Shown here piece after piece: positions 1 through 63,842 of a stretch of 63,842 bases of DNA. The notes beneath the pieces are model-generated. The model saw only the letters and a list, made by a program, of their open reading frames with translations, ran no database searches and was not told the origin of the DNA. How positions within the stretch are numbered: the first letter of the stretch is position 1; every line of letters begins with the position of its first letter. Source of the DNA: Oscillospiraceae bacterium (GTDB lineage Bacteria; Bacillota; Clostridia; Oscillospirales; Oscillospiraceae); the NCBI GenBank assembly GCA_009778485.1, contig WRJQ01000003.1:1-63842 (forward strand), written 5' to 3'. Made by a program: the position numbers and the translations under genes.

Positions 1-101
1 ACGACCACCCCATTTTCTTCGTGTACCCGTACTCTGTCACTGCGGAAACGGCGGTAAAGCGGTTCCGGCAATGTATTGACGTTCAATATCATTTCTTCCA
101 T
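1..101 (-). CDS. N-terminus of a small protein, cut by the window edge
   Basis: Only the first 33 residues are inside the window (MEEMILNVNTLPEPLYRRFR followed by a basic, Val-rich stretch). An AAGGAG ribosome site lies 9 bases before the ATG, which supports a real start. The short 'LNVNTLPEPLYR..VRV.E.NGVV' pattern recalls small AbrB/VapB-like antitoxin proteins, but this is a resemblance only and the rest of the gene is missing. It is on the same strand as, and downstream of, the AT-rich hypothetical gene, with a hairpin terminator between them. Confidence 0.45.
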   Translation of the reverse strand, partial: MEEMILNVNTLPEPLYRRFRSDRVRVHEENGVV

Positions 102-135
102 CAGGCTCAACTCCTTCTGTGTCTTAGTATACCCT

Positions 136-194
136 AAAAAAGTCTGTTTTGCAATATCGAAACAGACTTTTTGCTCGTTGGGCTACCGCCCAAC
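136..194. terminator. Hairpin terminators downstream of the AT-rich gene
   Basis: AAAAAGTCTGTTT (136-148) is the inverse of AAACAGACTTTTT (160-172). This is a 13-bp stem with A/T runs on both sides, so it can terminate in either direction and would end the minus-strand gene at 206-691. Immediately beside it GTTGGGC (177-183) pairs with GCCCAAC (188-194), and a T run follows at 200-207 on the plus strand. Confidence 0.7.
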
Positions 195-205
195 CCCGCT
201 TTTTT

Positions 206-691
206 TTATTTCCCTCTTAAAATCTTTCTTAGACGATAATATTGGCGTGGAAACTCTCCCCAATTCTTATCATAACGCTTTCTACCAATTCCGTATTCAT
301 ATAATTCAAATTCCATATAAATACTCTCCACTATTTTCGTCAGACTATCTTTTGTTTTATATAAACATTCTGTGATATATTCGCCAAGGTTCGTCCCGCT
401 GTAAGCCAAATCAAAAGAGGCTTTGTCAGTGTTATATATTTCTACAACGAGTTGCTCATCCTCTCGTTCTAACTTTAATATTTTAGCACCCGGCTCATCT
501 TGCCAACAAAGCCATTCTTCAGTTGTTATATTTTCCATCAGATTACATAATGATTCCAATAATAAAGCCGGTGCATCACATGATAGATAATGGGAATTAG
601 TGAGTATGAACTGTCTGTTGAAATCCACTTCGAACCAACCATAAGAGATAGAAAGCATTTTGAATATCAATGCCGCCACTTCCTTAACCAT
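206..691 (-). CDS. Hypothetical protein, AT-rich
   Basis: 161 residues, acidic, with no signal peptide, membrane segment or metal motif. Recognisable patches are SYGWFEVDF near the N-terminus, EEWLCWQDEPGAKIL in the middle and WGEFPRQYYRLRKIL at the C-terminus. The family is not recognised. Base composition is clearly more AT-rich than the rest of the window, which suggests acquisition by transfer. No convincing ribosome site precedes the first Met. A second Met at residue 12 (MLSISYGW) is an alternative start, and the 5' end could be degraded. It ends at a strong hairpin terminator. Confidence 0.55.
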   Translation of the reverse strand: MVKEVAALIFKMLSISYGWFEVDFNRQFILTNSHYLSCDAPALLLESLCNLMENITTEEWLCWQDEPGAKILKLEREDEQLVVEIYNTDKASFDLAYSGTNLGEYITECLYKTKDSLTKIVESIYMEFELYEYGIGRKRYDKNWGEFPRQYYRLRKILRGK

Positions 692-739
692 ATATTAACT
701 AAACATCAGCCTCGCGGGAGTATCCACGGTGTTCTACGC

Positions 740-779
740 ATAAAGCAACCATCCGGCCCGCACCAAATCGTTGCTTTAT
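740..779 (-). terminator. Hairpin downstream of tRNA-Trp
   Basis: ATAAAGCAAC (740-749) and GTTGCTTTAT (770-779) form a 10-bp stem located 26 bases past the 3' end of the tRNA on the minus strand. The stem itself ends in TTTAT, but there is no long U run. It probably serves as the terminator or processing hairpin of the tRNA transcript. Confidence 0.45.
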
Positions 780-804
780 CGCTTGCCCTATTTATTTCCA
801 TGCT

Positions 805-880
<76 letters not shown>

Positions 881-1007
881 GTATATTACCATCCGTGCCA
901 TCCGTGTTTCATCGCTGACCGGAGTGGTGTTTTCGGCGGCTGCTTGCGCAACCACCGAAACGTAATTTACCACAGTCAGTACTTAATTACAATACTTTTT
1001 TCAAGAA

Positions 1008-2786
1008 TTATTTCCCATCCGGCCTTATCCCCAGCTCCCGCAGTTGCGCCTCGTCGACTGTGTCAGGGCAGCCGGTCATAAGCTCGGACGCGTTTTGCAC
1101 TTTGGGGAAGGCGATGACGTCGCGAATAGTCCCAAGACCCGCGAGGTGCATTATCAGCCTGTCCAGGCCGTAGGCCAAACCGCCGTGAGGCGGAGCTCCG
1201 TACTTGAATGCAGTTATCAAGTGCCCGAACCGTTCTGCCGCGTCCTCGTCCGTGAATCCCAGCGCACGGAACATTCGCTCTTGCATTTCAGGTGTGTTTA
1301 TGCGTATCGAGCCGCCGCCTATCTCTGTGCCGTTGAGCACGATGTCATAAGCTTTGGCGCGGCAACCTGCCTTATCGGTCTCGAGAATTCCGGCGTCCTC
1401 ATCCATCGGGGCAGTGAAGGGGTGGTGTTTTGCGACATAACGGTTTTCCTCCTCGGAGAACTCGAACATGGGGAACTCCGTTATCCAAACGAACTCGTAA
1501 AGGCCTTCGTCAATCAAGCCGAGCCGCCTGGCGCACTCGCAGCGCAGCGCGCCCAGGGATGCAAAGACGACGTCGTCCTTCGCGTCTGCTACTATTAGAA
1601 TCAACCCCCCGGGCTGCGCTCCCGCGCGGACTAGTATCGCGCTGCTTTCTTCTTCGGTCAGGAATTTCGAAAAAGAAGATGAGACGCTGCCATCGCCGGC
1701 AAGCTTTGTCCATGCCAGGCCTTTGGCGCCATACGTCTTGACGAACTCGACTAACGAATCTATCTGCTTGCGCGGCATGTCGCCGCCGCCGGGAACATAT
1801 ATCATCCGAACGCTCCCGCCCTGCTCGACTGGCTCCGAAAACACTTTGAACCCGCAACTGCCTACTATATCGCTGATATCGCGAAGCTCGAGCCCGAATC
1901 TAAGGTCCGGCTTGTCCGAACCGAAGCGATCCATCGCGTCACGGTACGTAATGCGCCTGATGGGCGTCTCGACTTCGACGCCTATCACATCATTAAAGAG
2001 CCTTTTCAGGAACTCTTCGTTGACTGCGATGATGTCATCTACGTCGGCGAATGACATTTCGAGGTCGATCTGCGTGAACTCAGGCTGCCGGTCGGCCCGC
2101 AGATCCTCATCGCGGAAGCAGCGGACTATTTGCATATACTTGTCAAACCCGGCGAGCATCAGCAGTTGCTTATACTGCTGCGGGGACTGCGGCAGAGCGT
2201 AAAATGTGCCCGGGTGCACGCGGCTTGGCACAAGGTAGTCGCGCGCGCCTTCAGGCGTAGACTTTGTCAGCATCGGAGTTTCGATCTCGAAAAAGCCGTT
2301 TTCGTCAAAATAGTCTCGCGTGACCTTGACCGCTCTGTGCCGGAGCGCTATAAACCTCTGCATATCCGGCCTGCGCAGGTCGAGGTAGCGGTACTTGAGA
2401 CGCAGCGCGTCGTTGACGTCTGAGCTCTCAGAAATCTCGAACGGCGGAGTCTCGGATTTCGCAAGGACGCGCATCTCGCTCACTTCGAGCTCGACTTCGC
2501 CTGTCGGGATGTCAAGGTTTTTCGATGAACGCTCCCGCAAAACGCCGCGGGCGCACAGGACATACTCAGAGCGCACGGAAAGCGCTTCGGAAAAAACTTC
2601 CTTGTCGGTATTGTCGTCGAAAGCGAGCTGAACGATCCCTGTCCGGTCGCGCAGGTCAATAAACAGGAGCTGCCCAAGGTCGCGGCGGCGCTGTACCCAG
2701 CCGCAGACAGTCACGTCCCGCCCTGTATCGAAAAGGCGGGGTTCCCCGCAGTACATCGTCCGGTATTTTTCTTGTAGTGCTTTCAT
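1008..2786 (-). CDS. aspS: Aspartyl-tRNA synthetase
   Basis: Charges tRNA-Asp with aspartate in the cytoplasm. 592 residues, normal for the bacterial type. An OB-fold anticodon domain (about 1-110, with WVQRRRDLGQLLFIDLRDR) is followed by the class II core. Motif 2 (FRDEDLRADRQPEFTQIDLE) lies near 223-243, the bacterial GAD insertion in the middle, and motif 3 (GGLAYGLDRLIMHL) near 535-548. The start at MKALQEKY is preferred over an upstream Met 14 codons earlier because GAGAGGAAA lies just before it. It is transcribed towards tRNA-Trp and diverges from a small membrane-protein gene. Confidence 0.97.
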   Translation of the reverse strand: MKALQEKYRTMYCGEPRLFDTGRDVTVCGWVQRRRDLGQLLFIDLRDRTGIVQLAFDDNTDKEVFSEALSVRSEYVLCARGVLRERSSKNLDIPTGEVELEVSEMRVLAKSETPPFEISESSDVNDALRLKYRYLDLRRPDMQRFIALRHRAVKVTRDYFDENGFFEIETPMLTKSTPEGARDYLVPSRVHPGTFYALPQSPQQYKQLLMLAGFDKYMQIVRCFRDEDLRADRQPEFTQIDLEMSFADVDDIIAVNEEFLKRLFNDVIGVEVETPIRRITYRDAMDRFGSDKPDLRFGLELRDISDIVGSCGFKVFSEPVEQGGSVRMIYVPGGGDMPRKQIDSLVEFVKTYGAKGLAWTKLAGDGSVSSSFSKFLTEEESSAILVRAGAQPGGLILIVADAKDDVVFASLGALRCECARRLGLIDEGLYEFVWITEFPMFEFSEEENRYVAKHHPFTAPMDEDAGILETDKAGCRAKAYDIVLNGTEIGGGSIRINTPEMQERMFRALGFTDEDAAERFGHLITAFKYGAPPHGGLAYGLDRLIMHLAGLGTIRDVIAFPKVQNASELMTGCPDTVDEAQLRELGIRPDGK

Positions 2787-2804
2787 AATGCTGTTTCCTC
2801 TCGT

Positions 2805-2840
2805 GCGCAGGCATCTATTGATTGACACAATCGCCTGCGC
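2805..2840. promoter_or_regulatory. Inverted repeat between aspS and the divergent gene
   Basis: GCGCAGGC (2805-2812) and GCCTGCGC (2833-2840) are perfect 8-bp inverse copies separated by 20 bases. The pair brackets the -35 box of the plus-strand promoter and also lies in the upstream region of aspS. It could be an operator or an RNA hairpin in the aspS leader; no factor is identified. Confidence 0.35.
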
Positions 2841-2850
2841 GTTCTATAAT
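2822..2850 (+). promoter_or_regulatory. Consensus sigma-70 promoter
   Basis: TTGACA (2822-2827), a 17-base spacer and TATAAT (2845-2850) match the housekeeping consensus exactly. Predicted transcription start is about 2857, a few bases before the ATG of the small membrane protein, so the mRNA would be almost leaderless. Confidence 0.8.
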
Positions 2851-2862
2851 GGCGTATATATA

Positions 2863-3075
2863 ATGGTTCGGGAGGGGATACCCATCGACTCAATTTTCAA
2901 AAAGGTGACAAGCATCCTGGGTTGCGTGTTCATTGTGCTGATCGTCGGCATAAGCCTCGGCATAGGCGCTGTCATGCTGCTTGACAAGCTTTCAGGCGGC
3001 ACCCAGGATGATTTGCAGGAGACCCCGCAGGTTGTTCAGGAGAGCGCTGCGGAGCCGGAATCCGCTTCGCCGTAG
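2863..3075 (+). CDS. Small single-span membrane protein
   Basis: 70 residues from MVREGIPIDSIFKK. There is one hydrophobic helix (SILGCVFIVLIVGISLGIGA, about residues 18-40) and a short acidic, Glu/Ala/Pro-rich outer tail. The family is not recognised. It sits right under a perfect promoter, but the ATG is only a few bases from the expected transcript start. GGGAGGGG lies after this ATG, so initiation at a later, non-ATG codon cannot be excluded. The longer frame opening at 2788 would start upstream of the promoter and is unlikely. Confidence 0.5.
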   Translation: MVREGIPIDSIFKKVTSILGCVFIVLIVGISLGIGAVMLLDKLSGGTQDDLQETPQVVQESAAEPESASP

Positions 3076-3121
3076 CGGGGTCGCAAGCTGCGCCTCACAG
3101 GCTCTCAGCCGTAGGCAGTCG

Positions 3122-4396
3122 CTAGCCGCCTGTCGGCTGCCTGCCCGCGTTTGCGATCATCAGCTTGATTCTGTTTTCCTGGTTTATCCTTGTCGCTCCC
3201 GGGTCATAGTCTATTGCGACGATGTTCGAATCAGGGTAATCGTCTTTCAGCCGCCTGATCATGCCTTTTCCGACAACGTGATTTGGAAGGCACCCGAACG
3301 GCTGCGTGCAGACGATGTTTTTCGTGCCTGTATGGATGAGTTCGAGCATCTCAGCCGTAAGCAGCCACCCCTCGCCCATTTTGTTGCCGTAGCCGAGGTA
3401 GCCGCGGATTAGCTTTTGAAGGTCAGAGAACTTCCCCATCGGCCTGAACGCCGGCTTCGTCTCGACGGCTTCCACCATTCCGCGCTGAAGCCCTTCAATG
3501 TACCGCTGGAATACTCCGGCGACCAGCTTTTTTACCCGGTAACCGCGATAGAGGTCGACGTCGACCACGCGGTTATTTATTTTGAATATCATAAAGTCGG
3601 TCAGGCCCGGCACGACAGGCTCGCAGCCTTCGTCAAGCAGGAACTGCTCCAGCCCGTTGTTACCCAGCGGAGCGTACTTGACATAAATCTCTCCGACAAT
3701 GCCGACTCTTGGTTTGTCCCGCTTATCGCTTGTCTCTATTTTTGAAAAGTCTTCGACGATTTCCACCATCGTTGCTCTCATTTCTTTCTTCCGCAGGCCG
3801 CGCCCCCGCCCAAACATATCCACGAGCCTTTCTGTCCACATAGCTGCGTGAGTGTCGGTCGAGCCTTTTTCCAACTCGTATGGCTTGCATTGGTTGGAAA
3901 GCCACACGATGAGGTCCCCGTAAATCATGCCCGCTGCCAGGCGGCGTATCACCTGCAGCGACAGCCCGAAGCCGGGATTGCTTTCCAGCCCCGAGAGGTT
4001 TACTGAGACTACGGGGATATATGACATGCCTGCTTTCTCAAGCGCTTTACGCAGCAGGTGGATGTAGTTCGACGCCCTGCAGCCTCCCCCTGTTTGCGAT
4101 ATCAGCAGCCCAATCTTATGCACATCGTACTTCCCGCTGTTGATTGCTTCAATGAGTTGGCCTATAACGAGCAGCGCGGGGTAGCATGTATCGTTGTGTA
4201 CGTATTTCAGCCCCGTCTCAACGATGCTTCTGTGGTTCGTTGTGAGCATCTCGATTTTATACCCGTACAACTCAAACACTTTTTTCATCATTGTGAACGT
4301 GACCGGCAGCATCTGCGGCATAAGCAAAGTGTAGTCGCGCTTCATCTCCTTTGTGAAGAGCAGCCTCCCTGTTTTGTCATATACCAGTTGCGCCAT
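3122..4396 (-). CDS. 2-hydroxyacyl-CoA dehydratase-related protein (activase C-terminal part)
   Basis: 424 residues, soluble. The text 'NDTCYPALLVIGQLIEAINSGKYD', 'ISQTGGGCRASNYI' and 'QPFGCLPNHVVGKGMIRRLK' matches the HgdB-like C-terminal segment that in many Clostridia belongs to a single activase-related protein of about 1400 residues. Several Cys suited to an iron-sulfur cluster are present (in TCYPA, GGGCRAS and PFGCLPN). It follows the activase gene after 39 bases on the same strand and is presumably cotranscribed. A strong AGGAGG lies about 20 bases before the ATG. Its function is uncertain: it may be a redox partner of the activase or a dehydratase-like scaffold. Confidence 0.75.
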   Translation of the reverse strand: MAQLVYDKTGRLLFTKEMKRDYTLLMPQMLPVTFTMMKKVFELYGYKIEMLTTNHRSIVETGLKYVHNDTCYPALLVIGQLIEAINSGKYDVHKIGLLISQTGGGCRASNYIHLLRKALEKAGMSYIPVVSVNLSGLESNPGFGLSLQVIRRLAAGMIYGDLIVWLSNQCKPYELEKGSTDTHAAMWTERLVDMFGRGRGLRKKEMRATMVEIVEDFSKIETSDKRDKPRVGIVGEIYVKYAPLGNNGLEQFLLDEGCEPVVPGLTDFMIFKINNRVVDVDLYRGYRVKKLVAGVFQRYIEGLQRGMVEAVETKPAFRPMGKFSDLQKLIRGYLGYGNKMGEGWLLTAEMLELIHTGTKNIVCTQPFGCLPNHVVGKGMIRRLKDDYPDSNIVAIDYDPGATRINQENRIKLMIANAGRQPTGG

Positions 4397-4435
4397 ACAC
4401 TCGCAGCGGCATCGCCGCTCCTCCTCTCAGGTGGT

Positions 4436-7408
4436 TCAGCCGCCTATCGCGGCGATAAGGCTTCGCAGCCTTATTCTCACGGCTCCAAGGTTGTTAATAT
4501 CGTCTATCTTGAGCTGCGTATATAATTTGCCTCCGGACTCAAGTATAGACCGCAGTTCATCGGTCGTTATCGCGTCTGTCCCGCAGCCAAAAGACACAAG
4601 CTGCACAAACTGCATATCGCCGTGTTCGAGGACATAACGCGCGGCGTTGTACATTCGCGCCTGGTACGTCCACTGATTCAACACGCGGCGCGGCTCGCCG
4701 CCCAGCCTGCGCGCGATGGCGTCTTCCGTAATAAGGACGAGCCCCAGCGAAGATATCAGTTCGTCGATTCCGTGGTTTACTTCCGGATCTGAGTGATAAG
4801 GCCTTCCGGCGACGACGAGAATATGCTTGCCTTCCCTCCGCGCGTGCTCGATGTAGCCGTCGGCCACGCTCTCTATCTCGCTCGTAAACTCCGCATACGC
4901 CTTATATGCGGATTTGGCGGCCTTTTTCGTTTCGTTCGCGGGTATTCCAAACTCCTTGTTGAAATACTCTGCGGACTTCCTGATGAAGCCGCGCTTTTTA
5001 TGTAACCCGAAGTATGGAATAAGGAATCTCGCCTTTTTTACCCCCGGGATGTTCGCAGCCAGGAGCTCCGGGTAGTAGGCGACGACCGGGCAGTTGTAGC
5101 TGTTGTCGCTGATGCCTTCGTTGAAGTTGTACGGCATACAGGGCAGGAAAATCGCGTCTGCATCTGCTTCAAGCAGCGATTCTATTTGCCCGTGCATAAG
5201 TTTCGCCGGATAGCAGACGGTATCGGAGGGTATCGTTCGCTGCCCTAATATATATAGTTGCCGCGACGACTCGCGAGACAGCACGACTTCAAAGTTCAGC
5301 TTTGTGAAAAACTCGAACCAGAACGGCAGGTTTTCAAACATGTTCAGCCCAAGGGGGATGCCTACCCTCCCCCGCTCGCCGGTTCCGCTGCCGCTTCCTT
5401 CCATAGAGCGCAGCTTGCCGTATTTATGCTTCATTAGGTTCGGTTCTGACGACGCGCCCGCGCCGAGCGGCTTTGAGCAGCGGTTGCCCGAAATAAATCT
5501 CCTGCCGCCGTCGAACGTGTTGACGGTCATGCTGCAGTTGTTTGTGCAGCCGCCGCACGATACCGGCCTTGCCTCGTGGGTGAAGTTTTTCAGTTCCTCG
5601 CTGCTCAGTAGGGTCGGGGATCTCTCTACGTTTGGCCCGGTTCCGCCTTCCGCGTGACTCGCGCCTCCCGCAGCATCGATTGCGGTCCACGCTGCGCCGT
5701 AGGCTCCCATCAGCTCAGAAATCGCAGGCCGCGTCACTTCGGCGCCAATTTCACGCTCGAACGCCCTCAGCACGGCGTCGTTTAGGAATGTCCCTCCCTG
5801 CACGACAATGCTCCGGCCCAGCTCGTCCGCGCTCGCGGCGCGTATGACTTTGTAAATAGCGTTCTTAACGATAGATATAGAAAGGCCTGCGGAAATAGCT
5901 TCGACCGTCGCGCCGTCTTTTTGCGCTTGCTTGACGCTGGAGTTCATGAAGACTGTGCAGCGCGACCCCAGGTCCGACGGCGCCCCGGCGAAGAGCCCAA
6001 GCTTTGCGAAATCGCCGATTTTGTACCCCAGCGCGACAGCGAAAGTTTCGATAAAGCTGCCGCAGCCGGATGAGCATGCCTCATTGAGCATAATGCTGTC
6101 AACCGCTCCGTTGCGTATCTTAAAGCACTTGACGTCCTGCCCGCCAATGTCGATAATGAAGTCTACGGCAGGCGTGAAGTGCCTTGCCGCGCGCAGGTGC
6201 GCCATCGTTTCCACAATGCCCATGTCGAGGTTGAAAGCGTTTTTTATGAGTTCCTCGCCATATCCCGTCACCGCTGACCCTTTTATCGAAACAGCGCTGC
6301 CGAAGCGGTCATATATTGTTTGCAACTGCTCGAGGATAATCGATACGGGATTGCCTTTATTATTACCGTAGTAAGTATATAGTATAGAACCTTCGGCCGT
6401 GATAAGCACCAGTTTCGTCGTCGTGCTGCCGGCGTCTATGCCGAGGTATGCGTCGCCGGCGTAGGTTTCTGCGTCGGCAGTCGGCGGGGCTGCAGCCGCG
6501 TGGCGCCGCGCGAACGCTTCGTACTCTTCTTGCGTCCGGAAAAGCGGCTCAATTGCGCTCTCCCCTCCTGACTCATCAACCGCGCTTTCGAGTTTGTCCA
6601 TAATGTCCGTAAATGGCTCGGCGTCTTTCCCATTCGCGCACATTGCCGCGCCAATTGCGGCAAAGCATTCTGCATCGAAGGGAAATATGGCGTGCTCGTC
6701 ATCCAGTTCTAGTGATGCGATAAAGCGTTCACGCAACCCCTTCAGGAAGGTCAGCGGCCCCCCCAGGAACACAAGTTTACCCGTTAGCTCGCGCCCCTGC
6801 GCGAGCCCCGCCACGGTTTGATCCACTACTGCCTGGAATATCGAGGCGGCGACGTCTTCTTTTTTCCCGCCCTGGTTGAGAATCGGCTGGATGTCCGACT
6901 TCGCGAATACGCCGCATCTGGACGCGATCGGGTAGATTTTCTCGTGCCGGAGCGAGAGCTCGTCAAGTTGCGGCACCGTGACGTCAAGCAGCGTCGCCAT
7001 CTGATCGATGAATGCGCCGGTGCCACCTGCGCAAGTGCCGTTCATGCGCTCTTCAAGGCCCCCGCCGAAGAAGATGATCTTGGCATCCTCCCCCCCGAGC
7101 TCGATAACCGCGTCCGCATCCGGCAGCCTCTCGCGTACTACAGCCGCAGTCGCGTAGACTTCCTGCACAAAAGGCAACCCCGACGCCTTTGCCACTCCAA
7201 GCCCTGCGGATCCTGTTATTGCGGGGACGGCATGCTGCCCGCCGGAAAACAGGGCGGAGGCGCGGCGAAGCTGCTCCGCAGCCTTCTGCCTCACCAGCGA
7301 GTAGTGACGCTCATACGCCCGGAATAACACCTCGTCCGTATCTGAAAGAACAACTGTCTTGACCGTCGTGCTCCCTATATCTATACCAATGCGCACATGA
7401 TCCTCCAT
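4436..7408 (-). CDS. Tandem BadF/BadG/BcrA/BcrD-type activase ATPase
   Basis: 990 residues. Two ASKHA ATPase modules occur in series: the first opens GIDIGSTTVKTVVL and has NGTCAGGTGAFIDQMA; the second opens GIDAGSTTTKLVLI and has NEACSSGCGSFIETFA. In this family the Cys in those motifs help hold a bridging [4Fe-4S] cluster. A DUF2229-like region follows, with more Cys (VSCGGCTNNCSM). Such enzymes couple ATP hydrolysis to low-potential electron injection into 2-hydroxyacyl-CoA dehydratases or benzoyl-CoA reductases. Start MEDHVRIG is chosen because the promoter at 7431-7459 excludes the upstream Met. The gene is divergent from the transhydroxylase operon. The true substrate enzyme is unknown. 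Confidence 0.85.
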   Translation of the reverse strand: MEDHVRIGIDIGSTTVKTVVLSDTDEVLFRAYERHYSLVRQKAAEQLRRASALFSGGQHAVPAITGSAGLGVAKASGLPFVQEVYATAAVVRERLPDADAVIELGGEDAKIIFFGGGLEERMNGTCAGGTGAFIDQMATLLDVTVPQLDELSLRHEKIYPIASRCGVFAKSDIQPILNQGGKKEDVAASIFQAVVDQTVAGLAQGRELTGKLVFLGGPLTFLKGLRERFIASLELDDEHAIFPFDAECFAAIGAAMCANGKDAEPFTDIMDKLESAVDESGGESAIEPLFRTQEEYEAFARRHAAAAPPTADAETYAGDAYLGIDAGSTTTKLVLITAEGSILYTYYGNNKGNPVSIILEQLQTIYDRFGSAVSIKGSAVTGYGEELIKNAFNLDMGIVETMAHLRAARHFTPAVDFIIDIGGQDVKCFKIRNGAVDSIMLNEACSSGCGSFIETFAVALGYKIGDFAKLGLFAGAPSDLGSRCTVFMNSSVKQAQKDGATVEAISAGLSISIVKNAIYKVIRAASADELGRSIVVQGGTFLNDAVLRAFEREIGAEVTRPAISELMGAYGAAWTAIDAAGGASHAEGGTGPNVERSPTLLSSEELKNFTHEARPVSCGGCTNNCSMTVNTFDGGRRFISGNRCSKPLGAGASSEPNLMKHKYGKLRSMEGSGSGTGERGRVGIPLGLNMFENLPFWFEFFTKLNFEVVLSRESSRQLYILGQRTIPSDTVCYPAKLMHGQIESLLEADADAIFLPCMPYNFNEGISDNSYNCPVVAYYPELLAANIPGVKKARFLIPYFGLHKKRGFIRKSAEYFNKEFGIPANETKKAAKSAYKAYAEFTSEIESVADGYIEHARREGKHILVVAGRPYHSDPEVNHGIDELISSLGLVLITEDAIARRLGGEPRRVLNQWTYQARMYNAARYVLEHGDMQFVQLVSFGCGTDAITTDELRSILESGGKLYTQLKIDDINNLGAVRIRLRSLIAAIGG

Positions 7409-7430
7409 ACTGATTGTTTTTCGCCACCCT

Positions 7431-7459
7431 AAAATAGCATGATTCGAGAAATATTTCAA
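7431..7459 (-). promoter_or_regulatory. Promoter of the activase operon
   Basis: Read on the minus strand: TTGAAA (7459-7454), a 17-base spacer, then TATTTT (7436-7431). The predicted start is near 7425, 17 bases before the ATG at 7408. This fixes the activase start codon and leaves the two divergent promoters about 25 bases apart. Confidence 0.6.
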
Positions 7460-7481
7460 CGTTTTTCCATGTAACTTTTGC

Positions 7482-7511
7482 TTGACAATCATTTACCAGC
7501 ATGGTTAATAT
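7482..7511 (+). promoter_or_regulatory. Promoter of the transhydroxylase operon
   Basis: TTGACA (7482-7487) followed after 18 bases by TAATAT (7506-7511), or after 17 bases by TTAATA. The first gene begins at 7556 behind an AAGGAGG site, leaving a leader of about 38 bases. The divergent activase promoter lies immediately to the left, so the two operons may be co-regulated. Confidence 0.65.
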
Positions 7512-7555
7512 ATATGCAAGAATTATTGCAATTTCGAGTATAAGGAGGCGAAAAA

Positions 7556-7804
7556 ATGGCGAAGTTCGACGTTACGGACTCGAAGGCTCTAAGCGCCGCA
7601 GCGGCAAAGTACCTTGCAGACTTCCCCGGTGACACCATTTGCGCAGTACAACTGTGGTACGAAGGCCTTGGCGGCCAGGGCGTTCCTACACCTGAAGAAA
7701 TGGCAGCGATGGACACGGCGCTTGGCGCCGCAACCGGATGGAAAGACATCGGCGGCACGCGGTTCGAGAAGTACGGCGTCCAGCACAGCTTCAAACGTGT
7801 ATAA
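7556..7804 (+). CDS. Small orphan protein, first gene of the transhydroxylase operon
   Basis: 82 residues, soluble, beginning MAKFDVTDSKALSAAAAKYL and rich in Gly in the middle (YEGLGGQGVPTPEEM). It has no Cys-rich motif and no signal peptide. The family is not recognised. A perfect AAGGAGG 7-8 bases before the ATG and its first place in a tight operon (19 bases to the next gene) make it a real, probably highly expressed gene. The position suggests an accessory, substrate-handling or regulatory role for the molybdoenzyme; this is inference from context. Confidence 0.75.
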   Translation: MAKFDVTDSKALSAAAAKYLADFPGDTICAVQLWYEGLGGQGVPTPEEMAAMDTALGAATGWKDIGGTRFEKYGVQHSFKRV

Positions 7805-7822
7805 GAAAGGAGATTCGCGGAC

Positions 7823-8023
7823 ATGGCGAATAAAATCATGATCCAGCACATGTTCAAAAAAGACGGCTTTTACAAGGAACCTGACGGCAAAGTACTGAAA
7901 GTCGTTGTCTCCGAGGTGTGGAATCTCAGGTGCTTTGAAATCGTCGACGGGAAACTGACCGGCCCGATGATCAAAATACACCCGGAGTCCGACAGAGCTA
8001 AAGCTCTTGTCGAAGTCGTATAG
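7823..8023 (+). CDS. Small orphan protein, second gene of the transhydroxylase operon
   Basis: 66 residues: MANKIMIQHMFKKDGFYKEP, then an alternating beta-rich pattern (KVLKVVVSEVWNLRCFEIVDG) and a short C-terminal helix. One Cys only. The family is not recognised; the size and pattern would suit a small beta-sheet domain. An AAGGAG site precedes it, and the transhydroxylase large subunit follows after 17 bases with AGGAGGAGG. Together with the 82-residue gene it forms a pair not expected in the classical two-subunit transhydroxylase. Confidence 0.75.
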   Translation: MANKIMIQHMFKKDGFYKEPDGKVLKVVVSEVWNLRCFEIVDGKLTGPMIKIHPESDRAKALVEVV

Positions 8024-8040
8024 AGGAGGAGGTTAGTTAT

Positions 8041-10749
8041 ATGGCTGAAAAAGTAACGCACAGCATAGTTGTCGGCGGCCCCGTCGCAATCCACACGGTC
8101 GACGGAGTGATAAGGCGAGTCAGGCCTCTCGTACTTGACGGCAGCGACCCGAAGGGTTGGGTCATCAAGGCCCGCAGTAAGCTTGGCGGCCCGCAGGACA
8201 AGGAGTACACCCCGAACAGGAAAGTCCAGCCGGGCTTCATCGCGATGACAGAGAAAAACAGAGCTTACTCCTACGACCGCATCCGCTACCCGATGATCCG
8301 CGAGGATTTCGTCGAGACTGCGGACGGCAAAGGCCGCAACACAGAAAACCGCGGCAAATCAGGCTACCGCAGGGCCACCTGGGACGAGGCGCTCGACCTG
8401 GTCGTCAGGGAAATCAAGCGTATCCAGGGCACTTACGGCAAAGAATCGGTCACAGCCTGCACCTCCTCGCACCATTCATGGGGGCTGCTTGGATACAAGC
8501 TGTCCACGTTCGCGCGGTTTTTCAGGATGCTCGGGTATACTGAAATCAAGGACAACCCCGACTCCTGGGAAGGTTTCATGTGGGGCGCCCCGCACACTTA
8601 CGGATATTACTGGCGGCTCGGCGGCGCGGAAGCTTTCGATCTCCTCGAAGACGGCCTCCAGAATGTTGAAACAATGATTATGTGGTCACATGACCCCGAC
8701 ACGACGCGCGGCGGGTACGCCGGCAATGAGTCGACCATGTGGCGCCACTGGCTGGATGACATGGGCGTCCAGTTCATTTACATCGACCCGTACAACAACT
8801 TCTCCTCGATAAAGCAAGCGGACAAATGGATCGCCCCGCGCCCCGGAACAGACACGACGCTGTGCGAAGCTATCGCCTACGTCTGGCTCACCGAGGGCAC
8901 GTATGACAAAGAGTATATCGCCAAGCACTCCCATCGTTTCGACGAATGGAAAGACTACATCCTCGGCAACGGCCCTGACAAGCAGCCGAAGACGCCAAAA
9001 TGGTGTGAGCTGGAGTCAGGCGTACCCGCTGCCGACGTCAAAGCGCTTGCCCGGCGCTGGGCTACGACAAAAACAATGGGCGGCTGCGGGATGAGAGGCG
9101 GCTTCGGCGGCGTCGTCAGGACAGCCAACGGGACAGAGTTTTCGCGCAGCCTTGTGGTGCTGTACGCAATGCAGGGCATGGGCAAACCCGGGCAGAACAT
9201 CTGGTCCGGTTCGACGGGCGCGCCGATGGACTACGACTTCTGGTTCGGCGGCTACTCCGACCCGCTATCCTCAATCGCAGGCGAGCCAATCGCGGATAAA
9301 GCGGCAGTCAACGTCGTTACGCAGAAGCTCTACAGGCCGAACGTTCCTGACGCGATCCTCGACGGCCACTACGACTGGTATGGCGAGGGCTTTTGCGGAG
9401 GCGGCCTTGACCAGCAGTTCACCGAACACATCTACCCCGAGCCGGGCTGTTCGAAGGTACACATGTTCTGGCGCTATGGCGGGACGTTCATCGGGACGAT
9501 GCTCGACACAAACAAATGGGTCAGGATGTACAAATCCCCCGAGCTTGAGTTCGTAGTCAACCAGGACATCCATTTCCATGGCGAGGCCAGGTTCGCGGAC
9601 GTAGTTCTCCCCGCTTGTACAAGCCTTGAACGCTATGACATTGGCGAGCTGTGCAACTCCGGCAACGGCGGCTACCAGTCGCACTCGCAGACGGGCAACA
9701 GTTGGCAGGTCGTAGTTTTCCAGGACAAGGCTATCGAACCGCTTTGGGAGTCGAGGTCCGACTATTGGATTTTCTCCGAAACCGCGAAAAAGCTCGGCTG
9801 GGGCGATGCGTATACTGAAGGCCGCAGCGAGCTCGACTGGTGCAAGCGCTTTTGGGAGAAGTCAGACCTGTGCGACAGGATCTCATGGGAAGACTTCATT
9901 AAGAAAGGCTACTATATCGCCGGCGTGCCTGAGAACTGGGAACGCCATCCGGCTTTCCGCTGGTTCGCCGAGGGCTATCCCTGCGATACGCCGAACCACA
10001 AACCGTTCCAGGAGGAGGGCAAACTCGGGACGTTCACCGGCAAGTTCGAGTTCGTGTCCGAAAGCCTCCTGTACTATGCCCCGCACGACGAGGCTCGCAC
10101 TCCGATCGCTTCATACAAGCGCTCGTGGGAGGGGCATCACTCCATAAGGGCTAAGAAGTACCCGTTCCACCTGATCTCGCCGCACCCGAGGTTCGACTAC
10201 CACACCCAGCACAATCAGTCGACTCCGTGGTTCTGGGAGATCCCCGAGAACAGGGAGTACATAAACGGCAACCCGTATCTGATAGCCCGCATCCATCCGA
10301 AAAAGGCAGTCGAGAAGGGCATCAAGGACGGCGACCTCGTTAAACTCTTCAACGAACGCGGAGCAGTCATCTGCGTCGCCCGCGTAACGAACAGGGTCGA
10401 GGAAAACACAATACACGCTTATGGATCGTCGGGCATTTACAACCCGCTTAAACCGGGCGAGACGTCGATGGATATCGGCGGATGCGTCAATCTTCTCGTC
10501 CCCGGCAGGCTTCAAGGCGAGATAGCCCCGGGTATGGTGCCTAACTCGTGCCTGATGGATATCTGCAAGTACGAGCACGCGGACAAGCTGCCTAACAGCC
10601 AGCTCTTCGAGGATAAACTCGACAGGGTCGCGAAGGAAGCGGACTCCGATGCGGAAAGCAGCCTTGAGATCATCACAGGCCACGGGTTTGAGAAGATCCA
10701 GGCAAAAGTCAGGGAAAATTATCTGAAGAAGGAGGCCGGTGCCGTATGA
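8041..10749 (+). CDS. Transhydroxylase-like molybdopterin oxidoreductase, large subunit
   Basis: 902 residues, DMSO-reductase family. The closest remembered relative is the alpha subunit of Pelobacter pyrogallol-phloroglucinol transhydroxylase (AthL, about 875 residues). As in AthL there is no N-terminal Cys cluster and no Tat signal, so the enzyme is cytoplasmic and all Fe-S centres sit on the partner. The AthL active-site positions His144, Asp174, Ser175 (Mo ligand) and Trp176 are present at the same numbers (TSSHHSWG; NPDSWEG). Shared text includes YDLLEDGL/FDLLEDGL, YAGNES, MQGMGKPG and LPACT.ERYDI. The substrate could be a polyphenol or another hydroxylated ring. It overlaps the small-subunit gene by 4 bases. 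Confidence 0.88.
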   Translation: MAEKVTHSIVVGGPVAIHTVDGVIRRVRPLVLDGSDPKGWVIKARSKLGGPQDKEYTPNRKVQPGFIAMTEKNRAYSYDRIRYPMIREDFVETADGKGRNTENRGKSGYRRATWDEALDLVVREIKRIQGTYGKESVTACTSSHHSWGLLGYKLSTFARFFRMLGYTEIKDNPDSWEGFMWGAPHTYGYYWRLGGAEAFDLLEDGLQNVETMIMWSHDPDTTRGGYAGNESTMWRHWLDDMGVQFIYIDPYNNFSSIKQADKWIAPRPGTDTTLCEAIAYVWLTEGTYDKEYIAKHSHRFDEWKDYILGNGPDKQPKTPKWCELESGVPAADVKALARRWATTKTMGGCGMRGGFGGVVRTANGTEFSRSLVVLYAMQGMGKPGQNIWSGSTGAPMDYDFWFGGYSDPLSSIAGEPIADKAAVNVVTQKLYRPNVPDAILDGHYDWYGEGFCGGGLDQQFTEHIYPEPGCSKVHMFWRYGGTFIGTMLDTNKWVRMYKSPELEFVVNQDIHFHGEARFADVVLPACTSLERYDIGELCNSGNGGYQSHSQTGNSWQVVVFQDKAIEPLWESRSDYWIFSETAKKLGWGDAYTEGRSELDWCKRFWEKSDLCDRISWEDFIKKGYYIAGVPENWERHPAFRWFAEGYPCDTPNHKPFQEEGKLGTFTGKFEFVSESLLYYAPHDEARTPIASYKRSWEGHHSIRAKKYPFHLISPHPRFDYHTQHNQSTPWFWEIPENREYINGNPYLIARIHPKKAVEKGIKDGDLVKLFNERGAVICVARVTNRVEENTIHAYGSSGIYNPLKPGETSMDIGGCVNLLVPGRLQGEIAPGMVPNSCLMDICKYEHADKLPNSQLFEDKLDRVAKEADSDAESSLEIITGHGFEKIQAKVRENYLKKEAGAV

Positions 10750-11612
10750 AGTTAGGTATTGCAGTTGACTCGCGTATGTGCATGGCGTGCTACAGTTGCT
10801 TCATGGCATGCAAGGACGAGCATTGCGCGTTCAGCTCGAAACTATCTGCCGCGCAGCCGATGATGGGGCAAAAATGGATAGATATCCGCGAATGGGAACG
10901 CGGCGACAACTCCAGGCGCGTAAAATCCGCCTCGGTGCCGACTCTGTGCGCGCACTGCCAGGATCCCGCCTGCATAAAAGCGGCAAAGGACGGAGCCGTC
11001 TACAAGAGACCCGACGGCATCGTAATCATCGACCCGGAGAAGTCAAAGGGGCAAAAAGCCATTGCGGAAGCCTGCCCGATAAAAGCAGTCTTCTGGAATG
11101 AGGAGCTGGAAATCCCGCAAAAGTGCACTATGTGCGCCGAACTGCTCGACGACCCCGATTACCTGGCTTATCTGGGCGATCCCGAGCTGAAAAAGCCGCG
11201 CTGCGTCGAGGCTTGCCCGAATAAAGCCTTGATTTTCGGCGACCTTGACGATCCGGAAAGCGAGATTTCAAAGCTCGTAGCATCCGAGAGGAATACACAG
11301 CTCGAGCCGCTCGAAGGGCAAGAGACAAACGTCAAGTACCTCAATGTGCCCACCGTCTTTCTCGCCGGGACTGTCTATCAGCCCAAGGAACTCGACGAGG
11401 TCTGCATTGGGGCGAAGGTCACCCTGTCATGCAAGGATACCGGTGAAAGCTGGGAGACCGAGACAAACTACTTCGGCGACTGGGAAGTCGAATGGCTTCC
11501 CAAGAACAAGAGTATCGACATCGCGATCGAAGCCGCGGGTTACAAACCCGTCTCCTATCAGGCTGTAACGGATATCGACCGCTATGTCGCCATCACATAT
11601 TTGGAGAAGTAA
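10746..11612 (+). CDS. Transhydroxylase-like iron-sulfur small subunit
   Basis: 288 residues. The first 190 carry ferredoxin-type motifs (CMACYSCFMACKDEHC, CAHCQDPAC, CTMCAELL, CVEACPNKAL), enough for three [4Fe-4S] clusters. The last 95 or so residues (from YLNVPTVFLAGTVYQPKE) form a transthyretin/Cna-B-like beta domain. This same two-part layout is known for the AthS subunit of Pelobacter transhydroxylase and supports naming the pair. Electrons may shuttle internally rather than to NAD, since transhydroxylases have no net redox change. The gene overlaps the large subunit by 4 bases and abuts the thiolase (TAAATG). Confidence 0.87.
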   Translation: MKLGIAVDSRMCMACYSCFMACKDEHCAFSSKLSAAQPMMGQKWIDIREWERGDNSRRVKSASVPTLCAHCQDPACIKAAKDGAVYKRPDGIVIIDPEKSKGQKAIAEACPIKAVFWNEELEIPQKCTMCAELLDDPDYLAYLGDPELKKPRCVEACPNKALIFGDLDDPESEISKLVASERNTQLEPLEGQETNVKYLNVPTVFLAGTVYQPKELDEVCIGAKVTLSCKDTGESWETETNYFGDWEVEWLPKNKSIDIAIEAAGYKPVSYQAVTDIDRYVAITYLEK

Positions 11613-12806
11613 ATGCGAGATGTAGTAATAGTTGAAGCGTGCCGCACAGCCGTCGGTTCTTTTGGCGGGGCTATCAAGGACGTCATGGCTGAGGAACTCG
11701 CGAGGGTCGTCGTCCAGGGCATACTCGACAGGAGCGCAATCGACCCGAATGAAATTGATGAAGTCATACTGGGTCACTGCCGCCAGTCTTCTGACAACCC
11801 GAACGTCGCGCGGATTGTCGCGCTTCGTTGCGGCATACCTGAGGAAACCCCTGCCTCAACGGTGATGCGCCAATGCGCATCGGCGATGTCCGCCGTCGTC
11901 TTTGGCGTAATGAGCATCCAGACAGGCGACAACGACGTCGTGCTCGCCGGCGGGACCGAAAGCATGTCTTCCGGCGTGTTCTACCTCAGGAACCCGCGTT
12001 TCGGGCTAGGCACCGGCAATGTCACCTTGTATGACTCTGTCACGGAAGGCCAGTTCCAGGCGCAGCCGCAGGAGACATACGGCATATTCAACATGGGCGT
12101 AACAGCGGATAACGTAGCCGCGAAGCTTGGGATAGCGCGCGAGGACTGCGACAAGTTTGCCATGCGGAGCCAGGAACGCGCCGCAAAGGCTATTGCCGAC
12201 GGCAAGTTCAAAGACGAGATCGTCCCGGTCATGATACCGCAGCGAAAAGGCGACCCCGTCGTTTTCGAAGTAGACGAGTTCCCAAGGCAGACAAGCCTTG
12301 AGAAACTGGCGAACCTGAAACCTGCGTTCGGCAAAGATGGCGTAACGACTGCCGGAAATGCCTGCGGGCGCAATGACGGGGCTTCGGCGGTACTCATTAT
12401 GTCCGCAGAAAAGGCAGCGGAGCTTGGCTTGAAACCTCTGGCGAAGTTCGTCAGCTACGCAACGACAGGCATCGACCCCCGCATTATGGGCCTCGGGCCT
12501 GTCGAAGCTACGAAGAAGGCTCTCAAACGGGCAAACATGACGCTCGACCAAATCGAACTTGTAGAGTTGAATGAAGCGTTCGCAGCCCAGTCAGTCGGCG
12601 TCGTCCGCGAACTGGGGCTCAACGAGGAAATCACGAACGTCAACGGAGGGGCTATCGCGCTCGGCCACCCGGTCGGTTCTTCCGGCTGCCGCATCATTGT
12701 CACTTTGCTGCATGAGATGCTGCGCCGGAAAAATAAATACGGCCTTGCAACCTTGTGCATAGCGGGTGGTATGGGACAAGCTGTCATTCTCGAGGCAGTG
12801 AATTAA
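11613..12806 (+). CDS. Thiolase (acetyl-CoA C-acyltransferase family)
   Basis: 397 residues, the normal length. The nucleophile is Cys88 in VMRQCASAM. NEAFAAQ and GGAIALGHPVGSSG give the catalytic His region, and CIAGGMGQA near the C-terminus holds the second active-site Cys. Such enzymes cleave or form 3-ketoacyl-CoA with CoA. The C-terminal motif is CIAGGMG instead of the common CIGGGMG. It directly abuts the transhydroxylase small subunit, so it likely processes an acyl-CoA or acetoacetyl-CoA produced downstream of the ring chemistry. The exact chain length cannot be read from the sequence. Confidence 0.9.
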   Translation: MRDVVIVEACRTAVGSFGGAIKDVMAEELARVVVQGILDRSAIDPNEIDEVILGHCRQSSDNPNVARIVALRCGIPEETPASTVMRQCASAMSAVVFGVMSIQTGDNDVVLAGGTESMSSGVFYLRNPRFGLGTGNVTLYDSVTEGQFQAQPQETYGIFNMGVTADNVAAKLGIAREDCDKFAMRSQERAAKAIADGKFKDEIVPVMIPQRKGDPVVFEVDEFPRQTSLEKLANLKPAFGKDGVTTAGNACGRNDGASAVLIMSAEKAAELGLKPLAKFVSYATTGIDPRIMGLGPVEATKKALKRANMTLDQIELVELNEAFAAQSVGVVRELGLNEEITNVNGGAIALGHPVGSSGCRIIVTLLHEMLRRKNKYGLATLCIAGGMGQAVILEAVN

Positions 12807-12830
12807 GTTAAAATTGAAAGGGGTTTATAC

Positions 12831-13628
12831 ATGAATCTGTTTGATCTGACCGGTAAGAACGCCGTCGTCGTCGGAGGCGCCGGCGGGATAGGGCAAGCCT
12901 TGGCGAAGGGCCTTTGCCAGGCCGGGGCAAGAGTGATGATATCCAGCCGCAATGAAGAATCGCTGAAAAAGGCGCAAGCGGAGCTAAAAGCCGAGTGCGG
13001 CGCGGATGTGCTGTACTACGCCGCCGACGCGACTGACGAAGGCCAAGTCGAGAAACTATGCGCGGAAGCAGTCTCAAAACTCGGGAAAATCTCGATACTC
13101 ATCAACGCGCAAGGTTTCAACAAAAAGTTCGAAGCCCTCGACTTCGATATGACCGCGTTCCGCGCTATGCTGGACGCAAATATCACAAGCCTGATGATGA
13201 CAGCGAAATACTTCGGCCGTCATTTTAAAGAGAACGGCTATGGCAAGATAGTCAACCTGTCGAGCGTGCGCGGAAAGATTGCGACGAAAGCCGCAGGCAA
13301 CGCCGCCTACTGCGCAACGAAAGGCGCCGTCGATATGCTGACCAAAGCCCTTGCGGCGGAGTACGGCCCGTTTGGCGTAACCGTGAACGCCATGGGCCCG
13401 AACATAGTGCCTACTCCCGCCATGACAGCTATTTTTGAGATGCGCGCGAAGGAGAACAACGTCACAGTCGAGGAGTACATCAAGATGCAGGGCGCCGGTA
13501 TACCCATGCGCAGGATCGGGACTGCTGACGACCTTATCGGCACCGCGATTTACCTCTCATCCGCCGCTTCCGACTACATGACAGGCTGCACCCTCTACCC
13601 CGACGGCGGCCTGACAGCAATCGGCTGA
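12831..13628 (+). CDS. Short-chain dehydrogenase/reductase
   Basis: 265 residues, classical SDR. The cofactor loop is VVGGAGGIGQ (13-22), the structural NAQG motif lies at 92-95, and the catalytic residues are Ser144/145 in NLSSVRG, Tyr160 and Lys164 in AAYCATKGA. SSR at 38-40 after the second strand would favour NADP(H). Phloroglucinol reductases are SDRs, so a role in reducing a ring or keto product of the transhydroxylase is attractive. Gluconate-5-dehydrogenase-like enzymes look similar and are the alternative. It is the last gene before a terminator. Confidence 0.85.
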   Translation: MNLFDLTGKNAVVVGGAGGIGQALAKGLCQAGARVMISSRNEESLKKAQAELKAECGADVLYYAADATDEGQVEKLCAEAVSKLGKISILINAQGFNKKFEALDFDMTAFRAMLDANITSLMMTAKYFGRHFKENGYGKIVNLSSVRGKIATKAAGNAAYCATKGAVDMLTKALAAEYGPFGVTVNAMGPNIVPTPAMTAIFEMRAKENNVTVEEYIKMQGAGIPMRRIGTADDLIGTAIYLSSAASDYMTGCTLYPDGGLTAIG

Positions 13629-13650
13629 TTTGCACATCTGTCTGCCTCAA

Positions 13651-13694
13651 AAGCTGCGCATCGGTACGTTTCCGGCGCGCAGCTTCTCTTTTTG
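13651..13694 (+). terminator. Terminator after the SDR gene
   Basis: AAGCTGCGC (13651-13659) pairs with GCGCAGCTT (13677-13685), followed by CTCTTTTTG. It closes the operon that starts at 7556. Confidence 0.75.
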
Positions 13695-13748
13695 CTCAAA
13701 AACACAAAAAAAATACGCAATAACACAAGCCACAACGCAACGCCGCGC

Positions 13749-13777
13749 TTGAAGGGGCAGAGGTCTTATGCTAGAAT
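13749..13777 (+). promoter_or_regulatory. Promoter of the secondary alcohol dehydrogenase gene
   Basis: TTGAAG (13749-13754), 17 bases, TAGAAT (13772-13777). It gives a leader of about 90 bases before the ATG at 13877, which is preceded by GGAGG. Confidence 0.55.
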
Positions 13778-13876
13778 AGCGGTGTGCCGGTGCGTTATAC
13801 ACGACGCAGGGAGCACCACCCTATACCCGGCGAAACCATGGGATATATCCCATCAAAATAACTTCGGAGGTAGTAT

Positions 13877-14938
13877 ATGAAAGGCTACGCAATGCTCGGA
13901 ATCGGCAAAACCGGATGGATAGAAAAAGAAAGGCCCGCCTGCGGGCCGCTGGACGCCATATGCCGTCCAATCGCGGTTGCTCCATGCACATCTGATGTGC
14001 ACACCGTGTGGGAAGGCGCTATTGGCGAAAGAAGCGACATGATACTGGGCCATGAGGCTGTCGGCGAAGTAGTCGAAGTCGGAAACATGGTCAAAGACTT
14101 CAAGCCCGGAGATAAAGTGCTTATACCGGCTATCACGCCGGACTGGAGCTCGCTTGAGGCGCAAGACGGCTACCCGATGCATTCCGGCGGGATGCTGGGC
14201 GGTTGGAAGTTCTCGAACTTCAAAGATGGCGTTTTCGGGGAGTTCTTCCATGTAAACGACGCGGACGGGAACCTTGCGCTGCTCCCCGACGGCGTCGACC
14301 CTGCTGACGCTTGCATGCTGTCAGACATGGTCCCCACGGGCTTCCACGGCTCAGAGCTCGCGCAAGTAGAGTTCGGCGATACTGTATGTGTAGTCGGCAT
14401 CGGCCCTGTAGGCCTGATGGGTGTTGCGGGAGCCGCCCTCAGAGGCGCGTCTTACATATATGCCGTGGGTTCGAGGCCTGACTGTGTAAGAATCGCAAAA
14501 GAGTATGGAGCTACGGATATCATCAACTATAAAGACGGCGACATCGCGCAGCAAGTTCTGGAGAAGACGAACGGCAGGGGCGTCGATAAAGTCATTACCG
14601 CGGGAGGCGGCACTGAAGTTATTGAGACCGCTGTCAAAATGCTGAAGCCCGGCGGGCGCATCGGCAATATCAACTACTTCGGCGGCGAGGACTACCTGCG
14701 GATTCCCCGCGCCGAGTGGGGCGTTGGCATGGGCCACAAGGTCATCGTCGGCGGCTTGATGCCTGCCGGCAGGCTGAGAATGCAAAAGCTTGCGTCCTTG
14801 CTAGTCACAAAGCGCCTTGACACATCCAAGCTCTTGACCCACAGGTTCGAAGGCTTCGACAAGATCGAGGAAGCGCTTATGCTTATGAAGGAAAAGCCCT
14901 CGAACCTGATTAAGCCCGTCGTACTGATCAACTGGTAG
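13877..14938 (+). CDS. adh: NADP-dependent zinc secondary alcohol dehydrogenase
   Basis: 353 residues, essentially collinear with Thermoanaerobacter brockii secondary alcohol dehydrogenase (long shared blocks such as LGHEAVGEVVEVG and DGVFGEFFHVNDAD). The catalytic zinc ligands Cys37, His59, Glu60 and Asp150 are all present at the same numbers. The GSR motif after the Rossmann strand marks NADP(H) preference. It interconverts 2-alcohols and ketones (for example isopropanol/acetone) or oxidises a hydroxyketo-acid. It lies directly after the transhydroxylase-thiolase-SDR operon, with its own promoter and a strong terminator, and may act on a ketone from that pathway. Confidence 0.93.
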   Translation: MKGYAMLGIGKTGWIEKERPACGPLDAICRPIAVAPCTSDVHTVWEGAIGERSDMILGHEAVGEVVEVGNMVKDFKPGDKVLIPAITPDWSSLEAQDGYPMHSGGMLGGWKFSNFKDGVFGEFFHVNDADGNLALLPDGVDPADACMLSDMVPTGFHGSELAQVEFGDTVCVVGIGPVGLMGVAGAALRGASYIYAVGSRPDCVRIAKEYGATDIINYKDGDIAQQVLEKTNGRGVDKVITAGGGTEVIETAVKMLKPGGRIGNINYFGGEDYLRIPRAEWGVGMGHKVIVGGLMPAGRLRMQKLASLLVTKRLDTSKLLTHRFEGFDKIEEALMLMKEKPSNLIKPVVLINW

Positions 14939-14966
14939 CGCGCAATCGCGCGTTGCGACGAAATGA

Positions 14967-14999
14967 AGTCCTGCCGTTTCATACGGCAGGACTTTTTTT
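14967..14999 (+). terminator. Strong terminator after adh
   Basis: AGTCCTGCCGT (14967-14977) and ACGGCAGGACT (14983-14993) form an 11-bp stem with a 5-base loop, followed by a T run to 14999. Confidence 0.93.
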
Positions 15000-15007
15000 A
15001 TTGAAAT

Positions 15008-15044
15008 GTAGCGCCTGGAGGTAGTGGGTACCTGAACAGACACC
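15008..15044. repeat. Family 1 intergenic repeat, single end
   Basis: Contains GCGCCTGGAGGTAGTGGG then GGTACCTGAACAGACACC. Its reverse complement matches the left end of the 254-bp element at 28261 over about 35 bases. It sits between two convergent genes, just past the adh terminator. Confidence 0.85.
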
Positions 15045-15049
15045 TGTAA

Positions 15050-16219
15050 CTAAGGCTCTACTGTATCTTCCTTTCTAAGGACCAGTATCGCGTTAGGGAG
15101 GTATCGGCCTGTAGTCTTCATGGGCGAAGACGTGAGCCCTATCAGTTCTTCGTCGTAGGCCATGATAGACGAGCTGCCCCCGTCGCATAGCGACGCATTT
15201 ATGCATCCATACTGGAACAGGACGTCAGAAAGCGTACCCGCGGTAATCCCCAGCGAGTGGGTCTGCCTCCCGTCGACTGTAGCAAGAATCACAGTACCGT
15301 CGCCCGTTTGCCCTATCGCCGTCCTGGGTTGCACGCCCCATCCCGCGGAGTTGCCGCCATAAATTATCTGTTCGCCATTCGCAATCAGCACCGGCCCCCA
15401 CTGGACCATGTCGCGAATCTCGTACTTGTTCGGATCGGTAATAGTGCCTACCATCAGAATATTATCTGCCGTGAACCCGGCGGAAGCGCTTTGTGCGAGC
15501 CTTTGCCCCCACGACACTCCGTCGGCAATGCTCCATCCATGTATCACGCCGCCGTTGCCGACCCCGTTTTCATCAGCGAACCCGTTGCCGTTGATCCCGG
15601 CGATCGCGTTGTGTTTTTTCAGGTAAGTGAGCAGAAACTCCCCGTGCGAGCCTTTGTAAGACGTATGCCTTACCACGACCCGCGACGGATCGCGGACGAA
15701 TATCAGCCTGCCAAGGTAGCCAGTCCCGCTGATTTGAAGGATATAGATCTCCTGCTCTTCATCGCTGACTATGACCACATTTCCGAACTCGTCGATGTCG
15801 CCTACTTGCGGCAGCGGCTCCGGCGTTTCTTCCGTCGGCTGCTCATCCGGCGGAGCGTCGGTTTCCTCGCTGCCGGTTGGCTTCGGTTTCGTCTCATTAG
15901 GCGTTTGCTCAGGCTTCGAGGTCGTCGGAGGGAATGATATCAGCGGCAACGACGGGTCGGTCATAACCCCCTCTGTCGTTTCCTGTTTTGACATTACTTT
16001 TTCTATCACGCGCGACGGGAACAGCCATTCTGCCAGCCACATATGATCCGCAGTGGTCATAGCTGTTTCGATCCAGATATTCCGGAGATATCTCAGCCCC
16101 GGCACCTCGCCGAAAGCGGTGACAAGATATAAAACGACAATACCCGCCAGAACCCCGATGAGTATCCGGAGCTTTGATCTCTTCTTCTTTTCCTTCAGAT
16201 GTTTCGGTTTATACCGCAT
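15050..16219 (-). CDS. Membrane-anchored phosphodiester glycosidase-like (NAGPA/DUF2233) protein
   Basis: 389 residues. A basic N-terminus (KEKKKRSK) and one membrane helix (LRILIGVLAGIVVLYLVTAF, about 18-37) precede a long Thr/Pro/Glu-rich linker (about 85-140). The C-terminal extracellular domain (about 145-389) carries family patterns: GINGNGF, VQWGPVLIANGE, PRTAIGQTGDGTVILATVDG and a GGSSS loop (LCDGGSSSIMAYD). Related domains remove capping sugars from phosphodiesters or work on exopolysaccharides. It overlaps the end of the acidic-repeat membrane protein gene by 11 bases, so the two are probably coupled to murC in one transcript. Confidence 0.82.
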   Translation of the reverse strand: MRYKPKHLKEKKKRSKLRILIGVLAGIVVLYLVTAFGEVPGLRYLRNIWIETAMTTADHMWLAEWLFPSRVIEKVMSKQETTEGVMTDPSLPLISFPPTTSKPEQTPNETKPKPTGSEETDAPPDEQPTEETPEPLPQVGDIDEFGNVVIVSDEEQEIYILQISGTGYLGRLIFVRDPSRVVVRHTSYKGSHGEFLLTYLKKHNAIAGINGNGFADENGVGNGGVIHGWSIADGVSWGQRLAQSASAGFTADNILMVGTITDPNKYEIRDMVQWGPVLIANGEQIIYGGNSAGWGVQPRTAIGQTGDGTVILATVDGRQTHSLGITAGTLSDVLFQYGCINASLCDGGSSSIMAYDEELIGLTSSPMKTTGRYLPNAILVLRKEDTVEP

Positions 16220-16985
16220 CTATCTGTTGCTCCTCTTCAAGCTCCTCTTCAAGCGCAGGTTCGTCTCTCATAAGAATCCATGCAAGGAAAAGCCCGAGCG
16301 CGGTGAATATCAGCATATAGATATGCGTGGAGGCTGAGGCAGGCCATATCCCCGAAACGCGCAGCGACTGCATTGTCAGGCTCGGTATCTTCCATGCCGA
16401 GACCTCGGGGAACAACCTGACGTACAGCGCAGCCGGGCGAGCGATGTCAGGCGAAACAGACTCCATCGGATGTTCGAACGCAGCGCGTGCCGCCGGATAC
16501 GCGGCGGCGAGTGAAATCACAGCGAAAAATATGAGCGTGCGTATGTCCCGGCCGCCTTTGAGCAGCCGGTTGAAAAGGTACGCCAGCAGCGGGGTCGCGG
16601 CGAAGAGCGGATAAGGCTTGATCCCTGTGATCAACACGAAAAGCACCATGATGAGCGTCCCGGCGACAGCCCCGGCTAACGCCGACAGCAGCGATATAGG
16701 CAGCTTGCGCGTGTACTCAGGGTTGACCAGTCCCGGCCTTTGCTCACTAAGCTTGTCGTCCGGCTCCCCGGTCTCGTCGCCGTCCTCAAAGAACTCGTCG
16801 TCCGGCTCCCCGGCTTCGTCGCCGTCCTCAAAGAGCTTGTCGTCCGGCTCCCCGGTCTCGTCGCCGTCCTCAAAGAGCTCGTCGTCCGGCTCTGCGCTAC
16901 CGCTGCCGTCTTGCTCGTCTTGCTCGTCTTGCTCGTCTTGCTCGTCGACTAGATCTTCTTCCTCGTTAATGCTCTTTTCGTCATC
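16209..16985 (-). CDS. Membrane protein with acidic tandem repeats
   Basis: 258 residues from MDDEKSINEE. The cytoplasmic-looking N-terminus is almost purely acidic: a DEQ run repeated four times, then three and a half copies of a 14-residue unit (EPDDELFEDGDETG). The C-terminal half has about four hydrophobic helices and ends in another Glu-rich tail. The family is not recognised. It begins 20 bases after the murC stop codon, so it is translated with murC; an earlier Met inside murC lacks support. The repeats should make its length variable between strains. Confidence 0.65.
   Translation of the reverse strand, partial: DDEKSINEEEDLVDEQDEQDEQDEQDGSGSAEPDDELFEDGDETGEPDDKLFEDGDEAGEPDDEFFEDGDETGEPDDKLSEQRPGLVNPEYTRKLPISLLSALAGAVAGTLIMVLFVLITGIKPYPLFAATPLLAYLFNRLLKGGRDIRTLIFFAVISLAAAYPAARAAFEHPMESVSPDIARPAALYVRLFPEVSAWKIPSLTMQSLRVSGIWPASASTHIYMLIFTALGLFLAWILMRDEPALEEELEEEQQIDAV
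16755..16948. repeat. Tandem repeats inside the acidic membrane-protein gene
   Basis: A 42-bp unit begins at 16755, 16797, 16839 and 16881 (the last partial), followed by a 9-bp unit (TTGCTCGTC) repeated about four times to 16948. Both keep the reading frame, so they are coding repeats and not a CRISPR array. Confidence 0.9.
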
Positions 16986-17004
16986 CATGTCTCGGCCCTC
17001 GCTT

Positions 17005-18405
17005 TTAAAGTTCGCTGCCTGCGGCGTTTCTTCCCCACACCGCAAGAGTATCGCCAACCTGGTATATATCTCCCGCGCCTACCGTCAGGATAATATCGCC
17101 CGGTCCGGCGTCACCCGCCAGCCTATCTGCCAGTTCTCCAAACGACGCGCAGCACCGCGCTCCGGTAATCGCATCCGCGAGCGTATCTGAAGAAACGCTG
17201 TTGTCCTTTTTCTCCCTGGCGGCGTAAATCTCCGCCAGATATGTTTTATCCGCCCTGGACAGCTCCGCGACAAAGTCCGAAAACAGGGCTCGCGTCCTGG
17301 AGAATGTATGCGGCTGAAATGCAATGATAATCCTCTCGTAGTCCAGGGTAGCCACAGCGTCGAGAAGCGCGCGAAGCTCACTCGGATGGTGCGCGTAATC
17401 GTCGTATATGTCCGCGCCGTTAATATTGCCTTTATACTCAAACCTTCTGCCAACGCCTGTGTAGCTGCTCAGCCCGGCGCTAATCGCTTCAGGCGAAATC
17501 CCAAGCGAGAGAGTGGCGGCGGTAGCCGCGAGAGCGTTTAGCAGGTTTTGCGCGCCCGGCACCTTGAGGGTAATATCGCAGAATGGCTCCCCATCATACA
17601 GGACGTTCATCGACGGGTTGCGCCCCCGCGCGTGGACGTTCACTCCGCGCACGCGCGCGGCCTCCCCGTGGCCGAATGTGAGCAGCTCGCGGCCAAGCGG
17701 AGCCAGCGCTTCCATTGTGTTACGGTCGTCGCCGTTGCAAACAATATGGCCGCTGCGGGGAACAAGGTCGGCGAACGCCCGAAATGAGCTTTTCAGATCG
17801 TCTAAGTCCTTGAAAAAATCGAGATGATCCGCGTCAACATTGAGCACGACAGCTACTGTCGGGAAGAAGCTGTGGTATGAGTTATAGTACTCGTCGGACT
17901 CAATCGCTATGACGTTTCCTTCACCGACGCGGTATCCCGACCCGAGAACCGGGAGCACCCCGCCGATCATAATTGTTGGATCCGACTCAGCAGCGAGCAG
18001 TATGTGCGCTACCATCGAAGTCGTCGTAGTTTTCCCGTGTACGCCCGATACGCACACCGCGTTCTCGTAGCCGCGCATGATGTAGCCCCACGCTTGAGCG
18101 CGCTCGAAAACAGGTATGCCCGCAGCGCGAGCTGTCGAAATCTCAATATTGTCGTCGCGCGCCGCAGCCGTGCGGATGATAAAGCCCGCACCATCCACGT
18201 TCCCGGTACGATGCCCGATCGTCACGTCGATGCCTACCGACCGCAGCCTGTCTATCATGGGCCCGTTGCGGATATCTGAGCCGGTTATCGGTACTCCCAT
18301 GCCCCTAAGGACTTCCGCCAACGGCGACATCGACACGCCTCCGATCCCTACGAGGTGGCATCGTTCACCGCTGCGGATATATAGCCCCAGTTCTTCTAAA
18401 TCCAT
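17005..18405 (-). CDS. murC: UDP-N-acetylmuramate--L-alanine ligase
   Basis: 466 residues, the usual length. It adds L-Ala to UDP-MurNAc in peptidoglycan precursor synthesis. The N-terminal Rossmann domain (CHLVGIGGVSMSPLAEVL) binds the UDP sugar. The ATP loop VSGVHGKTTTTS lies at 119-130. ESDEYYNSYHSF and NVDADHLDFF are Mur-ligase core motifs, and the C-terminal domain has DDYAHHPSEL and FQPHTFSRT. It is followed on the same strand by the acidic membrane protein and the phosphodiester glycosidase-like gene. Confidence 0.96.
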   Translation of the reverse strand: MDLEELGLYIRSGERCHLVGIGGVSMSPLAEVLRGMGVPITGSDIRNGPMIDRLRSVGIDVTIGHRTGNVDGAGFIIRTAAARDDNIEISTARAAGIPVFERAQAWGYIMRGYENAVCVSGVHGKTTTTSMVAHILLAAESDPTIMIGGVLPVLGSGYRVGEGNVIAIESDEYYNSYHSFFPTVAVVLNVDADHLDFFKDLDDLKSSFRAFADLVPRSGHIVCNGDDRNTMEALAPLGRELLTFGHGEAARVRGVNVHARGRNPSMNVLYDGEPFCDITLKVPGAQNLLNALAATAATLSLGISPEAISAGLSSYTGVGRRFEYKGNINGADIYDDYAHHPSELRALLDAVATLDYERIIIAFQPHTFSRTRALFSDFVAELSRADKTYLAEIYAAREKKDNSVSSDTLADAITGARCCASFGELADRLAGDAGPGDIILTVGAGDIYQVGDTLAVWGRNAAGSEL

Positions 18406-18487
18406 AAATCACCTACGGATGAAACATTTTTCTCTGAGAAGTCAAAAGTGATTATACTATTACCTGCAGGATTTTTCAATAGCCTTA

Positions 18488-20326
18488 TCAGGAGATGTAT
18501 TGCCCATCTTTCCAGACGCCTTCCTTTACGCTGCCGTCGGGGTACTTCATTATGCCTTGTCCGGACTGCTTGCTGTTTTCCCACATGCCGGAGTACTCAT
18601 GGCCGTCGGCCCAACTGTATACTCCGTACCCGCTGTAGGCTCCATTTTCGAAGCTGCCCTCGTATTTTGTGCCTACGTCAAACTCAATCACGCCCTGCCC
18701 GTGGTAATACCCGTCCAGGAACTGGCCTGTATACGTCGATGTCTCCTGTTTGTAAGTACCCATTCCGTTTGCCTTGCCAAACTCCCAATAGCCCGCGTAT
18801 TCATTGCCGTTTGTGTAGGCAAAGACGCCATATCCCCATTGATAGCCGTTGACAAAGCCTCCCGTGTACGTTCCTGTACTGTATTTCCAGGTTCTCTCTC
18901 CCTGGAAATCATACATAACGAAAACTACCGCTGAAGGTATTTTTCGTCTCAACAGCGGGAAAATATCCAGCTCAGGTATATCGTCCAGCCAGCCGACGCT
19001 GTACGCGGTCATTGGAGTAATTTCCTTCAAGATGCTGTCATAGATAAGATCGCCGTTGTCGTCGTATGAACGGGTCGCCAGCATTATATCTTCCGAATAG
19101 TTGGCCTTGACATAGTTGATTACACTATCGTCAACTCCATAGCTCGCCTCCTCCAGGTACCAGTCGGTCGCGCTGAAGAGGTGGAGGACTTCGTGCGCGA
19201 TTATCGACGGCGCTACCATGCCGATAATAACTGCTGTCTCATGATAGCGGTTGATTGTGTACCCCGCTCCGTACTGGAACGCGTAGCTCCTGCCTTCGGC
19301 GCCCGAGAAGAAAGCGACATAACCGATGCTGTCTGTCTGGTACTTCTCCGCCAGTTGCTCATAAGGTATGTTCTCTTCGATGAAGTCGTACACGAACTGA
19401 GCCGTCGAGTCCGCGAGGGCCTGTGTCTCGCCGGTGACGACGCCGTCATTCGGGTGGACGTAAAACTCTCCGCTGAAACTCACGTCGTAACGCAGCTCGG
19501 GATGCTCTTCGAAATCGCAGATCAGGTCGATGTCTTTGCCGTATTTGCTTCCTTCGTCTTCTATATAATCCTTGACCACTCTCAGGCTGTCCCCGAACTT
19601 ATGGATTGCCAAGTCGCCCCAAAGCGAATAATCGGTTGCTACGAAGATACTGACGAGGACGGTCCTGCCTTCCAGTTGCTTGACGCTGCCTTGCGTCGCG
19701 CCGAAGTAGCTGTCCGCGTAGCTGAAAGGCCTGTCGTCAGGCGTGTATCTCTTGCTCGTGTCGATTCTTATCGTGTTTCTCGCGGCATCCCATTCGACGC
19801 CGAAGTTAAGCGCGCTGCCTATGTCGCGCAGCTTGAAATAGTTGTTGCCTTCTATAGTGTAGGCTTCAAAGGACATCTCCCTTTCGTTGAGAAAAATGGA
19901 CGATTTCGTCGGCGTCGCAGTCTTGGCTCCAACGCCTTTGCTCGCCATTTCCCCGCCGACAGTAGTATATATTCTGCCGGTGATTAGGGATATTGCGTTT
20001 TTGCCCGCGTCCCATCTGACCTCAAACCGTTTGACGCTCTCGCGAATCACAAACGCCAAATCGCGCAGTTTAAAATAGTTGCTCCCCCCGATGTTATACG
20101 AGTCGAACGCCACGTCCCTCCCGTTGACTATCACAGTAGAAGCCGTCGGGTTTGCTGTTCGCGTAGCCGCGCCTGTTGAGAGCGCTGCTCCTGAAGTCGC
20201 TGCGGCTGCTTCGCTTTCGAACCCCGCTGCCTTCGCAGCCGCCCCCGGTGCAAACGCAAGCACAATCGCAAGCACGAGCGCCAATGCCACAGTGCTATAG
20301 GCCTTTTTCCGGTATGTCTGCATCAT
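18488..20326 (-). CDS. Secreted stalk-domain / zincin-like / MORN-repeat protein
   Basis: 612 residues with a signal peptide (AYSTVALALVLAIVLAF). Two copies of a copper-amine-oxidase-N-like stalk domain follow (about 62-120 and 140-192; the motif NYFKLRDL/NYFKLRDI recurs). A central domain contains HEVLHLF (His378, Glu379, His382), an HExxH zinc-protease signature. The C-terminal 120 residues hold five to six MORN repeats (YTGQFLDGYYHGQGVIEF and similar). A third zinc ligand was not identified, so catalytic activity is unproven. AGGAGG precedes the ATG. The combination of wall/stalk module, protease fold and MORN repeats is unusual. Confidence 0.75.
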   Translation of the reverse strand: MMQTYRKKAYSTVALALVLAIVLAFAPGAAAKAAGFESEAAAATSGAALSTGAATRTANPTASTVIVNGRDVAFDSYNIGGSNYFKLRDLAFVIRESVKRFEVRWDAGKNAISLITGRIYTTVGGEMASKGVGAKTATPTKSSIFLNEREMSFEAYTIEGNNYFKLRDIGSALNFGVEWDAARNTIRIDTSKRYTPDDRPFSYADSYFGATQGSVKQLEGRTVLVSIFVATDYSLWGDLAIHKFGDSLRVVKDYIEDEGSKYGKDIDLICDFEEHPELRYDVSFSGEFYVHPNDGVVTGETQALADSTAQFVYDFIEENIPYEQLAEKYQTDSIGYVAFFSGAEGRSYAFQYGAGYTINRYHETAVIIGMVAPSIIAHEVLHLFSATDWYLEEASYGVDDSVINYVKANYSEDIMLATRSYDDNGDLIYDSILKEITPMTAYSVGWLDDIPELDIFPLLRRKIPSAVVFVMYDFQGERTWKYSTGTYTGGFVNGYQWGYGVFAYTNGNEYAGYWEFGKANGMGTYKQETSTYTGQFLDGYYHGQGVIEFDVGTKYEGSFENGAYSGYGVYSWADGHEYSGMWENSKQSGQGIMKYPDGSVKEGVWKDGQYIS

Positions 20327-20546
20327 TTTGCCTCCTAAGTAAACGCTATACTAGCGTGCGTAAATATTTGACAATGATCCGCCAAGGATTTTTGCTCTCA
20401 GGTGGTGTGGCAAAACCGCAGGAATGCTAGCAGCCTTTCAAGGTTTTGACGCGCCGCCTGAGCGCTGCCTTTATGGCAGGTCTCGGGTATTATACACCAG
20501 AAATCTCCTTGCTGGCAAGCCGCTGTGAATATTTTTAAAAAAACTA

Positions 20547-20575
20547 TTGACAAACGGCGCGGTATAGTTTATTGT
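20547..20575 (+). promoter_or_regulatory. Promoter of the T-box transcript
   Basis: TTGACA (20547-20552), 17 bases, TATTGT (20570-20575). The predicted start, about 20582, falls just before stem I of the T-box. The 220 bases to its left (20327-20546), between the divergent secreted-protein gene and this promoter, hold no gene or clear element that I can see. Confidence 0.65.
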
Positions 20576-20590
20576 ACCTATTTGAAAAAG

Positions 20591-20880
20591 GCAGCGACCG
20601 GGAAAAAGTAACGCGCAGCACGCTCCCTCAGAGAGCCGGCGGCTGGTGAAAGCCGGCGGGAAGCGCCGCGCGAGAATACATCCCGAGAGCCGCGCGCCGA
20701 AAGATGCGTGAAAGGCAACTGTTTTTCAAAGCATCTGTGTAGGACGCGACGGGGACGCCCGTTACAGCGTACGGGGTGTTATCGCACCCTATGAGCGCGC
20801 GCGCTGTGAAGCCGCGCGGAACTGAGGTGGTACCGCGGTTTATCCCGCCCTCGGAATTATTCCGGGGGCGTTTGCCGTTT
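20591..20880 (+). promoter_or_regulatory. Tyrosine T-box riboswitch
   Basis: A tRNA-sensing leader. Stem I closes with CGGGA (20599-20603) and TCCCG (20681-20685). A second helix pairs CGCGC with GCGCG and CGCTCCC with GGGAAGCG. The specifier loop between them reads AGAATACA on the 3' side, which places the specifier codon UAC (Tyr, 20677-20679) before the conserved A. GAGAGCCGG and CTGGTGAAAGCCGG are the usual distal stem I signatures. Next come stem II (AGATGC/GCATCT), a stem with ACGGG/CCCGT, the T-box sequence AGGTGGTACCGCG (20825-20837) and a terminator CGCCCTCGGA/TCCGGGGGCG ending at 20870 before TTT. It should antiterminate when tRNA-Tyr is uncharged. Confidence 0.9.
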
Positions 20881-20919
20881 CCAGGCACTATGATCCCCGA
20901 GACGAAAGGTGTGTTCCCT

Positions 20920-22461
20920 ATGTTCCTCAAAGTCGCATTACTCGTAGTTTTTTTCTCGGTCACAGTCCTCGTGGGCGTCCGCTTCCGCGGGCGTGCAGCG
21001 GACGTCAAAGGCTTCGTCCTCGGAGGCCGCTCCGTCGGCCCCTGGCTCACAGCCTTCGCGTATGGCACCTCCTACTTCTCAGCAGTCGTGTTCGTCGGAT
21101 ACGCGGGGCAGTTCGGCTGGAAGTTCGGGCTGTCCGCGACATGGATCGGCCTTGGCAACGCTTTCATCGGATCGCTTTTGCCGTGGGTCATTCTGGGCAG
21201 GCGTACCAGAGTTATGACCCGCCATCTCAACAGCGCGACCATGCCGGAGTTCTTCGGCAAACGGTATGGCTCGACGAACCTCAAAATCGCCGCTTCTATC
21301 ATCGTATTCGTTTTCCTGATCCCATACACGGCTTCGCTGTACAACGGGCTGTCGCGCCTCTTCGAGATGGCGTTCCATGTCGATTTCACAATTTGCATCA
21401 TCGCGATGGCCGTGCTGACCGGCGTCTACGTCATAGCCGGAGGATACTTCGCGACTGCTGTGAATGATTTTATCCAGGGCATCGTGATGCTTGTGGGCAT
21501 CTGCGCTATCATCGGCGCCGTCTTGAGCAGCAAAGGCGGCTTTACGGCGGCAATAGCCGAGCTGGCGCACGTGGAGGACGCGGGAGTTTCGGGGACCCCG
21601 GGTGTTTTTGCCTCCTTCTTCGGTCCGGATCCGATAGGCCTGCTTGGCGTCGTGCTGCTGACATCGCTCGGCACCTGGGGCTTGCCGCAGATGGTGCAGA
21701 AGTTCTACGCTATCCAGTCGGAAAAGGCAATCCACAAGGGCACGATCATTTCCACGTTCTTCGCTCTTGTGATAGCAGGCGGCTGCTACTTCCTTGGCGG
21801 GTTCGGCCGGCTCTTCTTCCCCGGCGTCACAGGCACGCCCGGCGGCGGCTTTGACGCAATCATCCCTGCGATGCTGTCCGGCTTTTCAGACCTCCTGATC
21901 GGAATCGTGGTAATTCTCGTGCTTGCTGCTTCCATGTCAACACTTTCTTCTCTTGTTATGGCGTCGTCCTCGACGTTTACCCTCGACTTCCTGAAGGGCC
22001 ATATCGTGAAGAAAATGGATGATAAGAAGCAACTGATATCGATCAGGCTGCTCATTGTCGTGTTCATCGCTATATCTGCCGTCATTGCTGTATTGCAGTA
22101 CAAGCGCGGCATCGCGTTCATTGCTCAGCTCATGGGTATCTCCTGGGGTGCGCTCGCAGGCTCCTTCCTTGCGCCGTTCCTGTACGGGCTCTACTGGAAA
22201 CGTACGAACAAAATAGCAGTCTGGTGCAGCTTTTTGTTCGGTTCGCTCCTGATGGTAGCAAATATGCTTTTCCGCGACTCCTTCCCGACAATATTGCAAT
22301 CTCCCATAAACTCAGGCGCTTTTGCGATGCTCGCGGGGCTCATCATCGTTCCGGTCGTCTCGCTTCTGACCGGGAAGCCTGACAAGAAGATCGTCGACGA
22401 CTGTTTCTCCTGCTACGACGAGACTGTTACTGTAAAACTGTCAGAGGACCTTGGATCCTAG
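20920..22461 (+). CDS. Sodium:solute symporter (SSS family), tyrosine T-box controlled
   Basis: 513 residues with about 13 membrane helices, PutP/SSS type. It opens MFLKVALLVVFFSVTVLVGV and contains GGRSVGPWLTAFAYGTSYFSA in the sodium-site region. The start at 20920 is used because an earlier open stretch (from 20776) runs through the T-box terminator; a Met at 20890 is an alternative. The leader senses uncharged tRNA-Tyr, so this transporter is predicted to import tyrosine, a close analogue or a Tyr-containing peptide. That is inference from regulation. A Cys-containing C-terminal tail (DDCFSCYDE) is notable. Confidence 0.9.
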   Translation: MFLKVALLVVFFSVTVLVGVRFRGRAADVKGFVLGGRSVGPWLTAFAYGTSYFSAVVFVGYAGQFGWKFGLSATWIGLGNAFIGSLLPWVILGRRTRVMTRHLNSATMPEFFGKRYGSTNLKIAASIIVFVFLIPYTASLYNGLSRLFEMAFHVDFTICIIAMAVLTGVYVIAGGYFATAVNDFIQGIVMLVGICAIIGAVLSSKGGFTAAIAELAHVEDAGVSGTPGVFASFFGPDPIGLLGVVLLTSLGTWGLPQMVQKFYAIQSEKAIHKGTIISTFFALVIAGGCYFLGGFGRLFFPGVTGTPGGGFDAIIPAMLSGFSDLLIGIVVILVLAASMSTLSSLVMASSSTFTLDFLKGHIVKKMDDKKQLISIRLLIVVFIAISAVIAVLQYKRGIAFIAQLMGISWGALAGSFLAPFLYGLYWKRTNKIAVWCSFLFGSLLMVANMLFRDSFPTILQSPINSGAFAMLAGLIIVPVVSLLTGKPDKKIVDDCFSCYDETVTVKLSEDLGS

Positions 22462-22491
22462 GAGCCTTGGACGGGATACCTGAACAGACCC
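22459..22491. repeat. Composite of family 2 and family 1 repeat ends
   Basis: TAGGAGCCTTGGAC (family 2 end) runs directly into GGGATACCTGAACAGAC (family 1 end). It begins at the symporter stop codon, so the stop overlaps the repeat. Confidence 0.7.
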
Positions 22492-22503
22492 CCCTAAACC
22501 ATA

Positions 22504-22540
22504 CCGCGCAGCCCAGCAATCGGCGGCTGCGCGGCATGTT
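22504..22540 (+). terminator. Terminator after the symporter
   Basis: CCGCGCAGCC (22504-22513) pairs with GGCTGCGCGG (22525-22534), then CATGTTTTC. The 10-bp GC-rich stem has only a short T run. Confidence 0.65.
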
Positions 22541-22553
22541 TTCGCGCTGTGTG

Positions 22554-22582
22554 TTGATTTATCTGGTACTATCGTGTATAAT
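22554..22582 (+). promoter_or_regulatory. Promoter of the SLH/Ig-like surface protein
   Basis: TTGATT (22554-22559), 17 bases, TATAAT (22577-22582), 31 bases before the GTG start. Confidence 0.75.
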
Positions 22583-22613
22583 CGCGGCATGATAACATAA
22601 GGGGGCGATTAGC

Positions 22614-25028
22614 GTGATAGATATAATGCGAGCTAAAACAGCGGCGTCTGCCAGGGGGCTGGCGGTTGCGCTTGCGCTGGCGATATTGCTGGGCATGTTT
22701 GCCCTTATTCCGCCTGCCGCAGTCGCAGAAGGCACAGCAGAAGAAAAAGCGTCGCCGATGGACAAGTTCACCCGTGTGAACACCTATGCAAGAGGGCAGT
22801 TTGCTGACATTGACGAGACCCTGTGGTATGGATACGACAGAGACAAACCAATCGCCCTGGCCTATGAGTACGGCCTAATGCAAGGCACCGGCGCCGCAGC
22901 CTTCAATCCGGGCGGCAACGTCACAGTCGGGCAGGCTGTCACGATAGCGGTGCGCGTACACAGCATCTATCACAGCGGCAGCGCGCAATTCACAGAAGTC
23001 GTTCCCTGGTATCAGGTGTACGTAGATTACGCTGTCGACAAAGGGATAATATCATCACGCGATTTCAGCGACTACTCCCGCCCTGCCACACGTGCGGAGA
23101 TGGCATACGTCTTCGCGCACGCGCTGCCTGCGGGAGAGTTCAAAGATCGCGACACAGGCATCTCCCCGCCTGATGTGCCAAGCAGCGCGCCTTACAGCAG
23201 CTTCATACATCTGCTCTACACATCAGGCGTGCTCATGGGCAGCGACAGCGCAGGCACCTTCAACCCGAACAACCCCATCACGCGCGCCGAAGCCTCCGCG
23301 ATAATCAGCAGGGTCATCCTCCCGGAAACAAGAGGCGGCAGCTCGCAGGAAGACGACGAGGATGAAGACCTGTCCCCCGAAAGCATCAAAATAAAGCTCC
23401 TTGAGGACAGCGCGCCTCTCATGCCCGCGACGGGCGGCGTATGCTATCTCGGAGTAGTCATTGAGCCGGAGGAAGCGAACTCCGACACCGGCATCGAGTG
23501 GAGTTCAAGCGACACAAAGGTCGTGACAGTTGACGCCGAAGGCGTCGTGCGATCAGTCGGAGACGGAGTCGCCGAGGTTACCGCAAAAACTGAAAACGGC
23601 AAGACCGCGACTATAGGCGTGATGGTCATGGCGGATATTTCCGCGCTCAGCTACAACACGGACCATCAACCGGCCGGCGCTGTCACATACGACGTAAAGC
23701 TTGGCGATACCGTAGGCCTTCTTGTCCCGAAAATCACTCCGGAGAATGCCTACAGCGACCTGGAGTTCAAAAGCAGCAACCCCGCAGTCGCGCAGATCAT
23801 AACGAACGAAGACGGAACCCAAACTATTAAAGCTCTGTCACACGGGCAGGCGACGATAACGGCGACAAGCTACAACAATATAACAAGCTCATATACCATC
23901 AATGTAAAACTTCCGCTGACGAACGCTGCGCTACCGGCGAGCCACGCAATGGAAGTCAAGGAATACTGGACGATCCCCGTCACGCTCACCCCGGCCACAG
24001 GCTCCTGCGCCGACTATCTGCTGGCCTCTTCCGACACAAGCATTCTTCGTGTCGAGGGGAACGAGAAAGTGTTCGCGGTGCAGCCGGGTACGGCAAAAAT
24101 CACAGTCAGCATTGACGGAGTCGTGAAGAGCACCTGCAACGTCACAGTCCGCGCTCCAAAACCAAATATAAGCGGCAACCCGTCGTTCATCTACTATGAC
24201 GTCTCTTACGAATCGCCGGGGAAGGCCACGGTCACGCTCGGCGTAGTTCCGGTGAACAACGCTTACGCCTATGTTGTCCAGGAGCACATTAATTACAGCC
24301 CCTCCATGTCGAACGCTCAGCTCTTCGATCCGAGCAACCTTAAAAATGGCGATCAGTATATCATCCTCACCGAAGAACTTGCAGCCGAAGACTGGGTTTT
24401 GGAGTTTCCGGATGTGGACACCGGGCTGCGGTTCTTCAGTATATGGGCGATCGACTCGGCCTACAACGATATCAGCAATGTATTCCTCGCGCGCGTCCCG
24501 GTGTTATATCACCCGCGCAATGTGTTTGGATCAAGCCAGAATTCCAACGACGGCGGCTTGATCGCTACATCGTCCGCGATGGTTATGCCGATGCTTGGCA
24601 ACTTGAACATCGACTACTCCATGGGCGGCGACTATGGGTACTGGTATAACGATCCGGCCTCGTTCATGTTCATGCTTTTCCTGGATCCGTACGCGGCGCT
24701 TGTCACCTTCGACGCGGTTCCGGGCGCGGCAGGGTACGATCTCTACGCCAACTGCAACGGTTACGACTGGGGCAGCGCAGTCGTCGAGCAACCTGCCGGC
24801 GGCACGGGCCGCGCCTGGTTCCAGACTGACTGGATTTTTGAGTCCGGAACGCTGGTTTTCGACATCCTGCCCTATGTCATCGACATAGACGGGAAAAAAC
24901 TCCATGGTGAAGCGCGTACTGTTATTCTCTACGTAAATACTGACGCCTGGCAAGACGCCGTAGTTACTATGTGGGAAACCTCCGATACATATAACAGCCC
25001 TGTATTCGACATCCATCTAGGCTGGTGA
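22614..25028 (+). CDS. S-layer homology and Ig-like (Big2) surface protein
   Basis: 804 residues, GTG start behind AAGGGGG (an ATG 12 bases later is possible). A signal peptide (about 1-39, ending PPAAVA) is followed by three SLH modules (about 60-240; signatures GLMQGTGAAAFNPGGNVT and NPNNPITRAEASAI) that anchor to secondary wall polymer. An acidic spacer, then at least three Big2-like domains (VTVDAEGVVRSVGDGVAEVTA; IKALSHGQATITATSY) lead to a C-terminal region rich in aromatic and small residues (about 520-804). It is probably structural or adhesive on the cell surface and lies first in a run of three plus-strand surface/sugar genes. Confidence 0.85.
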   Translation: MIDIMRAKTAASARGLAVALALAILLGMFALIPPAAVAEGTAEEKASPMDKFTRVNTYARGQFADIDETLWYGYDRDKPIALAYEYGLMQGTGAAAFNPGGNVTVGQAVTIAVRVHSIYHSGSAQFTEVVPWYQVYVDYAVDKGIISSRDFSDYSRPATRAEMAYVFAHALPAGEFKDRDTGISPPDVPSSAPYSSFIHLLYTSGVLMGSDSAGTFNPNNPITRAEASAIISRVILPETRGGSSQEDDEDEDLSPESIKIKLLEDSAPLMPATGGVCYLGVVIEPEEANSDTGIEWSSSDTKVVTVDAEGVVRSVGDGVAEVTAKTENGKTATIGVMVMADISALSYNTDHQPAGAVTYDVKLGDTVGLLVPKITPENAYSDLEFKSSNPAVAQIITNEDGTQTIKALSHGQATITATSYNNITSSYTINVKLPLTNAALPASHAMEVKEYWTIPVTLTPATGSCADYLLASSDTSILRVEGNEKVFAVQPGTAKITVSIDGVVKSTCNVTVRAPKPNISGNPSFIYYDVSYESPGKATVTLGVVPVNNAYAYVVQEHINYSPSMSNAQLFDPSNLKNGDQYIILTEELAAEDWVLEFPDVDTGLRFFSIWAIDSAYNDISNVFLARVPVLYHPRNVFGSSQNSNDGGLIATSSAMVMPMLGNLNIDYSMGGDYGYWYNDPASFMFMLFLDPYAALVTFDAVPGAAGYDLYANCNGYDWGSAVVEQPAGGTGRAWFQTDWIFESGTLVFDILPYVIDIDGKKLHGEARTVILYVNTDAWQDAVVTMWETSDTYNSPVFDIHLGW

Positions 25029-25074
25029 TTTCATGGTTCGCCCGACAAAAGTCTCATAGAAAGGAAACGTGAGA

Positions 25075-26451
25075 ATGAAAAGCTCAAGCGATAATAAAGT
25101 CCTGATAAGGATACTGATGGCGGTAGGAGTGGTCGCCCTTGCGGCGATAGTAGTCGGAGCGCTGGTAATGCTGGACATCCTGGACTTCAGCGGGAAGAAG
25201 GATCCGCTGCCGATCGCGCCGCCGACTTCGTCCATCGCTTCGCAGACGCCGTCTGTCTCTGCACCAACAACCACCAAAGACACCAACCCGCCGGAAACGT
25301 ATACTCCATCCCCAACGACGTCGTACTCACCCACGCCCACGCCATCTCCCTCGCCGGAAATATCGGATACTCCACCCGAACCAAGCGAGGTAACAACGCA
25401 TGGAATGCCGGGCGACGGAGGCGAAATCCGCGTCGACGATTCCGCTTCGTTCGAGTTTACCCCGAACATAGAAGGGTTATGGCTCATTTACACAAGTAAC
25501 AACGGAGACGACGACCCGTTCATTGAAATAACCGAAAAGCAAGGCATGTTCATCGCTGAAGACGACGACAGCGGCGTCGAACTCAACGCGTATATCGCCG
25601 TCTATCTTGAGCCGGGCGTCACGTATGTCATAAGGGTAGATTTCTACTATTCCGATATTGGCGGCACCTGCACGCTTACCGCAATACACAGCAGCGACCT
25701 GCTCCGCAACAATGCCTCAATCCCCGGCAGCGGCGGAACAGCCTGGGTTTCAGACGACGCGGGCGATGATGTAGAGTTCCTGTTTATGCCTGAACGCTCG
25801 GGAATGTGGCAGTTCTGGACGGCAGGCGCTTATGACTGCGACCCGTACCTTGAGCTGTATGAGTATCCTGATTATTACATAACAGGCGACGATGACAGCG
25901 GCGGTGAGCTCAACGCGCTGATTTACGTTTACCTGGAGTCGGGGCGCATTTACAGAATCTTAGCCTCAGACTCCTATGGCGACCCCTCGGACTTCTATTT
26001 TTCGGCCCTGTACGATATTGCCGACCCCGGCTCTGACGAGCCGATGCCCGTGCAGCTGTACGGCATCTCAGATTACCACGAAATCCTCAGCGTCGCCCAG
26101 GCAAATGAGCTAACCGCCGTCCTTAGGGAGTTTTATGACACTACCGGCGTCATTACCAGGATAGTGGTCGATAATTTCGAAGAGATGTATGAAGGCCAAT
26201 TTTTGGAAGCCATGTACCAATCGTGCGATTTCTACAATGCTCCGCCATTCGGCTTGTGCATCGGGCTCAACGTCAACTCTGCAAATCCGCAGCTTCAGTT
26301 TATTCGATACAGCGATTACGACTTCTCCGGAATACTGGGCGACGAATGGCTTGACGCACTGCTCCTGGAGGAGTTTGAGTCCGCAAACCGCGGTCCCGCT
26401 ACAGCCGACAAGTGGTTCAAGATGCTGCTCAACGTAGCTTCCAGACTCTAA
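25075..26451 (+). CDS. Membrane-anchored extracellular protein with two PPC-like domains
   Basis: 458 residues from MKSSSDNK (a GTG two codons earlier is equally possible given AAAGGA). One N-terminal helix (about 10-34) is followed by a Pro/Thr/Ser linker (about 45-105). Two related beta domains come next, each ending in an acidic D-D-D-S-G-x-E-L-N-A pattern (EDDDSGVELNAYIAVYLEPG; GDDDSGGELNALIYVYLESG), resembling bacterial pre-peptidase C-terminal domains and perhaps calcium binding. The C-terminal part (about 330-458, IVVDNFEEMYEGQFLEAMYQ) recalls the TPM fold. No catalytic residues were identified. It follows the SLH protein by 46 bases. Confidence 0.7.
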   Translation: MKSSSDNKVLIRILMAVGVVALAAIVVGALVMLDILDFSGKKDPLPIAPPTSSIASQTPSVSAPTTTKDTNPPETYTPSPTTSYSPTPTPSPSPEISDTPPEPSEVTTHGMPGDGGEIRVDDSASFEFTPNIEGLWLIYTSNNGDDDPFIEITEKQGMFIAEDDDSGVELNAYIAVYLEPGVTYVIRVDFYYSDIGGTCTLTAIHSSDLLRNNASIPGSGGTAWVSDDAGDDVEFLFMPERSGMWQFWTAGAYDCDPYLELYEYPDYYITGDDDSGGELNALIYVYLESGRIYRILASDSYGDPSDFYFSALYDIADPGSDEPMPVQLYGISDYHEILSVAQANELTAVLREFYDTTGVITRIVVDNFEEMYEGQFLEAMYQSCDFYNAPPFGLCIGLNVNSANPQLQFIRYSDYDFSGILGDEWLDALLLEEFESANRGPATADKWFKMLLNVASRL

Positions 26452-26467
26452 TTTTCAAGGGGGATTA

Positions 26468-28252
26468 ATGATTATGGAAAAGATTCACGGCGATCTCTTT
26501 GTGGACCTGCTGCACAGCCCATTCTCGCGCAGGGGCTCGTTCTTCGCGTTCGCAAACAGCACGAACGGGCAGGACCTCATCGGAAAATGCACGCTCTGGC
26601 TGTGCAACTGCCGCATCAACATGAACGCGATGTCGGTGGACTTCAGCGCAAACAACGGCTTCCGGCAAGTAAAACTGGAGCTGCTGAAGGACGGAAAAGC
26701 GCTCCCCGCACTCATTTCCACAACACCGTACGAGGTAATCCTGTCGTCGCGCCACGGCAGCGTGAAGTTCGTCATCGGAGAGCGCAAGCTCGTCATGTGC
26801 GAAGGCAGCGACAACCTTGGTCTGAGGATAACTCCTGCGCCCAGGTTCATGGCGCCTGCCGCGCTTGACACAATGGAAGGCAACGGCACAAAAATCATAA
26901 ACTTCGGCGCTACCCGTATACTGCTCCTGCCATTCGCCGGAGAGCTGAGCCTGCGTGGCGGCTCAGTCGATATCACCCCCGACGAGAACGGCGCAATCCG
27001 CTTGGGATTCGAGGACTTCGTGCTCGATCCGGTTCATCGCCCGATGGAAGAATACCCGGACTACGACGAGTGCCTCGCTTCGGTCAAAGCAGACTTCGAC
27101 GGCTTTTGCGCGCGGGTGTGCCCTTCGCTGCCTGCGCAGTACGAACCCGCTCGCCTGCATGCCCTCTGGTGCACCTGGAACCTGATCGTCGATCCCGACG
27201 GCGAGGCCGCGTACACCCGCACGATGGTAAAGATGATCCACAGCATATTCGAATCCGCATTCGTCTGGCAGCAACCAATGCAAGCCGTCTGGCTGTCGAA
27301 CGACCTCGAGCTGGCATGGGAGATCTTCGTCGCCGGCTTCGATCACCTTGACGACAACGGCCGCATGATCGACTCGCTGGGATACCGTAAAAACGTCGGC
27401 GGAGACGGGTTGAAACCGCCGGCTCACGGCATGATGCTGCTCTGGCTGATGGATAACATCGACTTCGCCTCGATCCCAACAGAAAGCAAGGAGTACGTCT
27501 GGGAGGGTATGCGGCGCTGGACCGAGTATTTCATTGAGTTCCGCGACAAGGATCACGACGGGGTGATGGAGTTCCAGAACCAGATCGAGACAGGCTGGGA
27601 GGATTCGCCTTATTACTACGAGATAGGCTTCCCCTGCGCAAGCCCCGACCTAAACGCGTTCATCGCCCTCGCTATGGAGAGTCTCGCGCGCCTCGGCCGC
27701 GACATCGGTAAACCGGAGGATGTCTGCCGGAAATGGGAAAGCTCCTCGAAGGAGCTTGTAACGAAGATCGTCGACCATTTCTGGGATGGGAAGCGATGGT
27801 TCGCGTATAACCCCCTCACAGGGGAGAAGTCGCAGACCGCGAATATTTCGCTATACTGCCCGCTCATTCTCGGCGACCGCCTCCCTAAGGACGTCATCGA
27901 TAAGTCGATAGAGTTCATGTTCAGCCCCGACGGCTTCAACACGCCGTTTGGCCTTGCCTCCGAAGGGCTTACAAGCGACAACTTCAGGCACGGTTTCACG
28001 AGCGGCAGCATAATAGTGCCGGCGGAGTTCCTGATGGTCATGGGGCTTGAGGCGTGCGGCAGGGCGGACCTCGCCGGGCAAGTCGCCAACAACTACTGCG
28101 CTATTATGCGCGACCACGGGTTCTACCATATCCACAACGCCCTGACCGGCAAGGAGGACCGGAGCCTGACCGCTTTCGGCGAACCGGGGCTGTTCTGGTC
28201 GGCATGGGCGTCTTCATGCTACATTTGGATGGCATCGCGCTACGGAGGCTAA
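26468..28252 (+). CDS. GH63/GH37-like (alpha/alpha)6 glycoside hydrolase
   Basis: 594 residues without a signal peptide, so cytoplasmic. The C-terminal two thirds form a helical-barrel glycosidase pattern: RLHALWCTWNL, FVWQQPMQAVWLSNDLELAW, then IETGWEDSPYYYE near 372-384, which matches the W-D/E-D-S-P acid motif of GH63-type enzymes, and FRHGFTSGSIIVPAEFL late in the chain. The N-terminal 200 residues are beta-rich. The likely substrate is an alpha-linked glucoside or mannosylglycerate-type solute; this cannot be decided by reading. AAGGGGG lies before the ATG, and a second Met two codons on is an alternative. The gene ends beside the 254-bp repeat element. Confidence 0.75.
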   Translation: MIMEKIHGDLFVDLLHSPFSRRGSFFAFANSTNGQDLIGKCTLWLCNCRINMNAMSVDFSANNGFRQVKLELLKDGKALPALISTTPYEVILSSRHGSVKFVIGERKLVMCEGSDNLGLRITPAPRFMAPAALDTMEGNGTKIINFGATRILLLPFAGELSLRGGSVDITPDENGAIRLGFEDFVLDPVHRPMEEYPDYDECLASVKADFDGFCARVCPSLPAQYEPARLHALWCTWNLIVDPDGEAAYTRTMVKMIHSIFESAFVWQQPMQAVWLSNDLELAWEIFVAGFDHLDDNGRMIDSLGYRKNVGGDGLKPPAHGMMLLWLMDNIDFASIPTESKEYVWEGMRRWTEYFIEFRDKDHDGVMEFQNQIETGWEDSPYYYEIGFPCASPDLNAFIALAMESLARLGRDIGKPEDVCRKWESSSKELVTKIVDHFWDGKRWFAYNPLTGEKSQTANISLYCPLILGDRLPKDVIDKSIEFMFSPDGFNTPFGLASEGLTSDNFRHGFTSGSIIVPAEFLMVMGLEACGRADLAGQVANNYCAIMRDHGFYHIHNALTGKEDRSLTAFGEPGLFWSAWASSCYIWMASRYGG

Positions 28253-28260
28253 TAATAGGG

Positions 28261-28514
28261 TGTCTGTTCAGGTACCCACTACCTCCAGGCGCTTCATTTC
28301 ATTTCTTTCGCTCGAATGCGCATCCATGCGCATACTCGCGCGCTCCGCATAACTTCCATATGTATCGAATCGAAGCCTGCTTCGATTCGAAGAGGAGCTG
28401 CGATGAAGCGAGCGAGCGTTACAGCTTGCTGTAATGCGAGACTTAGCGCAATCCGCAGCGACGAGCTTCGCTTGCGAAATGAAATTGAAGCGCCTGGACG
28501 GGGTACCTGAACAG
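28261..28514. mobile_element. Family 1 MITE-like element, complete copy
   Basis: 254 bp with inverted ends: TGTCTGTTCAGGTACCC plus CCAGGCGCTTCA on the left, TGAAGCGCCTGG plus GGGTACCTGAACAG on the right. The interior contains palindromic words (TCGAATCGAAGC..GCTTCGATTCGA, ACAGCTTGCTGT, GCGCATCCATGCGC) and no open reading frame. It fills the 292-base gap between two convergent genes. A nearly identical stretch in the opposite orientation begins at 63694. The size, inverted ends and lack of coding capacity fit a non-autonomous miniature element. Confidence 0.85.
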
Positions 28515-28544
28515 TTATATAATTAGAACCCCTCCCCCGCCTTC

Positions 28545-29666
28545 TCAGGACTCAGGCTCTTTTATGATTATCGCGCCATGCGGGCAAAGCTCCTGGCAGC
28601 AGAAGCAACGGATGCATCTGCCGTAATCATAAACCGGAGCCTTTGCCTTATCGCCGTCCTGCAAGTTCAGCGCTTTCGGCGAAATTGGGCAAATATCTAT
28701 ACAATCCCCGCAGCGTTTGCACTTTTCTTCAAGAATGTACGGCTTGGGCACCCCCGCGTCGTTTCCAAAGGAGAATACCCCCGCCCCCCGCACATTGCTG
28801 ATCGGGTTGCGGTTGATGTTGAAATCGCGCGAGACAAGGCCCTCCGGGTCGTCGCCCAGATATGTGATCTCGTCGCTCAGGAACGTGCCGTGCCCGGCCT
28901 GCCTCCCTAGGGAAACAGTATAGGAATACTCCGGATTGACATCCACAAGCCTGCACACCGTTGCGTCCAGAGCAATCGGATCCGCGGAGAGAAGCAGCAC
29001 ATTCATTTTCTTCGGGTCGCCGTTCATCGGCCCGTTGCCCTCCATGGCGACAATGCCGTCCATGATATACAGCCTCGGTTTGAGATACATATTCAGCTCT
29101 ATGAGCATACGCGCGAAGTCCGCCGGACGCTGGAGCTGCTGGTGATAGGCGCCCTTTCGCCTCCCGGGCACGCAGCCAAACTGGTTTTTCACCGCGCCTG
29201 TCAGCTTTAGGAAACCTTGCGTCTTGAGCTTTGGCAGGCTGATGATACCGTCGCAGTCAAGCGCTCCGTTGGCTATGAAGAACTCCTGTGTGCCTGTGTT
29301 CACTTCGCGGCCGTTGATAAAGTCCGCGAGAGGTATGTTCAGCGACTCGGCGACTTCCAGGAATCCTGTCGCTTCGGCTGCCTCTGTAGCGGCTTCCTCA
29401 GAGGTCCCGCGACCGGGAGAATCGCCATAGGACAGCGACGCTCCGGCTGCCATGAAAACTTCGCAGACTGCTCTGAACACTGTGGGATGCGTGGTTGCGC
29501 AGCGATCCGGGGATACGGCCATGATCCAGTTCGGCTTAAGCAGAATCCTCTCATCGGGCGCTACGAACTCACCCGCGCCGCCGAGCAACCCGATTCCTCT
29601 TTGCACTGCGGCCGTCACTGCGTCTTGTTCATAACTATCGCAGCGTATAACAGCTACTTTTGACAT
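28545..29666 (-). CDS. DUF362 protein with ferredoxin tail
   Basis: 373 residues from MSKVAVIR, chosen because GGAGGGAG lies just before it. The DUF362 part (about 1-300) has LLKPNWIMAV, YGDSPGRG, ISLPKLKTQGFLKLTGAVKN and FGCVPGRRKGAYH. The C-terminal 70 residues carry two [4Fe-4S] motifs (CKRCGDCIDICPISP and CIRCFCCQELCPHGA). The biochemical role of the family is not established; it is common in anaerobes next to redox and metal genes. It is the last gene of a unit with the CbiMQO transporter (32 bases after cbiO). Confidence 0.88.
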   Translation of the reverse strand: MSKVAVIRCDSYEQDAVTAAVQRGIGLLGGAGEFVAPDERILLKPNWIMAVSPDRCATTHPTVFRAVCEVFMAAGASLSYGDSPGRGTSEEAATEAAEATGFLEVAESLNIPLADFINGREVNTGTQEFFIANGALDCDGIISLPKLKTQGFLKLTGAVKNQFGCVPGRRKGAYHQQLQRPADFARMLIELNMYLKPRLYIMDGIVAMEGNGPMNGDPKKMNVLLLSADPIALDATVCRLVDVNPEYSYTVSLGRQAGHGTFLSDEITYLGDDPEGLVSRDFNINRNPISNVRGAGVFSFGNDAGVPKPYILEEKCKRCGDCIDICPISPKALNLQDGDKAKAPVYDYGRCIRCFCCQELCPHGAIIIKEPES

Positions 29667-29698
29667 GTCTCTCCCTCCAATATTTGTGTCGATTTGCA

Positions 29699-30472
29699 CT
29701 ACAACCCTGCAGCTTCCAGCTTACGGGCGTTAAAAAGAATATCCCTTGGGCCATCCTCCATAACGCTCCCCTCGCGAATCAGCAAGACACGCGAACAAGT
29801 CTCAGCGGCGAAAGCCATATCGTGCGTCGCAATCAGCTTGCCTTGAGGCAAGCCGGAGACGATCTGCGCAAGATTTCGCTTAGCGCGCGGGTCAAGGTAG
29901 GCGGTCGGCTCGTCAAAGAGCAACAAATCAGGCTTCATCGCAAGCACTGTCGCGATAGCAGCGAGCCGCTTCTCCCCTCCCGAGAGCTTAAGCGGAGAGC
30001 GGTCAGCCAAATGCGCTATCCCGAGGCTTGACAAGGCGGCGTCCACGCGCTGAACCGTCTCGGCTTCTTCGATGCCGAAGCTGCGCGGCCCAAACGCGAC
30101 GTCTTCATAAATGCCGGGCATGAAGAGCTGGTCGTCCGGGTTCTGGAAGACGACTCCCACCCGCGCTCTGAGTTCCCGTAAGGTATCTTTGCCCGTTCGT
30201 TGCGTCAGGACCAGTTCGGGCTTCACAGCGCCGCGCGCTGCTTGCGCAGGCGCGTTTTTTTGCTCGTCCGGACCGGCGGCGCTGCTGTGCAAACTGATTT
30301 CGCCCGCTATCGGCGGCAACACGCCGACAATAGCCAACAGCAACGTAGTCTTCCCCGCTCCGTTTGCGCCTATCAGCGCGACGCTTTCCCCTGCCTCGAT
30401 GCTAAAACTTAAGTCCTCTATCGCGCGTGTGCCGTCCGCGTATTCAACTGACAAGTTACTGACTCTAAGCAT
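29699..30472 (-). CDS. cbiO: ECF metal transporter ATPase
   Basis: 257 residues. Walker A GANGAGKT lies at 35-42, the Q-loop FQNPDDQLF is typical of CbiO, the signature is LSGGEKR, and Walker B LLLFDEPTAYLDP is followed by ATHDM. It powers uptake of cobalt or nickel with CbiM and CbiQ. There is an extra stretch of about 25 residues between Walker A and the Q-loop (about 62-90, Ala/Pro/Gln-rich, PDEQKNAPAQAARG) compared with the usual protein. It lies between cbiQ and the DUF362 gene on one transcript. Confidence 0.92.
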   Translation of the reverse strand: MLRVSNLSVEYADGTRAIEDLSFSIEAGESVALIGANGAGKTTLLLAIVGVLPPIAGEISLHSSAAGPDEQKNAPAQAARGAVKPELVLTQRTGKDTLRELRARVGVVFQNPDDQLFMPGIYEDVAFGPRSFGIEEAETVQRVDAALSSLGIAHLADRSPLKLSGGEKRLAAIATVLAMKPDLLLFDEPTAYLDPRAKRNLAQIVSGLPQGKLIATHDMAFAAETCSRVLLIREGSVMEDGPRDILFNARKLEAAGL

Positions 30473-30487
30473 GTTACAAATAACTCC

Positions 30488-31264
30488 TCAGTACAATGGT
30501 ACTACCCGCAGGAGTACAGACGGAACGCACACAATCAGCATAACGATAATATCCGACGGCTTAATCCTCCTTCGGGCTGGCGGAATGTGTTTTAACGAGT
30601 AGCCGCGGCAGCACATTGCCGCGTGGACGCGCTCCGCCCTGTCGAATCCGCGCAGAAGCAGATGCCCGGCAAAAGACCCCATATGTTTCATTTCAAGAGC
30701 CTTTTTCTTACCGGAGCGCAGCCTGTAAGCGATTATCATCGAGCGTACTTCCTCAAGCAGCACGCCGACATAGCGGTAGGTCATCTCGAAAACCATAACA
30801 AAAACAGAAGGCGCGCGCATCCTCCGAAGCTGGGCGGTAAGCTCGGTAAGAGGAGTCGTTGCCACCAGTATGAGCGCGGCCATGACGCACAAGTACATTT
30901 TCAGCATAATAGTCGCAAGTGACACAATGCCCAGGCTTACAGTCACGCCGCCAAGCGTAAACGCCGCTGTTGTGTCAAGTATCGCATTGGTTATGCCGGC
31001 GAACAAGCAAAACGGCAGAGCTATCAGCACGCGCGACAGCAGCAGCTTGTACGGCGATTCAGAGAGCGCCATCATGATAAACGGGTAGAAAAGATACGGC
31101 GCTGCGCGTATGAAATCGTATCTGCCGTACGATGCTACTGTCACGATAAAAACAAGCGACGCTACCAGCTTCGCCAGCGGATGCAGGCGGTGGACGGCCG
31201 TCCGCCCGGCAGCAAGGCTCTCCAGCGCGCGAAGTTCGCGAACGCGAGCGCCGGCGTCAGGCAT
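30488..31264 (-). CDS. cbiQ: ECF metal transporter T-component
   Basis: 258 residues from MPDAGARVRELRALES, overlapping the end of cbiM by 8 bases (an upstream Met 22 codons earlier would lie deeper inside cbiM). About five membrane helices are followed by coupling helices with the family motifs RRMRAPSVFVMVFEMTYRYV and LLLRGFDRAERVHAAMCCRG (A-R-G type). It connects the CbiO ATPase to CbiM. Cobalt and nickel systems share this subunit. Confidence 0.9.
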   Translation of the reverse strand: MPDAGARVRELRALESLAAGRTAVHRLHPLAKLVASLVFIVTVASYGRYDFIRAAPYLFYPFIMMALSESPYKLLLSRVLIALPFCLFAGITNAILDTTAAFTLGGVTVSLGIVSLATIMLKMYLCVMAALILVATTPLTELTAQLRRMRAPSVFVMVFEMTYRYVGVLLEEVRSMIIAYRLRSGKKKALEMKHMGSFAGHLLLRGFDRAERVHAAMCCRGYSLKHIPPARRRIKPSDIIVMLIVCVPSVLLRVVPLY

Positions 31265-32351
31265 CGGCTCCGGCTGCTTCCCTCTTCCTCTTCTTAACAA
31301 GAGAAATCGAGAGCCCGGCGGCGCCCGCAACTACGAATGTAATGGCTGCGCCAATAAGGCCCGAAGCGGATGTACCGGCCGCGTTCTCCCCATCGTATGA
31401 AAAAGAGTAATCAGGTAAAACGGCAGTTGCGTCACGAATGCCGGCCGCGCGGACATGCAATGCTCCCGCTGTACTCGACTCCTCCGGGTGCCCGGACTGT
31501 TCATCCGCCTGAGCGGCGCCCGGCACTACTGCGGCTGCGCCCGGCGCTTCCGCGGCGGTTTTTTCCAGTGTGCCTTCAACCGCCCACTCAAGGCCGTCCG
31601 GATTCTTCGATGCTAGGAGCGACAAGGCTCCCCCCGCCAGGACAGCTAAAACAGCTATCGCGGCCACCGTCTTTTTCACCGGGATACCGTCAAGCTTCCC
31701 GCCCGCTAATGAAGCAGTAACTACTTCAGGACGTGCTCTATGCACAAAGCACAGCACCGCTGCTGTGACTATCCCCTCCACTATCCCAATGACCAGGTGT
31801 ATCGGCAGCATAAGCGCAGTAAAGGTTCCGACCGGCAACTGCGCCACACCGGATAGCATCACTTGCAGCACTACGCAGGATGCCCCAAGCACGAGGGCTG
31901 CCGTTGCGGAGATGACAGAGGCCGCGCTCAGCCGCCTGTAGCTGACTGCGGTCCTAAAAATGGGTTTGAATACCAGCGGGTACACCAGCAGGCACGGAAT
32001 GACGCCAAGATTAAAAATGTTACAGCCGAGCGCAAGCAGTCCGCCATCCGCAAAAAAGAGGCATTGGATAATCAAAACCGCCGTCATTGATAAGAAGGCC
32101 GGAACGCCGCCAAGCAACCCCGCAAGGAGTATCCCTCCCCCGATGTGCCCGGATGAGCCGGTGCCGGGTATTGTGAAGTTTATCATCTGCCCGGCAAAAA
32201 CCAATGCGCCCGCCACTCCGATGAGCGGTACTTTCTTCTCGCTGAACTCATCTTTCTTTACTCGCGCCACCGATATCCCCACAGCAGCGACGCCGACTGC
32301 GTCCGCAGCCAGCGCTACCACCGGGGATAGCAGCGCATCCGCCATGTGCAT
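31257..32351 (-). CDS. cbiM: Fused CbiM-CbiN cobalt/nickel permease
   Basis: 364 residues. The first 210 are CbiM: MHMADALLSP, where the N-terminal Met and His2 bind metal in this family, and SSGHIGGGILLAG with the second His. The last 150 contain a helix, NPDGLEWAVEGT (a CbiN hallmark), a long low-complexity Ala/Glu linker and a final helix, so CbiN is fused to CbiM. It is the first gene of cbiM-cbiQ-cbiO-DUF362. No cobalamin riboswitch signature was seen upstream, which leaves nickel as likely as cobalt. The 204-bp family 2 element lies in its upstream region. Confidence 0.9.
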   Translation of the reverse strand: MHMADALLSPVVALAADAVGVAAVGISVARVKKDEFSEKKVPLIGVAGALVFAGQMINFTIPGTGSSGHIGGGILLAGLLGGVPAFLSMTAVLIIQCLFFADGGLLALGCNIFNLGVIPCLLVYPLVFKPIFRTAVSYRRLSAASVISATAALVLGASCVVLQVMLSGVAQLPVGTFTALMLPIHLVIGIVEGIVTAAVLCFVHRARPEVVTASLAGGKLDGIPVKKTVAAIAVLAVLAGGALSLLASKNPDGLEWAVEGTLEKTAAEAPGAAAVVPGAAQADEQSGHPEESSTAGALHVRAAGIRDATAVLPDYSFSYDGENAAGTSASGLIGAAITFVVAGAAGLSISLVKKRKREAAGADA

Positions 32352-32387
32352 ACTACGTGGTCCTCTCGTCTTTGTGTCAGAAAATGC

Positions 32388-32591
32388 TAGGAGCCTTGGA
32401 CAAAAGTCGCGTCATTAGATAGGTGCCGATTGTTTTCGCCTGTTTTGCAGGGTTTACGCTGAACAAAGTTCAGCGGGGGCGAATACTTGGCTGTATTTAA
32501 CCGAAAATCGCGCAAAACAGGCGGAAAGAGGCGGTGCAAAGCCGGCAGCGCCGGCTCTAGATGATGGCGGGAGTTTTGTCCGAGGCTCCTA
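32388..32591. mobile_element. Family 2 MITE-like element with nested hairpins
   Basis: 204 bp. The ends are inverted: TAGGAGCCTTGGACAAAA (32388-32405) and TTTTGTCCGAGGCTCCTA (32574-32591), with one mismatch in 18. Inside, GCCTGTTTTGC pairs with GCAAAACAGGC, GCTGAACAAAGTTCAGC is a tight hairpin and AGCCGGCAGCGCCGGCT is another. There is no reading frame of note. Its right end supplies the stop codon of the neighbouring HoxU-like gene. It occupies nearly the whole gap between that gene and cbiM. Confidence 0.8.
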
Positions 32592-33389
32592 AACTCCGAA
32601 TGTTTTTGCCATGGTGTCCGTCATCGCCTTACGCCTGCAGTCAGGGCATAGATCGGGCGGTTCAGTGCCGGCGTGCACCGACGCGCGATAATGCTCAAAG
32701 GCTGTCCCTGTGACAGCGCCGCAGCGCGAACAGCGCGTAAGCGTTAGTGTCTTGTTCCAAATGGTGCGCTCGTCGCCATCCTCCGCGACTTCAATCGCGC
32801 CCGTCGGGCATACAGCCGCGCAACTCCCGCAGCCAACGCAGACGGTCGCGGGTTCGTCATACGGAGTCGATATCTTCTTCGCAGTCCCCCTGCCAACCGA
32901 AGAAATGGCACCGGTACCAAGGGTTTGGCATGCCTTTGCGCACAAACCGCAGAGGATACACTTCCCATCTCCCGACTGTACTTCATAACGCGCGCCGTCA
33001 GGAGCCCCGAATTCCCTGCAAAGCTCTGCTATCTCCTCACTTGCGGGAGCGCTTGCGCGCAACAGGGCCAGCAAAATCCCTCTGTTCCTGCGGACACGCT
33101 CGCTGTCCGTATAGACGACGCATTCCGCTTCCACAGGGTAAATACATGCGGCGACAATCTCTCGGCGGGGCTTCTTATCACTGAAGCTCCCGCTCTGAGC
33201 GCCTTCTCCGCGTCCGGTATCGCCTCTGCCTGTCTCCACCTCAACAGTGCATAGGCGGCAACAGCCCTGCCCCTGCAAACCCTCATGGTGGCAAAGGGAC
33301 GCAATCCGAATCCCGGCTCGCGTCGCAATATCAAGCAGGTACTCTCCCCGCTCACAGGAGACTTCCTTTCCGTCGATCGTTACAATCAA
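32589..33389 (-). CDS. HoxU/NuoG-N-terminus-like iron-sulfur subunit
   Basis: 266 residues. An N-terminal [2Fe-2S] ferredoxin fold (MIVTIDGKEVSCERGEYLLD; Cys in LCHHEG, CCRLC and AACIYPV) is followed by two [4Fe-4S] motifs (CILCGLCAKACQT and CVGCGSCAAVCPT). A C-terminal CSRCG..LCPDCRRK pair looks like a zinc ribbon, which is not usual in HoxU. It is the last gene of the six-gene oxidoreductase operon and overlaps the NuoF-like gene by 4 bases. It probably wires the flavin subunit to the tungsten subunits. The stop codon lies in the family 2 element. Confidence 0.85.
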   Translation of the reverse strand: MIVTIDGKEVSCERGEYLLDIATRAGIRIASLCHHEGLQGQGCCRLCTVEVETGRGDTGRGEGAQSGSFSDKKPRREIVAACIYPVEAECVVYTDSERVRRNRGILLALLRASAPASEEIAELCREFGAPDGARYEVQSGDGKCILCGLCAKACQTLGTGAISSVGRGTAKKISTPYDEPATVCVGCGSCAAVCPTGAIEVAEDGDERTIWNKTLTLTRCSRCGAVTGTAFEHYRASVHAGTEPPDLCPDCRRKAMTDTMAKTFGV

Positions 33390-35062
33390 ACCCGCAAATC
33401 CCCCTTTCCGGCTTTGCTCGATGTCACGCCTGTACCGTCTTTCTTAGAACCTGTCAGTTCCCGGCATACTCCACCCGGGCAGCGTTTTTCCAGGATATGC
33501 GCGTTGTACTCGTCCCTGAAATGCTCAATCGTCGTCAGTACGGGGTTCGCCGCAGTCTTCCCGAGAGCGCATAGAGATGAGTCGATAAGAAGAGCGCAGA
33601 TCTCTTCGAGAGCCTCCAAGTCACCCGGGAGGCCGCGGCCTTCGCATATTCCGGTCAGTATCGACAGCATTTGCCTCAGCCCTTCGCGGCAGGGCGCGCA
33701 TTTCCCGCAGCTTTCTTCCGCAAGGAAGTTTGTGTAATAACGCGCGACCTCAACCATGCAGCTCCTGTCGTCCATGACGATCATTCCGCCGGACCCCATC
33801 ATAGCCCCGTAGTCCGTAAGGGTGTCAAAATCTACCGGCAGGTCAAGCAGTTTCTCCGGAATGCAGCCTCCCGAAGGGCCCCCCGTCTGCACAGCCTTAA
33901 ATGGGCGATCGCCTACAATGCCGCCTCCGATATCGAATATCAGCCTTCTCAGCGTGACTCCCATCGGGACTTCAACAAGCCCCGTTCTTTTCACCTTTCC
34001 CACAAGGGCGAACACTTTCGTGCCCTTGCTGCTATCCGTGCCCAGTAAAGCGAAGTTTTCGCCGCCTCCGCCAATGATCACCGGAATGTTCGCGAAGGTC
34101 TCAACATTGTTCAAAACAGTAGGCTTATCCCACAGGCCGCGCTGCGCCGAGCGAACATACTTGGCGCGCGGTTCACCGACGCGCCCCTCGATAGAGGCCA
34201 TCAGAGCTGTGCTTTCCCCGCATACAAATGCGCCTCCGCCCCGAACGGCCGCGAGTCGCAGTTTTTTCCCTGAGCCCATTATCGAGTCGCCCAGAATGCC
34301 CGCCTCTTCAGCGTCGCGAATCGCCTTTGTTACGTGTTTGAGCGCGAGCTCATACTCGTCCCTGATGTAGAGGAACCCTTCCTGCGCGCCAATTGCCAGC
34401 GCGCATATTGCCATGCCTTCAAGAACACAGTGAGGATCGCCCTCGAGGGTCGAGCGGTCCATAAAAGCGCCGGGATCCCCCTCGTCGCCATTGCAGATTA
34501 CATATTTCGGATACTCCCCGTACTGCATCGCCGCGCGCCACTTGCTGCCCGTCGGGTACCCCGCTCCGCCGCGCCCGCGCAGCCCTGAGGCCTCCACTTC
34601 GGATATAATCGCCTCAGGCGTCATCTGCAGCGCGCGCTCAAGCGCCCGGTAACCTCCGCAATCAGTATAATCCGCGATGCTTTGCGGGTCTATCTGCCCT
34701 ATATTGCGCAGGACTATCTTGTGCTGTGGCGCGTAGAAGGGGTTATCCGCCTGCCGTAATACCGGCTTATCGTTGTCATCCCTGTAAAGCAATCGTTCCA
34801 GCGGCTCAGCGCCTATTGAAGCGGCAATGTCCGCCGCATCCTCCGGTTTGACCTTGTAGTAAGATATGTCGTCCGGCATCACGCGCAAAATGGGCCCGTT
34901 TTCGCAAAAACCATTGCAGCCTGTCTCTTTCACCTCGGTTTCGCCCGTAGCCTCAACTGCGACATCCGTGCCGGCAAGGGCGACGCGAAGAGCATCGGCG
35001 ACGGCGAGACTGCCGTTGGCGATGCATCCCGTTCCGCAGCAAACCAGTATACTCCTGTTCAA
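33386..35062 (-). CDS. NuoF-like NAD(H)/FMN subunit
   Basis: 558 residues. A thioredoxin-like [2Fe-2S] domain at the N-terminus (CCGTGCIANGS..CNGFCENGP) precedes the NuoF core: GLRGRGGAGYPTGSKW (NADH/FMN loop), CNGDEGDPGAFMDR and VRGGGAFVCGEST. The SCGKCAPCREG motif with a later Cys gives the [4Fe-4S] cluster. The polyferredoxin tail found in many HydB proteins is missing. In this operon it should pass electrons between NAD(H) and the tungsten aldehyde oxidoreductase, with ferredoxin as a possible second acceptor (Bfu/HydB-type bifurcating family). It overlaps both neighbours by 4 bases. Confidence 0.9.
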   Translation of the reverse strand: MNRSILVCCGTGCIANGSLAVADALRVALAGTDVAVEATGETEVKETGCNGFCENGPILRVMPDDISYYKVKPEDAADIAASIGAEPLERLLYRDDNDKPVLRQADNPFYAPQHKIVLRNIGQIDPQSIADYTDCGGYRALERALQMTPEAIISEVEASGLRGRGGAGYPTGSKWRAAMQYGEYPKYVICNGDEGDPGAFMDRSTLEGDPHCVLEGMAICALAIGAQEGFLYIRDEYELALKHVTKAIRDAEEAGILGDSIMGSGKKLRLAAVRGGGAFVCGESTALMASIEGRVGEPRAKYVRSAQRGLWDKPTVLNNVETFANIPVIIGGGGENFALLGTDSSKGTKVFALVGKVKRTGLVEVPMGVTLRRLIFDIGGGIVGDRPFKAVQTGGPSGGCIPEKLLDLPVDFDTLTDYGAMMGSGGMIVMDDRSCMVEVARYYTNFLAEESCGKCAPCREGLRQMLSILTGICEGRGLPGDLEALEEICALLIDSSLCALGKTAANPVLTTIEHFRDEYNAHILEKRCPGGVCRELTGSKKDGTGVTSSKAGKGDLRV

Positions 35063-35538
35063 TCTATAACTCCCTCTGCCCGGATGGCGTCAAAAACCTC
35101 ATGGAGCGATTCCGGCGCGATCTTCCCGTAATATGTGCCATCAACGACCATTACCGGCGCGAGGGCGCATGCGCCAAGGCAGTTGACGAGTTCCAGAGAA
35201 AACTCCCCGTCGTCGGTCATCTCGCCGGGGCCGATCCCCAAGGCGCGGTAAATTCCATCGAGGACGTTCGTGCCTGCGCGTATATGGCAGACAGTCCCGT
35301 CGCACACTTTGATAATATGCTTCCCGCGCGGAGTCAGGCTCAGCGCCTTGTAAAACGTGGCAATGGCGTAAAGCTCTGACAGCGGCCGCTCCAGATGCCC
35401 GGACAGCGCGTCCAGGCCTTCGCGCGGCACGTAACCGAACTGCCGCTGCATATCCTGCATCACCGCCAGCGTGTACATCGCGTTGCGCGGATAAGTATTC
35501 AGCAGCGCGTTGATCTCCTCCCCGGCTATGATTCTCAT
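35059..35538 (-). CDS. NuoE-like [2Fe-2S] subunit
   Basis: 159 residues from MRIIAGEEINALL, picked because GGAGGGTGA precedes it and the longer start would run into the MoaD-like gene. A helical N-terminus (YVPREGLDALSGHLERPLSE) is followed by a thioredoxin-like ferredoxin fold with DGTVCHIRAG, LVNCLGACALAPVM and VVDGTYYGKI. The first cluster region shows a single Cys before HIRAG, so check the fourth ligand. It is the partner of the NuoF-like protein (4-base overlap). Confidence 0.9.
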   Translation of the reverse strand: MRIIAGEEINALLNTYPRNAMYTLAVMQDMQRQFGYVPREGLDALSGHLERPLSELYAIATFYKALSLTPRGKHIIKVCDGTVCHIRAGTNVLDGIYRALGIGPGEMTDDGEFSLELVNCLGACALAPVMVVDGTYYGKIAPESLHEVFDAIRAEGVID

Positions 35539-35542
35539 AAAG

Positions 35543-35818
35543 TCACCCTCCTGCGACCATCGGGAAAACACAAATAGTGTCACTCTCGCTCAGCGGAGTA
35601 TCCATGTTGCCCAGATGTTGCACGTTCCTGCCGTTGACAAGGATAATCGCGTTTTCGCCTATCCCGGTTCCGTCCGGCGTGTACAGCATTGCGCGCATAG
35701 TGGCGCCGTAGCGCTCCGCCAGCAGCGCGAGCATTGCCCTGATGTCGGGCTGAGCCGGGATAGACGTTTGCTTGACTCTTGTGACGTCGCGGTATGTCGC
35801 GAAGAACTTGACGTTCAT
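35543..35818 (-). CDS. MoaD/ThiS-like ubiquitin-fold protein
   Basis: 91 residues: MNVKFFATYRDVTRVKQ.. and the C-terminal ..DTICVFPMVAGG. The Gly-Gly end is the site that carries thiocarboxylate sulfur in MoaD-type proteins, so it likely donates sulfur to the tungstopterin cofactor. MoaD-like genes commonly sit beside tungsten oxidoreductase genes. It lies 7 bases after the aldehyde oxidoreductase gene and 4 before the NuoE-like gene. No other pterin-synthesis gene is in the window. Confidence 0.9.
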   Translation of the reverse strand: MNVKFFATYRDVTRVKQTSIPAQPDIRAMLALLAERYGATMRAMLYTPDGTGIGENAIILVNGRNVQHLGNMDTPLSESDTICVFPMVAGG

Positions 35819-35825
35819 CTGCCTC

Positions 35826-37637
35826 TTATTGTCCGACGCTCTTTATCCCGAGAGACAAGTCTTTCTCAGGGGTCGGGACGCCCTCCGCGTTCCAGCCGCG
35901 CAGTTCGTAGTATTCTCCGAGCATGGAGTAGAGTTCCGCAACTCTCCCCGCCGCGGGGCCGCTTGGGAGTTTCTCTCGCAGCAGGCGTGGAGGCAGAGTA
36001 TCCTTCTCGACGCCGGCGGCGATGTTAAAGTGCTTTTCGAGATTCCAGACGCGTTCTCCCTTGAGCAGTATTTCCTCGTCCGTCTCATCCGTGCCGACAG
36101 CTTCGCGGTACTGGGCGGCGATCTCAGGCAAGCCCAGCCCGAACGTTGTGAACAGGCATAGCCCGGCTGAGTCGATCAGAGCGGTAAGATCCTGGAAGAG
36201 TTTCAAGAGCGCAGGTTTGCCTTCGGTCTCAAGCGGGTCGACTTTGACAGGCACTCCGAGTACTTCAGGGCTCGTCAGGTAGCCGCGCACATGGCAGCCC
36301 CCGCGGTTGCTCGTGGCATACTCCAGCGCCATCCCCTGCAGTGCGCGGCCGTCATACGCGGGCATCTCCTGCTTCTTAACGCTCATCGAGAGCTCCGGGT
36401 GGCCGTACTTTTCGGCCATTCTGTAAGAACCGAGCGCGAGAGTCTTGCCAAACCCTTCGCCCTTTGCCGTGGCTTCGGTGAGATCGACTATAGCGTGCGC
36501 GTCGCCGAAGCGCAGCGCAAAGCCTATATCGGACTCGGGAATCGCGCCCATCTCGGACAGTTCCATCGCGCAGGCGATTGTGGACCCCATCGTGATCGGA
36601 TCCATGCCATACTCGTTGCACAAGAAGTTAGCTTTGCATATAGCCGCGAGATCGCTTACGCCGCATGCCGCGCCGTATGCCCAACCTGCTTCGTACTCCG
36701 GGCCTTCCCCGGAGCTCTTAAAGGGGCCGTCGCTGACTTTTGTGACCCGGCCGCAGTCGATGGAGCACCCGAAGCAGCCTTTATTCTTAACAAGATACTT
36801 CTCTGCAAGAGCTTCCCCGCCTGTTGCGTCAGCCTCCGGGAATACGCTTCCGTCACGCCAGTTGCGCGTAGGCAGCGCGCCGCTCTCATTAATGATGTTT
36901 ACAAGCACTTGCGTGCCGAGCGCCGCGAGCCCGGTTCCGCCGACAGGGTGCGCCTTCAGCTTTGCGCGCGCGTCCGTCAGCGCGTCGAAAAACTGCTCAG
37001 GCCTTGCTACTGTCGCGGGCCCTGTCCCGCGTACAACGACTGCTTTCAGCTTTTTGACCCCCATGACCGCTCCCAGCCCGCCGCGCCCGGCGGCGCGGTG
37101 TTTGTCGTTGAGCACACCGGCGAATAAGCAGCCATTTTCACCCGGAGGGCCTATGCAGGCGATACGGAATGACTCGCCGCATTCCTCGTTCAGCGAGTCT
37201 GTTGTCTCGTAAACTGTCTTACCCCAAAGGGTAGATGCGTCACGCAGTTCGACTGTGTCGTCGTTTATGTACAAGTAGACCGGCTTCTTGCTCGCCTTTT
37301 CAAATATGATACCGTCATACCCCGCGTACTTAAGCTCCGGCCCGAAGTAACCGCCGGCATTTGCCGCTCCTATCGTCCCCGTCAAGGGCGCTTTCGCGAC
37401 GACTTCATAGCGCCCTGCCGAAGCGGCGCCTGTGCCGGTGAGCGGTCCTGTCATGAAGATCAGGTTGTTCTCGGGAGATAAGGGTTCGACCTTTGGGTCG
37501 ACTTCATCGCAGAAGTACTTTGTGCCAAGGCCTCTCGCGCCTACGTAGTCGTGCGCGTCTTGTACGTTAAGCGGTTCACGCTTGATCGTGCCTTCTGAAA
37601 GGTCAACTCTGAGTATCACTCCTGTCCATGCGTTCAT
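35826..37637 (-). CDS. Tungsten aldehyde ferredoxin oxidoreductase, catalytic subunit
   Basis: 603 residues, the standard length for the AOR family. The [4Fe-4S] ligands fall at Cys288, Cys291, Cys295 (CFGCSIDC) and Cys494 ([11 protein letters not shown]), the same numbers as in Pyrococcus AOR. Bis-pterin contact motifs include [27 protein letters not shown] and [11 protein letters not shown] with the catalytic-region His449. It oxidises aldehydes to acids, or runs in reverse at low potential. With the polyferredoxin gene (4-base overlap) and the NuoEF/HoxU-like genes it should form a multi-subunit NAD/ferredoxin-linked complex like the bacterial WOR type. Confidence 0.93.
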
Positions 37638-38113
37638 ACGGCATTCTCCTCTCCAAACACGTCACGGAAGTTTTGCGCTACTGCCTTTTTCCGGTCGAGG
37701 CTCTCAGCAGGGTCTACGTACTGGATCGCTCCTGAAGGGCAGTATTTCGCGCATTTCGGGTCGCCTCCGCAAAGATCGCACTTAAATACTTTCTTCGTAA
37801 TCGGCGAGTAGCTGATGTTGCCGAGCGGGCATACGCTCATGCACATTTTGCAGACTATGCACTTCTCCGGATCCATGACAACTGCCTCGTGTTCATCGCG
37901 CGATATCGCGCCAACCGGGCAGACCTTGAGACAGCAGGCTTCTTCGCATTGCATGCACATCACCGGCACCGACGTCATGGCAGCTTCGTAGTGTATTACG
38001 GATACCGATGACTGTTTTGGGTTGAATGTCCCGTTGTGCCCAAAGGAACACATCAACTCGCAGGTACGGCAGGACACGCACTTTTCAGGTTTGACGATTA
38101 GTTGTTTTGACAT
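37634..38113 (-). CDS. Polyferredoxin electron-transfer subunit of the oxidoreductase
   Basis: 159 residues, with four [4Fe-4S] motifs built from [45 protein letters not shown] and [18 protein letters not shown]. Small proteins of this type (WOR-S/AorA-like) partner tungsten oxidoreductases and hand electrons on to NuoEF-type subunits. It is the first gene of the six-gene operon. GGAG lies 9 bases before its ATG. A stronger orphan Shine-Dalgarno sequence and a hairpin lie further up in the leader. Confidence 0.92.
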
Positions 38114-38123
38114 GTCTTTCGCT

Positions 38124-38165
38124 CCATACGAAACGCTAGCGTACAGGTATGGAACTTACCTCCTT
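38124..38165 (-). promoter_or_regulatory. Structured leader of the oxidoreductase operon
   Basis: On the minus strand the leader has AAGGAGG (38165-38159) with no start codon at a normal distance. It is followed by a hairpin CCATAC/GTATGG (38152-38124) whose right arm touches the GGAG used by the first gene. The arrangement could modulate initiation. No known riboswitch class is recognised. Confidence 0.35.
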
Positions 38166-38213
38166 TTCAAAGTTACGTCGGGTGTTTGCGCTTCACCATA
38201 GGACCATACAGGC

Positions 38214-38242
38214 ATTCTACCATAACAAACGAAAATGTTCAA
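38214..38242 (-). promoter_or_regulatory. Promoter of the oxidoreductase operon
   Basis: On the minus strand: TTGAAC (38242-38237), 17 bases, TAGAAT (38219-38214). Predicted start is about 38207, giving a leader of about 95 bases. Confidence 0.65.
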
Positions 38243-38330
38243 AGATATTTCGATATATATTTTGCCGGGTATTTTGCCCCACGTGACTATTCAGTGCCAC
38301 CTTAGTTCGGCCGTTACATCACGTTCCTTA

Positions 38331-38370
38331 TCGCTCGAATGCGCATCCATGCGCATACTCGCGCGCTCCG
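38331..38370. repeat. Internal fragment of the family 1 element
   Basis: 40 bases identical to 28308-28347 (TCGCTCGAATGCGCATCCAT and on). No inverted ends are present here, so it is a remnant. The surrounding gap (38243-38437) holds only this and a GC-rich hairpin, ACGGGGCGCC (38399-38408) with GGCGCCCCGT (38411-38420), just past the end of the next gene. Confidence 0.85.
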
Positions 38371-38437
38371 GCATCCATGCCTCCGCGTTTCGGAATGCAC
38401 GGGGCGCCTGGGCGCCCCGTCTGTCAATTATTCGTTA

Positions 38438-39001
38438 TTAGTAATTCGGTTCCCGACATCTCCTTCGCTTCACGCCGATTATTACGAGCGCGACAGTTAC
38501 TGCGACGTACGCGGCATAGTTTATCACGCGCAGAAAGAAAGGCTGCGTCTCGTTCAGGAACGAATCAGTGTATCTCTGGATCAACGGGTTTATAGCGGCG
38601 CCGCAAATGAAAACAACTATCGCCGCTTTGAACCACGGGCTGATCCTCACGAATCTGAAAAGAAGGTAGAACACCCACATCGCGATTATCCCTATTATGC
38701 CCGAGGGCAACCCAAGCGGCATGAACCAGCCGTCAACAGGCGTAATCTTCTCCAGCAGGAGCAGGTATGGCAGTACATAAAGCATGATGGAACACAGCGA
38801 CAGTACTATGCCATACTTCCTTATGAACACCGGAGATACTACGAGCCAACCAAATGCTACGGACAATATCACATACGCTGACCATGTAATCCGGCGGTCG
38901 ATCGCTACGTTGACGATAATGCAGGTTAAAACAGCAATAAAGCAACATATTGAAAACACCTGAAAGAAGAGTTTGCGGTTTCTATCGTAAAAAACAACCA
39001 T
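38438..39001 (-). CDS. Polytopic membrane protein (DUF6320-like)
   Basis: 187 residues with six membrane helices, a short N-terminal DRNRKLFFQ and a basic C-terminus (KRRRCREPNY). ITPVDGWFMPLGLPSGIIG is the most characteristic stretch and recalls DUF6320 proteins of Firmicutes, recalled from memory and not checked. No catalytic motif. It stands alone between the tungsten enzyme operon and the divergent fusion gene, and ends at a GC-rich hairpin. Confidence 0.65.
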   Translation of the reverse strand: MVVFYDRNRKLFFQVFSICCFIAVLTCIIVNVAIDRRITWSAYVILSVAFGWLVVSPVFIRKYGIVLSLCSIMLYVLPYLLLLEKITPVDGWFMPLGLPSGIIGIIAMWVFYLLFRFVRISPWFKAAIVVFICGAAINPLIQRYTDSFLNETQPFFLRVINYAAYVAVTVALVIIGVKRRRCREPNY

Positions 39002-39123
39002 TTCGCACCTTCCTTTTCGTTATACGCGCACAGTATTGCGCTGATGTACAGTAAAGCACAAATATGTGAACCCGTCTTGTAAAAGCAGCGCAAGTATGAT
39101 TAAAAAAGGATTAATTTCATCAA

Positions 39124-39152
39124 TGGAAACGCGCTGCTGTATATGCTATACT
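39124..39152 (+). promoter_or_regulatory. Putative promoter of the ADH-AOR fusion gene
   Basis: TGGAAA (39124-39129), 17 bases, TATACT (39147-39152). The -35 is poor. A family 1 repeat end begins 4 bases after the -10, so the transcript would start inside the repeat. Confidence 0.45.
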
Positions 39153-39155
39153 GTT

Positions 39156-39178
39156 GTAGTGGGTACCTGAACAGACAC
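39156..39178. repeat. Family 1 repeat end in the fusion-gene leader
   Basis: GTAGTGGGTACCTGAACAGA followed by CAC, identical to part of the copy at 15008-15044. ACTGTT occurs on both sides (39150-39155 and 39177-39182), a possible short target duplication. Confidence 0.75.
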
Positions 39179-39197
39179 TGTTAGGGGGGATCGAACT

Positions 39198-42100
39198 ATG
39201 TTCAAGCTATATTGCAGAACCTTTCAACTGATAATGAAATACGCCGCATACTTTCTACCTTGGCGCAAGCCGGCGCTGCTTGAAGGAGAAAACTCAGTCA
39301 CGCAACTACCTGCGCGCATCCGGGAAAAAGGCATCGCAAGCGTCCTGTTGGTTACAGACTCCGGGATAATGTCGCTCAGGCTGTGCGACGCGCTGCTCGA
39401 AGCGTTGCGAAACGCAGGAATCAACGTCGCGGTATATGATAAAACCGTGCCTAACCCGACTATCGACAACATCGAGGAAGCTCTCGCAATGTACAAGGAA
39501 GGAAGCTGCGGCGGAATCATCGCTGTTGGCGGAGGCTCATCCATGGACTGCGCAAAAGGCGTAGGGGCGCGCGTCGCGAGGCCGCGAAAAAGCATCTCGC
39601 GAATGAAAGGCTTGCTAAAAGTCATGCGGCGCCTGCCTGCGCTCTATGCCGTACCGACAACCGCAGGGACCGGCAGCGAAGCGACTGTGGCGGCAGTTGT
39701 CGTAGACGCCAAGACGCATGAAAAGTACGCGCTTATGGATCCGGCCCTTATACCGCGCGAAGCGGTGCTCGACCCGCTCCTGACCGTCGGTCTGCCAAAA
39801 TCGATCACCGCGACGACCGGCATGGACGCGCTGACGCACGCGGTCGAGGCATATATCGGGCGCAGCAACACGCGCGAGACGCGCGATATGGCGCGCAAAA
39901 CAGTAAAACTCGTCTTTGAGAACCTGTACGCGGCATACAATGACGGCAGCGACACAACAGCGCGCGCGAACATGCAGCGCGCCGCATTCTACGGCGGAGT
40001 CGCCTTCACCCGCGCATATGTAGGCAACGTTCACGCTGTCGCTCACACGCTGGGCGGCATGTACTCAGTGCCGCACGGGCTGGCCAACGCCGTAATACTG
40101 CCATATATACTCGACGATTACGGCGAAAGCATATATGTGCGGCTGTCAGAGCTCGCGGACCTGGTCAATCTCCCCGGCAGCACCATTGAGCACAAAGCTA
40201 AGTCCTTCATCAAAGCAATACGGGACATGAACGAGAGCATGGGCATCCCGGTCACGATAGACGGCATCGAAGAAAACGACGTCCCGCTCATGGCAGAGCG
40301 CGCATATCGCGAGGCTAACCCTACGTATCCCGTGCCCCGGATATTCTCCCGCGCGGATTTCATCAGCGTCTATCATCGGCTTATGGGCAAATCGGGCCGG
40401 CACGGGTACGCGGGTAAAATGGCCGAAGTCAACCTCACAACAGGGGAAATCGCACAGTTCATGCCGCAAAAAGACGATCTGCTGAAATATATAGGGGGCA
40501 AGGGCCTCGCGGCGAAAATCCTCTATGACAAACTGTACTCCGGGGCCGGCGCGCGCCCGGGCAAGGTCGAAGCGTTTTCGCAGGAGAACCCTATCGTCAT
40601 CACAACTTCGCCCTTGAACGGTTCTGCCGCCCCGAGTTCCTCGCGGTTCAACATATCCACAATATCGCCGCTTACCGGGCTGCTTGTCTCATCAAGCTGC
40701 GGGGGCGATTTCGGCCTGCACCTGAAACGCGCGGGATACGACGCCCTGCTCATCACCGGGAAGAGCCCCGCAAAGGTCTTCCTGCGCGTGAACGCTTCCG
40801 GAGTGGAGATATGCGACGCAGGCGATATATGGGGGTTAAGCACGAGCGAAGCGCAACAGGCAATGGGGAAAAACGGGACGCTTGCGATCGGCGTCGCAGG
40901 AGAGAACCTTGTCAGGTACGCAAGCGTCGCGAGCCAGGAGCGCATGGCGGGACGCGGCGGAATAGGCGCCGTATTCGGGTACAAGGGTCTAAAAGGAATC
41001 GTCGCCGAGGGCAACGCGGCGATAACGATGCCTGACAGCGACGAGTTTAGGAGTTTCAACAAGAAGTGGATTGGCAAGCTGCGGAAGCATGTGCTCACCG
41101 GTCAGCAGTTACCCGAGCTTGGCACGGCGGCTTTGTTGAGGAAAATGCAAGACAGGGGCTTGCTTGCCACCGCCAACTATTCCGCAGGGCGCTTTGACAA
41201 GTACGACAGCATCAGCGGCGAGACTCTGCGCGAGAAGCACCTGATAAAAAACAAGGGCTGCCTTACCTGCCCCATCCAATGCGGCAGGCTGGTATCGCAC
41301 GAGGGTAAAGCGATAAAAGGCCCCGAGCTTGAGACGCTGGGACTGCTCGGCGCAAACATCATGAACGATGATTTGAGCCTGATTATAAAGCTCAACCGGC
41401 TCTGCGACGAGTACGGGCTGGACACGATGTCGTTCGGCGGCTCAGTTGCTTTCGCGATGGAGCTCTGCGCGAAAGGCCTCTGGGATAACGGCCTCAAGTT
41501 CGGACAGCGCGAGGGCCTCGAAGACCTGCTCAGCGCCGTCGCGCATCGCGAAGGCATAGGCGGCGACATTGCGGAAGGCGTACGCCTTTTATCTGAAAAG
41601 TATGGAGGCAAAGACTTCGCTATCCATGCAAAAGGCATGGAGCTGGCAGCCTATGAACCTCGCGCGGCTCAGGGGATGGGTCTCGGCTACGCTACCGCGA
41701 ACAGGGGCGGATGCCACTTAAACGGCGGATACATGGTCGTGCTGGAAGGGCTGGGTATGCGGGTCAGCGGCAGGACGACGCGCGGAAAGGCCGGTTTGAC
41801 CGTGTTCTTTCAGGACTTGATGGAGGCGGTCTCGGCCGCCGGGAGCTGCCTGTTCACCACTTACGCGGTCTTCCCGTCGGCTGTCGTAAGAAACCCAAAC
41901 AGCGTGTTAGCCCGCATAGTCTATGCGCTCATGCCGCTCCTTGGCAGCCCCGCCGCTTTCATCCACAACCACGCGAAGTTGCTGGGCGTCAACGCGCGCA
42001 GCGTCGTCCCTCACCCGTATGCATATATGCTGGTTACCGGCAGCGATATGAGCATCGGGCGTTTCGTGAAGGCAGGAGAACGCATATATAACCTCGAGCG

Positions 42101-42308
42101 TTTGATAAACAACCTTCAGGGCTTGACCGGCGGCGATACCCTGCCTTCCAGGCTGACGTCCGAGCCCCAGTCCGAAGGCGACGCAAAGAGCCGTGTCCGG
42201 CTCGATCGCATGCTGAAAAAGTACTATCGCGTACGCGGCTGGGACAGCACGGGCGCACCCGGCAGGAAAAGGCTGGCAAGGCTGGGAGTCCTGGAAAAAA
42301 GTAAATAA
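39198..42308 (+). CDS. Fusion of iron alcohol dehydrogenase and aldehyde ferredoxin oxidoreductase
   Basis: 1036 residues in one uninterrupted frame. Residues about 25-398 are a group III iron alcohol dehydrogenase: GGGSSMDCAKG (111-121) for NAD(P), and metal ligands Asp210, His214 (GMDALTHAVEAY), His283 and His293 (VAHTLGG, VPHGLAN). Residues about 403-1036 are a complete AOR-family module starting at the usual HGYAGKMAEVNLTTG. Cluster ligands are Cys688, Cys691, Cys695 and Cys884, and His840 lies in GGCHLNGG. There is almost no linker. The protein should convert alcohol to acid, or the reverse, through an aldehyde held on one chain, linking NAD(P) and ferredoxin/W-pterin chemistry. Partners are unknown; the WOR operon is next door. 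Confidence 0.9.
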   Translation: MFKLYCRTFQLIMKYAAYFLPWRKPALLEGENSVTQLPARIREKGIASVLLVTDSGIMSLRLCDALLEALRNAGINVAVYDKTVPNPTIDNIEEALAMYKEGSCGGIIAVGGGSSMDCAKGVGARVARPRKSISRMKGLLKVMRRLPALYAVPTTAGTGSEATVAAVVVDAKTHEKYALMDPALIPREAVLDPLLTVGLPKSITATTGMDALTHAVEAYIGRSNTRETRDMARKTVKLVFENLYAAYNDGSDTTARANMQRAAFYGGVAFTRAYVGNVHAVAHTLGGMYSVPHGLANAVILPYILDDYGESIYVRLSELADLVNLPGSTIEHKAKSFIKAIRDMNESMGIPVTIDGIEENDVPLMAERAYREANPTYPVPRIFSRADFISVYHRLMGKSGRHGYAGKMAEVNLTTGEIAQFMPQKDDLLKYIGGKGLAAKILYDKLYSGAGARPGKVEAFSQENPIVITTSPLNGSAAPSSSRFNISTISPLTGLLVSSSCGGDFGLHLKRAGYDALLITGKSPAKVFLRVNASGVEICDAGDIWGLSTSEAQQAMGKNGTLAIGVAGENLVRYASVASQERMAGRGGIGAVFGYKGLKGIVAEGNAAITMPDSDEFRSFNKKWIGKLRKHVLTGQQLPELGTAALLRKMQDRGLLATANYSAGRFDKYDSISGETLREKHLIKNKGCLTCPIQCGRLVSHEGKAIKGPELETLGLLGANIMNDDLSLIIKLNRLCDEYGLDTMSFGGSVAFAMELCAKGLWDNGLKFGQREGLEDLLSAVAHREGIGGDIAEGVRLLSEKYGGKDFAIHAKGMELAAYEPRAAQGMGLGYATANRGGCHLNGGYMVVLEGLGMRVSGRTTRGKAGLTVFFQDLMEAVSAAGSCLFTTYAVFPSAVVRNPNSVLARIVYALMPLLGSPAAFIHNHAKLLGVNARSVVPHPYAYMLVTGSDMSIGRFVKAGERIYNLERLINNLQGLTGGDTLPSRLTSEPQSEGDAKSRVRLDRMLKKYYRVRGWDSTGAPGRKRLARLGVLEKSK

Positions 42309-42348
42309 TACCGAAATTGGACGATATACGATAGCGATATAAGCGTCG

Positions 42349-42405
42349 TGGTTTACATAAAGAGGTTATATATCAAAATGATATATAACCTCTTTATGTA
42401 AACCA
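42349..42405. terminator. Perfect 26-bp hairpin between convergent genes
   Basis: The arm 42349-42374 (starts TGGTTTACATAAAGAGG) is an exact inverse copy of 42380-42405, with a 5-base loop AAAAT. It is AT-rich, unlike its surroundings, and lies between the convergent fusion gene and ABC permease. It may act as a two-way terminator, though without a classical T run. A palindromic insertion is the alternative. Confidence 0.7.
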
Positions 42406-42426
42406 TTTAGTGCCAGTTCAGGTATC

Positions 42427-44076
42427 TTATAAAGTATCGCGTTTTTTGTAGAACGTAAACCCGGCTGCCGTAAGCGCTATGGCGATGACCGTAAGGATAA
42501 TCAACGGCGCAAAAGTCATGTCATCGAGAGGCAGCCTCGGTATATGCGTCACAGGCGAGATATTGCGCAAGGAAGCAGGCATCAAGTCGGGCATGCCGCC
42601 GAGGAAAGATACAAGGAACACAAACGCATAAAACCCCCATACCGCACCGGTCGCCCTCGGGAACGCCCCGACAATCAGTACCGCAAGCCCAATAATCACC
42701 CATATTGCCGGCAAGTACGCAAAAAACGACCCGACGAGCCCGCCGATAGTGAAGGGGTTGCTTTCCAGCATTGACGTTACACAGTACAGCCCTATGGCTG
42801 TGGCAAGCTGGAGCAGCACGCTCGCTGCATAAGCCAGGATGACATAGCCGGTCAAATACTTCGCGCGCGACACAGGCAGGGCATATATCTGCCCAATGCG
42901 CCCATCGCGCTCTTCCGCGCGGATCCTCAAGGTTGAGTTAATAACCGGTATAAAGCATATCAGCGTCATCATAGAGATCACGAACACCCCGAAGTAGTCA
43001 ATGATAATCTGTGCTTTGCCTGCGTCCGTCATACTGTTGACTACTTCCTCCGGGATACCGATAACCTGCAGGTACTCCGGGCTGTCCCCGACAAAAGAAG
43101 GGATGTCCGCTATGACGGATCCGTAGGAAGCGGCGAGCGCGAACATCACAATAATCCATGTGACCAGCATATTCCGCAGCAGCCGCGACGAGAGCCCGAA
43201 CGGTGACCCCAGCCTTTTTGACGCCTCTGTGCGCCCCGGGCGCGCCGGTATGAAGCCTTGATCCATGTCGCGCACTGAGTTGAGCGCGTATGCAATTATA
43301 GCTAATATTACTGCTTCCGCCAGCAGGACCACTACCGGCCATATATTGTTTGCAACGTAAATCTGGGAGCGCTGCGCAAGGCCTAAGGGGCTTATACAAG
43401 CGAGCGCGTCGCTGCCTTGCATATCCCCTGCTGCCCGGATCATATAGAAAATGCCCAGCATCAGGAAAGACAGGCCGGTCGCCCCGCCTTTACTTGAGGA
43501 AAGCTGCGAAAACACGGCTGCAATGCCCGCGAAAACCAGCCCTCCGGCTCCTACGGCAAACCCATAGAGCATTGAAGCCCCCAATCCCATGCCCGGGACG
43601 CCTGTGGCAGCAAGCGCAACCCCCGTCAGCACAGCAAGCAGGATGTCCACTATGGCGGCGGTAATCATCGCGGCGTTGATCCCAGCCAGCCGTCCGGTTG
43701 GCAGGGCGCGTATGACCTCAGTGCGCCCGCCTTCTTCATCTGCTCGGGTATGGCGTATCACAATGAAAATGTTCATCACGGCAACAGCCATGATGACCCA
43801 AATCAGCATCGTGTTCGAGTACATGGCGCCTGTCGTGTAGTTGTTGCTGTCAGCGCCGTAAGCCGGCCCCATAATAGCGATCATGACGGGATTGTCGAAC
43901 GACTCGCCAAACTGCTGCCTGGCCTCCGGTTCAGCGAACATCGCGTCCATAGCAGGAGCAAGCGCGGCGCAGAAGAGTACAAGGATGACGATCCATATTG
44001 CGGAAATGATACGCTCGCGCCTCAGCATGAAACGGATGAGCCTGCCCGAGCGGTCAAAGTTGCCTCGCATGGTCAA
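42427..44076 (-). CDS. ABC-2 type exporter permease
   Basis: 549 residues with about twelve membrane helices in two similar halves (each opening with a basic stretch then a helix: RRERIISAIWIVILVLFCAA; RLLRNMLVTWIIVMFALAAS). This double-length layout is typical of drug or bacteriocin exporters of the ABC-2 class. The start overlaps the ATPase gene by 4 bases, so they are translationally coupled. Substrate unknown. A degenerate family 1 remnant (AGTTCAGGTATC) lies just past its stop. Confidence 0.85.
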   Translation of the reverse strand: MTMRGNFDRSGRLIRFMLRRERIISAIWIVILVLFCAALAPAMDAMFAEPEARQQFGESFDNPVMIAIMGPAYGADSNNYTTGAMYSNTMLIWVIMAVAVMNIFIVIRHTRADEEGGRTEVIRALPTGRLAGINAAMITAAIVDILLAVLTGVALAATGVPGMGLGASMLYGFAVGAGGLVFAGIAAVFSQLSSSKGGATGLSFLMLGIFYMIRAAGDMQGSDALACISPLGLAQRSQIYVANNIWPVVVLLAEAVILAIIAYALNSVRDMDQGFIPARPGRTEASKRLGSPFGLSSRLLRNMLVTWIIVMFALAASYGSVIADIPSFVGDSPEYLQVIGIPEEVVNSMTDAGKAQIIIDYFGVFVISMMTLICFIPVINSTLRIRAEERDGRIGQIYALPVSRAKYLTGYVILAYAASVLLQLATAIGLYCVTSMLESNPFTIGGLVGSFFAYLPAIWVIIGLAVLIVGAFPRATGAVWGFYAFVFLVSFLGGMPDLMPASLRNISPVTHIPRLPLDDMTFAPLIILTVIAIALTAAGFTFYKKRDTL

Positions 44077-44972
44077 GCACCTCCGTTGTCGCTGTTATAA
44101 TGGCGCATGAACAGGTCTTCCAGTGTCGGCGGAGAACTCTCAAGCTTCTTTACGCCAAACTTTGAGATACCGGATACCACGTTCCCTATCTGCGCAGAAT
44201 CGACCTGGAACGACAGCCCGCCCTGGAGCTCCCGTACCTCGTGGACGCCGTCCATTTCGCCCAACCCATCGATCGGCCTCTCCGTTTCGACTGTCATGAC
44301 AACTCTTGTCAGGTGCCGAAGCTCGCTTAAAGTACCTGTCTCGACCAGTTTCCCTTCACGGATGATCCCTACCCTGTCACAAAGGCGTTCGACTTCCGAT
44401 AATATATGGCTTGAGAGAAATATGCACTTCCCTTTCTTCTTCTCTTCAAGGATGCACTCCTGAAACACTTGCTCCATCAGAGGGTCAAGCCCGCTCGTAG
44501 GTTCGTCGAGTATGAGCAGGTCCGCATCTGAGGAGAAAGCCGCTACAAGCGCAACCTTCTGCCTGTTCCCCTTTGAGTATGTCCTGCATTTTTTTGACGG
44601 GTCAAGGTCGAACATTTCCAGCATTTGCCCGCGGCGCGTTTTGTCTTGCTTGCCTCTCAGGCCGGCAAACAAGTCGACGACTTCGCCGCCTGTAAGGTTG
44701 GGCCACAGGTTGACGTCTCCGGGCACATAGGCTATTCGCTTATGTATCTCAACGGCGTCCTTCCAGGCGTCCAAGCCAAACACTTTAGCGCCGCCTTCAG
44801 TCGCCCGGAGTATCCCAAGCAAGACGCGGATCGTCGTCGTCTTGCCCGCTCCGTTCGGCCCGATGTAACCAAAGACCTCGCCTTCGTTGACCTCGAGGTT
44901 GACTGTGTCGAGGGCGGTCAACTTTCCGAATCTTTTCGTCAGGTTCATGGTTTCCAGTATTATCGCCGCCAT
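44073..44972 (-). CDS. ABC exporter ATP-binding protein
   Basis: 299 residues. Walker A GPNGAGKT at 38-45, a signature written YSKGNRQKVAL (the reduced form common in ABC-2 exporters), Walker B LLILDEPTSGLDP and LSSHILSEVERL. The C-terminal 80 residues form the extra domain seen in drug-export ATPases. Start supported by AAGGGG and by the consensus promoter upstream. It forms an operon with the permease. Confidence 0.92.
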   Translation of the reverse strand: MAAIILETMNLTKRFGKLTALDTVNLEVNEGEVFGYIGPNGAGKTTTIRVLLGILRATEGGAKVFGLDAWKDAVEIHKRIAYVPGDVNLWPNLTGGEVVDLFAGLRGKQDKTRRGQMLEMFDLDPSKKCRTYSKGNRQKVALVAAFSSDADLLILDEPTSGLDPLMEQVFQECILEEKKKGKCIFLSSHILSEVERLCDRVGIIREGKLVETGTLSELRHLTRVVMTVETERPIDGLGEMDGVHEVRELQGGLSFQVDSAQIGNVVSGISKFGVKKLESSPPTLEDLFMRHYNSDNGGA

Positions 44973-45022
44973 AATTCAATCCCCTTATCTTACCGTTAGT
45001 TTTCTTGCACATCAATGAACCC

Positions 45023-45051
45023 TTTATAACGCGCAGCATGAATCCTGTCAA
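45023..45051 (-). promoter_or_regulatory. Promoter of the ABC exporter operon
   Basis: On the minus strand: TTGACA (45051-45046), 17 bases, TATAAA (45028-45023). The plus-strand hydrolase gene has its own TATAAT at 45096-45101 in the same 149-base divergent gap, without a good -35. Confidence 0.75.
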
Positions 45052-45121
45052 TAGGAAAAGTAAAAAACTTCTATGAATTTCATCGCTTTGTGATGTATAA
45101 TAAGCAAAAAGGAGGAGGCGG

Positions 45122-46045
45122 ATGATGGAAATAGAGAAAGTACTGTGGAGTTTTCCCGCCGCGAACGGCGAAGGTGATATTTTCGCGCGCGGCTGGCTGA
45201 CGTCAAACCCGCGCGCGCTGGTGCAAATCGCCCATGGCATGGCAGAGCACAGCGCCCGTTACGACGATTTTGCGCTGGCGCTGTGTTCGCGGGGATTCAG
45301 CGTCGTAGCGAACGACCATACCGGGCATGGGCAAAGCGCCCATGGGACGCCGGGGACATTTGCGCAAAAACCCGGCGGCTTTGACTTTGTCATAGACGAT
45401 ATGGCGCAGCTGTTCGAGCATGCGGATAAGCAGATCGGCGCTCTGCCGCGAGTGCTGATGGGGCATAGTATGGGCAGCATGCTGGCTGCGCTCTATGCCG
45501 ATAGGAACGGTGGCATTACCGCGCTAATTATGAGCGGCGCTCCGGCGCCTATCGCATTGAGCGGGATTGCAATCCGCTTTGCCAACCGGATAACCAGGCG
45601 GCGCGGCTATCTCGCTAGGGCGCCATTAATCGAAAAGCTGGCCGGGTCTACCAGAGGGCTCTCAGGCGAGGCTCTTGAGCGCAAGGAGCTCTGGCTGACC
45701 CGCGATATAGAAGTGGTAAGAAAGTACATTGCGGATCCAATGTGCGGTTTCGACTTCACAGCCTCGGGGTTCGCGGAAATGCTCAGCGGTTTCAAGGCCG
45801 TCGCCGCTCCGGACTGGGGCAAGGATATCCCGGATATCCCCATACTCATAGCCTCAGGCGGCAACGATTCCGTAGGCGGGAAGGGCAAGGGGCCCGCTCG
45901 CTATGCGAAGCAACTGCAGTCTTCCGGCCATAGCGACGTCACGTTGAAGATTTTCCCCGGCGACCATCACGAAATCCTCAACGAGCTCGACAAGGATGAC
46001 GTCTACGCGTTCATCCTGGACTGGCTGGATAAAAGAACCGGGTAA
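45122..46045 (+). CDS. Alpha/beta hydrolase, monoacylglycerol lipase-like
   Basis: 307 residues, no signal peptide. The catalytic Ser116 lies in GHSMGS, the acid is probably in GGNDSVG and the His in DHHEIL. The opening AHGMAEHSARYDDFA and NDHTGHGQSA match the lysophospholipase/monoacylglycerol lipase branch, so a fatty ester is the likely substrate. AGGAGG precedes the ATG. It diverges from the ABC exporter, and the end of the frame runs into a family 1 repeat end. Confidence 0.87.
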   Translation: MMEIEKVLWSFPAANGEGDIFARGWLTSNPRALVQIAHGMAEHSARYDDFALALCSRGFSVVANDHTGHGQSAHGTPGTFAQKPGGFDFVIDDMAQLFEHADKQIGALPRVLMGHSMGSMLAALYADRNGGITALIMSGAPAPIALSGIAIRFANRITRRRGYLARAPLIEKLAGSTRGLSGEALERKELWLTRDIEVVRKYIADPMCGFDFTASGFAEMLSGFKAVAAPDWGKDIPDIPILIASGGNDSVGGKGKGPARYAKQLQSSGHSDVTLKIFPGDHHEILNELDKDDVYAFILDWLDKRTG

Positions 46046-46059
46046 ACCTGAACAGACAC
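46046..46059. repeat. Family 1 repeat end
   Basis: ACCTGAACAGACAC starts right after the stop codon of the hydrolase gene. It is the shortest well-conserved copy. Confidence 0.6.
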
Positions 46060-46139
46060 GTATGGTTTAGCTATTGACAAGCGCTGCGGAGTGTGTGAAA
46101 CTAATATCATAAACATAAAAATATAGAGGAGGAATCCCG

Positions 46140-47108
46140 ATGTCTGCATCAATCGACACGTTTCTCGACATAGTCCCGATTGACTTGTCAAACACAGGAC
46201 TCAAGCAAGACTCGCTCAAAGGCGAAGTCGCCGTGGTCACAGGCAGCACAAGCAATGTCGGCCTGGGATACGTACGCGCGATAGCCTGGGCGGGAGGCAA
46301 GGTCGTCATCTGCGGGAGAAACGAAGAAGCCGGCGCTGAAGCCGCAAGAGTGATCGACGCGGAGAACGAGCCCGGCACAGCCTTGTACGTAAAATGCGAC
46401 GTTACAAAGGAAAATGACGTCAAGGAGCTGGCGAAGAAGGCCACCGACAAATTTGGCAAGGTCGATATCCTCATCAACAACGCGATGAACATGATGCTGA
46501 ACGGACCTGTGCTAAAGTCCCCTGTGAGCGCCCTCGACCAGTCCTATGAGATTTCAGGGCGCGGCACGCTGCTTACGATTCAGGAGTTCGTCCCCGGCAT
46601 GCTGGAGCGTAAGCACGGCGTAGTAGCATACAGCACGACGCAGTTCCACTACTCTCCGCCGATGATTGGAGGCGCTATCTACTGCGCCGGCAAGTCGACC
46701 GCTACTTCAATTACGATGTCGCTCGCCAACGAGATCGGCGCGTATAAGGATACCGGCGTCGGTGTGTTCTGCATGATTCCCGCAGGCGTAGGGCGAGGCA
46801 CGCTGAGCGTACCGGTACTGCCTGACGGCAGCCGGGGCAACATAGCAAGCGATAGCGCCGAGAAGCCACCCAGCACTTCTGGTTTTGACGGTCCCATACC
46901 GCCGGAGGCTAACGCCGCCGCCTTGGTATACTGCATCCTGCACGCGGAGAAACTCCATTGCTCGGGCATCAATGTCTTTGACGCGTTCAAGGCAATGGAC
47001 TTCCCATTCCCGCATCCGGAGGCTGTACGCAGGCGGGAGACAAGGCGTCTTACCGATAACGAGGCAACTCTCTTCTTCGCGGCAATAGGCCCCGGATTCG
47101 AAGGCTGA
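46140..47108 (+). CDS. Short-chain dehydrogenase/reductase, atypical
   Basis: 322 residues. An N-terminal extension of about 27 residues precedes the cofactor loop TGSTSNVGLG (34-43), and NNAM replaces the usual NNAG. YCAGK supplies Tyr181 and Lys185. The nearest Ser (165, VAYSTTQF) is 16 residues before the Tyr instead of about 13, so the triad is irregular. A C-terminal tail after about 240 (PEANAAALVYCILHAEKLHC) is longer than usual. GRN after the second strand suggests NADP(H). Substrate unknown. AGAGGAGG lies before the ATG. Confidence 0.8.
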   Translation: MSASIDTFLDIVPIDLSNTGLKQDSLKGEVAVVTGSTSNVGLGYVRAIAWAGGKVVICGRNEEAGAEAARVIDAENEPGTALYVKCDVTKENDVKELAKKATDKFGKVDILINNAMNMMLNGPVLKSPVSALDQSYEISGRGTLLTIQEFVPGMLERKHGVVAYSTTQFHYSPPMIGGAIYCAGKSTATSITMSLANEIGAYKDTGVGVFCMIPAGVGRGTLSVPVLPDGSRGNIASDSAEKPPSTSGFDGPIPPEANAAALVYCILHAEKLHCSGINVFDAFKAMDFPFPHPEAVRRRETRRLTDNEATLFFAAIGPGFEG

Positions 47109-47117
47109 CATACAGAT

Positions 47118-47158
47118 TGTCTGTTCAGGTACCCCGTCCAGGGGTACCTGAACAGACA
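47118..47158. repeat. Minimal palindrome of family 1 (two ends head to head)
   Basis: TGTCTGTTCAGGTACCCC (47118-47135) and its exact complement GGGGTACCTGAACAGACA (47141-47158) surround GTCCA. This is the element reduced to its ends. It lies just upstream of the ribosomal-protein promoter and can form an 18-bp hairpin after the SDR gene. Confidence 0.85.
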
Positions 47159-47197
47159 CGGCAAAACCACCTTCATGCACCCTCGCAAAAAAAAAAG

Positions 47198-47226
47198 TTG
47201 ACGGCAATAGCCTGATGTGCTACAAT
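47198..47226 (+). promoter_or_regulatory. Promoter of the rpmG-secE-nusG-rplKA operon
   Basis: TTGACG (47198-47203), 17 bases, TACAAT (47221-47226). The leader to the rpmG ATG is about 120 bases. Confidence 0.75.
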
Positions 47227-47353
47227 GCTTTCACCTGTCGGCGGACGGGTGAATTTTTCGTGCGCGAAGACGCGAAATCGAATGCGACCCGTGGTCACGA
47301 AGCCTTGGACATGTCCGCCAAATCAAAGCAGGGAGGCAACAGGAGGCGCCGTT

Positions 47354-47503
47354 ATGAGAGTCAAAGTTACCCTAAGATGCAACGAGTGCAAGCAAAGAAA
47401 CTACAACACGACCAAAAACAAAAAGAACACTCCGGACCGGCTGGAACTGAACAAGTACTGCAGATTCTGCCGCAAACACACCGTCCATAGTGAGACGAAG
47501 TAG
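47354..47503 (+). CDS. rpmG: 50S ribosomal protein L33
   Basis: 49 residues: [20 protein letters not shown] and a C-terminal [14 protein letters not shown]. The two CxxC pairs (9/12, 36/39) make the zinc-binding type. AGGAGG precedes the ATG. The frame could be opened further upstream, but the family length fixes this start. The order rpmG-secE-nusG is the classical bacterial one. Confidence 0.95.
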
Positions 47504-47514
47504 GAAGGTGCGCT

Positions 47515-47769
47515 ATGTCTGAAGAAAAAATCGAACAAACCGGCACTAAGGCGCCGGGAAAAAAGAGAAAGAAAGGCTCCAACCGCATCGCGAGATGGTT
47601 TCGCGAAATGCGCAGCGAGCTTAAGAAAGTGGTTTGGCCGACCCCCAAGCAAATCGTCAACAACACTTTTGTAGCGTTGACCGTCATGGTCGCAGCAGCC
47701 ATCGTAATCTGGGCCGTTGACCAGGTCGGCGCGCAGATTTTCCAGGCTGTAAGGCGGCTTGGGGGCTAG
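47515..47769 (+). CDS. secE: Preprotein translocase subunit SecE
   Basis: 84 residues. A basic N-terminus (APGKKRKKGSNR), the SecE signature RSELKKVVWPTPKQIVNNT and one membrane helix (VALTVMVAAAIVIWAVDQVG) near the C-terminus. It clamps SecY in the membrane. It lies 11 bases after rpmG and 8 before nusG. Confidence 0.96.
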   Translation: MSEEKIEQTGTKAPGKKRKKGSNRIARWFREMRSELKKVVWPTPKQIVNNTFVALTVMVAAAIVIWAVDQVGAQIFQAVRRLGG

Positions 47770-47777
47770 TGGTATAG

Positions 47778-48296
47778 ATGGCTGATGAATCAAGATGGTA
47801 TGTCGTCCATACGTACTCCGGCTACGAGAACGCAGTAGCGGCCACCATTGAAAAGGCTGCCGAGAACAGAAGGATGCTTGATCAGATTCTTGAGGTTAGG
47901 ATACCGACGGAAACCGTTACCGAGATACAAGACTCCAAACCAAAAACATTCGAGCGCAAAATCTTCCCCGGCTACGTCCTTATCAAGATGGTAATGAACG
48001 ACGTCAGTTGGCATCTGGTGCGCAACGTGCGCGGCGTTACCGGCTTCGTCGGATCGGCCAACCGCGCTATCCCGCTCACGGAGGAAGAGATTCTCTCGCT
48101 TGGAATCGAAAAGCACGAGATAATAGTCGGCTACGAAGTCGGCAGCACCGTCAAAGTTATGGACGGCCCGCTCGAAGGTTTCCTCGGCACAGTTGACGAA
48201 ATTGAATACGACAAGAGCAGAGCGCGCGTAATCGTGTCCATGTTCGGTCGTGAGACGCCCGTCGATCTGGATTTCGACCAGATCGAAGCGGTTTAG
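47778..48296 (+). CDS. nusG: Transcription antitermination factor NusG
   Basis: 172 residues. The N-terminal NGN domain (WYVVHTYSGYENAVAATIEK; FPGYVLIKMVMND) is followed by a C-terminal KOW domain (GSTVKVMDGPLEGFLGTVDE). Couples RNA polymerase to ribosome or Rho. It starts 8 bases after secE; rplK follows after 21 bases. Confidence 0.97.
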   Translation: MADESRWYVVHTYSGYENAVAATIEKAAENRRMLDQILEVRIPTETVTEIQDSKPKTFERKIFPGYVLIKMVMNDVSWHLVRNVRGVTGFVGSANRAIPLTEEEILSLGIEKHEIIVGYEVGSTVKVMDGPLEGFLGTVDEIEYDKSRARVIVSMFGRETPVDLDFDQIEAV

Positions 48297-48317
48297 TTTA
48301 GTAAGGAGAGAATAGCA

Positions 48318-48743
48318 ATGGCAGGTAAAGTCACAGGGACTATAAAACTACACATTCCGGCCGGCAAGGCGACTCCGGCGCCCCCGGTGGGACCGGCGCT
48401 CGGACAGCACGGCGTCAATATCGGAGCATTCACAAAAGAGTTCAACGATCGCACAAAGAACGACGAAGGTATGACAATACCCGTCGTCATCACGGTATAT
48501 TCCGACCGCAGCTTCTCGTTTATCACAAAAACCCCCCCGGTTCCGAACCTGCTTAAGAAAGCATGCGGTATTGAAAGCGGCTCCGGCGAACCTAACAGGG
48601 AGAAAGTTTCTACTATTTCCAGGGATGAAGTCCGCAAGATCGCTGAGCTGAAAATGCCGGATCTGAATGCAGGCAGCGTCGAAGCTGCGATGAACATGGT
48701 TGCGGGCACGGCGCGCAGCATGGGCATAACGGTAGCGGAGTGA
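48318..48743 (+). CDS. rplK: 50S ribosomal protein L11
   Basis: 141 residues, standard length. [35 protein letters not shown] and the C-terminal rRNA-binding part ending [13 protein letters not shown]. It shares the transcript with nusG and rplA. Confidence 0.97.
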
Positions 48744-48759
48744 AAGGGGAATATGAGTA

Positions 48760-49452
48760 ATGTTTAGAGGCAAGAACTATAAAGAAAGCGCGAAGCTTGT
48801 AGATAGAGCGAACCTGTACGACCCCGGCGAGGCTTTTGATCTCGTCATCCAGGCGTCAAAATCAAAGTTCGACGAGACCGTCGAACTCCATATCAAGCTT
48901 GGCGTTGACTCGCGGCATGCCGATCAGCAAGTGCGCGGAGCGATCGTTCTTCCGCACGGTACAGGTAAATCACGCAGGGTGCTGGTGTTCTGCAAGGAAG
49001 AGCGCGTTCAGGAAGCTCTCGACGCGGGCGCTGATTTCGCAGGAGGCCAGGATCTTGTCGACCGCATTCAAAACGAGAACTTCTTTGACTACGACGTCGT
49101 AGTGGCGACGCCGGATGTCATGGGTATCGTGGGTCGCCTCGGTAAGGTGCTCGGTCCTAAAGGCTTGATGCCGACTCCGAAGGCCGGAACTGTAACGGCG
49201 AACATAGCGCAGGCAATTTCAGAAATCAAAGCCGGCAAAATCGAGTACCGGCTTGATAAGACCAATATTATCCACTGCCCGATCGGCAAGGTTTCATTCG
49301 GCAGCGAGAAACTTGTCGATAACTATACCGCTTTGCTCGGCGCTGTCATAAGAGCAAAGCCTGCCGCAGCAAAAGGCCAGTACATCAGGAGCTGCGTTAC
49401 CGCTTCCACGATGGGACCTGGCGTTAAAATCAACGCGCTCAAGCAAATCTAA
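48760..49452 (+). CDS. rplA: 50S ribosomal protein L1
   Basis: 230 residues, full length. [11 protein letters not shown]-like start ([20 protein letters not shown]), [10 protein letters not shown] and [15 protein letters not shown] are hallmarks. The usual next genes rplJ and rplL are absent: the gene ends by overlapping the convergent ruvX gene by 14 bases, with no terminator hairpin between them. Confidence 0.97.
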
Positions 49453-49846
49453 GATAGCTCTCAAGTATTAGCGATGCGGCTATCGCGTCTGTTTTTTCCC
49501 TGCTCTTTTTACCGCGTCTGCCGTTTTGCCTAAGAATTCCAAGAGCGCTTACCGTCGTAAGGCGCTCGTCCCAAAGTTTAACTTCTACGTTGCAACGCTC
49601 GCGCAGCAACTGCGCGAAGCGTTCGCTTTTTTGCGCCCTCTCCCCTGCTGTCCCGTCCATGTTCTTCGGGTAACCGACCACAAGCATCCCGACTTCCCGC
49701 TTGCGCGCTTCTTCCGCTATCGCCTGCGCCGCTGCTGCGGGGTCGCGCTCACTCAGCACCCACGCGTCGCCCGTGAGCACGCCTGTGGGGTCAGAAACCG
49801 CGACGCCGGTGCGGGCGTCGCCATAGTCTATCGCCATAACTCTCAT
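49439..49846 (-). CDS. ruvX: Holliday junction resolvase-like / pre-16S rRNA nuclease YqgF
   Basis: 135 residues from [20 protein letters not shown], the YqgF/RuvX RNase H-like fold. Later motifs are [20 protein letters not shown] and LWDERLTT. It probably matures 16S rRNA. The start is uncertain: GGAG lies 2 bases before this ATG and about 11 before MAIDYG. A longer start is at 49864. The 3' end overlaps rplA on the other strand. Confidence 0.92.
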
Positions 49847-49919
49847 ATCTCCATTGTACACCACAGCGCGGCATGCTGCAAGAGTTCCTGTTAGGCAGTC
49901 GGGGATGGTAAAGCGGGGA

Positions 49920-49948
49920 TTGCAAGCCGCGCTGCCATGCTGTAAAAT
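49920..49948 (+). promoter_or_regulatory. Promoter of mnmA
   Basis: TTGCAA (49920-49925), 17 bases, TAAAAT (49943-49948), 20 bases before the mnmA ATG, which is preceded by a GGTGAAGTG-like weak ribosome site. Confidence 0.55.
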
Positions 49949-49968
49949 AGTAAGCGGTGAAGTGATCT

Positions 49969-51039
49969 ATGAGAAGTGTAATGGTCGCAATGAGCGGCGG
50001 TGTAGATAGCGCAGTCTCCGCTTATCTCCTAAAGGAAAGCGGCCGCGACTGCATTTGCGCAAATATGGCGCTGTTCGGCGATTGTTGTTCGCGCGGCACG
50101 GATGGCCGGCTCCGCGGGGACGAGGATGCGCGCGCCGCTGCCGAGCTCCTGGGCCTGCCTTTTCGTGTATACGACTTCAGGGAAGACTTCATGTTGCTCG
50201 TACTCGAGAGTTTCATTAACTCCTATCGCAGCGGAGAGACTCCGAATCCATGCGTCACCTGCAATCAAAAAATAAAATTCGGCAACCTGCTCACAGCAGC
50301 CCTCGAAGCAGGCTGCGACAGCGTGGCAACAGGGCACTATGCCGGAGTCGAACGCTCCGGGGAGCGCTTCCTTCTGAAAAAAGCCCGGGATGCATCAAAA
50401 GACCAAAGCTATTTCCTATTCTCACTCACCCAAGCGCAATTATCGCGCGCTGCCTTTCCGCTCGGAAACCTGACCAAGCTCGAAGTACGTGACATTGCAG
50501 TAAGGCTCGGCTTCTCCAACGCACACAGGCGCGAAAGCCAGGACATATGCTTTATTGAGGATGGGGACTATTCAGGATTCATCGAGCGATCATCAGACTT
50601 CTCCGGCAGCAAAGGCTTCTTCCTTGATGGGTCCGGGCGCATTCTTGGCGAGCATGGCGGCATTCACCGCTATACAATAGGGCAGCGTCGCGGCCTCGGC
50701 GTACCATCCGCGCAGCCGCTATACGTCGTCTCCATCGACGCTGCCAGCAATGCGATTGTGCTCGGTTCATCAGAAGCGCTGTTCTCACGGACGCTTACAG
50801 CAAGGTGCATAAACCTCATACCCTTTGATGAGTTCGGCGGAACCCTACGTGTTTCAGCTCGGGTACGCTCTTCTCAAACGGAGAAAACGGCTATGGCCCG
50901 CATGACAGATTCCGATGAACTGTTGTTGGAGTTCGATGAACCTCAACGCGCGGTAACAAAAGGACAGGCTGTCGTTCTTTATGACGGCAACTATGTGCTC
51001 GGCGGCGGCACGATAAGCGGTAGTGGCAATTTATACTAA
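49969..51039 (+). CDS. mnmA: tRNA-specific 2-thiouridylase MnmA
   Basis: 356 residues. The PP-loop is MSGGVDSAVSAYLL (8-21). The catalytic Cys pair is Cys95 or Cys98 in TPNPCVTCNQKIKF and Cys194 in SQDICFI; NPCVTCN has an extra Cys compared with the enteric NPDIMCN. The C-terminal beta domain contains HRYTIGQRRGLG. It thiolates U34 of tRNA-Lys, -Glu and -Gln. mnmE, which modifies the same base, lies at 58-59.6 kb. Confidence 0.94.
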   Translation: MRSVMVAMSGGVDSAVSAYLLKESGRDCICANMALFGDCCSRGTDGRLRGDEDARAAAELLGLPFRVYDFREDFMLLVLESFINSYRSGETPNPCVTCNQKIKFGNLLTAALEAGCDSVATGHYAGVERSGERFLLKKARDASKDQSYFLFSLTQAQLSRAAFPLGNLTKLEVRDIAVRLGFSNAHRRESQDICFIEDGDYSGFIERSSDFSGSKGFFLDGSGRILGEHGGIHRYTIGQRRGLGVPSAQPLYVVSIDAASNAIVLGSSEALFSRTLTARCINLIPFDEFGGTLRVSARVRSSQTEKTAMARMTDSDELLLEFDEPQRAVTKGQAVVLYDGNYVLGGGTISGSGNLY

Positions 51040-51091
51040 ATGTTCGCCACGCTGCGCCGGTCTTTTTGCTCTCAACCTCCAATAAAAAAAG

Positions 51092-51122
51092 AACGCCGGT
51101 TATTCCAATGACAACCGGCGTT
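51092..51122. terminator. Two-way terminator between mnmA and rubrerythrin
   Basis: AACGCCGGTT (51092-51101) pairs with AACCGGCGTT (51113-51122). An A7 run on the left gives a T run for the minus-strand rubrerythrin gene; TTTAAAT on the right serves mnmA. Confidence 0.9.
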
Positions 51123-51146
51123 TAAATACTTTTGCTGGTTTCGCGT

Positions 51147-51689
51147 TTACCCGAAGTACCTTTTGTGGAGTCCCTGGAATGCTTTCCCGTGCCGCGCCTC
51201 ATCTCGAGCCATCTCATGGACAGTATCGTGGATTGCGTCGAGGTTTTGCTCTTTCGCGCGTTTTGCGAGGTTCGTCTTGCCCATAGTCGCGCCATTTTCA
51301 GCTTCGATGCGCAGTTCGAGGTTCTTCTTCGTGCTGGCGGTCACTACCTCACCAAGCAGCTCGGCGAACTTTGCGGCATGCTCCGCTTCTTCGTATGCCG
51401 CTTTTTCCCAGTAAAGGCCGATCTCAGGGTAGCCTTCCCTGTGAGCCACTCTCGCCATCGCGAGATACATGCCGACTTCAGTGCATTCGCCCTGGAAGTT
51501 GGCGCGCAGGTCAGCGAGGATGTCCTCAGCGACTCCCTCCGCTACGCCGACTATGTGCTCCGCAGCCCATGTCATCTCCTCTTCCTGAACCACAAACTTC
51601 GACGCCCCCGCTTTGCAGACAGGGCATTTGTCCGGGGGCGCATCCCCCTCGTGAACGTACCCGCATACTGAACATACATACTTCTTCAT
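51147..51689 (-). CDS. Rubrerythrin, reverse type (rubredoxin first)
   Basis: 180 residues. The N-terminal rubredoxin knuckles Cys6/Cys9 and Cys22/Cys25 precede a four-helix diiron domain with [17 protein letters not shown]-like and [15 protein letters not shown] motifs and DEARHGKAF. It reduces peroxide in anaerobes. A ribosome site GGGAG precedes the ATG. It lies downstream of ddh on the same strand and ends at a strong terminator. Confidence 0.94.
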
Positions 51690-51750
51690 TGCTAGTCTCC
51701 CTTCGTTTTAGTTATTCTATTATTACTATTTGATGTATTACTTATGTTTC

Positions 51751-52725
51751 TCAAAGCAATCGCTTGATGACCTCCTCGCGCGGCTCCGGGGAGAGATACG
51801 ACAGCGGGACGTCCAGCACAGTCTTTGCGCCGAACTGCCCTTGTGCCGCCAATCTGTACGCCGCGCGCGCATAAGCGGCCATGATACTGCCGGTAAACTC
51901 CGGGTTCGACGCGAGCTTAAGAGAGAACTCTATGCTCTGCGCGTTCCCGCCTGTATCGCCGCTGTGCAGTACCATACCTCCATGGGGCATCTCCATGTGA
52001 GCGGACATGAACTCAGGCTCTTCAATAAAGTGTACGGTCGTGTCATAATCCGCAAAGTAATCCGGCATCGTCTTTATCTCTCTCTCGATAGCAGACTGGT
52101 CTGCACCCTGCTGCGCGACTACGTAGCATTCTCGAAGATGCTTTTGCCTGGCAGTCAGGACGGGCCTTTGCCCGCTGCGAGCCGCTTCAACCGCGCTGTC
52201 TACCGGAACGGTATACTGTATCGCGTGCTTTACTCCGCCTAACCTCTTTATCGCGTCAGAATGCCCCTGCGATACTCCTTTTCCCCAGAAAGTATACGTC
52301 GAGCCGCCCGGTAAAATTGCTTCGGAAAAAGCGCGAATCATTGAGAAGAGCCCCGGATCCCAGCCTGCTGATATAATAGCTGTCGTCTTCGTCGCAGCTG
52401 CGTTGATCGACGCCATGTAAACCGGTATCTTAGCGTGCGTGTCGTAGCTGTCTACTGTATTAAAGATAGAGGCCATCTGCGGCCCCTGCTCCGCTAGGTC
52501 GCCGGCAGAACCTCCGCACAGAACCATGACGTCAACAAGATCCTTCATATCTGCGGCTTGTTTAATAGTGTATACAGGAACTGATTTATCTATTAGTTCT
52601 ATCGCCGCAGGATCGCGCCTGGTGAAAACTCCTGCAGGTTCCATGTCCTCAAACGCGGTAACCGCTTTCAGGACTCCCCTGCCTACATTACCAAATCCGG
52701 CCACTCCAACGCGAATTTTTGTCAT
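51751..52725 (-). CDS. ddh: meso-Diaminopimelate dehydrogenase
   Basis: 324 residues. The NADP Rossmann start is VGVAGFGNVGRGVLKAV. Family motifs are VLCGGSAGDLAEQGP, NTVDSYDTHAKIP, SAGWDPGLFSMIR and GKGVSQGHSDAIKRLGGVK. It makes meso-DAP from tetrahydrodipicolinate in a single step, a short cut in lysine and peptidoglycan synthesis. lysA and the CofE-like gene lie upstream in the same orientation (30-base gap to lysA). Confidence 0.95.
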   Translation of the reverse strand: MTKIRVGVAGFGNVGRGVLKAVTAFEDMEPAGVFTRRDPAAIELIDKSVPVYTIKQAADMKDLVDVMVLCGGSAGDLAEQGPQMASIFNTVDSYDTHAKIPVYMASINAAATKTTAIISAGWDPGLFSMIRAFSEAILPGGSTYTFWGKGVSQGHSDAIKRLGGVKHAIQYTVPVDSAVEAARSGQRPVLTARQKHLRECYVVAQQGADQSAIEREIKTMPDYFADYDTTVHFIEEPEFMSAHMEMPHGGMVLHSGDTGGNAQSIEFSLKLASNPEFTGSIMAAYARAAYRLAAQGQFGAKTVLDVPLSYLSPEPREEVIKRLL

Positions 52726-52755
52726 TTCCTTACATTCCTTACTGGCGTATTCCCG

Positions 52756-54054
52756 CTAAACTTCATTTTCAAGCATTTGTTCTAAAGTTTGTCTTTTTCG
52801 GATTAGTTTCAGTTCTCCGGCGTCTGTGAACAATACTTCCGGTATCTGAGTGTGCGAGTTGTAGTTATATGGAGACATGGAAGAGCAGTATGCCCCCGTG
52901 CCGCCTATTACTGCCAAGTCGCCGATCTCCGGCTCCGCCATTGCTCTTGTGGTCGTATGACCTTCTGTGTCGAGCGTCTGACAATCCCCGCTTTCACAGC
53001 ATTTCCCTGCTACGACGGCCTCGTATGTATGGCTCATTGGCGCGAACTCTGACGATCGTACCTGTGATCCATCTTCGGCGACAAGGTATACCGGGTGCCT
53101 CGATCCGTACAGCAACGGCCTGCTGTTCGTTTCCATACCTCCGTCGATAATGATGAAGTTTGATCTCGACGTCCTCTTTTTGTCTATCACTCGAGTCACA
53201 GTATAGCCTGAGTTGGCCACTATATAGGTTCCCGGCTCGATTTCCATATGCAGCTTGCGCCCTGTCCTGCTATAGAAGCTTTCAAGCCGCTCCTTGGCAT
53301 AGCTCCCCAGAGAGATGACATCGGCGGCGACTTCTCCCGGCATTCGAGCTTCCTTGAGGCCTCCCCCAAACCCGGCGCTCAACGCGTCCGGAAAGTGTTT
53401 CTCAATAATATCCAGTTCGAGGTCGATGTTCTCCTGCCATTTTATCGAGTCGGCGCCGGATCCTATATGTACGTGAACGTGCCTAAATTTAATGCCGCCG
53501 GCAGCTGCTAGCTCGTTTGCTTCTGCTACATCCGACAGGTGCACTCCGAAGCAGGAGTAGTCGTCGCCGGTATTTCGCGTTGCGCTCTCGCCTGACCCAA
53601 TGCCGGGATGGATGCGTATACCGGGGGATATGCCGGCCAACGCCGCGAAGTCGCATATTAGCTCGAGCTGCAGCAGCGAGCAGACGTTATACTTCATGCC
53701 GGCTTTGAGCATCTGTTCGAGTTTCACCCTGGCTGAGCCGGTATGTACTTCCTGCGTGGTTAGCATGATGTTTTCAATCGGAACCCCTGCCAGGTTCGCC
53801 CTTATAGCCTCGTTGAGCGAACTGGCGTCGATGTGCAGGCCGGCGTCGCTGATGGTTTTTAGAATGGTCCTGTTGGAGTTTGCCTTCATAGCGAAACGCA
53901 CGGTCACCCCATAGGCGTTCGGGATGGCGAGGCATTCGCCGCAACGCTGCCTGATGTGCCTCTCATCGTAGACATACAAAGGGGTGCCGTAGCTTTCCGC
54001 AGCCCCGGTTATCTCGCCTGCGCTGAGCGCAGAAAAGTTGTTAAGTCCCTTCAT
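52756..54054 (-). CDS. lysA: Diaminopimelate decarboxylase
   Basis: 432 residues, fold-type III PLP enzyme. The PLP lysine is Lys57 (FAMKANSN), HVHIGSG is the glycine loop and CESGD near 353 carries the active-site Cys from the partner subunit. It converts meso-DAP to lysine. It is placed between the CofE-like gene and ddh, so the unit uses and makes meso-DAP. Confidence 0.94.
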   Translation of the reverse strand: MKGLNNFSALSAGEITGAAESYGTPLYVYDERHIRQRCGECLAIPNAYGVTVRFAMKANSNRTILKTISDAGLHIDASSLNEAIRANLAGVPIENIMLTTQEVHTGSARVKLEQMLKAGMKYNVCSLLQLELICDFAALAGISPGIRIHPGIGSGESATRNTGDDYSCFGVHLSDVAEANELAAAGGIKFRHVHVHIGSGADSIKWQENIDLELDIIEKHFPDALSAGFGGGLKEARMPGEVAADVISLGSYAKERLESFYSRTGRKLHMEIEPGTYIVANSGYTVTRVIDKKRTSRSNFIIIDGGMETNSRPLLYGSRHPVYLVAEDGSQVRSSEFAPMSHTYEAVVAGKCCESGDCQTLDTEGHTTTRAMAEPEIGDLAVIGGTGAYCSSMSPYNYNSHTQIPEVLFTDAGELKLIRKRQTLEQMLENEV

Positions 54055-54094
54055 GTACCGCTATGCTCCATTTTCAAGTTCCTGCATATAATCT

Positions 54095-55270
54095 CTACTC
54101 GCTTGCGTAGTTCTTGAAATAATTCTGCACCAGAACGACCGGCGTCCCCCGGTCTCCGCTGCCTGACACAAGGTCGCACAAACTCCCCACAAGGTCAGGA
54201 ATCCTGCGCGGAGTCGTCCCCTCTGAAGCCATGTTGCCTACGAGGCTTTCATTTTTGGTTTTTATGCGTTCCCTTATGCTGTCTGTGAGCTCCGATCCGG
54301 ACAAGTCCGCAAGATCGTTGTCCGCGATGTACTTTATTTTCAGCTCGTTCGGAGTTCCCTCAAGCCCTTCGGTATAAGCGGGCGACACAACCGGATCCGC
54401 AAGTTCCCATATACCCCCGACCGGATCTTTGAAGCAGCCGTCGCCATAAACCATGACTTCAGGTTTCGCGCCGGTACGCCTTACAAGCTCGCTTTGCAGC
54501 CCCAGCACAAACTCTTTCGTATCCCTCGGGAACAACTTGACAGTGTCCTCCGTAGCTTTGTTCGACCCCAGCAAACCGTACTCGCTGTATCCGCTTCCGT
54601 CCACGGGCGTGTTAAGCAGGTCATCCAGGCACAAGCATACTTCAGCGCCTGCCTTTTTTACAAGTGTCTGCGACCTGCGCCTTGTGTGTATATCGCCGCA
54701 GAGAACCTTTTTCGTATATTTCAGTATGTGCCTGGGATCGTTGGAGAAGATAATCTCGCAGTTGCCCGCGACAGACTTGTAGTACTCGATGTAATCGACG
54801 CCGGTAAAGTGGTGGACCGTGTTCATACCGAATACCGCCCGGAACCCGGCTTCCGTAAAGCTGTCTGTATATGGGTTGACGCCCTTCTCATCGCATTCGT
54901 CGATATCGACAAGCATATTGCCGACCTCGTCGCAGGGGTAGGAAAGCTGTATGTACAGTTTGTCGCAGCCTCCGGCGATGCCTGCCAGAATCGCGAACCG
55001 GTTGCGTGACATTATCGGGAATATCACGCCAAGCTCCCCTCCGCCGAATTTTTCGCGGACTTCTTTGGATATCTGGCCGAGTGTGGCATAGTTGCCTTGC
55101 GCACGCCCGACGACAGCTTCCGTAACAGCGACGATGTCGCCGTCATTGATCGTAAATCCGCTTTCTTGAGCTTCGCTTAGCAAGCTGTCGCATATAATTC
55201 CTATGGTGTCGTCGCCTTGTTTGAATATTGGCGTGACAATGCCTCTGGCTATCACTCCTGTGCTGCGCAC
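54095..55270 (-). CDS. F420-0:gamma-glutamyl ligase (CofE)-like protein
   Basis: 391 residues from a GTG (MRSTGVIARG) that sits 9 bases after GGGAGG; the ATG three codons earlier is too close to that site. GIVTPIFKQGDDT, GDIVAVTEAVVGRAQGNY and YGDGCFKDPVGGIWELADPV are CofE-like patterns. CofE attaches glutamate to F420-0, but a lysine-gene neighbourhood in an organism with no other F420 gene in view argues for a different acceptor. It lies 40 bases before lysA on the same strand and belongs to the lysine/DAP unit. Confidence 0.78.
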   Translation of the reverse strand: MRSTGVIARGIVTPIFKQGDDTIGIICDSLLSEAQESGFTINDGDIVAVTEAVVGRAQGNYATLGQISKEVREKFGGGELGVIFPIMSRNRFAILAGIAGGCDKLYIQLSYPCDEVGNMLVDIDECDEKGVNPYTDSFTEAGFRAVFGMNTVHHFTGVDYIEYYKSVAGNCEIIFSNDPRHILKYTKKVLCGDIHTRRRSQTLVKKAGAEVCLCLDDLLNTPVDGSGYSEYGLLGSNKATEDTVKLFPRDTKEFVLGLQSELVRRTGAKPEVMVYGDGCFKDPVGGIWELADPVVSPAYTEGLEGTPNELKIKYIADNDLADLSGSELTDSIRERIKTKNESLVGNMASEGTTPRRIPDLVGSLCDLVSGSGDRGTPVVLVQNYFKNYASE

Positions 55271-55349
55271 TTCGTTCATCCTCCCATTTGCTCTTGTTGC
55301 TGCTAGATACGCATTCCGGTCCCGTAATTACCGGGAGCCTTGAAGCCGG

Positions 55350-57980
55350 TTACTGCGCTTCTTTCAGGGCTGCCTGTGCAGCCGCGAGGCGCGCGATGGG
55401 AACCCTGAAAGGCGAACAGGAAACGTAAGCCAGCCCGACCTTATGGCAGAATTCTACGGAAGACGGATCCCCGCCGTGCTCGCCGCAGATCCCCAGTTTC
55501 AGATCCGGCCTCGCTTTGAGCCCGAGCCGGACAGCCATGTCCATGAGTTTGCCGACTCCGGTCTGGTCGATTCGAGCGAATGGATCCGATTCGAAAATCT
55601 TCTTTGCGTAATACTCGTCCAGGAACTTGCCCGCGTCGTCGCGCGAGAACCCGAATGTCATCTGGGTCAGGTCGTTCGTTCCGAAGGAGAAGAACTCGGC
55701 TTCCTTTGCAATCTCATCCGCCGTCAGGCAGGCGCGGGGGATTTCTATCATTGTCCCCACGAGGTACTTGAGGCTGCTCCCGGCTTGCGCTATGAGTTCG
55801 TCGGCTGTCTTGACTACTATGTTTTTCACAAACACGAACTCCTTGACCTCTCCGACCAGGGGTATCATTATCTCCGGTACGAGGTTCCATTCCGGATGCG
55901 CGCTTTGAACTTTTATGGCCGCCTTGATTACTGCCCTGGTTTGCATAGCGGCGATTTCCGGATACGTAACAGTTAGGCGGCATCCTCTGTGCCCCATCAT
56001 CGGGTTGAACTCGTGGAGCGAAGCGATTATCGCCTTGATCTCAGCTACTGTCTTTCCCTGCGCGTTTGCCAGCGCTTCAATATCATGTTCCTCTGTGGGG
56101 AGGAACTCATGCAGCGGCGGGTCGAGGAAGCGGATCGTCACAGGCGTCCCTTCAAGCGCTTCGTAAATGCCTTCGAAGTCAGACTGCTGCATCGGCTCAA
56201 GCGCGGCAAGCGCTTTCTCCCGCTGCTCCGTTGTTTCTGAGCATATCATTTCGCGTATTGCAGGTATCCTGTCCGCTTCGAAGAACATATGCTCTGTACG
56301 GCACAGCCCTATCCCTTCCGCGCCGAACTTGCGTCCGACCGCGGCGTCGTGCGGCGTGTCTGCATTAGTCCTGACTTTCAGCTTTCTGTACATATCGGTC
56401 CAGGCCATGATGCGCCCGAACTCGCCGCCGATTGCGGCGTCGGTCGTTTTCAGCTCTTCGCCGTAGATATTCCCTGTGGAACCGTCGAGGCTGATCCAGT
56501 CGCCTTGCTTGTACGTTTTTCCGCCCAACTGAAACTGTTTGTTCTCCTCGTCCATCTTGATCGCGCCGCAACCCGCGACGCAGCATGTCCCCATGCCTCG
56601 CGCTACGACTGCCGCGTGGGAGGTCATCCCTCCGCGGACTGTCAGGATGCCTTGCGCGGCGGCCATGCCTTCGATGTCTTCAGGAGATGTTTCAAGGCGT
56701 ACCAGTATTACCCTTTCTCCGCTGTCCGCCATTTTCTTCGCGTCTTCAGCGGTAAAGACCGCACGGCCTGTGGCTGCTCCCGGGGAAGCCGGCAGTCCCG
56801 CGCCGATAGGGGTGTGCTTCTTTTGTTCATCGGCGTCAAACTGCGGATGCAGGAGCGCGTCTATCGACTTCGCGTCAATCATAAGCACGGCTTCTTTATC
56901 GGTGATCGCGCCTTCGTCAACCAGGTCGCAGGCAATTTTCAGCGCTGCGGCTGCCGTGCGTTTTCCGTTGCGGGTTTGCAGCATGAACAGCTTTTTGTCC
57001 TCTATGGTAAACTCCATATCCTGCATATCGCGGTAGTGGTTCTCGAGCGTATCGCAGATCTTCACGAACTCGTTGTATGCCTCAGGCATGACGTCGCGCA
57101 ACTGATCTATTGTTTGCGGCGTGCGTACTCCCGCAACGACGTCTTCACCCTGCGCGTTCATCAAGAACTCGCCGAAGAGCTTCTTCTCGCCTGTCGCCGG
57201 GTTGCGCGTAAAGGCGACTCCGGTTCCCGATGTGTCGCCCATATTGCCAAACACCATTTCCTGCACGTTTACTGCGGTTCCCCAGTCGCCCGGGATGTCG
57301 TTCATACGCCTGTAGGATATGGCGCGCGAGTTGTTCCACGAGCGGAACACGGCTTGTATCGCTCCCATCATCTGCTCTTTCGGATCGGATGGGAATTCCT
57401 GCCCGAGCTTGGATTTATACTCGGCTTTGAACTGGCCGGCGAGTTCCTTGAGATCCTGCGGGGTCAGCTGTGTATCCTGCGATACGCCGCGCTCTTCCTT
57501 CATTTTATCTATAAGTTCTTCAAAGTACTTCTTCCCGACCTCCATGACGACGTCGGAGTACATTTGGATGAATCGCCTGTAGCAGTCATAGGCCCAGCGC
57601 GGGTTGCCGCTTTTATCTGCCATGACTTCCACTACGCGTTCGTTAAGCCCAAGGTTGAGGATCGTGTCCATCATTCCGGGCATCGACGCGCGCGCGCCTG
57701 AGCGCACCGATACGAGCAGCGGGTTCTCCGCGTCGCCAAAGGTTTTCCCGGTGATTTTTTCGAGTTTGTCCACATAGGCCATTATTTCGTTTTGGATTTC
57801 ATCGCTGATGACCTCACCGTCGCTGTAATACTTGGTGCACGCTTCGGTCGTGACGGTGAATCCCTGAGGTACCGGCAGCCCGAGGTTTGTCATTTCCGCA
57901 AGGTTCGCGCCTTTGCCCCCGAGCAGTTCTTTCATTTTGCCGTTGCCTTCAGAAAACAGGTACACAAACTTGTCGCTCAC
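55350..57980 (-). CDS. ppdK: Pyruvate, phosphate dikinase
   Basis: 876 residues, full length, GTG start behind AGGGGGAAA. The nucleotide-binding N-terminal domain has LLGGKGANLAEM. The swivelling domain carries the phospho-His in GGMTSHAAVVARGMG. The C-terminal barrel has catalytic Cys in LGICGEHGGDP. It interconverts pyruvate and PEP with AMP/PPi, a glycolytic step in many anaerobes. It appears to be a single-gene unit between the lysine genes and mnmE. Confidence 0.97.
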   Translation of the reverse strand: MSDKFVYLFSEGNGKMKELLGGKGANLAEMTNLGLPVPQGFTVTTEACTKYYSDGEVISDEIQNEIMAYVDKLEKITGKTFGDAENPLLVSVRSGARASMPGMMDTILNLGLNERVVEVMADKSGNPRWAYDCYRRFIQMYSDVVMEVGKKYFEELIDKMKEERGVSQDTQLTPQDLKELAGQFKAEYKSKLGQEFPSDPKEQMMGAIQAVFRSWNNSRAISYRRMNDIPGDWGTAVNVQEMVFGNMGDTSGTGVAFTRNPATGEKKLFGEFLMNAQGEDVVAGVRTPQTIDQLRDVMPEAYNEFVKICDTLENHYRDMQDMEFTIEDKKLFMLQTRNGKRTAAAALKIACDLVDEGAITDKEAVLMIDAKSIDALLHPQFDADEQKKHTPIGAGLPASPGAATGRAVFTAEDAKKMADSGERVILVRLETSPEDIEGMAAAQGILTVRGGMTSHAAVVARGMGTCCVAGCGAIKMDEENKQFQLGGKTYKQGDWISLDGSTGNIYGEELKTTDAAIGGEFGRIMAWTDMYRKLKVRTNADTPHDAAVGRKFGAEGIGLCRTEHMFFEADRIPAIREMICSETTEQREKALAALEPMQQSDFEGIYEALEGTPVTIRFLDPPLHEFLPTEEHDIEALANAQGKTVAEIKAIIASLHEFNPMMGHRGCRLTVTYPEIAAMQTRAVIKAAIKVQSAHPEWNLVPEIMIPLVGEVKEFVFVKNIVVKTADELIAQAGSSLKYLVGTMIEIPRACLTADEIAKEAEFFSFGTNDLTQMTFGFSRDDAGKFLDEYYAKKIFESDPFARIDQTGVGKLMDMAVRLGLKARPDLKLGICGEHGGDPSSVEFCHKVGLAYVSCSPFRVPIARLAAAQAALKEAQ

Positions 57981-58162
57981 ATTATTTTCCCCCTATTGAA
58001 TATGTTTGATTACTGCCGGAGTCGCTTTATTATACTGCGGCTGTCAATACGCCATTGAGTGCCCGATAGCCGCCAAGCGCAAGTATAACACTATTCTCTA
58101 CAAAACGGAATAGGAATTTTCAACAAACCTGCGCCGTTATTGCCCCGTCTTGCTGTATTAAA

Positions 58163-58216
58163 ACTTAGATATTGACTGTTCAGGTACCCCATCCAGGCGC
58201 TACACTTAGATATTGA
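58163..58216. repeat. Family 1 repeat end flanked by a 13-bp direct repeat
   Basis: CTGTTCAGGTACCCCATCCA followed by GGCGCTAC (58176-58203) lies exactly between two copies of ACTTAGATATTGA (58163-58175 and 58204-58216). This looks like an insertion with a duplicated target. It is in the gap between ppdK and mnmE. Confidence 0.8.
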
Positions 58217-58264
58217 ACCACACCCGGAATTCTGGTACAATTCTGATGCCTTTACGATGTAGGA

Positions 58265-59647
58265 TCACTTACCTACGCAGAAACGCTCGAAAATCCGATC
58301 GATCATATCCTCTCGAAGCGTTTTCCCGGTAGTCTCGCCGATCGCACCAAGCGCTTCCTCAACGTCGGCAAGTACGGCATCCGGCGTAACCGACGCGTTG
58401 ATTGCGCCAATTGCCCTGTTCAGGGCGTCGCGCCCGCGCATTATCGCTCCGGCCTGCCTCGCGTTCGTTATCAGCCCGCCGTCCGGCATCGCCGGGGTTA
58501 GCGGCAGAAGCTTCGCCGCTTCCAGGCACAGCCCGTCGACGCCTTCTCCGGTTAAGGCTGAAATGCGGCAACTCGCTGTGCCCGGAGCGCTCCCGAGAGA
58601 GCTTATGTCCCCGGGGTTCAGCGCAGGCGGCAAGTCCGATTTATTGACCGCGATGACTACCGGCGTTTCGCGCGGGATCGCGCGCGCTATCTCATAATCT
58701 TCATCGGCAAGCGGCTGCGAGCCGTCGAGCACGAGTATCACCAGCCCGGCGCCGCGCAGCGCGGAGAGCGACCTTTCGACGCCAAGCATCTCTACAGTAT
58801 CTGCGGTTTTTCTTATGCCCGCAGTATCAGTAATGCGAAGCGGCACCCCTCCAATAACGATCTTCTCTTCGATTGTATCCCTGGTCGTTCCGGGCGTCTG
58901 CGTCACTATCGCGCGGTCGTAGCCCACCAAAGCGTTAAGAAGTGATGACTTCCCGGTGTTCGGCCTTCCGACGATAGCAGTAGGCACGCCCTCGCGCAGG
59001 ATTTTGCCCCGCTCGTGCGTGGACAGCATAAATTCCAGCTCGTCGCGCGCGTCCTGCAGCATATATATGTAAACCTGCATTTCAAACTCGTCTATGTCTT
59101 CATCCGGGTAGTCGATCGCCGCGTGAAAATGAGCCATCACATCAAGGATGTCCTTATACATCCTCTCCAGCCGGCTGCTGATTGCTCCGTTGAGCTGCCC
59201 TGCGGCGTTACGCGCGGCAGCCGGCGTCTCGGCTTCGATTAAGTCTACAATCGCTTCCGCTTGCGTGATGTCGATGCGGCCATTAAGAAATGCCCTCTTT
59301 GAAAACTCGCCGGGTTCAGCCTGCCTCGCCCCGAGCGCGAACAGCGCGCGCAGAACCCCGGTCAGCGCAATTGGGGAGCCATGGCACTGAAGCTCCGCAG
59401 TGTCCTCGCCGGTATAGCTGCGCGGAGCCCTGGATACGAAGCACAGGCATAAATCAAGCAGCTCGCCATCGGCTCCGGTAAGCCTGCCATAGTATACTCG
59501 CTTGTCTTCGGCTTCTTCGAGCGCTGTTCCGTCAACTGCGTGAAATACGCTCGCAGCGTACTCAATGGCTTTTGCCCCGCTGATTCTTATAATCCCAATT
59601 GCGGATACCCCGCTGCCTGTCGCAATTGCCGCAATCGTGTCCGTCAA
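58265..59647 (-). CDS. mnmE: tRNA uridine-5-carboxymethylaminomethyl GTPase MnmE
   Basis: 460 residues. The N-terminal folate-binding domain (1-120) precedes a helical domain with an inserted G domain: G1 GRPNTGKSS at 227-235, DTAG at 274-277 and NKSD near 333. The C-terminus is FCVGK, with the essential Cys. It modifies U34 of several tRNAs with MnmG, the same wobble base that MnmA thiolates. Confidence 0.96.
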   Translation of the reverse strand: MTDTIAAIATGSGVSAIGIIRISGAKAIEYAASVFHAVDGTALEEAEDKRVYYGRLTGADGELLDLCLCFVSRAPRSYTGEDTAELQCHGSPIALTGVLRALFALGARQAEPGEFSKRAFLNGRIDITQAEAIVDLIEAETPAAARNAAGQLNGAISSRLERMYKDILDVMAHFHAAIDYPDEDIDEFEMQVYIYMLQDARDELEFMLSTHERGKILREGVPTAIVGRPNTGKSSLLNALVGYDRAIVTQTPGTTRDTIEEKIVIGGVPLRITDTAGIRKTADTVEMLGVERSLSALRGAGLVILVLDGSQPLADEDYEIARAIPRETPVVIAVNKSDLPPALNPGDISSLGSAPGTASCRISALTGEGVDGLCLEAAKLLPLTPAMPDGGLITNARQAGAIMRGRDALNRAIGAINASVTPDAVLADVEEALGAIGETTGKTLREDMIDRIFERFCVGK

Positions 59648-59666
59648 TATATTGATCCCCTTTCCT

Positions 59667-59688
59667 GGGAGCCTTGGACAAAACTCCC
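59667..59688. repeat. Family 2 repeat end
   Basis: GGGAGCCTTGGACAAAACTC then CC, matching the right end of the 204-bp element at 32388 (reverse complement) with one difference. It can itself form a small GGGAG/CTCCC hairpin. It lies in the leader of mnmE. Confidence 0.75.
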
Positions 59689-59718
59689 GACAGAACTCAT
59701 GCCGGTGAGGTCAGCGCT

Positions 59719-59748
59719 ATCCTACACTTCTATAGCGATTATTGTCAA
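59719..59748 (-). promoter_or_regulatory. Promoter of mnmE
   Basis: On the minus strand: TTGACA (59748-59743), 18 bases, TAGGAT (59724-59719). The leader then runs through the family 2 repeat end before the ATG at 59647. Confidence 0.55.
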
Positions 59749-59796
59749 GCAAATGCAAAGAAAGATTGATGCTCTGCATTACAGGTTTATCGTTTG

Positions 59797-59812
59797 TATC
59801 TGAACAGACACC
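59797..59812. repeat. Family 1 repeat end
   Basis: TATCTGAACAGACACC just before the AAGGAGG of the PstS-like gene, so it lies in that gene's leader. Confidence 0.6.
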
Positions 59813-59824
59813 AAGGAGGTTACT

Positions 59825-60811
59825 ATGATTAAGAAATCCACACTACTCTGCCTCGCTATGGCCGCAGCGCTGTTTTTGACGTCGTGCCGGGGAGAAAAGC
59901 TTGTTTCCCCATTTGCGAAAAAGGAACCCGAACCACCCGTTGAAACAAGCGCGCCGCAAAACACGCCGCAGGACACGCTGCAGGAGCTGCCGGTTTTTGC
60001 GTTTACACGCGACAACTTCCCCAGGATCGACGGCTCGACATCGACCGCGCCCCTGGCGCAGGCTGCAGCATGCGTACTCCTTGGCGAAACGAGAGAAGCT
60101 GTCACCGGCCTTGTCGCGTTTAACAAAACGACGCAGTCCTTCCGCAACCTCGCTGACGGGTTGTGCGACATCCTGATAGTCGCGGAGCCCAGCCCCGAAG
60201 TCCTGGCGGAAATCAAAAAGCAAGGATTCGAGATCGAAATCGCTCCGATAGCGACGGAAGCACTCGTGTTCGTCGTAAACGCTTCAAACCCTGTTGACAA
60301 CCTTACTACCAAGCAAATCCAGGATATATACACGGGAAAAGTCACCAACTGGAGCCAGCTCGGCGGGGACGACGTCGAGATTACCGCTTTCCAGAGGAAC
60401 GAGGAAGCGGGCAGCCAGGTCTTGATGGAAAAACTTGTGATGGAGAACCTTCGCATGGCCGCTCCCCCCGAGCAGACGTTCATGGTCGCCATGGGAATGG
60501 GCGAACTCATCACCGCCATTAAAAGTTTTGACGGCAGCGCCAACGCGATCGGCTACACTGTGTACTACTATGCAGAGGATATGCGTATGGCTGAGGGGCT
60601 CAAGATGCTATGCGTCGACGGAGTATACCCGAGCGTTGAAACAATAGCCGACGGTAGATACCCCTTCCTTAACCCATACTACGCGGCTATATCCGCAAAA
60701 GAAGCGCAGGACAGCCCCGCCCGCGTGATGTACGAGTGGCTGCTATCGAGCGAAGGGCAGGCTCTCATCGCGCACGAGGGGTACGTCAGCATCAAGGGCG
60801 CAAGCCAATAG
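59825..60811 (+). CDS. PstS-like substrate-binding lipoprotein
   Basis: 328 residues. A lipoprotein signal with lipobox LTSC (about residue 21) is followed by a Pro/Glu linker and a phosphate-type periplasmic-binding fold: RIDGSTSTAPLAQAA (anion loop), LTTKQIQDIYTGKVTNWSQL and RNEEAGSQVLMEKLVM. It probably binds phosphate or a similar oxyanion; no Pst permease genes follow, so transport partners must be elsewhere, or the protein senses and scavenges. AAGGAGG precedes the ATG. It is 15 bases from the next lipoprotein gene. Confidence 0.85.
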   Translation: MIKKSTLLCLAMAAALFLTSCRGEKLVSPFAKKEPEPPVETSAPQNTPQDTLQELPVFAFTRDNFPRIDGSTSTAPLAQAAACVLLGETREAVTGLVAFNKTTQSFRNLADGLCDILIVAEPSPEVLAEIKKQGFEIEIAPIATEALVFVVNASNPVDNLTTKQIQDIYTGKVTNWSQLGGDDVEITAFQRNEEAGSQVLMEKLVMENLRMAAPPEQTFMVAMGMGELITAIKSFDGSANAIGYTVYYYAEDMRMAEGLKMLCVDGVYPSVETIADGRYPFLNPYYAAISAKEAQDSPARVMYEWLLSSEGQALIAHEGYVSIKGASQ

Positions 60812-60826
60812 GTGGAGGGTTGAGTA

Positions 60827-62455
60827 ATGGTTCGACCGACAAGATCAAAACGAACTGCGCGGATTTACCGCATAGCCGGCATAATTGCAGTTTTCGCTAT
60901 TTGCGCGCAGCTTTCCGCTTGCGACACAGCCTTGCATCGCCGCGAGTGGGTTCCCTTACCAACGACGACAAGCACGCCCGATATGAAATGGGAAGTCAAA
61001 ACTGACTACAGCGGCCTCGCTCCCTATGAAAAGATAGCGGGCACGGCAGTGCGCCTTCACAGCGGCCCGCTCACCGAACTGCTGCCTTCCGGCGATTACG
61101 GCCTGCTCTTGCCATACGCGAGCGCGGCTGTCACGGAATCCGGGTTTTTGCAGGTGAGCATGTACGGCCTCGTGACATCAGACGGTATAATTGTCACTGA
61201 CTTGATCTACGACAGCATTGACCGCCAGTATATTTATGGCTTGGCAGACCCTATCGCGCTGCCATTTTATACCCTGACTATGTACACAGATACACAGGAA
61301 GACAGTTGGTACTCCGGCAGGCTGTATGCCGTTTGCGCCCTTGACGGCAGTTGGCTGACGCGTTTTGAGTATAGCAACGTCGTGTTTGCCGACGGTTACA
61401 TTCTCATGGCTCGCAAGTATGACTCCTATGATATCGACGTTTACGACTATGATGGCCGGCTGCTGTACAACATGCTGGATCTCGACCTACCCGTGCAGCG
61501 CTATGAACCGGTCTACGTAAGCGATATCGTGTACAGCGCTTCAGAGGGGTACGCGCATTTATTGACGGACGACGGAGTGGTTTTTATCGATCTCGCGGAC
61601 GGCAGGCAGATTAAAACCGACTATCAGGGCGCAAGCAACTTTAACGAAGGCCTGGCTCCGGTGTCGGCGCCTTCATGGGAGCAGGGCGTCGAGCTATGGG
61701 GCGCAATTGACAGAGGCTTCAACCAGGTGATCGAGCCGAGATACATCTACCCGTTCTATTTCTCCAACGGCTACGCCGTCGCTGAGCTCCCGGGCAATGT
61801 GACGCAAATAATAAATAAGCGCGGTGAGGCGCTTATAACAGTCACCGATATGAGTATCATTTCGCACTATGACGGGTCCGGCTATATCGTCTATAACAAT
61901 GAATGGCAGGCTGTCGAGTGTTACTCGCCTGACCTGACGAAGTTTACGTTGGCAACCGACCGCGGCGTCCGCATGGGAGTAACGCCTCTGGGCGGGGGCT
62001 GGTTTACGTGTTGGTACGAGGGGGTCCCGGGCTCAGTCCTCTTCTCGCGCGAAGCGGAGTACCACTACCCCGACGTCCAGTATATATCCTCGATAGAAGG
62101 AGAGTACTTGGCTTATTCTGATGAAAGCGGCTGGTACGGAGCTATGGATATCGAAGGGCGGGTAATAGTTCCCCCGCAGGACGGAATGCTTCTGCATGCC
62201 GTACCCGTCGGCGATGGCTCTACTGTGTTCATTTCCTTAACCAGCCGGTTCGGAGGGTTCGGCTCAGACCAAGCCGCGAGTTCGTTTCGTATCTACGACG
62301 AAGAAGGCGAGGTACTTCTTGCCGGGGACGGCGTCGTGACGTTTGACGGGGACCTCGGGCTCTTCTATGTATTGACAGGCGATTCTTATTGCGTTCGAGA
62401 CCTTGACCTGAGCGTAAAATTCGACGTCAAGCTGATGTCATACCTGCTGGATTAA
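60827..62455 (+). CDS. Lipoprotein with WG-like repeats
   Basis: 542 residues. A basic start (RPTRSKRTARIYR), a hydrophobic segment and lipobox LSAC (about residue 35) show a lipid-anchored exported protein. The chain is a series of beta-rich repeats with the WG pattern (FNEGLAPVSAPSW..WGAIDRGFNQVIEPRY), forming a likely beta-propeller. It is very rich in Tyr and Asp. No catalytic motif was found. It is cotranscribed with the PstS-like protein. Confidence 0.7.
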   Translation: MVRPTRSKRTARIYRIAGIIAVFAICAQLSACDTALHRREWVPLPTTTSTPDMKWEVKTDYSGLAPYEKIAGTAVRLHSGPLTELLPSGDYGLLLPYASAAVTESGFLQVSMYGLVTSDGIIVTDLIYDSIDRQYIYGLADPIALPFYTLTMYTDTQEDSWYSGRLYAVCALDGSWLTRFEYSNVVFADGYILMARKYDSYDIDVYDYDGRLLYNMLDLDLPVQRYEPVYVSDIVYSASEGYAHLLTDDGVVFIDLADGRQIKTDYQGASNFNEGLAPVSAPSWEQGVELWGAIDRGFNQVIEPRYIYPFYFSNGYAVAELPGNVTQIINKRGEALITVTDMSIISHYDGSGYIVYNNEWQAVECYSPDLTKFTLATDRGVRMGVTPLGGGWFTCWYEGVPGSVLFSREAEYHYPDVQYISSIEGEYLAYSDESGWYGAMDIEGRVIVPPQDGMLLHAVPVGDGSTVFISLTSRFGGFGSDQAASSFRIYDEEGEVLLAGDGVVTFDGDLGLFYVLTGDSYCVRDLDLSVKFDVKLMSYLLD

Positions 62456-62459
62456 CCGC

Positions 62460-62489
62460 AACTGTTCAGGTATCCCGTCCAGGCACTAC
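62460..62489. repeat. Family 1 repeat end
   Basis: AACTGTTCAGGTATCCCGTC then CAGGCACTAC, between two convergent genes; its last base touches the stop of the SLH gene. Confidence 0.75.
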
Positions 62490-63598
62490 TAACCTATATA
62501 ATTGCGCATCACCTGAGCAACCTGCGCTCTTGTGGCTGTGCCTTGCGGCAGGAGCCTACCGCCCGACCCGTTGATCACGCCTTCCGATACCGCCCAGCGC
62601 ATCGCATCCAGCGCGAACAAAGATACTGCACCCATATCGGGGAAATCGTCAAGCGCTCCTTCGGGCGATTGCACATCCGCGCCGCTGTGGGCAGCATACC
62701 TGAGTATGATTGTTGCCATCTGCTCGCGGGACAAGGGCGTGCCCGGGCGGAACAACCCATCGTCGTAACCAGTCACGATGCCATTTGCGTTCGCCCATAT
62801 CACAGCGTCTGTGTACCACTCGCCGGCAGGCACGTCGTCAAATGTCTGTATAACATGTTCCCCTGACCCCGTAGCGTCGGCTACAGTCTCCCCTTGCGCG
62901 TTCCCTTGCGCTGCCGGCTTTCCGGCAAGCCTGTGCAGCACCGTTACAAACATAGCCCGCGTCATCGGCACTTCAGGGGAAAAGGCGTCGTCCGACGTCC
63001 CCGCGAAGAGTCCGTTCCTGTATACGAAGTCCACGGCCGCGTAGTACCATGCGTCCGAAGCGACATCCTTAAACACTCTGTGCGTACCTGAGGCGACAAG
63101 GTCCGCAGCTATTATGTAATACCCATCGACAAAGCCTTCCGACGCAGCCCCCATCGTAACAATCGCAAACGTGTCCTCAGTGCAGAAGTAGCGCCCGCTG
63201 AGGCTTAGTATCTCACCTGAAGCCGCTTCCTCCCCGGTCGATACGTTCACGACCTGCCCGTTGATGACTGTGAGTTCAGCAGACCCTGACGTCAGGATAA
63301 AACTCGCTCCCGCAGTCAATGCGACCGAGTCGTCCTGTGATAGCGCGAGATATGTGTAACTGCCGGCGAATGCATATCTCGCGCTATCCTTAAACATTTT
63401 GTCCAGCCGCGTCTGCGCGCTGAGCGCAGCGGCGCCGAACCTGTCCGCGACTTCGCTGCGTATGGGCTGAGCGAACGAGCTGTTAAAATGGCTGAGTGTT
63501 ACCAGAGGATCCTTCGATGTGCCTCCCTGGGACGCGGAGGCTGTCGCGGCACACACGAGCATCAAGAGCGTAATCGCTGCAGCGATCGCTTTTTTCAT
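62489..63598 (-). CDS. Secreted SLH-domain protein
   Basis: 369 residues from MKKAIAAAITLLMLVCAATA, a signal peptide; GGAGG lies 11 bases before. The first 165 mature residues have no recognised domain (LVTLSHFNSSFAQPIRSEVA). The last 190 contain three SLH modules (DAFSPEVPMTRAMFVTVLHR; GLFRPGTPLSREQMATIILR; LLPQGTATRAQVAQVMRNYI) separated by a Glu/Gly spacer. Anchors to the cell wall. An upstream Met 24 codons earlier has no support. Confidence 0.87.
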   Translation of the reverse strand: MKKAIAAAITLLMLVCAATASASQGGTSKDPLVTLSHFNSSFAQPIRSEVADRFGAAALSAQTRLDKMFKDSARYAFAGSYTYLALSQDDSVALTAGASFILTSGSAELTVINGQVVNVSTGEEAASGEILSLSGRYFCTEDTFAIVTMGAASEGFVDGYYIIAADLVASGTHRVFKDVASDAWYYAAVDFVYRNGLFAGTSDDAFSPEVPMTRAMFVTVLHRLAGKPAAQGNAQGETVADATGSGEHVIQTFDDVPAGEWYTDAVIWANANGIVTGYDDGLFRPGTPLSREQMATIILRYAAHSGADVQSPEGALDDFPDMGAVSLFALDAMRWAVSEGVINGSGGRLLPQGTATRAQVAQVMRNYIG

Positions 63599-63693
63599 TT
63601 CGCTTTGTACCTCCACTTGCGAGATAACCTGTCCGGCGAGCATGATACCACAGCTTTCCGAAAAACGCAAGATACGGACTGTGTACCCAGAGA

Positions 63694-63842
63694 TGTCTGT
63701 TCAGGTACCCCGTTCAGGCGCTTCAATTGCATTTCGCAAGCGAAGCTCGTCGCTGCGGATTGCGCTAAGTCTCGCATTACAGCAAGCTGTAACGCTCGCT
63801 CGCTTCATCGCAGCTCCTCTTCGAATCGAAGCAGGCTTCGAT
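63694..63842. mobile_element. Family 1 MITE-like element, second copy cut by the window end
   Basis: Starts TGTCTGTTCAGGTACCCC and continues with GCGCTTCAATTGCATTTCGC and so on. It is nearly identical to the reverse complement of the right part of the 28261-28514 element, in the opposite orientation, up to the last base of the window. The remaining 100 or so bases should follow outside. Confidence 0.85.

Follow-up and report, generated by a model that had tools for sequence, protein, structure and literature searches.

AdhE is a fused enzyme in which an iron-type alcohol dehydrogenase (ADH) shares an aldehyde with a second enzyme on the same chain; its aldehyde domain comes first, adopts the aldehyde dehydrogenase (ALDH) fold and depends on CoA and NAD. 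Class I tungsten oxidoreductases, such as the Pyrococcus aldehyde oxidoreductase (AOR), consist of WorL only and use ferredoxin as carrier, according to passages of a 2026 survey in which 5 of 92 tungsten-oxidoreductase clades include at least one enzyme whose physiological role is defined (PMC13328260). As hosts for tungsten enzymes, Thermoanaerobacter kivui has served for an AOR (parts of PMC10816221) and Eubacterium limosum for another tungsten oxidoreductase. Paired use of an ADH (AEG16455) and an AOR (AEG16454) is described for methanol oxidation in Desulfofundulus kuznetsovii (excerpts of PMC10907483), the likeness to the present case being one of description only and the two enzymes being separate proteins. 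A fusion of ADH and AOR was not named in the titles and abstract openings of the open-access literature searched, nor was one found by term look-up in the accessible parts of PMC10816221, PMC9295118, PMC13328260, PMC12096430 and PMC12727526.

Such a fusion is encoded in the window, that is, the whole stretch of 63,842 nucleotides analysed here, by a gene at positions 39198..42308 of the forward strand, for which homologous fusions are known. The frame starts with ATG, comprises 1036 codons plus the stop and has no internal stop, and four Pfam matches, all far above cut-off, cover its product: Fe-ADH (PF00465, residues 28-193, 152 bits), ADH_Fe_C (PF25137, residues 204-395, 158 bits), AFOR_N (residues 406-605, 201 bits) and AFOR_C (residues 621-1030, 378 bits). 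The product is thus a complete iron-type ADH and a complete tungsten-type AOR on one chain, as the original prediction of a single 1036-codon frame had claimed. Unlike in AdhE, the ADH leads the chain and is followed by a tungsten enzyme for free acid and aldehyde; the reversed domain order and the lack of an Aldedh match in a Pfam search of the whole chain place the protein outside AdhE, and it also falls outside Class I, being more than WorL. G+C by codon position is similar overall, with third-position values of 0.68 in the ADH half and 0.73 in the AOR half. Compared with locus L024, third codon positions account for 206 of 313 differences in the ADH half and 334 of 594 in the AOR half, the bias being weaker in the short junction (14 of 29). 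An AlphaFold model of the fused chain, built from an alignment from which two outlier rows of a larger one had been removed, has a mean pLDDT of 73.3 and is too weak in the AOR core for a tunnel to be traced, as 10-residue means are 46-61 at residues 641-720 and 29-54 at 781-860.

The chain opens with an amphipathic helix (residues 2-19; 39201..39254, forward strand), identified from the AlphaFold model, the alignment and the hydrophobic moment, which reaches 0.52 for residues 3-20, a value that 2.1% of the protein's 18-mers reach. The helix carries a KLYCRxFQ-like motif that is frequent across the aligned ADH clade, and membrane contact through it is possible, judging from sequence and model. 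The iron-type ADH domain follows (residues 28-395; 39279..40382, forward strand), as delimited by Pfam and alignment. Alignment to 1,3-propanediol oxidoreductase (3bfj), whose iron ligands are Asp198, His202, His267 and His281, predicts Asp210, His214, His279 and His293 as metal ligands; three of the four residues originally proposed are retained, while His283 aligns with the non-ligand His271 and gives way to His279. With this Asp-His-His-His set and both Pfam domains, the half belongs to the iron-type (group III) ADHs. It has a GGGSSMD motif at residue 111 and a VTDSG motif at residue 52, the latter suggesting NAD as cofactor by the usual rule. The nearest solved structures include methanol and propanediol dehydrogenases, which are only about 28-35% identical.

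The AOR half comprises AFOR_N (residues 406-605; 40413..41012, from Pfam) and AFOR_C (residues 621-1030; 41058..42287, from Pfam and alignment), both on the forward strand, and finds its best structure match in PDB 1aor. Alignment to 1aor confirms the cluster cysteines named earlier (688, 691, 695 and 884), so that both domains and the four [4Fe-4S] cysteines of the WorL/AOR family are present. Of the two DxxGLx pterin motifs of the family, the first is preserved (DEYGLD at 737), and the second is altered to SAAGSC (residues 879-884; 41832..41849, forward strand, by alignment), where Pyrococcus AOR has DSAGLC. Serine at the Asp489 position also occurs in the unfused loci L026, L028, L029 and L037, and the change is a trait of the clade, since it is seen in the aligned members covering the site. 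The Tyr312 position is leucine here, and both positions are changed across the whole aligned AOR clade, which could mean altered chemistry. A further difference from Pyrococcus AOR is a clade insertion (residues 892-946; 41871..42035, forward strand), about 43 residues longer by alignment, partly hydrophobic and found too in the same four unfused loci. As in Class I enzymes, the four second-shell residues given in passages of PMC13328260 (Thr243, Glu313, Tyr427 and His448, PfAOR numbering) are all kept in the alignment to 1aor.

The two halves meet almost without linker, as had been claimed, at a junction reading MGKSGRHGYA (about residues 396-405; 40383..40412, forward strand). The original prediction held that two enzymes of consecutive steps, usually separate proteins, are joined here, and named the absence of the fusion from all other genomes as a sign of an assembly artefact. 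The fusion proved real and recurrent: six other assemblies, making seven with the window, carry it in frame (ADH 58-79% and AOR 57-67% identical) and differ in their junction DNA. Chance or an artefact was rejected because of these six assemblies, and a misassembly or missed stop at the junction has a negligible probability, even though the window's own assembly is 64.5% complete and in 82 contigs. Several of the carriers are termite-gut bacteria. In trees computed without L032, whose ADH is split by a stop, and without duplicate loci, the fused proteins form a single clade for the ADH half (support 98/93) and for the AOR half (100/99, two distant AORs being left out), the latter adjoining the tandem AORs. 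In the near relatives L026, L028 and L029, an ADH gene is followed after 5-7 bp by a separate AOR gene, with a stop codon at the place of the junction, and therefore the fusion probably arose through stop loss between operon partners. No further intact fusion was present among the matches listed for 391 genomes of the class and 398 of the phylum, the window's own included. As these groups were sampled, with the best two candidates scored per genome and the listed matches considered, rarer or more distant fusions may have been missed. Long-frame AOR matches in G692 and G845 were rejected as fusions: the AORs, 641 and 606 aa long, are ordinary, and a separate Fe-ADH gene, with a stop between, precedes each of them.

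Unfused neighbour pairs of these ADH and AOR clades amount to seven loci. The tandem pair of Desulfosporosinus metallidurans OL (L029), from a genus of sulfate reducers, resembles the fusion over nearly full length (ADH 61%, AOR 59% identical) and shares its gene order, AOR insertion and SxxGxC motif, but consists of two separate proteins encoded 5 bp apart, with a ThiS-like gene downstream. Of 23 unfused relatives of the ADH, 16 have an NAD-type ALDH-family protein as neighbour; left out of this count are L056, L102, L108 and the second ADH of L107 (31-35% identity), as well as ten Bacillales loci in which the ADH clade occurs without AOR or adjacent ALDH. Because of this frequent partnership, AOR and NAD-type ALDH seem interchangeable beside the ADH, with AOR replacing ALDH. 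The ADH-ALDH gene pairs of Clostridia and a three-domain fusion in G286, whose ADHs are 47-55% identical to that of the window, likewise combine the ADH with an enzyme that oxidises aldehydes, as a neighbour or within one chain, the partner being of the NAD-type ALDH family instead of an AOR and some also having YhhN. The surroundings of the fused gene were discarded as a functional clue, since its conserved neighbours in four fused genomes are housekeeping genes (uvrC-, rsmD- and coaD-like, named by eye). A Class IV-type operon adjoins the fused gene; no separate WorS small-subunit gene lies directly beside it in the window.

The lysoplasmalogenase activity of YhhN releases fatty aldehyde (passages of PMC9052158). 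G380, G397 and G286 carry YhhN as an N-terminal fusion to the ADH, and the G286 protein is the YhhN-ADH-ALDH chain of 1083 aa (L100). The YhhN gene lies directly downstream of the ADH in the genus mate G007 and, in G009 and G296, adjoins an AOR on the same strand, these two AORs being 55% identical to each other. Two of five fused genomes have YhhN (G002, G006); it was not found in G004 (98% complete), G016 (92%) or the window's own genome (64.5%), nor does it adjoin the fused gene within the window. Of 44 YhhN neighbourhoods inspected, with 16 further YhhN places outside this count, 38 showed neither an ADH nor an AOR nor an ALDH as partner under the thresholds applied. No paper joining YhhN with ADH and ALDH was found in the open-access literature searched. 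The window also encodes, on the reverse strand, a PlsA-like protein (BcrAD_BadFG plus DUF2229; 4436..7492), a candidate plasmalogen synthase subunit, and beside it a 424-aa candidate PlsR (3122..4396), with a weak DUF2229 match just under cut-off. Co-occurrence of PlsA was rejected as support for a plasmalogen link: a count by eye over the listed genomes gave a PlsA-like gene in 15 of 23 class genomes with the ADH clade against 305 of all 391, which is no enrichment.

Taken together, these data tentatively favour a bifunctional, membrane-near enzyme that clears aldehydes, with a long-chain (fatty) aldehyde as main substrate. Two operon partners, an NAD-type iron ADH and a ferredoxin-type single-subunit tungsten AOR, would have been fused around a common intermediate, the aldehyde, whose role as shared compound is supported by the seven unfused neighbour loci and the frequent pairing of ADH with NAD-type ALDH. 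The ADH would reduce the aldehyde to alcohol with NADH, or work from alcohol to aldehyde, and the AOR would oxidise the aldehyde to acid, passing electrons to ferredoxin. Since both routes out of the aldehyde would be downhill, the enzyme would chiefly be a redox-flexible aldehyde-clearing one. Lysoplasmalogens might be the source of the substrate, and two elements, the helix at the N-terminus and the insertion in the AOR, may hold the enzyme near the membrane; a membrane-near enzyme of long-chain aldehyde, alcohol and acid is favoured because of the YhhN fusions and the YhhN neighbours of ADH and AOR. A more specific version, conceivable though doubtful, is a membrane-associated AdhE counterpart that splits plasmalogen-derived fatty aldehyde between an NADH/alcohol exit and a tungsten/ferredoxin/acid exit, possibly with intramolecular aldehyde transfer, the release-free hand-over that had been proposed originally.

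The serine at Asp489 in the second pterin motif and the leucine at Tyr312 could be taken to mean that one half alone is catalytic, the other being a structural remnant or changed in function. This is quite improbable, given that unfused tandem relatives have both changes, that cluster cysteines and second-shell residues are retained and that the differences from L024 are mostly at third positions in both halves. With both halves active, the chain could run from the acid, the AOR using reduced ferredoxin to make aldehyde and the ADH using NADH to make alcohol from it, while fusion holds free aldehyde low. The AOR-ADH route is already established (parts of PMC10816221), and the AFOR of Clostridium autoethanogenum can reduce acetate if the reaction is coupled to the oxidation of CO and to removal of the aldehyde, the E0' of acetate/acetaldehyde being -580 mV (excerpts of PMC12727526); this uphill direction would also gain most from a fusion. 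The NAD-type ALDH and aldehyde-producing YhhN partners of the ADH relatives point instead to aldehyde entry, which makes an alcohol-forming acid reductase, one of the two roles originally proposed, unlikely; the other, detoxification, fits better in the form of aldehyde clearing, with YhhN suggesting the substrate.

Oxidation of short-chain alcohols such as methanol or ethanol for energy, by the ADH with NAD+ and then the AOR with ferredoxin, is equally hard to favour. Methanol use through ADH and AOR in D. kuznetsovii, with consecutive accessions (excerpts of PMC10907483), the tandem pair of the window's clades in Desulfosporosinus and the methanol and propanediol dehydrogenases among the closest solved structures all accord with it. 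In two other Bacillota (L186, L187), moreover, an Fe-ADH of apparently another clade stands in tandem with an ordinary AOR, and therefore ADH-AOR pairing alone is no sign of fatty substrates. Against this, the low identity of those structures weakens the comparison, and the YhhN linkage and hydrophobic additions would better suit larger substrates.

A natural fusion identifies the partner reaction of a tungsten enzyme, and the YhhN links point to a testable substrate. If the fatty-aldehyde reading is true, YhhN-ADH, YhhN-ADH-ALDH, YhhN-AOR and fused ADH-AOR would together make up a module for fatty-aldehyde salvage in bacteria, of which no description was found in the open-access literature. 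Such a module would give this tungsten-enzyme clade a physiological role and place tungsten enzymes in the lipid-aldehyde turnover of gut anaerobes, and the fused chain would be a ready-made biocatalyst linking acid, aldehyde and alcohol.

The reading frame at 39198-42308 (+ strand) runs uninterrupted for 1036 residues and, as had been proposed, joins an iron-type alcohol dehydrogenase (ADH) to a tungsten-type aldehyde oxidoreductase (AOR), with the Pfam domains Fe-ADH (residues 28-193), ADH_Fe_C (204-395), AFOR_N (406-605) and AFOR_C (621-1030) all far over cut-off. The solved structures nearest to the N-terminal half are propanediol, ethanol and methanol dehydrogenases and that nearest to the C-terminal half is Pyrococcus AOR (PfAOR, 1aor), the same relatives being retrieved by Foldseek with a predicted model of the chain (mean pLDDT 73.3; averaged over 10 residues, 46-61 for 641-720 and 29-54 for 781-860). 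Alignment placed the four cluster cysteines of the AOR part where the original prediction had them (688, 691, 695 and 884), and Thr243, Glu313, Tyr427 and His448 (PfAOR numbering) are also conserved. Among the four predicted ADH ligands, Asp210, His214 and His293 were retained in the alignment with 3bfj, whose presumed Fe ligands served as template, but His283 had to be replaced by His279. The component domains belong to known families, and the AOR-ADH pathway with its two enzymes as separate proteins is well known (passages in PMC10816221, PMC12727526 and PMC10907483); the single chain is a domain architecture new to us, not named in the available portion of the 2026 classification of tungsten oxidoreductases (WORs; PMC13328260). 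AdhE is a functional analogue, from which the fused chain differs in its reverse order and tungsten partner.

In the window's own genome the fused gene is the sole full-length match, but the fusion is real and recurs in frame in six other assemblies (genomes G002, G004, G006 and G016, the last two corresponding to loci L042 and L027, and loci L024 and L025), with 58-79% identity to the window in the ADH and 57-67% in the AOR. In G004 it extends as far as the contig end, and the one TGA counted in the G006 match is the terminal stop, given an open frame of 1025 aa. Five of the 19 genomes of the genus (G000-G018) carry the fusion; G015 has only an AOR fragment, beginning at a contig edge, and G007 just the ADH. 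With the two best candidates per genome scored, no further intact fusion was seen in 391 sampled class genomes or among the matches listed for 398 sampled phylum genomes. By their isolate codes, the MAGs at L024, L025, L027 and L042 correspond to the termite hosts Neocapritermes taracua (Nt197) and Embiratermes neotenicus (Emb289), as given in passages of PMC7024585; L024 and L025 are almost identical and may represent one species.

The simplest reading of the sequences is that a single fusion event out of an operon would have produced these genes. In the trees the fused ADHs are a single clade (98/93), with the unfused ADH of G007 branching next (100/99); G007 either retains the unfused state or lost the fusion later. 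The fused AORs are likewise a single clade (100/99), closest to the AORs of tandem ADH-AOR genes. In such tandems the gap, computed from mechanical starts, is 6 bp in L026, 7 bp in L028 and 5 bp in L029 (Desulfosporosinus metallidurans OL). Unfused ADHs end in ..IKE-stop and unfused AORs start with ..(G/A)Y(A/T)G(K/R), and five of the six printed fused junctions read ..L(M/L)G(K/N)SGxxGY(A/T)GK, that of G004 deviating (..LMTQSEHFTLPGS). Among the phylum matches listed, six cover both domains with stops (G667, G752, G732, G538, G572 and G670; G667 and G752 were read, the former being the genome of L026 as judged from matching sequence), which suggests that tandem arrangements recur. In L186 and L187 (G692, G845), an Fe-ADH lies upstream of an ordinary AOR with a stop between, making two more tandem pairs; this ADH seems to belong to another clade and by eye is methanol-dehydrogenase-like. 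An ADH relative in Robertmurraya yapensis (L032:6001-7200) has an in-frame stop that leaves two open frames, one of 293 aa and one of 105 aa, its counterpart in R. kyonggiensis being intact.

The AOR clade has Leu at the Tyr312 position of PfAOR (Val in L029), Ser at that of Asp489 and about 43 additional residues after Cys884 (residues 892-946). Because L026, L028, L029 and L037, all with unfused AOR, have these traits in common, they are characteristic of the clade rather than of the fusion. The ADH clade carries a KLYCRxFQ-like N-terminal segment, modelled as a helix (2-19) whose hydrophobic moment is equalled or exceeded by 2.1% of the protein's 18-mers.

Neighbourhoods of unfused ADHs were searched by tblastn. 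Outside the Bacillales, 23 relatives (46-67% identity) have no neighbouring AOR; an aldehyde dehydrogenase (ALDH) family gene adjoins 16 of them and a MarR-type gene 7, those without ALDH neighbour being L045, L050, L054, L055, L097, L101 and L107. The ALDHs, class-3-like on our reading, comprise the query itself (L049) and genes sharing 51-59% identity with it; Pfam verified Aldedh in L049 and L100. At L053 the ADH and ALDH genes converge. An unfused AOR of the window's clade neighbours the ADH at seven further loci (L026, L028, L029, L046, L047, L103 and L104), convergent in L047 and separated from the ADH by a ThiS-like gene (by eye) in L104, and L102 combines such an AOR with an ADH from another clade. 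Aldehyde-oxidising enzymes of both folds thus occur as partners of the ADH, strong circumstantial evidence that the partners would share an aldehyde. At ten Bacillales loci neither ALDH nor AOR is directly adjacent; in L041 an ALDH match of 31% lies at a distance of about 2 kb.

A possible source of the aldehyde is the YhhN family, whose lysoplasmalogenases free fatty aldehyde, an activity that passages of PMC9052158 report for a member from mycobacteria and for rat TMEM86B. Two long ADH frames start with a YhhN membrane domain by Pfam (L097 in G380, L100 in G286), and a YhhN profile built here also matches the ADH frame of G397 (L074). L100:5455-8703, 1083 aa long, is a triple fusion YhhN-(Fe-ADH)-Aldedh that may turn lysoplasmalogen into fatty acid or alcohol on one chain. 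The KLYCRxFQ-like segment comes directly after the membrane domain in these fusions, a place suggesting that it may sit at the membrane. In G007 a YhhN gene directly follows the ADH (profile match; Pfam for L045). The profile found 52 places in 44 of 391 class genomes, 3 within ADH frames, and 8 in 7 of 29 chosen genomes. Of these 60 places 44 were inspected: six have an ADH (four) or AOR (two) partner and 38 yielded, at the thresholds applied, no ADH, AOR or ALDH partner. The AOR cases, among 40 other neighbourhoods, are same-strand pairs in opposite gene order, 49 bp apart at L137:4080-6780 (G009) and 43 bp at L148:4755-7374 (G296); their AORs are 55% identical mutually, but 28% to the fused AOR. 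Ahead of the L148 pair stands a gene that by eye is ThiF/MoeB-like.

Against this link, YhhN was found in only two of the five fused genomes. The PlsA-like gene, a marker of bacterial plasmalogen synthesis in the extracts cited (PMC9702350, PMC12838417), is present in 24 of 25 tested genomes, and is not enriched with the ADH clade (15 of 23 class genomes with an ADH match of at least 43%, counted by eye, versus 305 of all 391). This fits the occurrence of YhhN in bacteria without plasmalogens too, mentioned in part of PMC9052158, yet takes away one possible support. The window has a PlsA-like gene (4436-7492, -) beside a candidate PlsR gene (3122-4396, -), together 4.37 kb (3122-7492), near the 4.2 kb given for the plsA-plsR fragment of Clostridium perfringens in an excerpt of PMC12838417.

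Elsewhere in the window, at a distance of one gene from the fused one, what resembles a Class IV tungsten oxidoreductase operon of the electron-bifurcating kind lies at 32589-38113 (-); ordered S-L-C-B-A, it holds a ferredoxin-like subunit, a second AOR and genes similar to NuoE, NuoF and NuoG. On its flank (28545-32351, -) are cobalt-uptake-like genes of the CbiM, CbiQ and ABC types together with a DUF362 ferredoxin protein. A row at 8041-14938 (+) comprises a molybdopterin enzyme (weak match to the first domain of pyrogallol hydroxytransferase), an Fe-S subunit, a thiolase, an SDR and a zinc ADH, perhaps a trihydroxybenzene breakdown cluster. At 52756-55279 (-) an F420-0:gamma-glutamyl ligase-family protein adjoins an Orn/DAP/Arg decarboxylase-family gene, which is unexpected in this setting.

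ThiS-like genes accompany unfused members at L029 (Pfam) and L104, and such companions (WorX) are described for some Class I WORs in the available text of PMC13328260. A working tungsten/molybdenum enzyme is supported by cofactor genes, MoCF-type in all five fused genomes and MoaA-type in four; the MoaA-type was not found in the window's own genome (64.5% complete). Given the aldehyde/alcohol potential, exit from the aldehyde is downhill both ways. Acid reduction is uphill, with acetate/acetaldehyde at -580 mV in the passage cited (PMC12727526). The favoured role of the fused enzyme is aldehyde clearing, in which the ADH face would convert aldehyde to alcohol with NADH and the AOR face would convert it to acid with ferredoxin.
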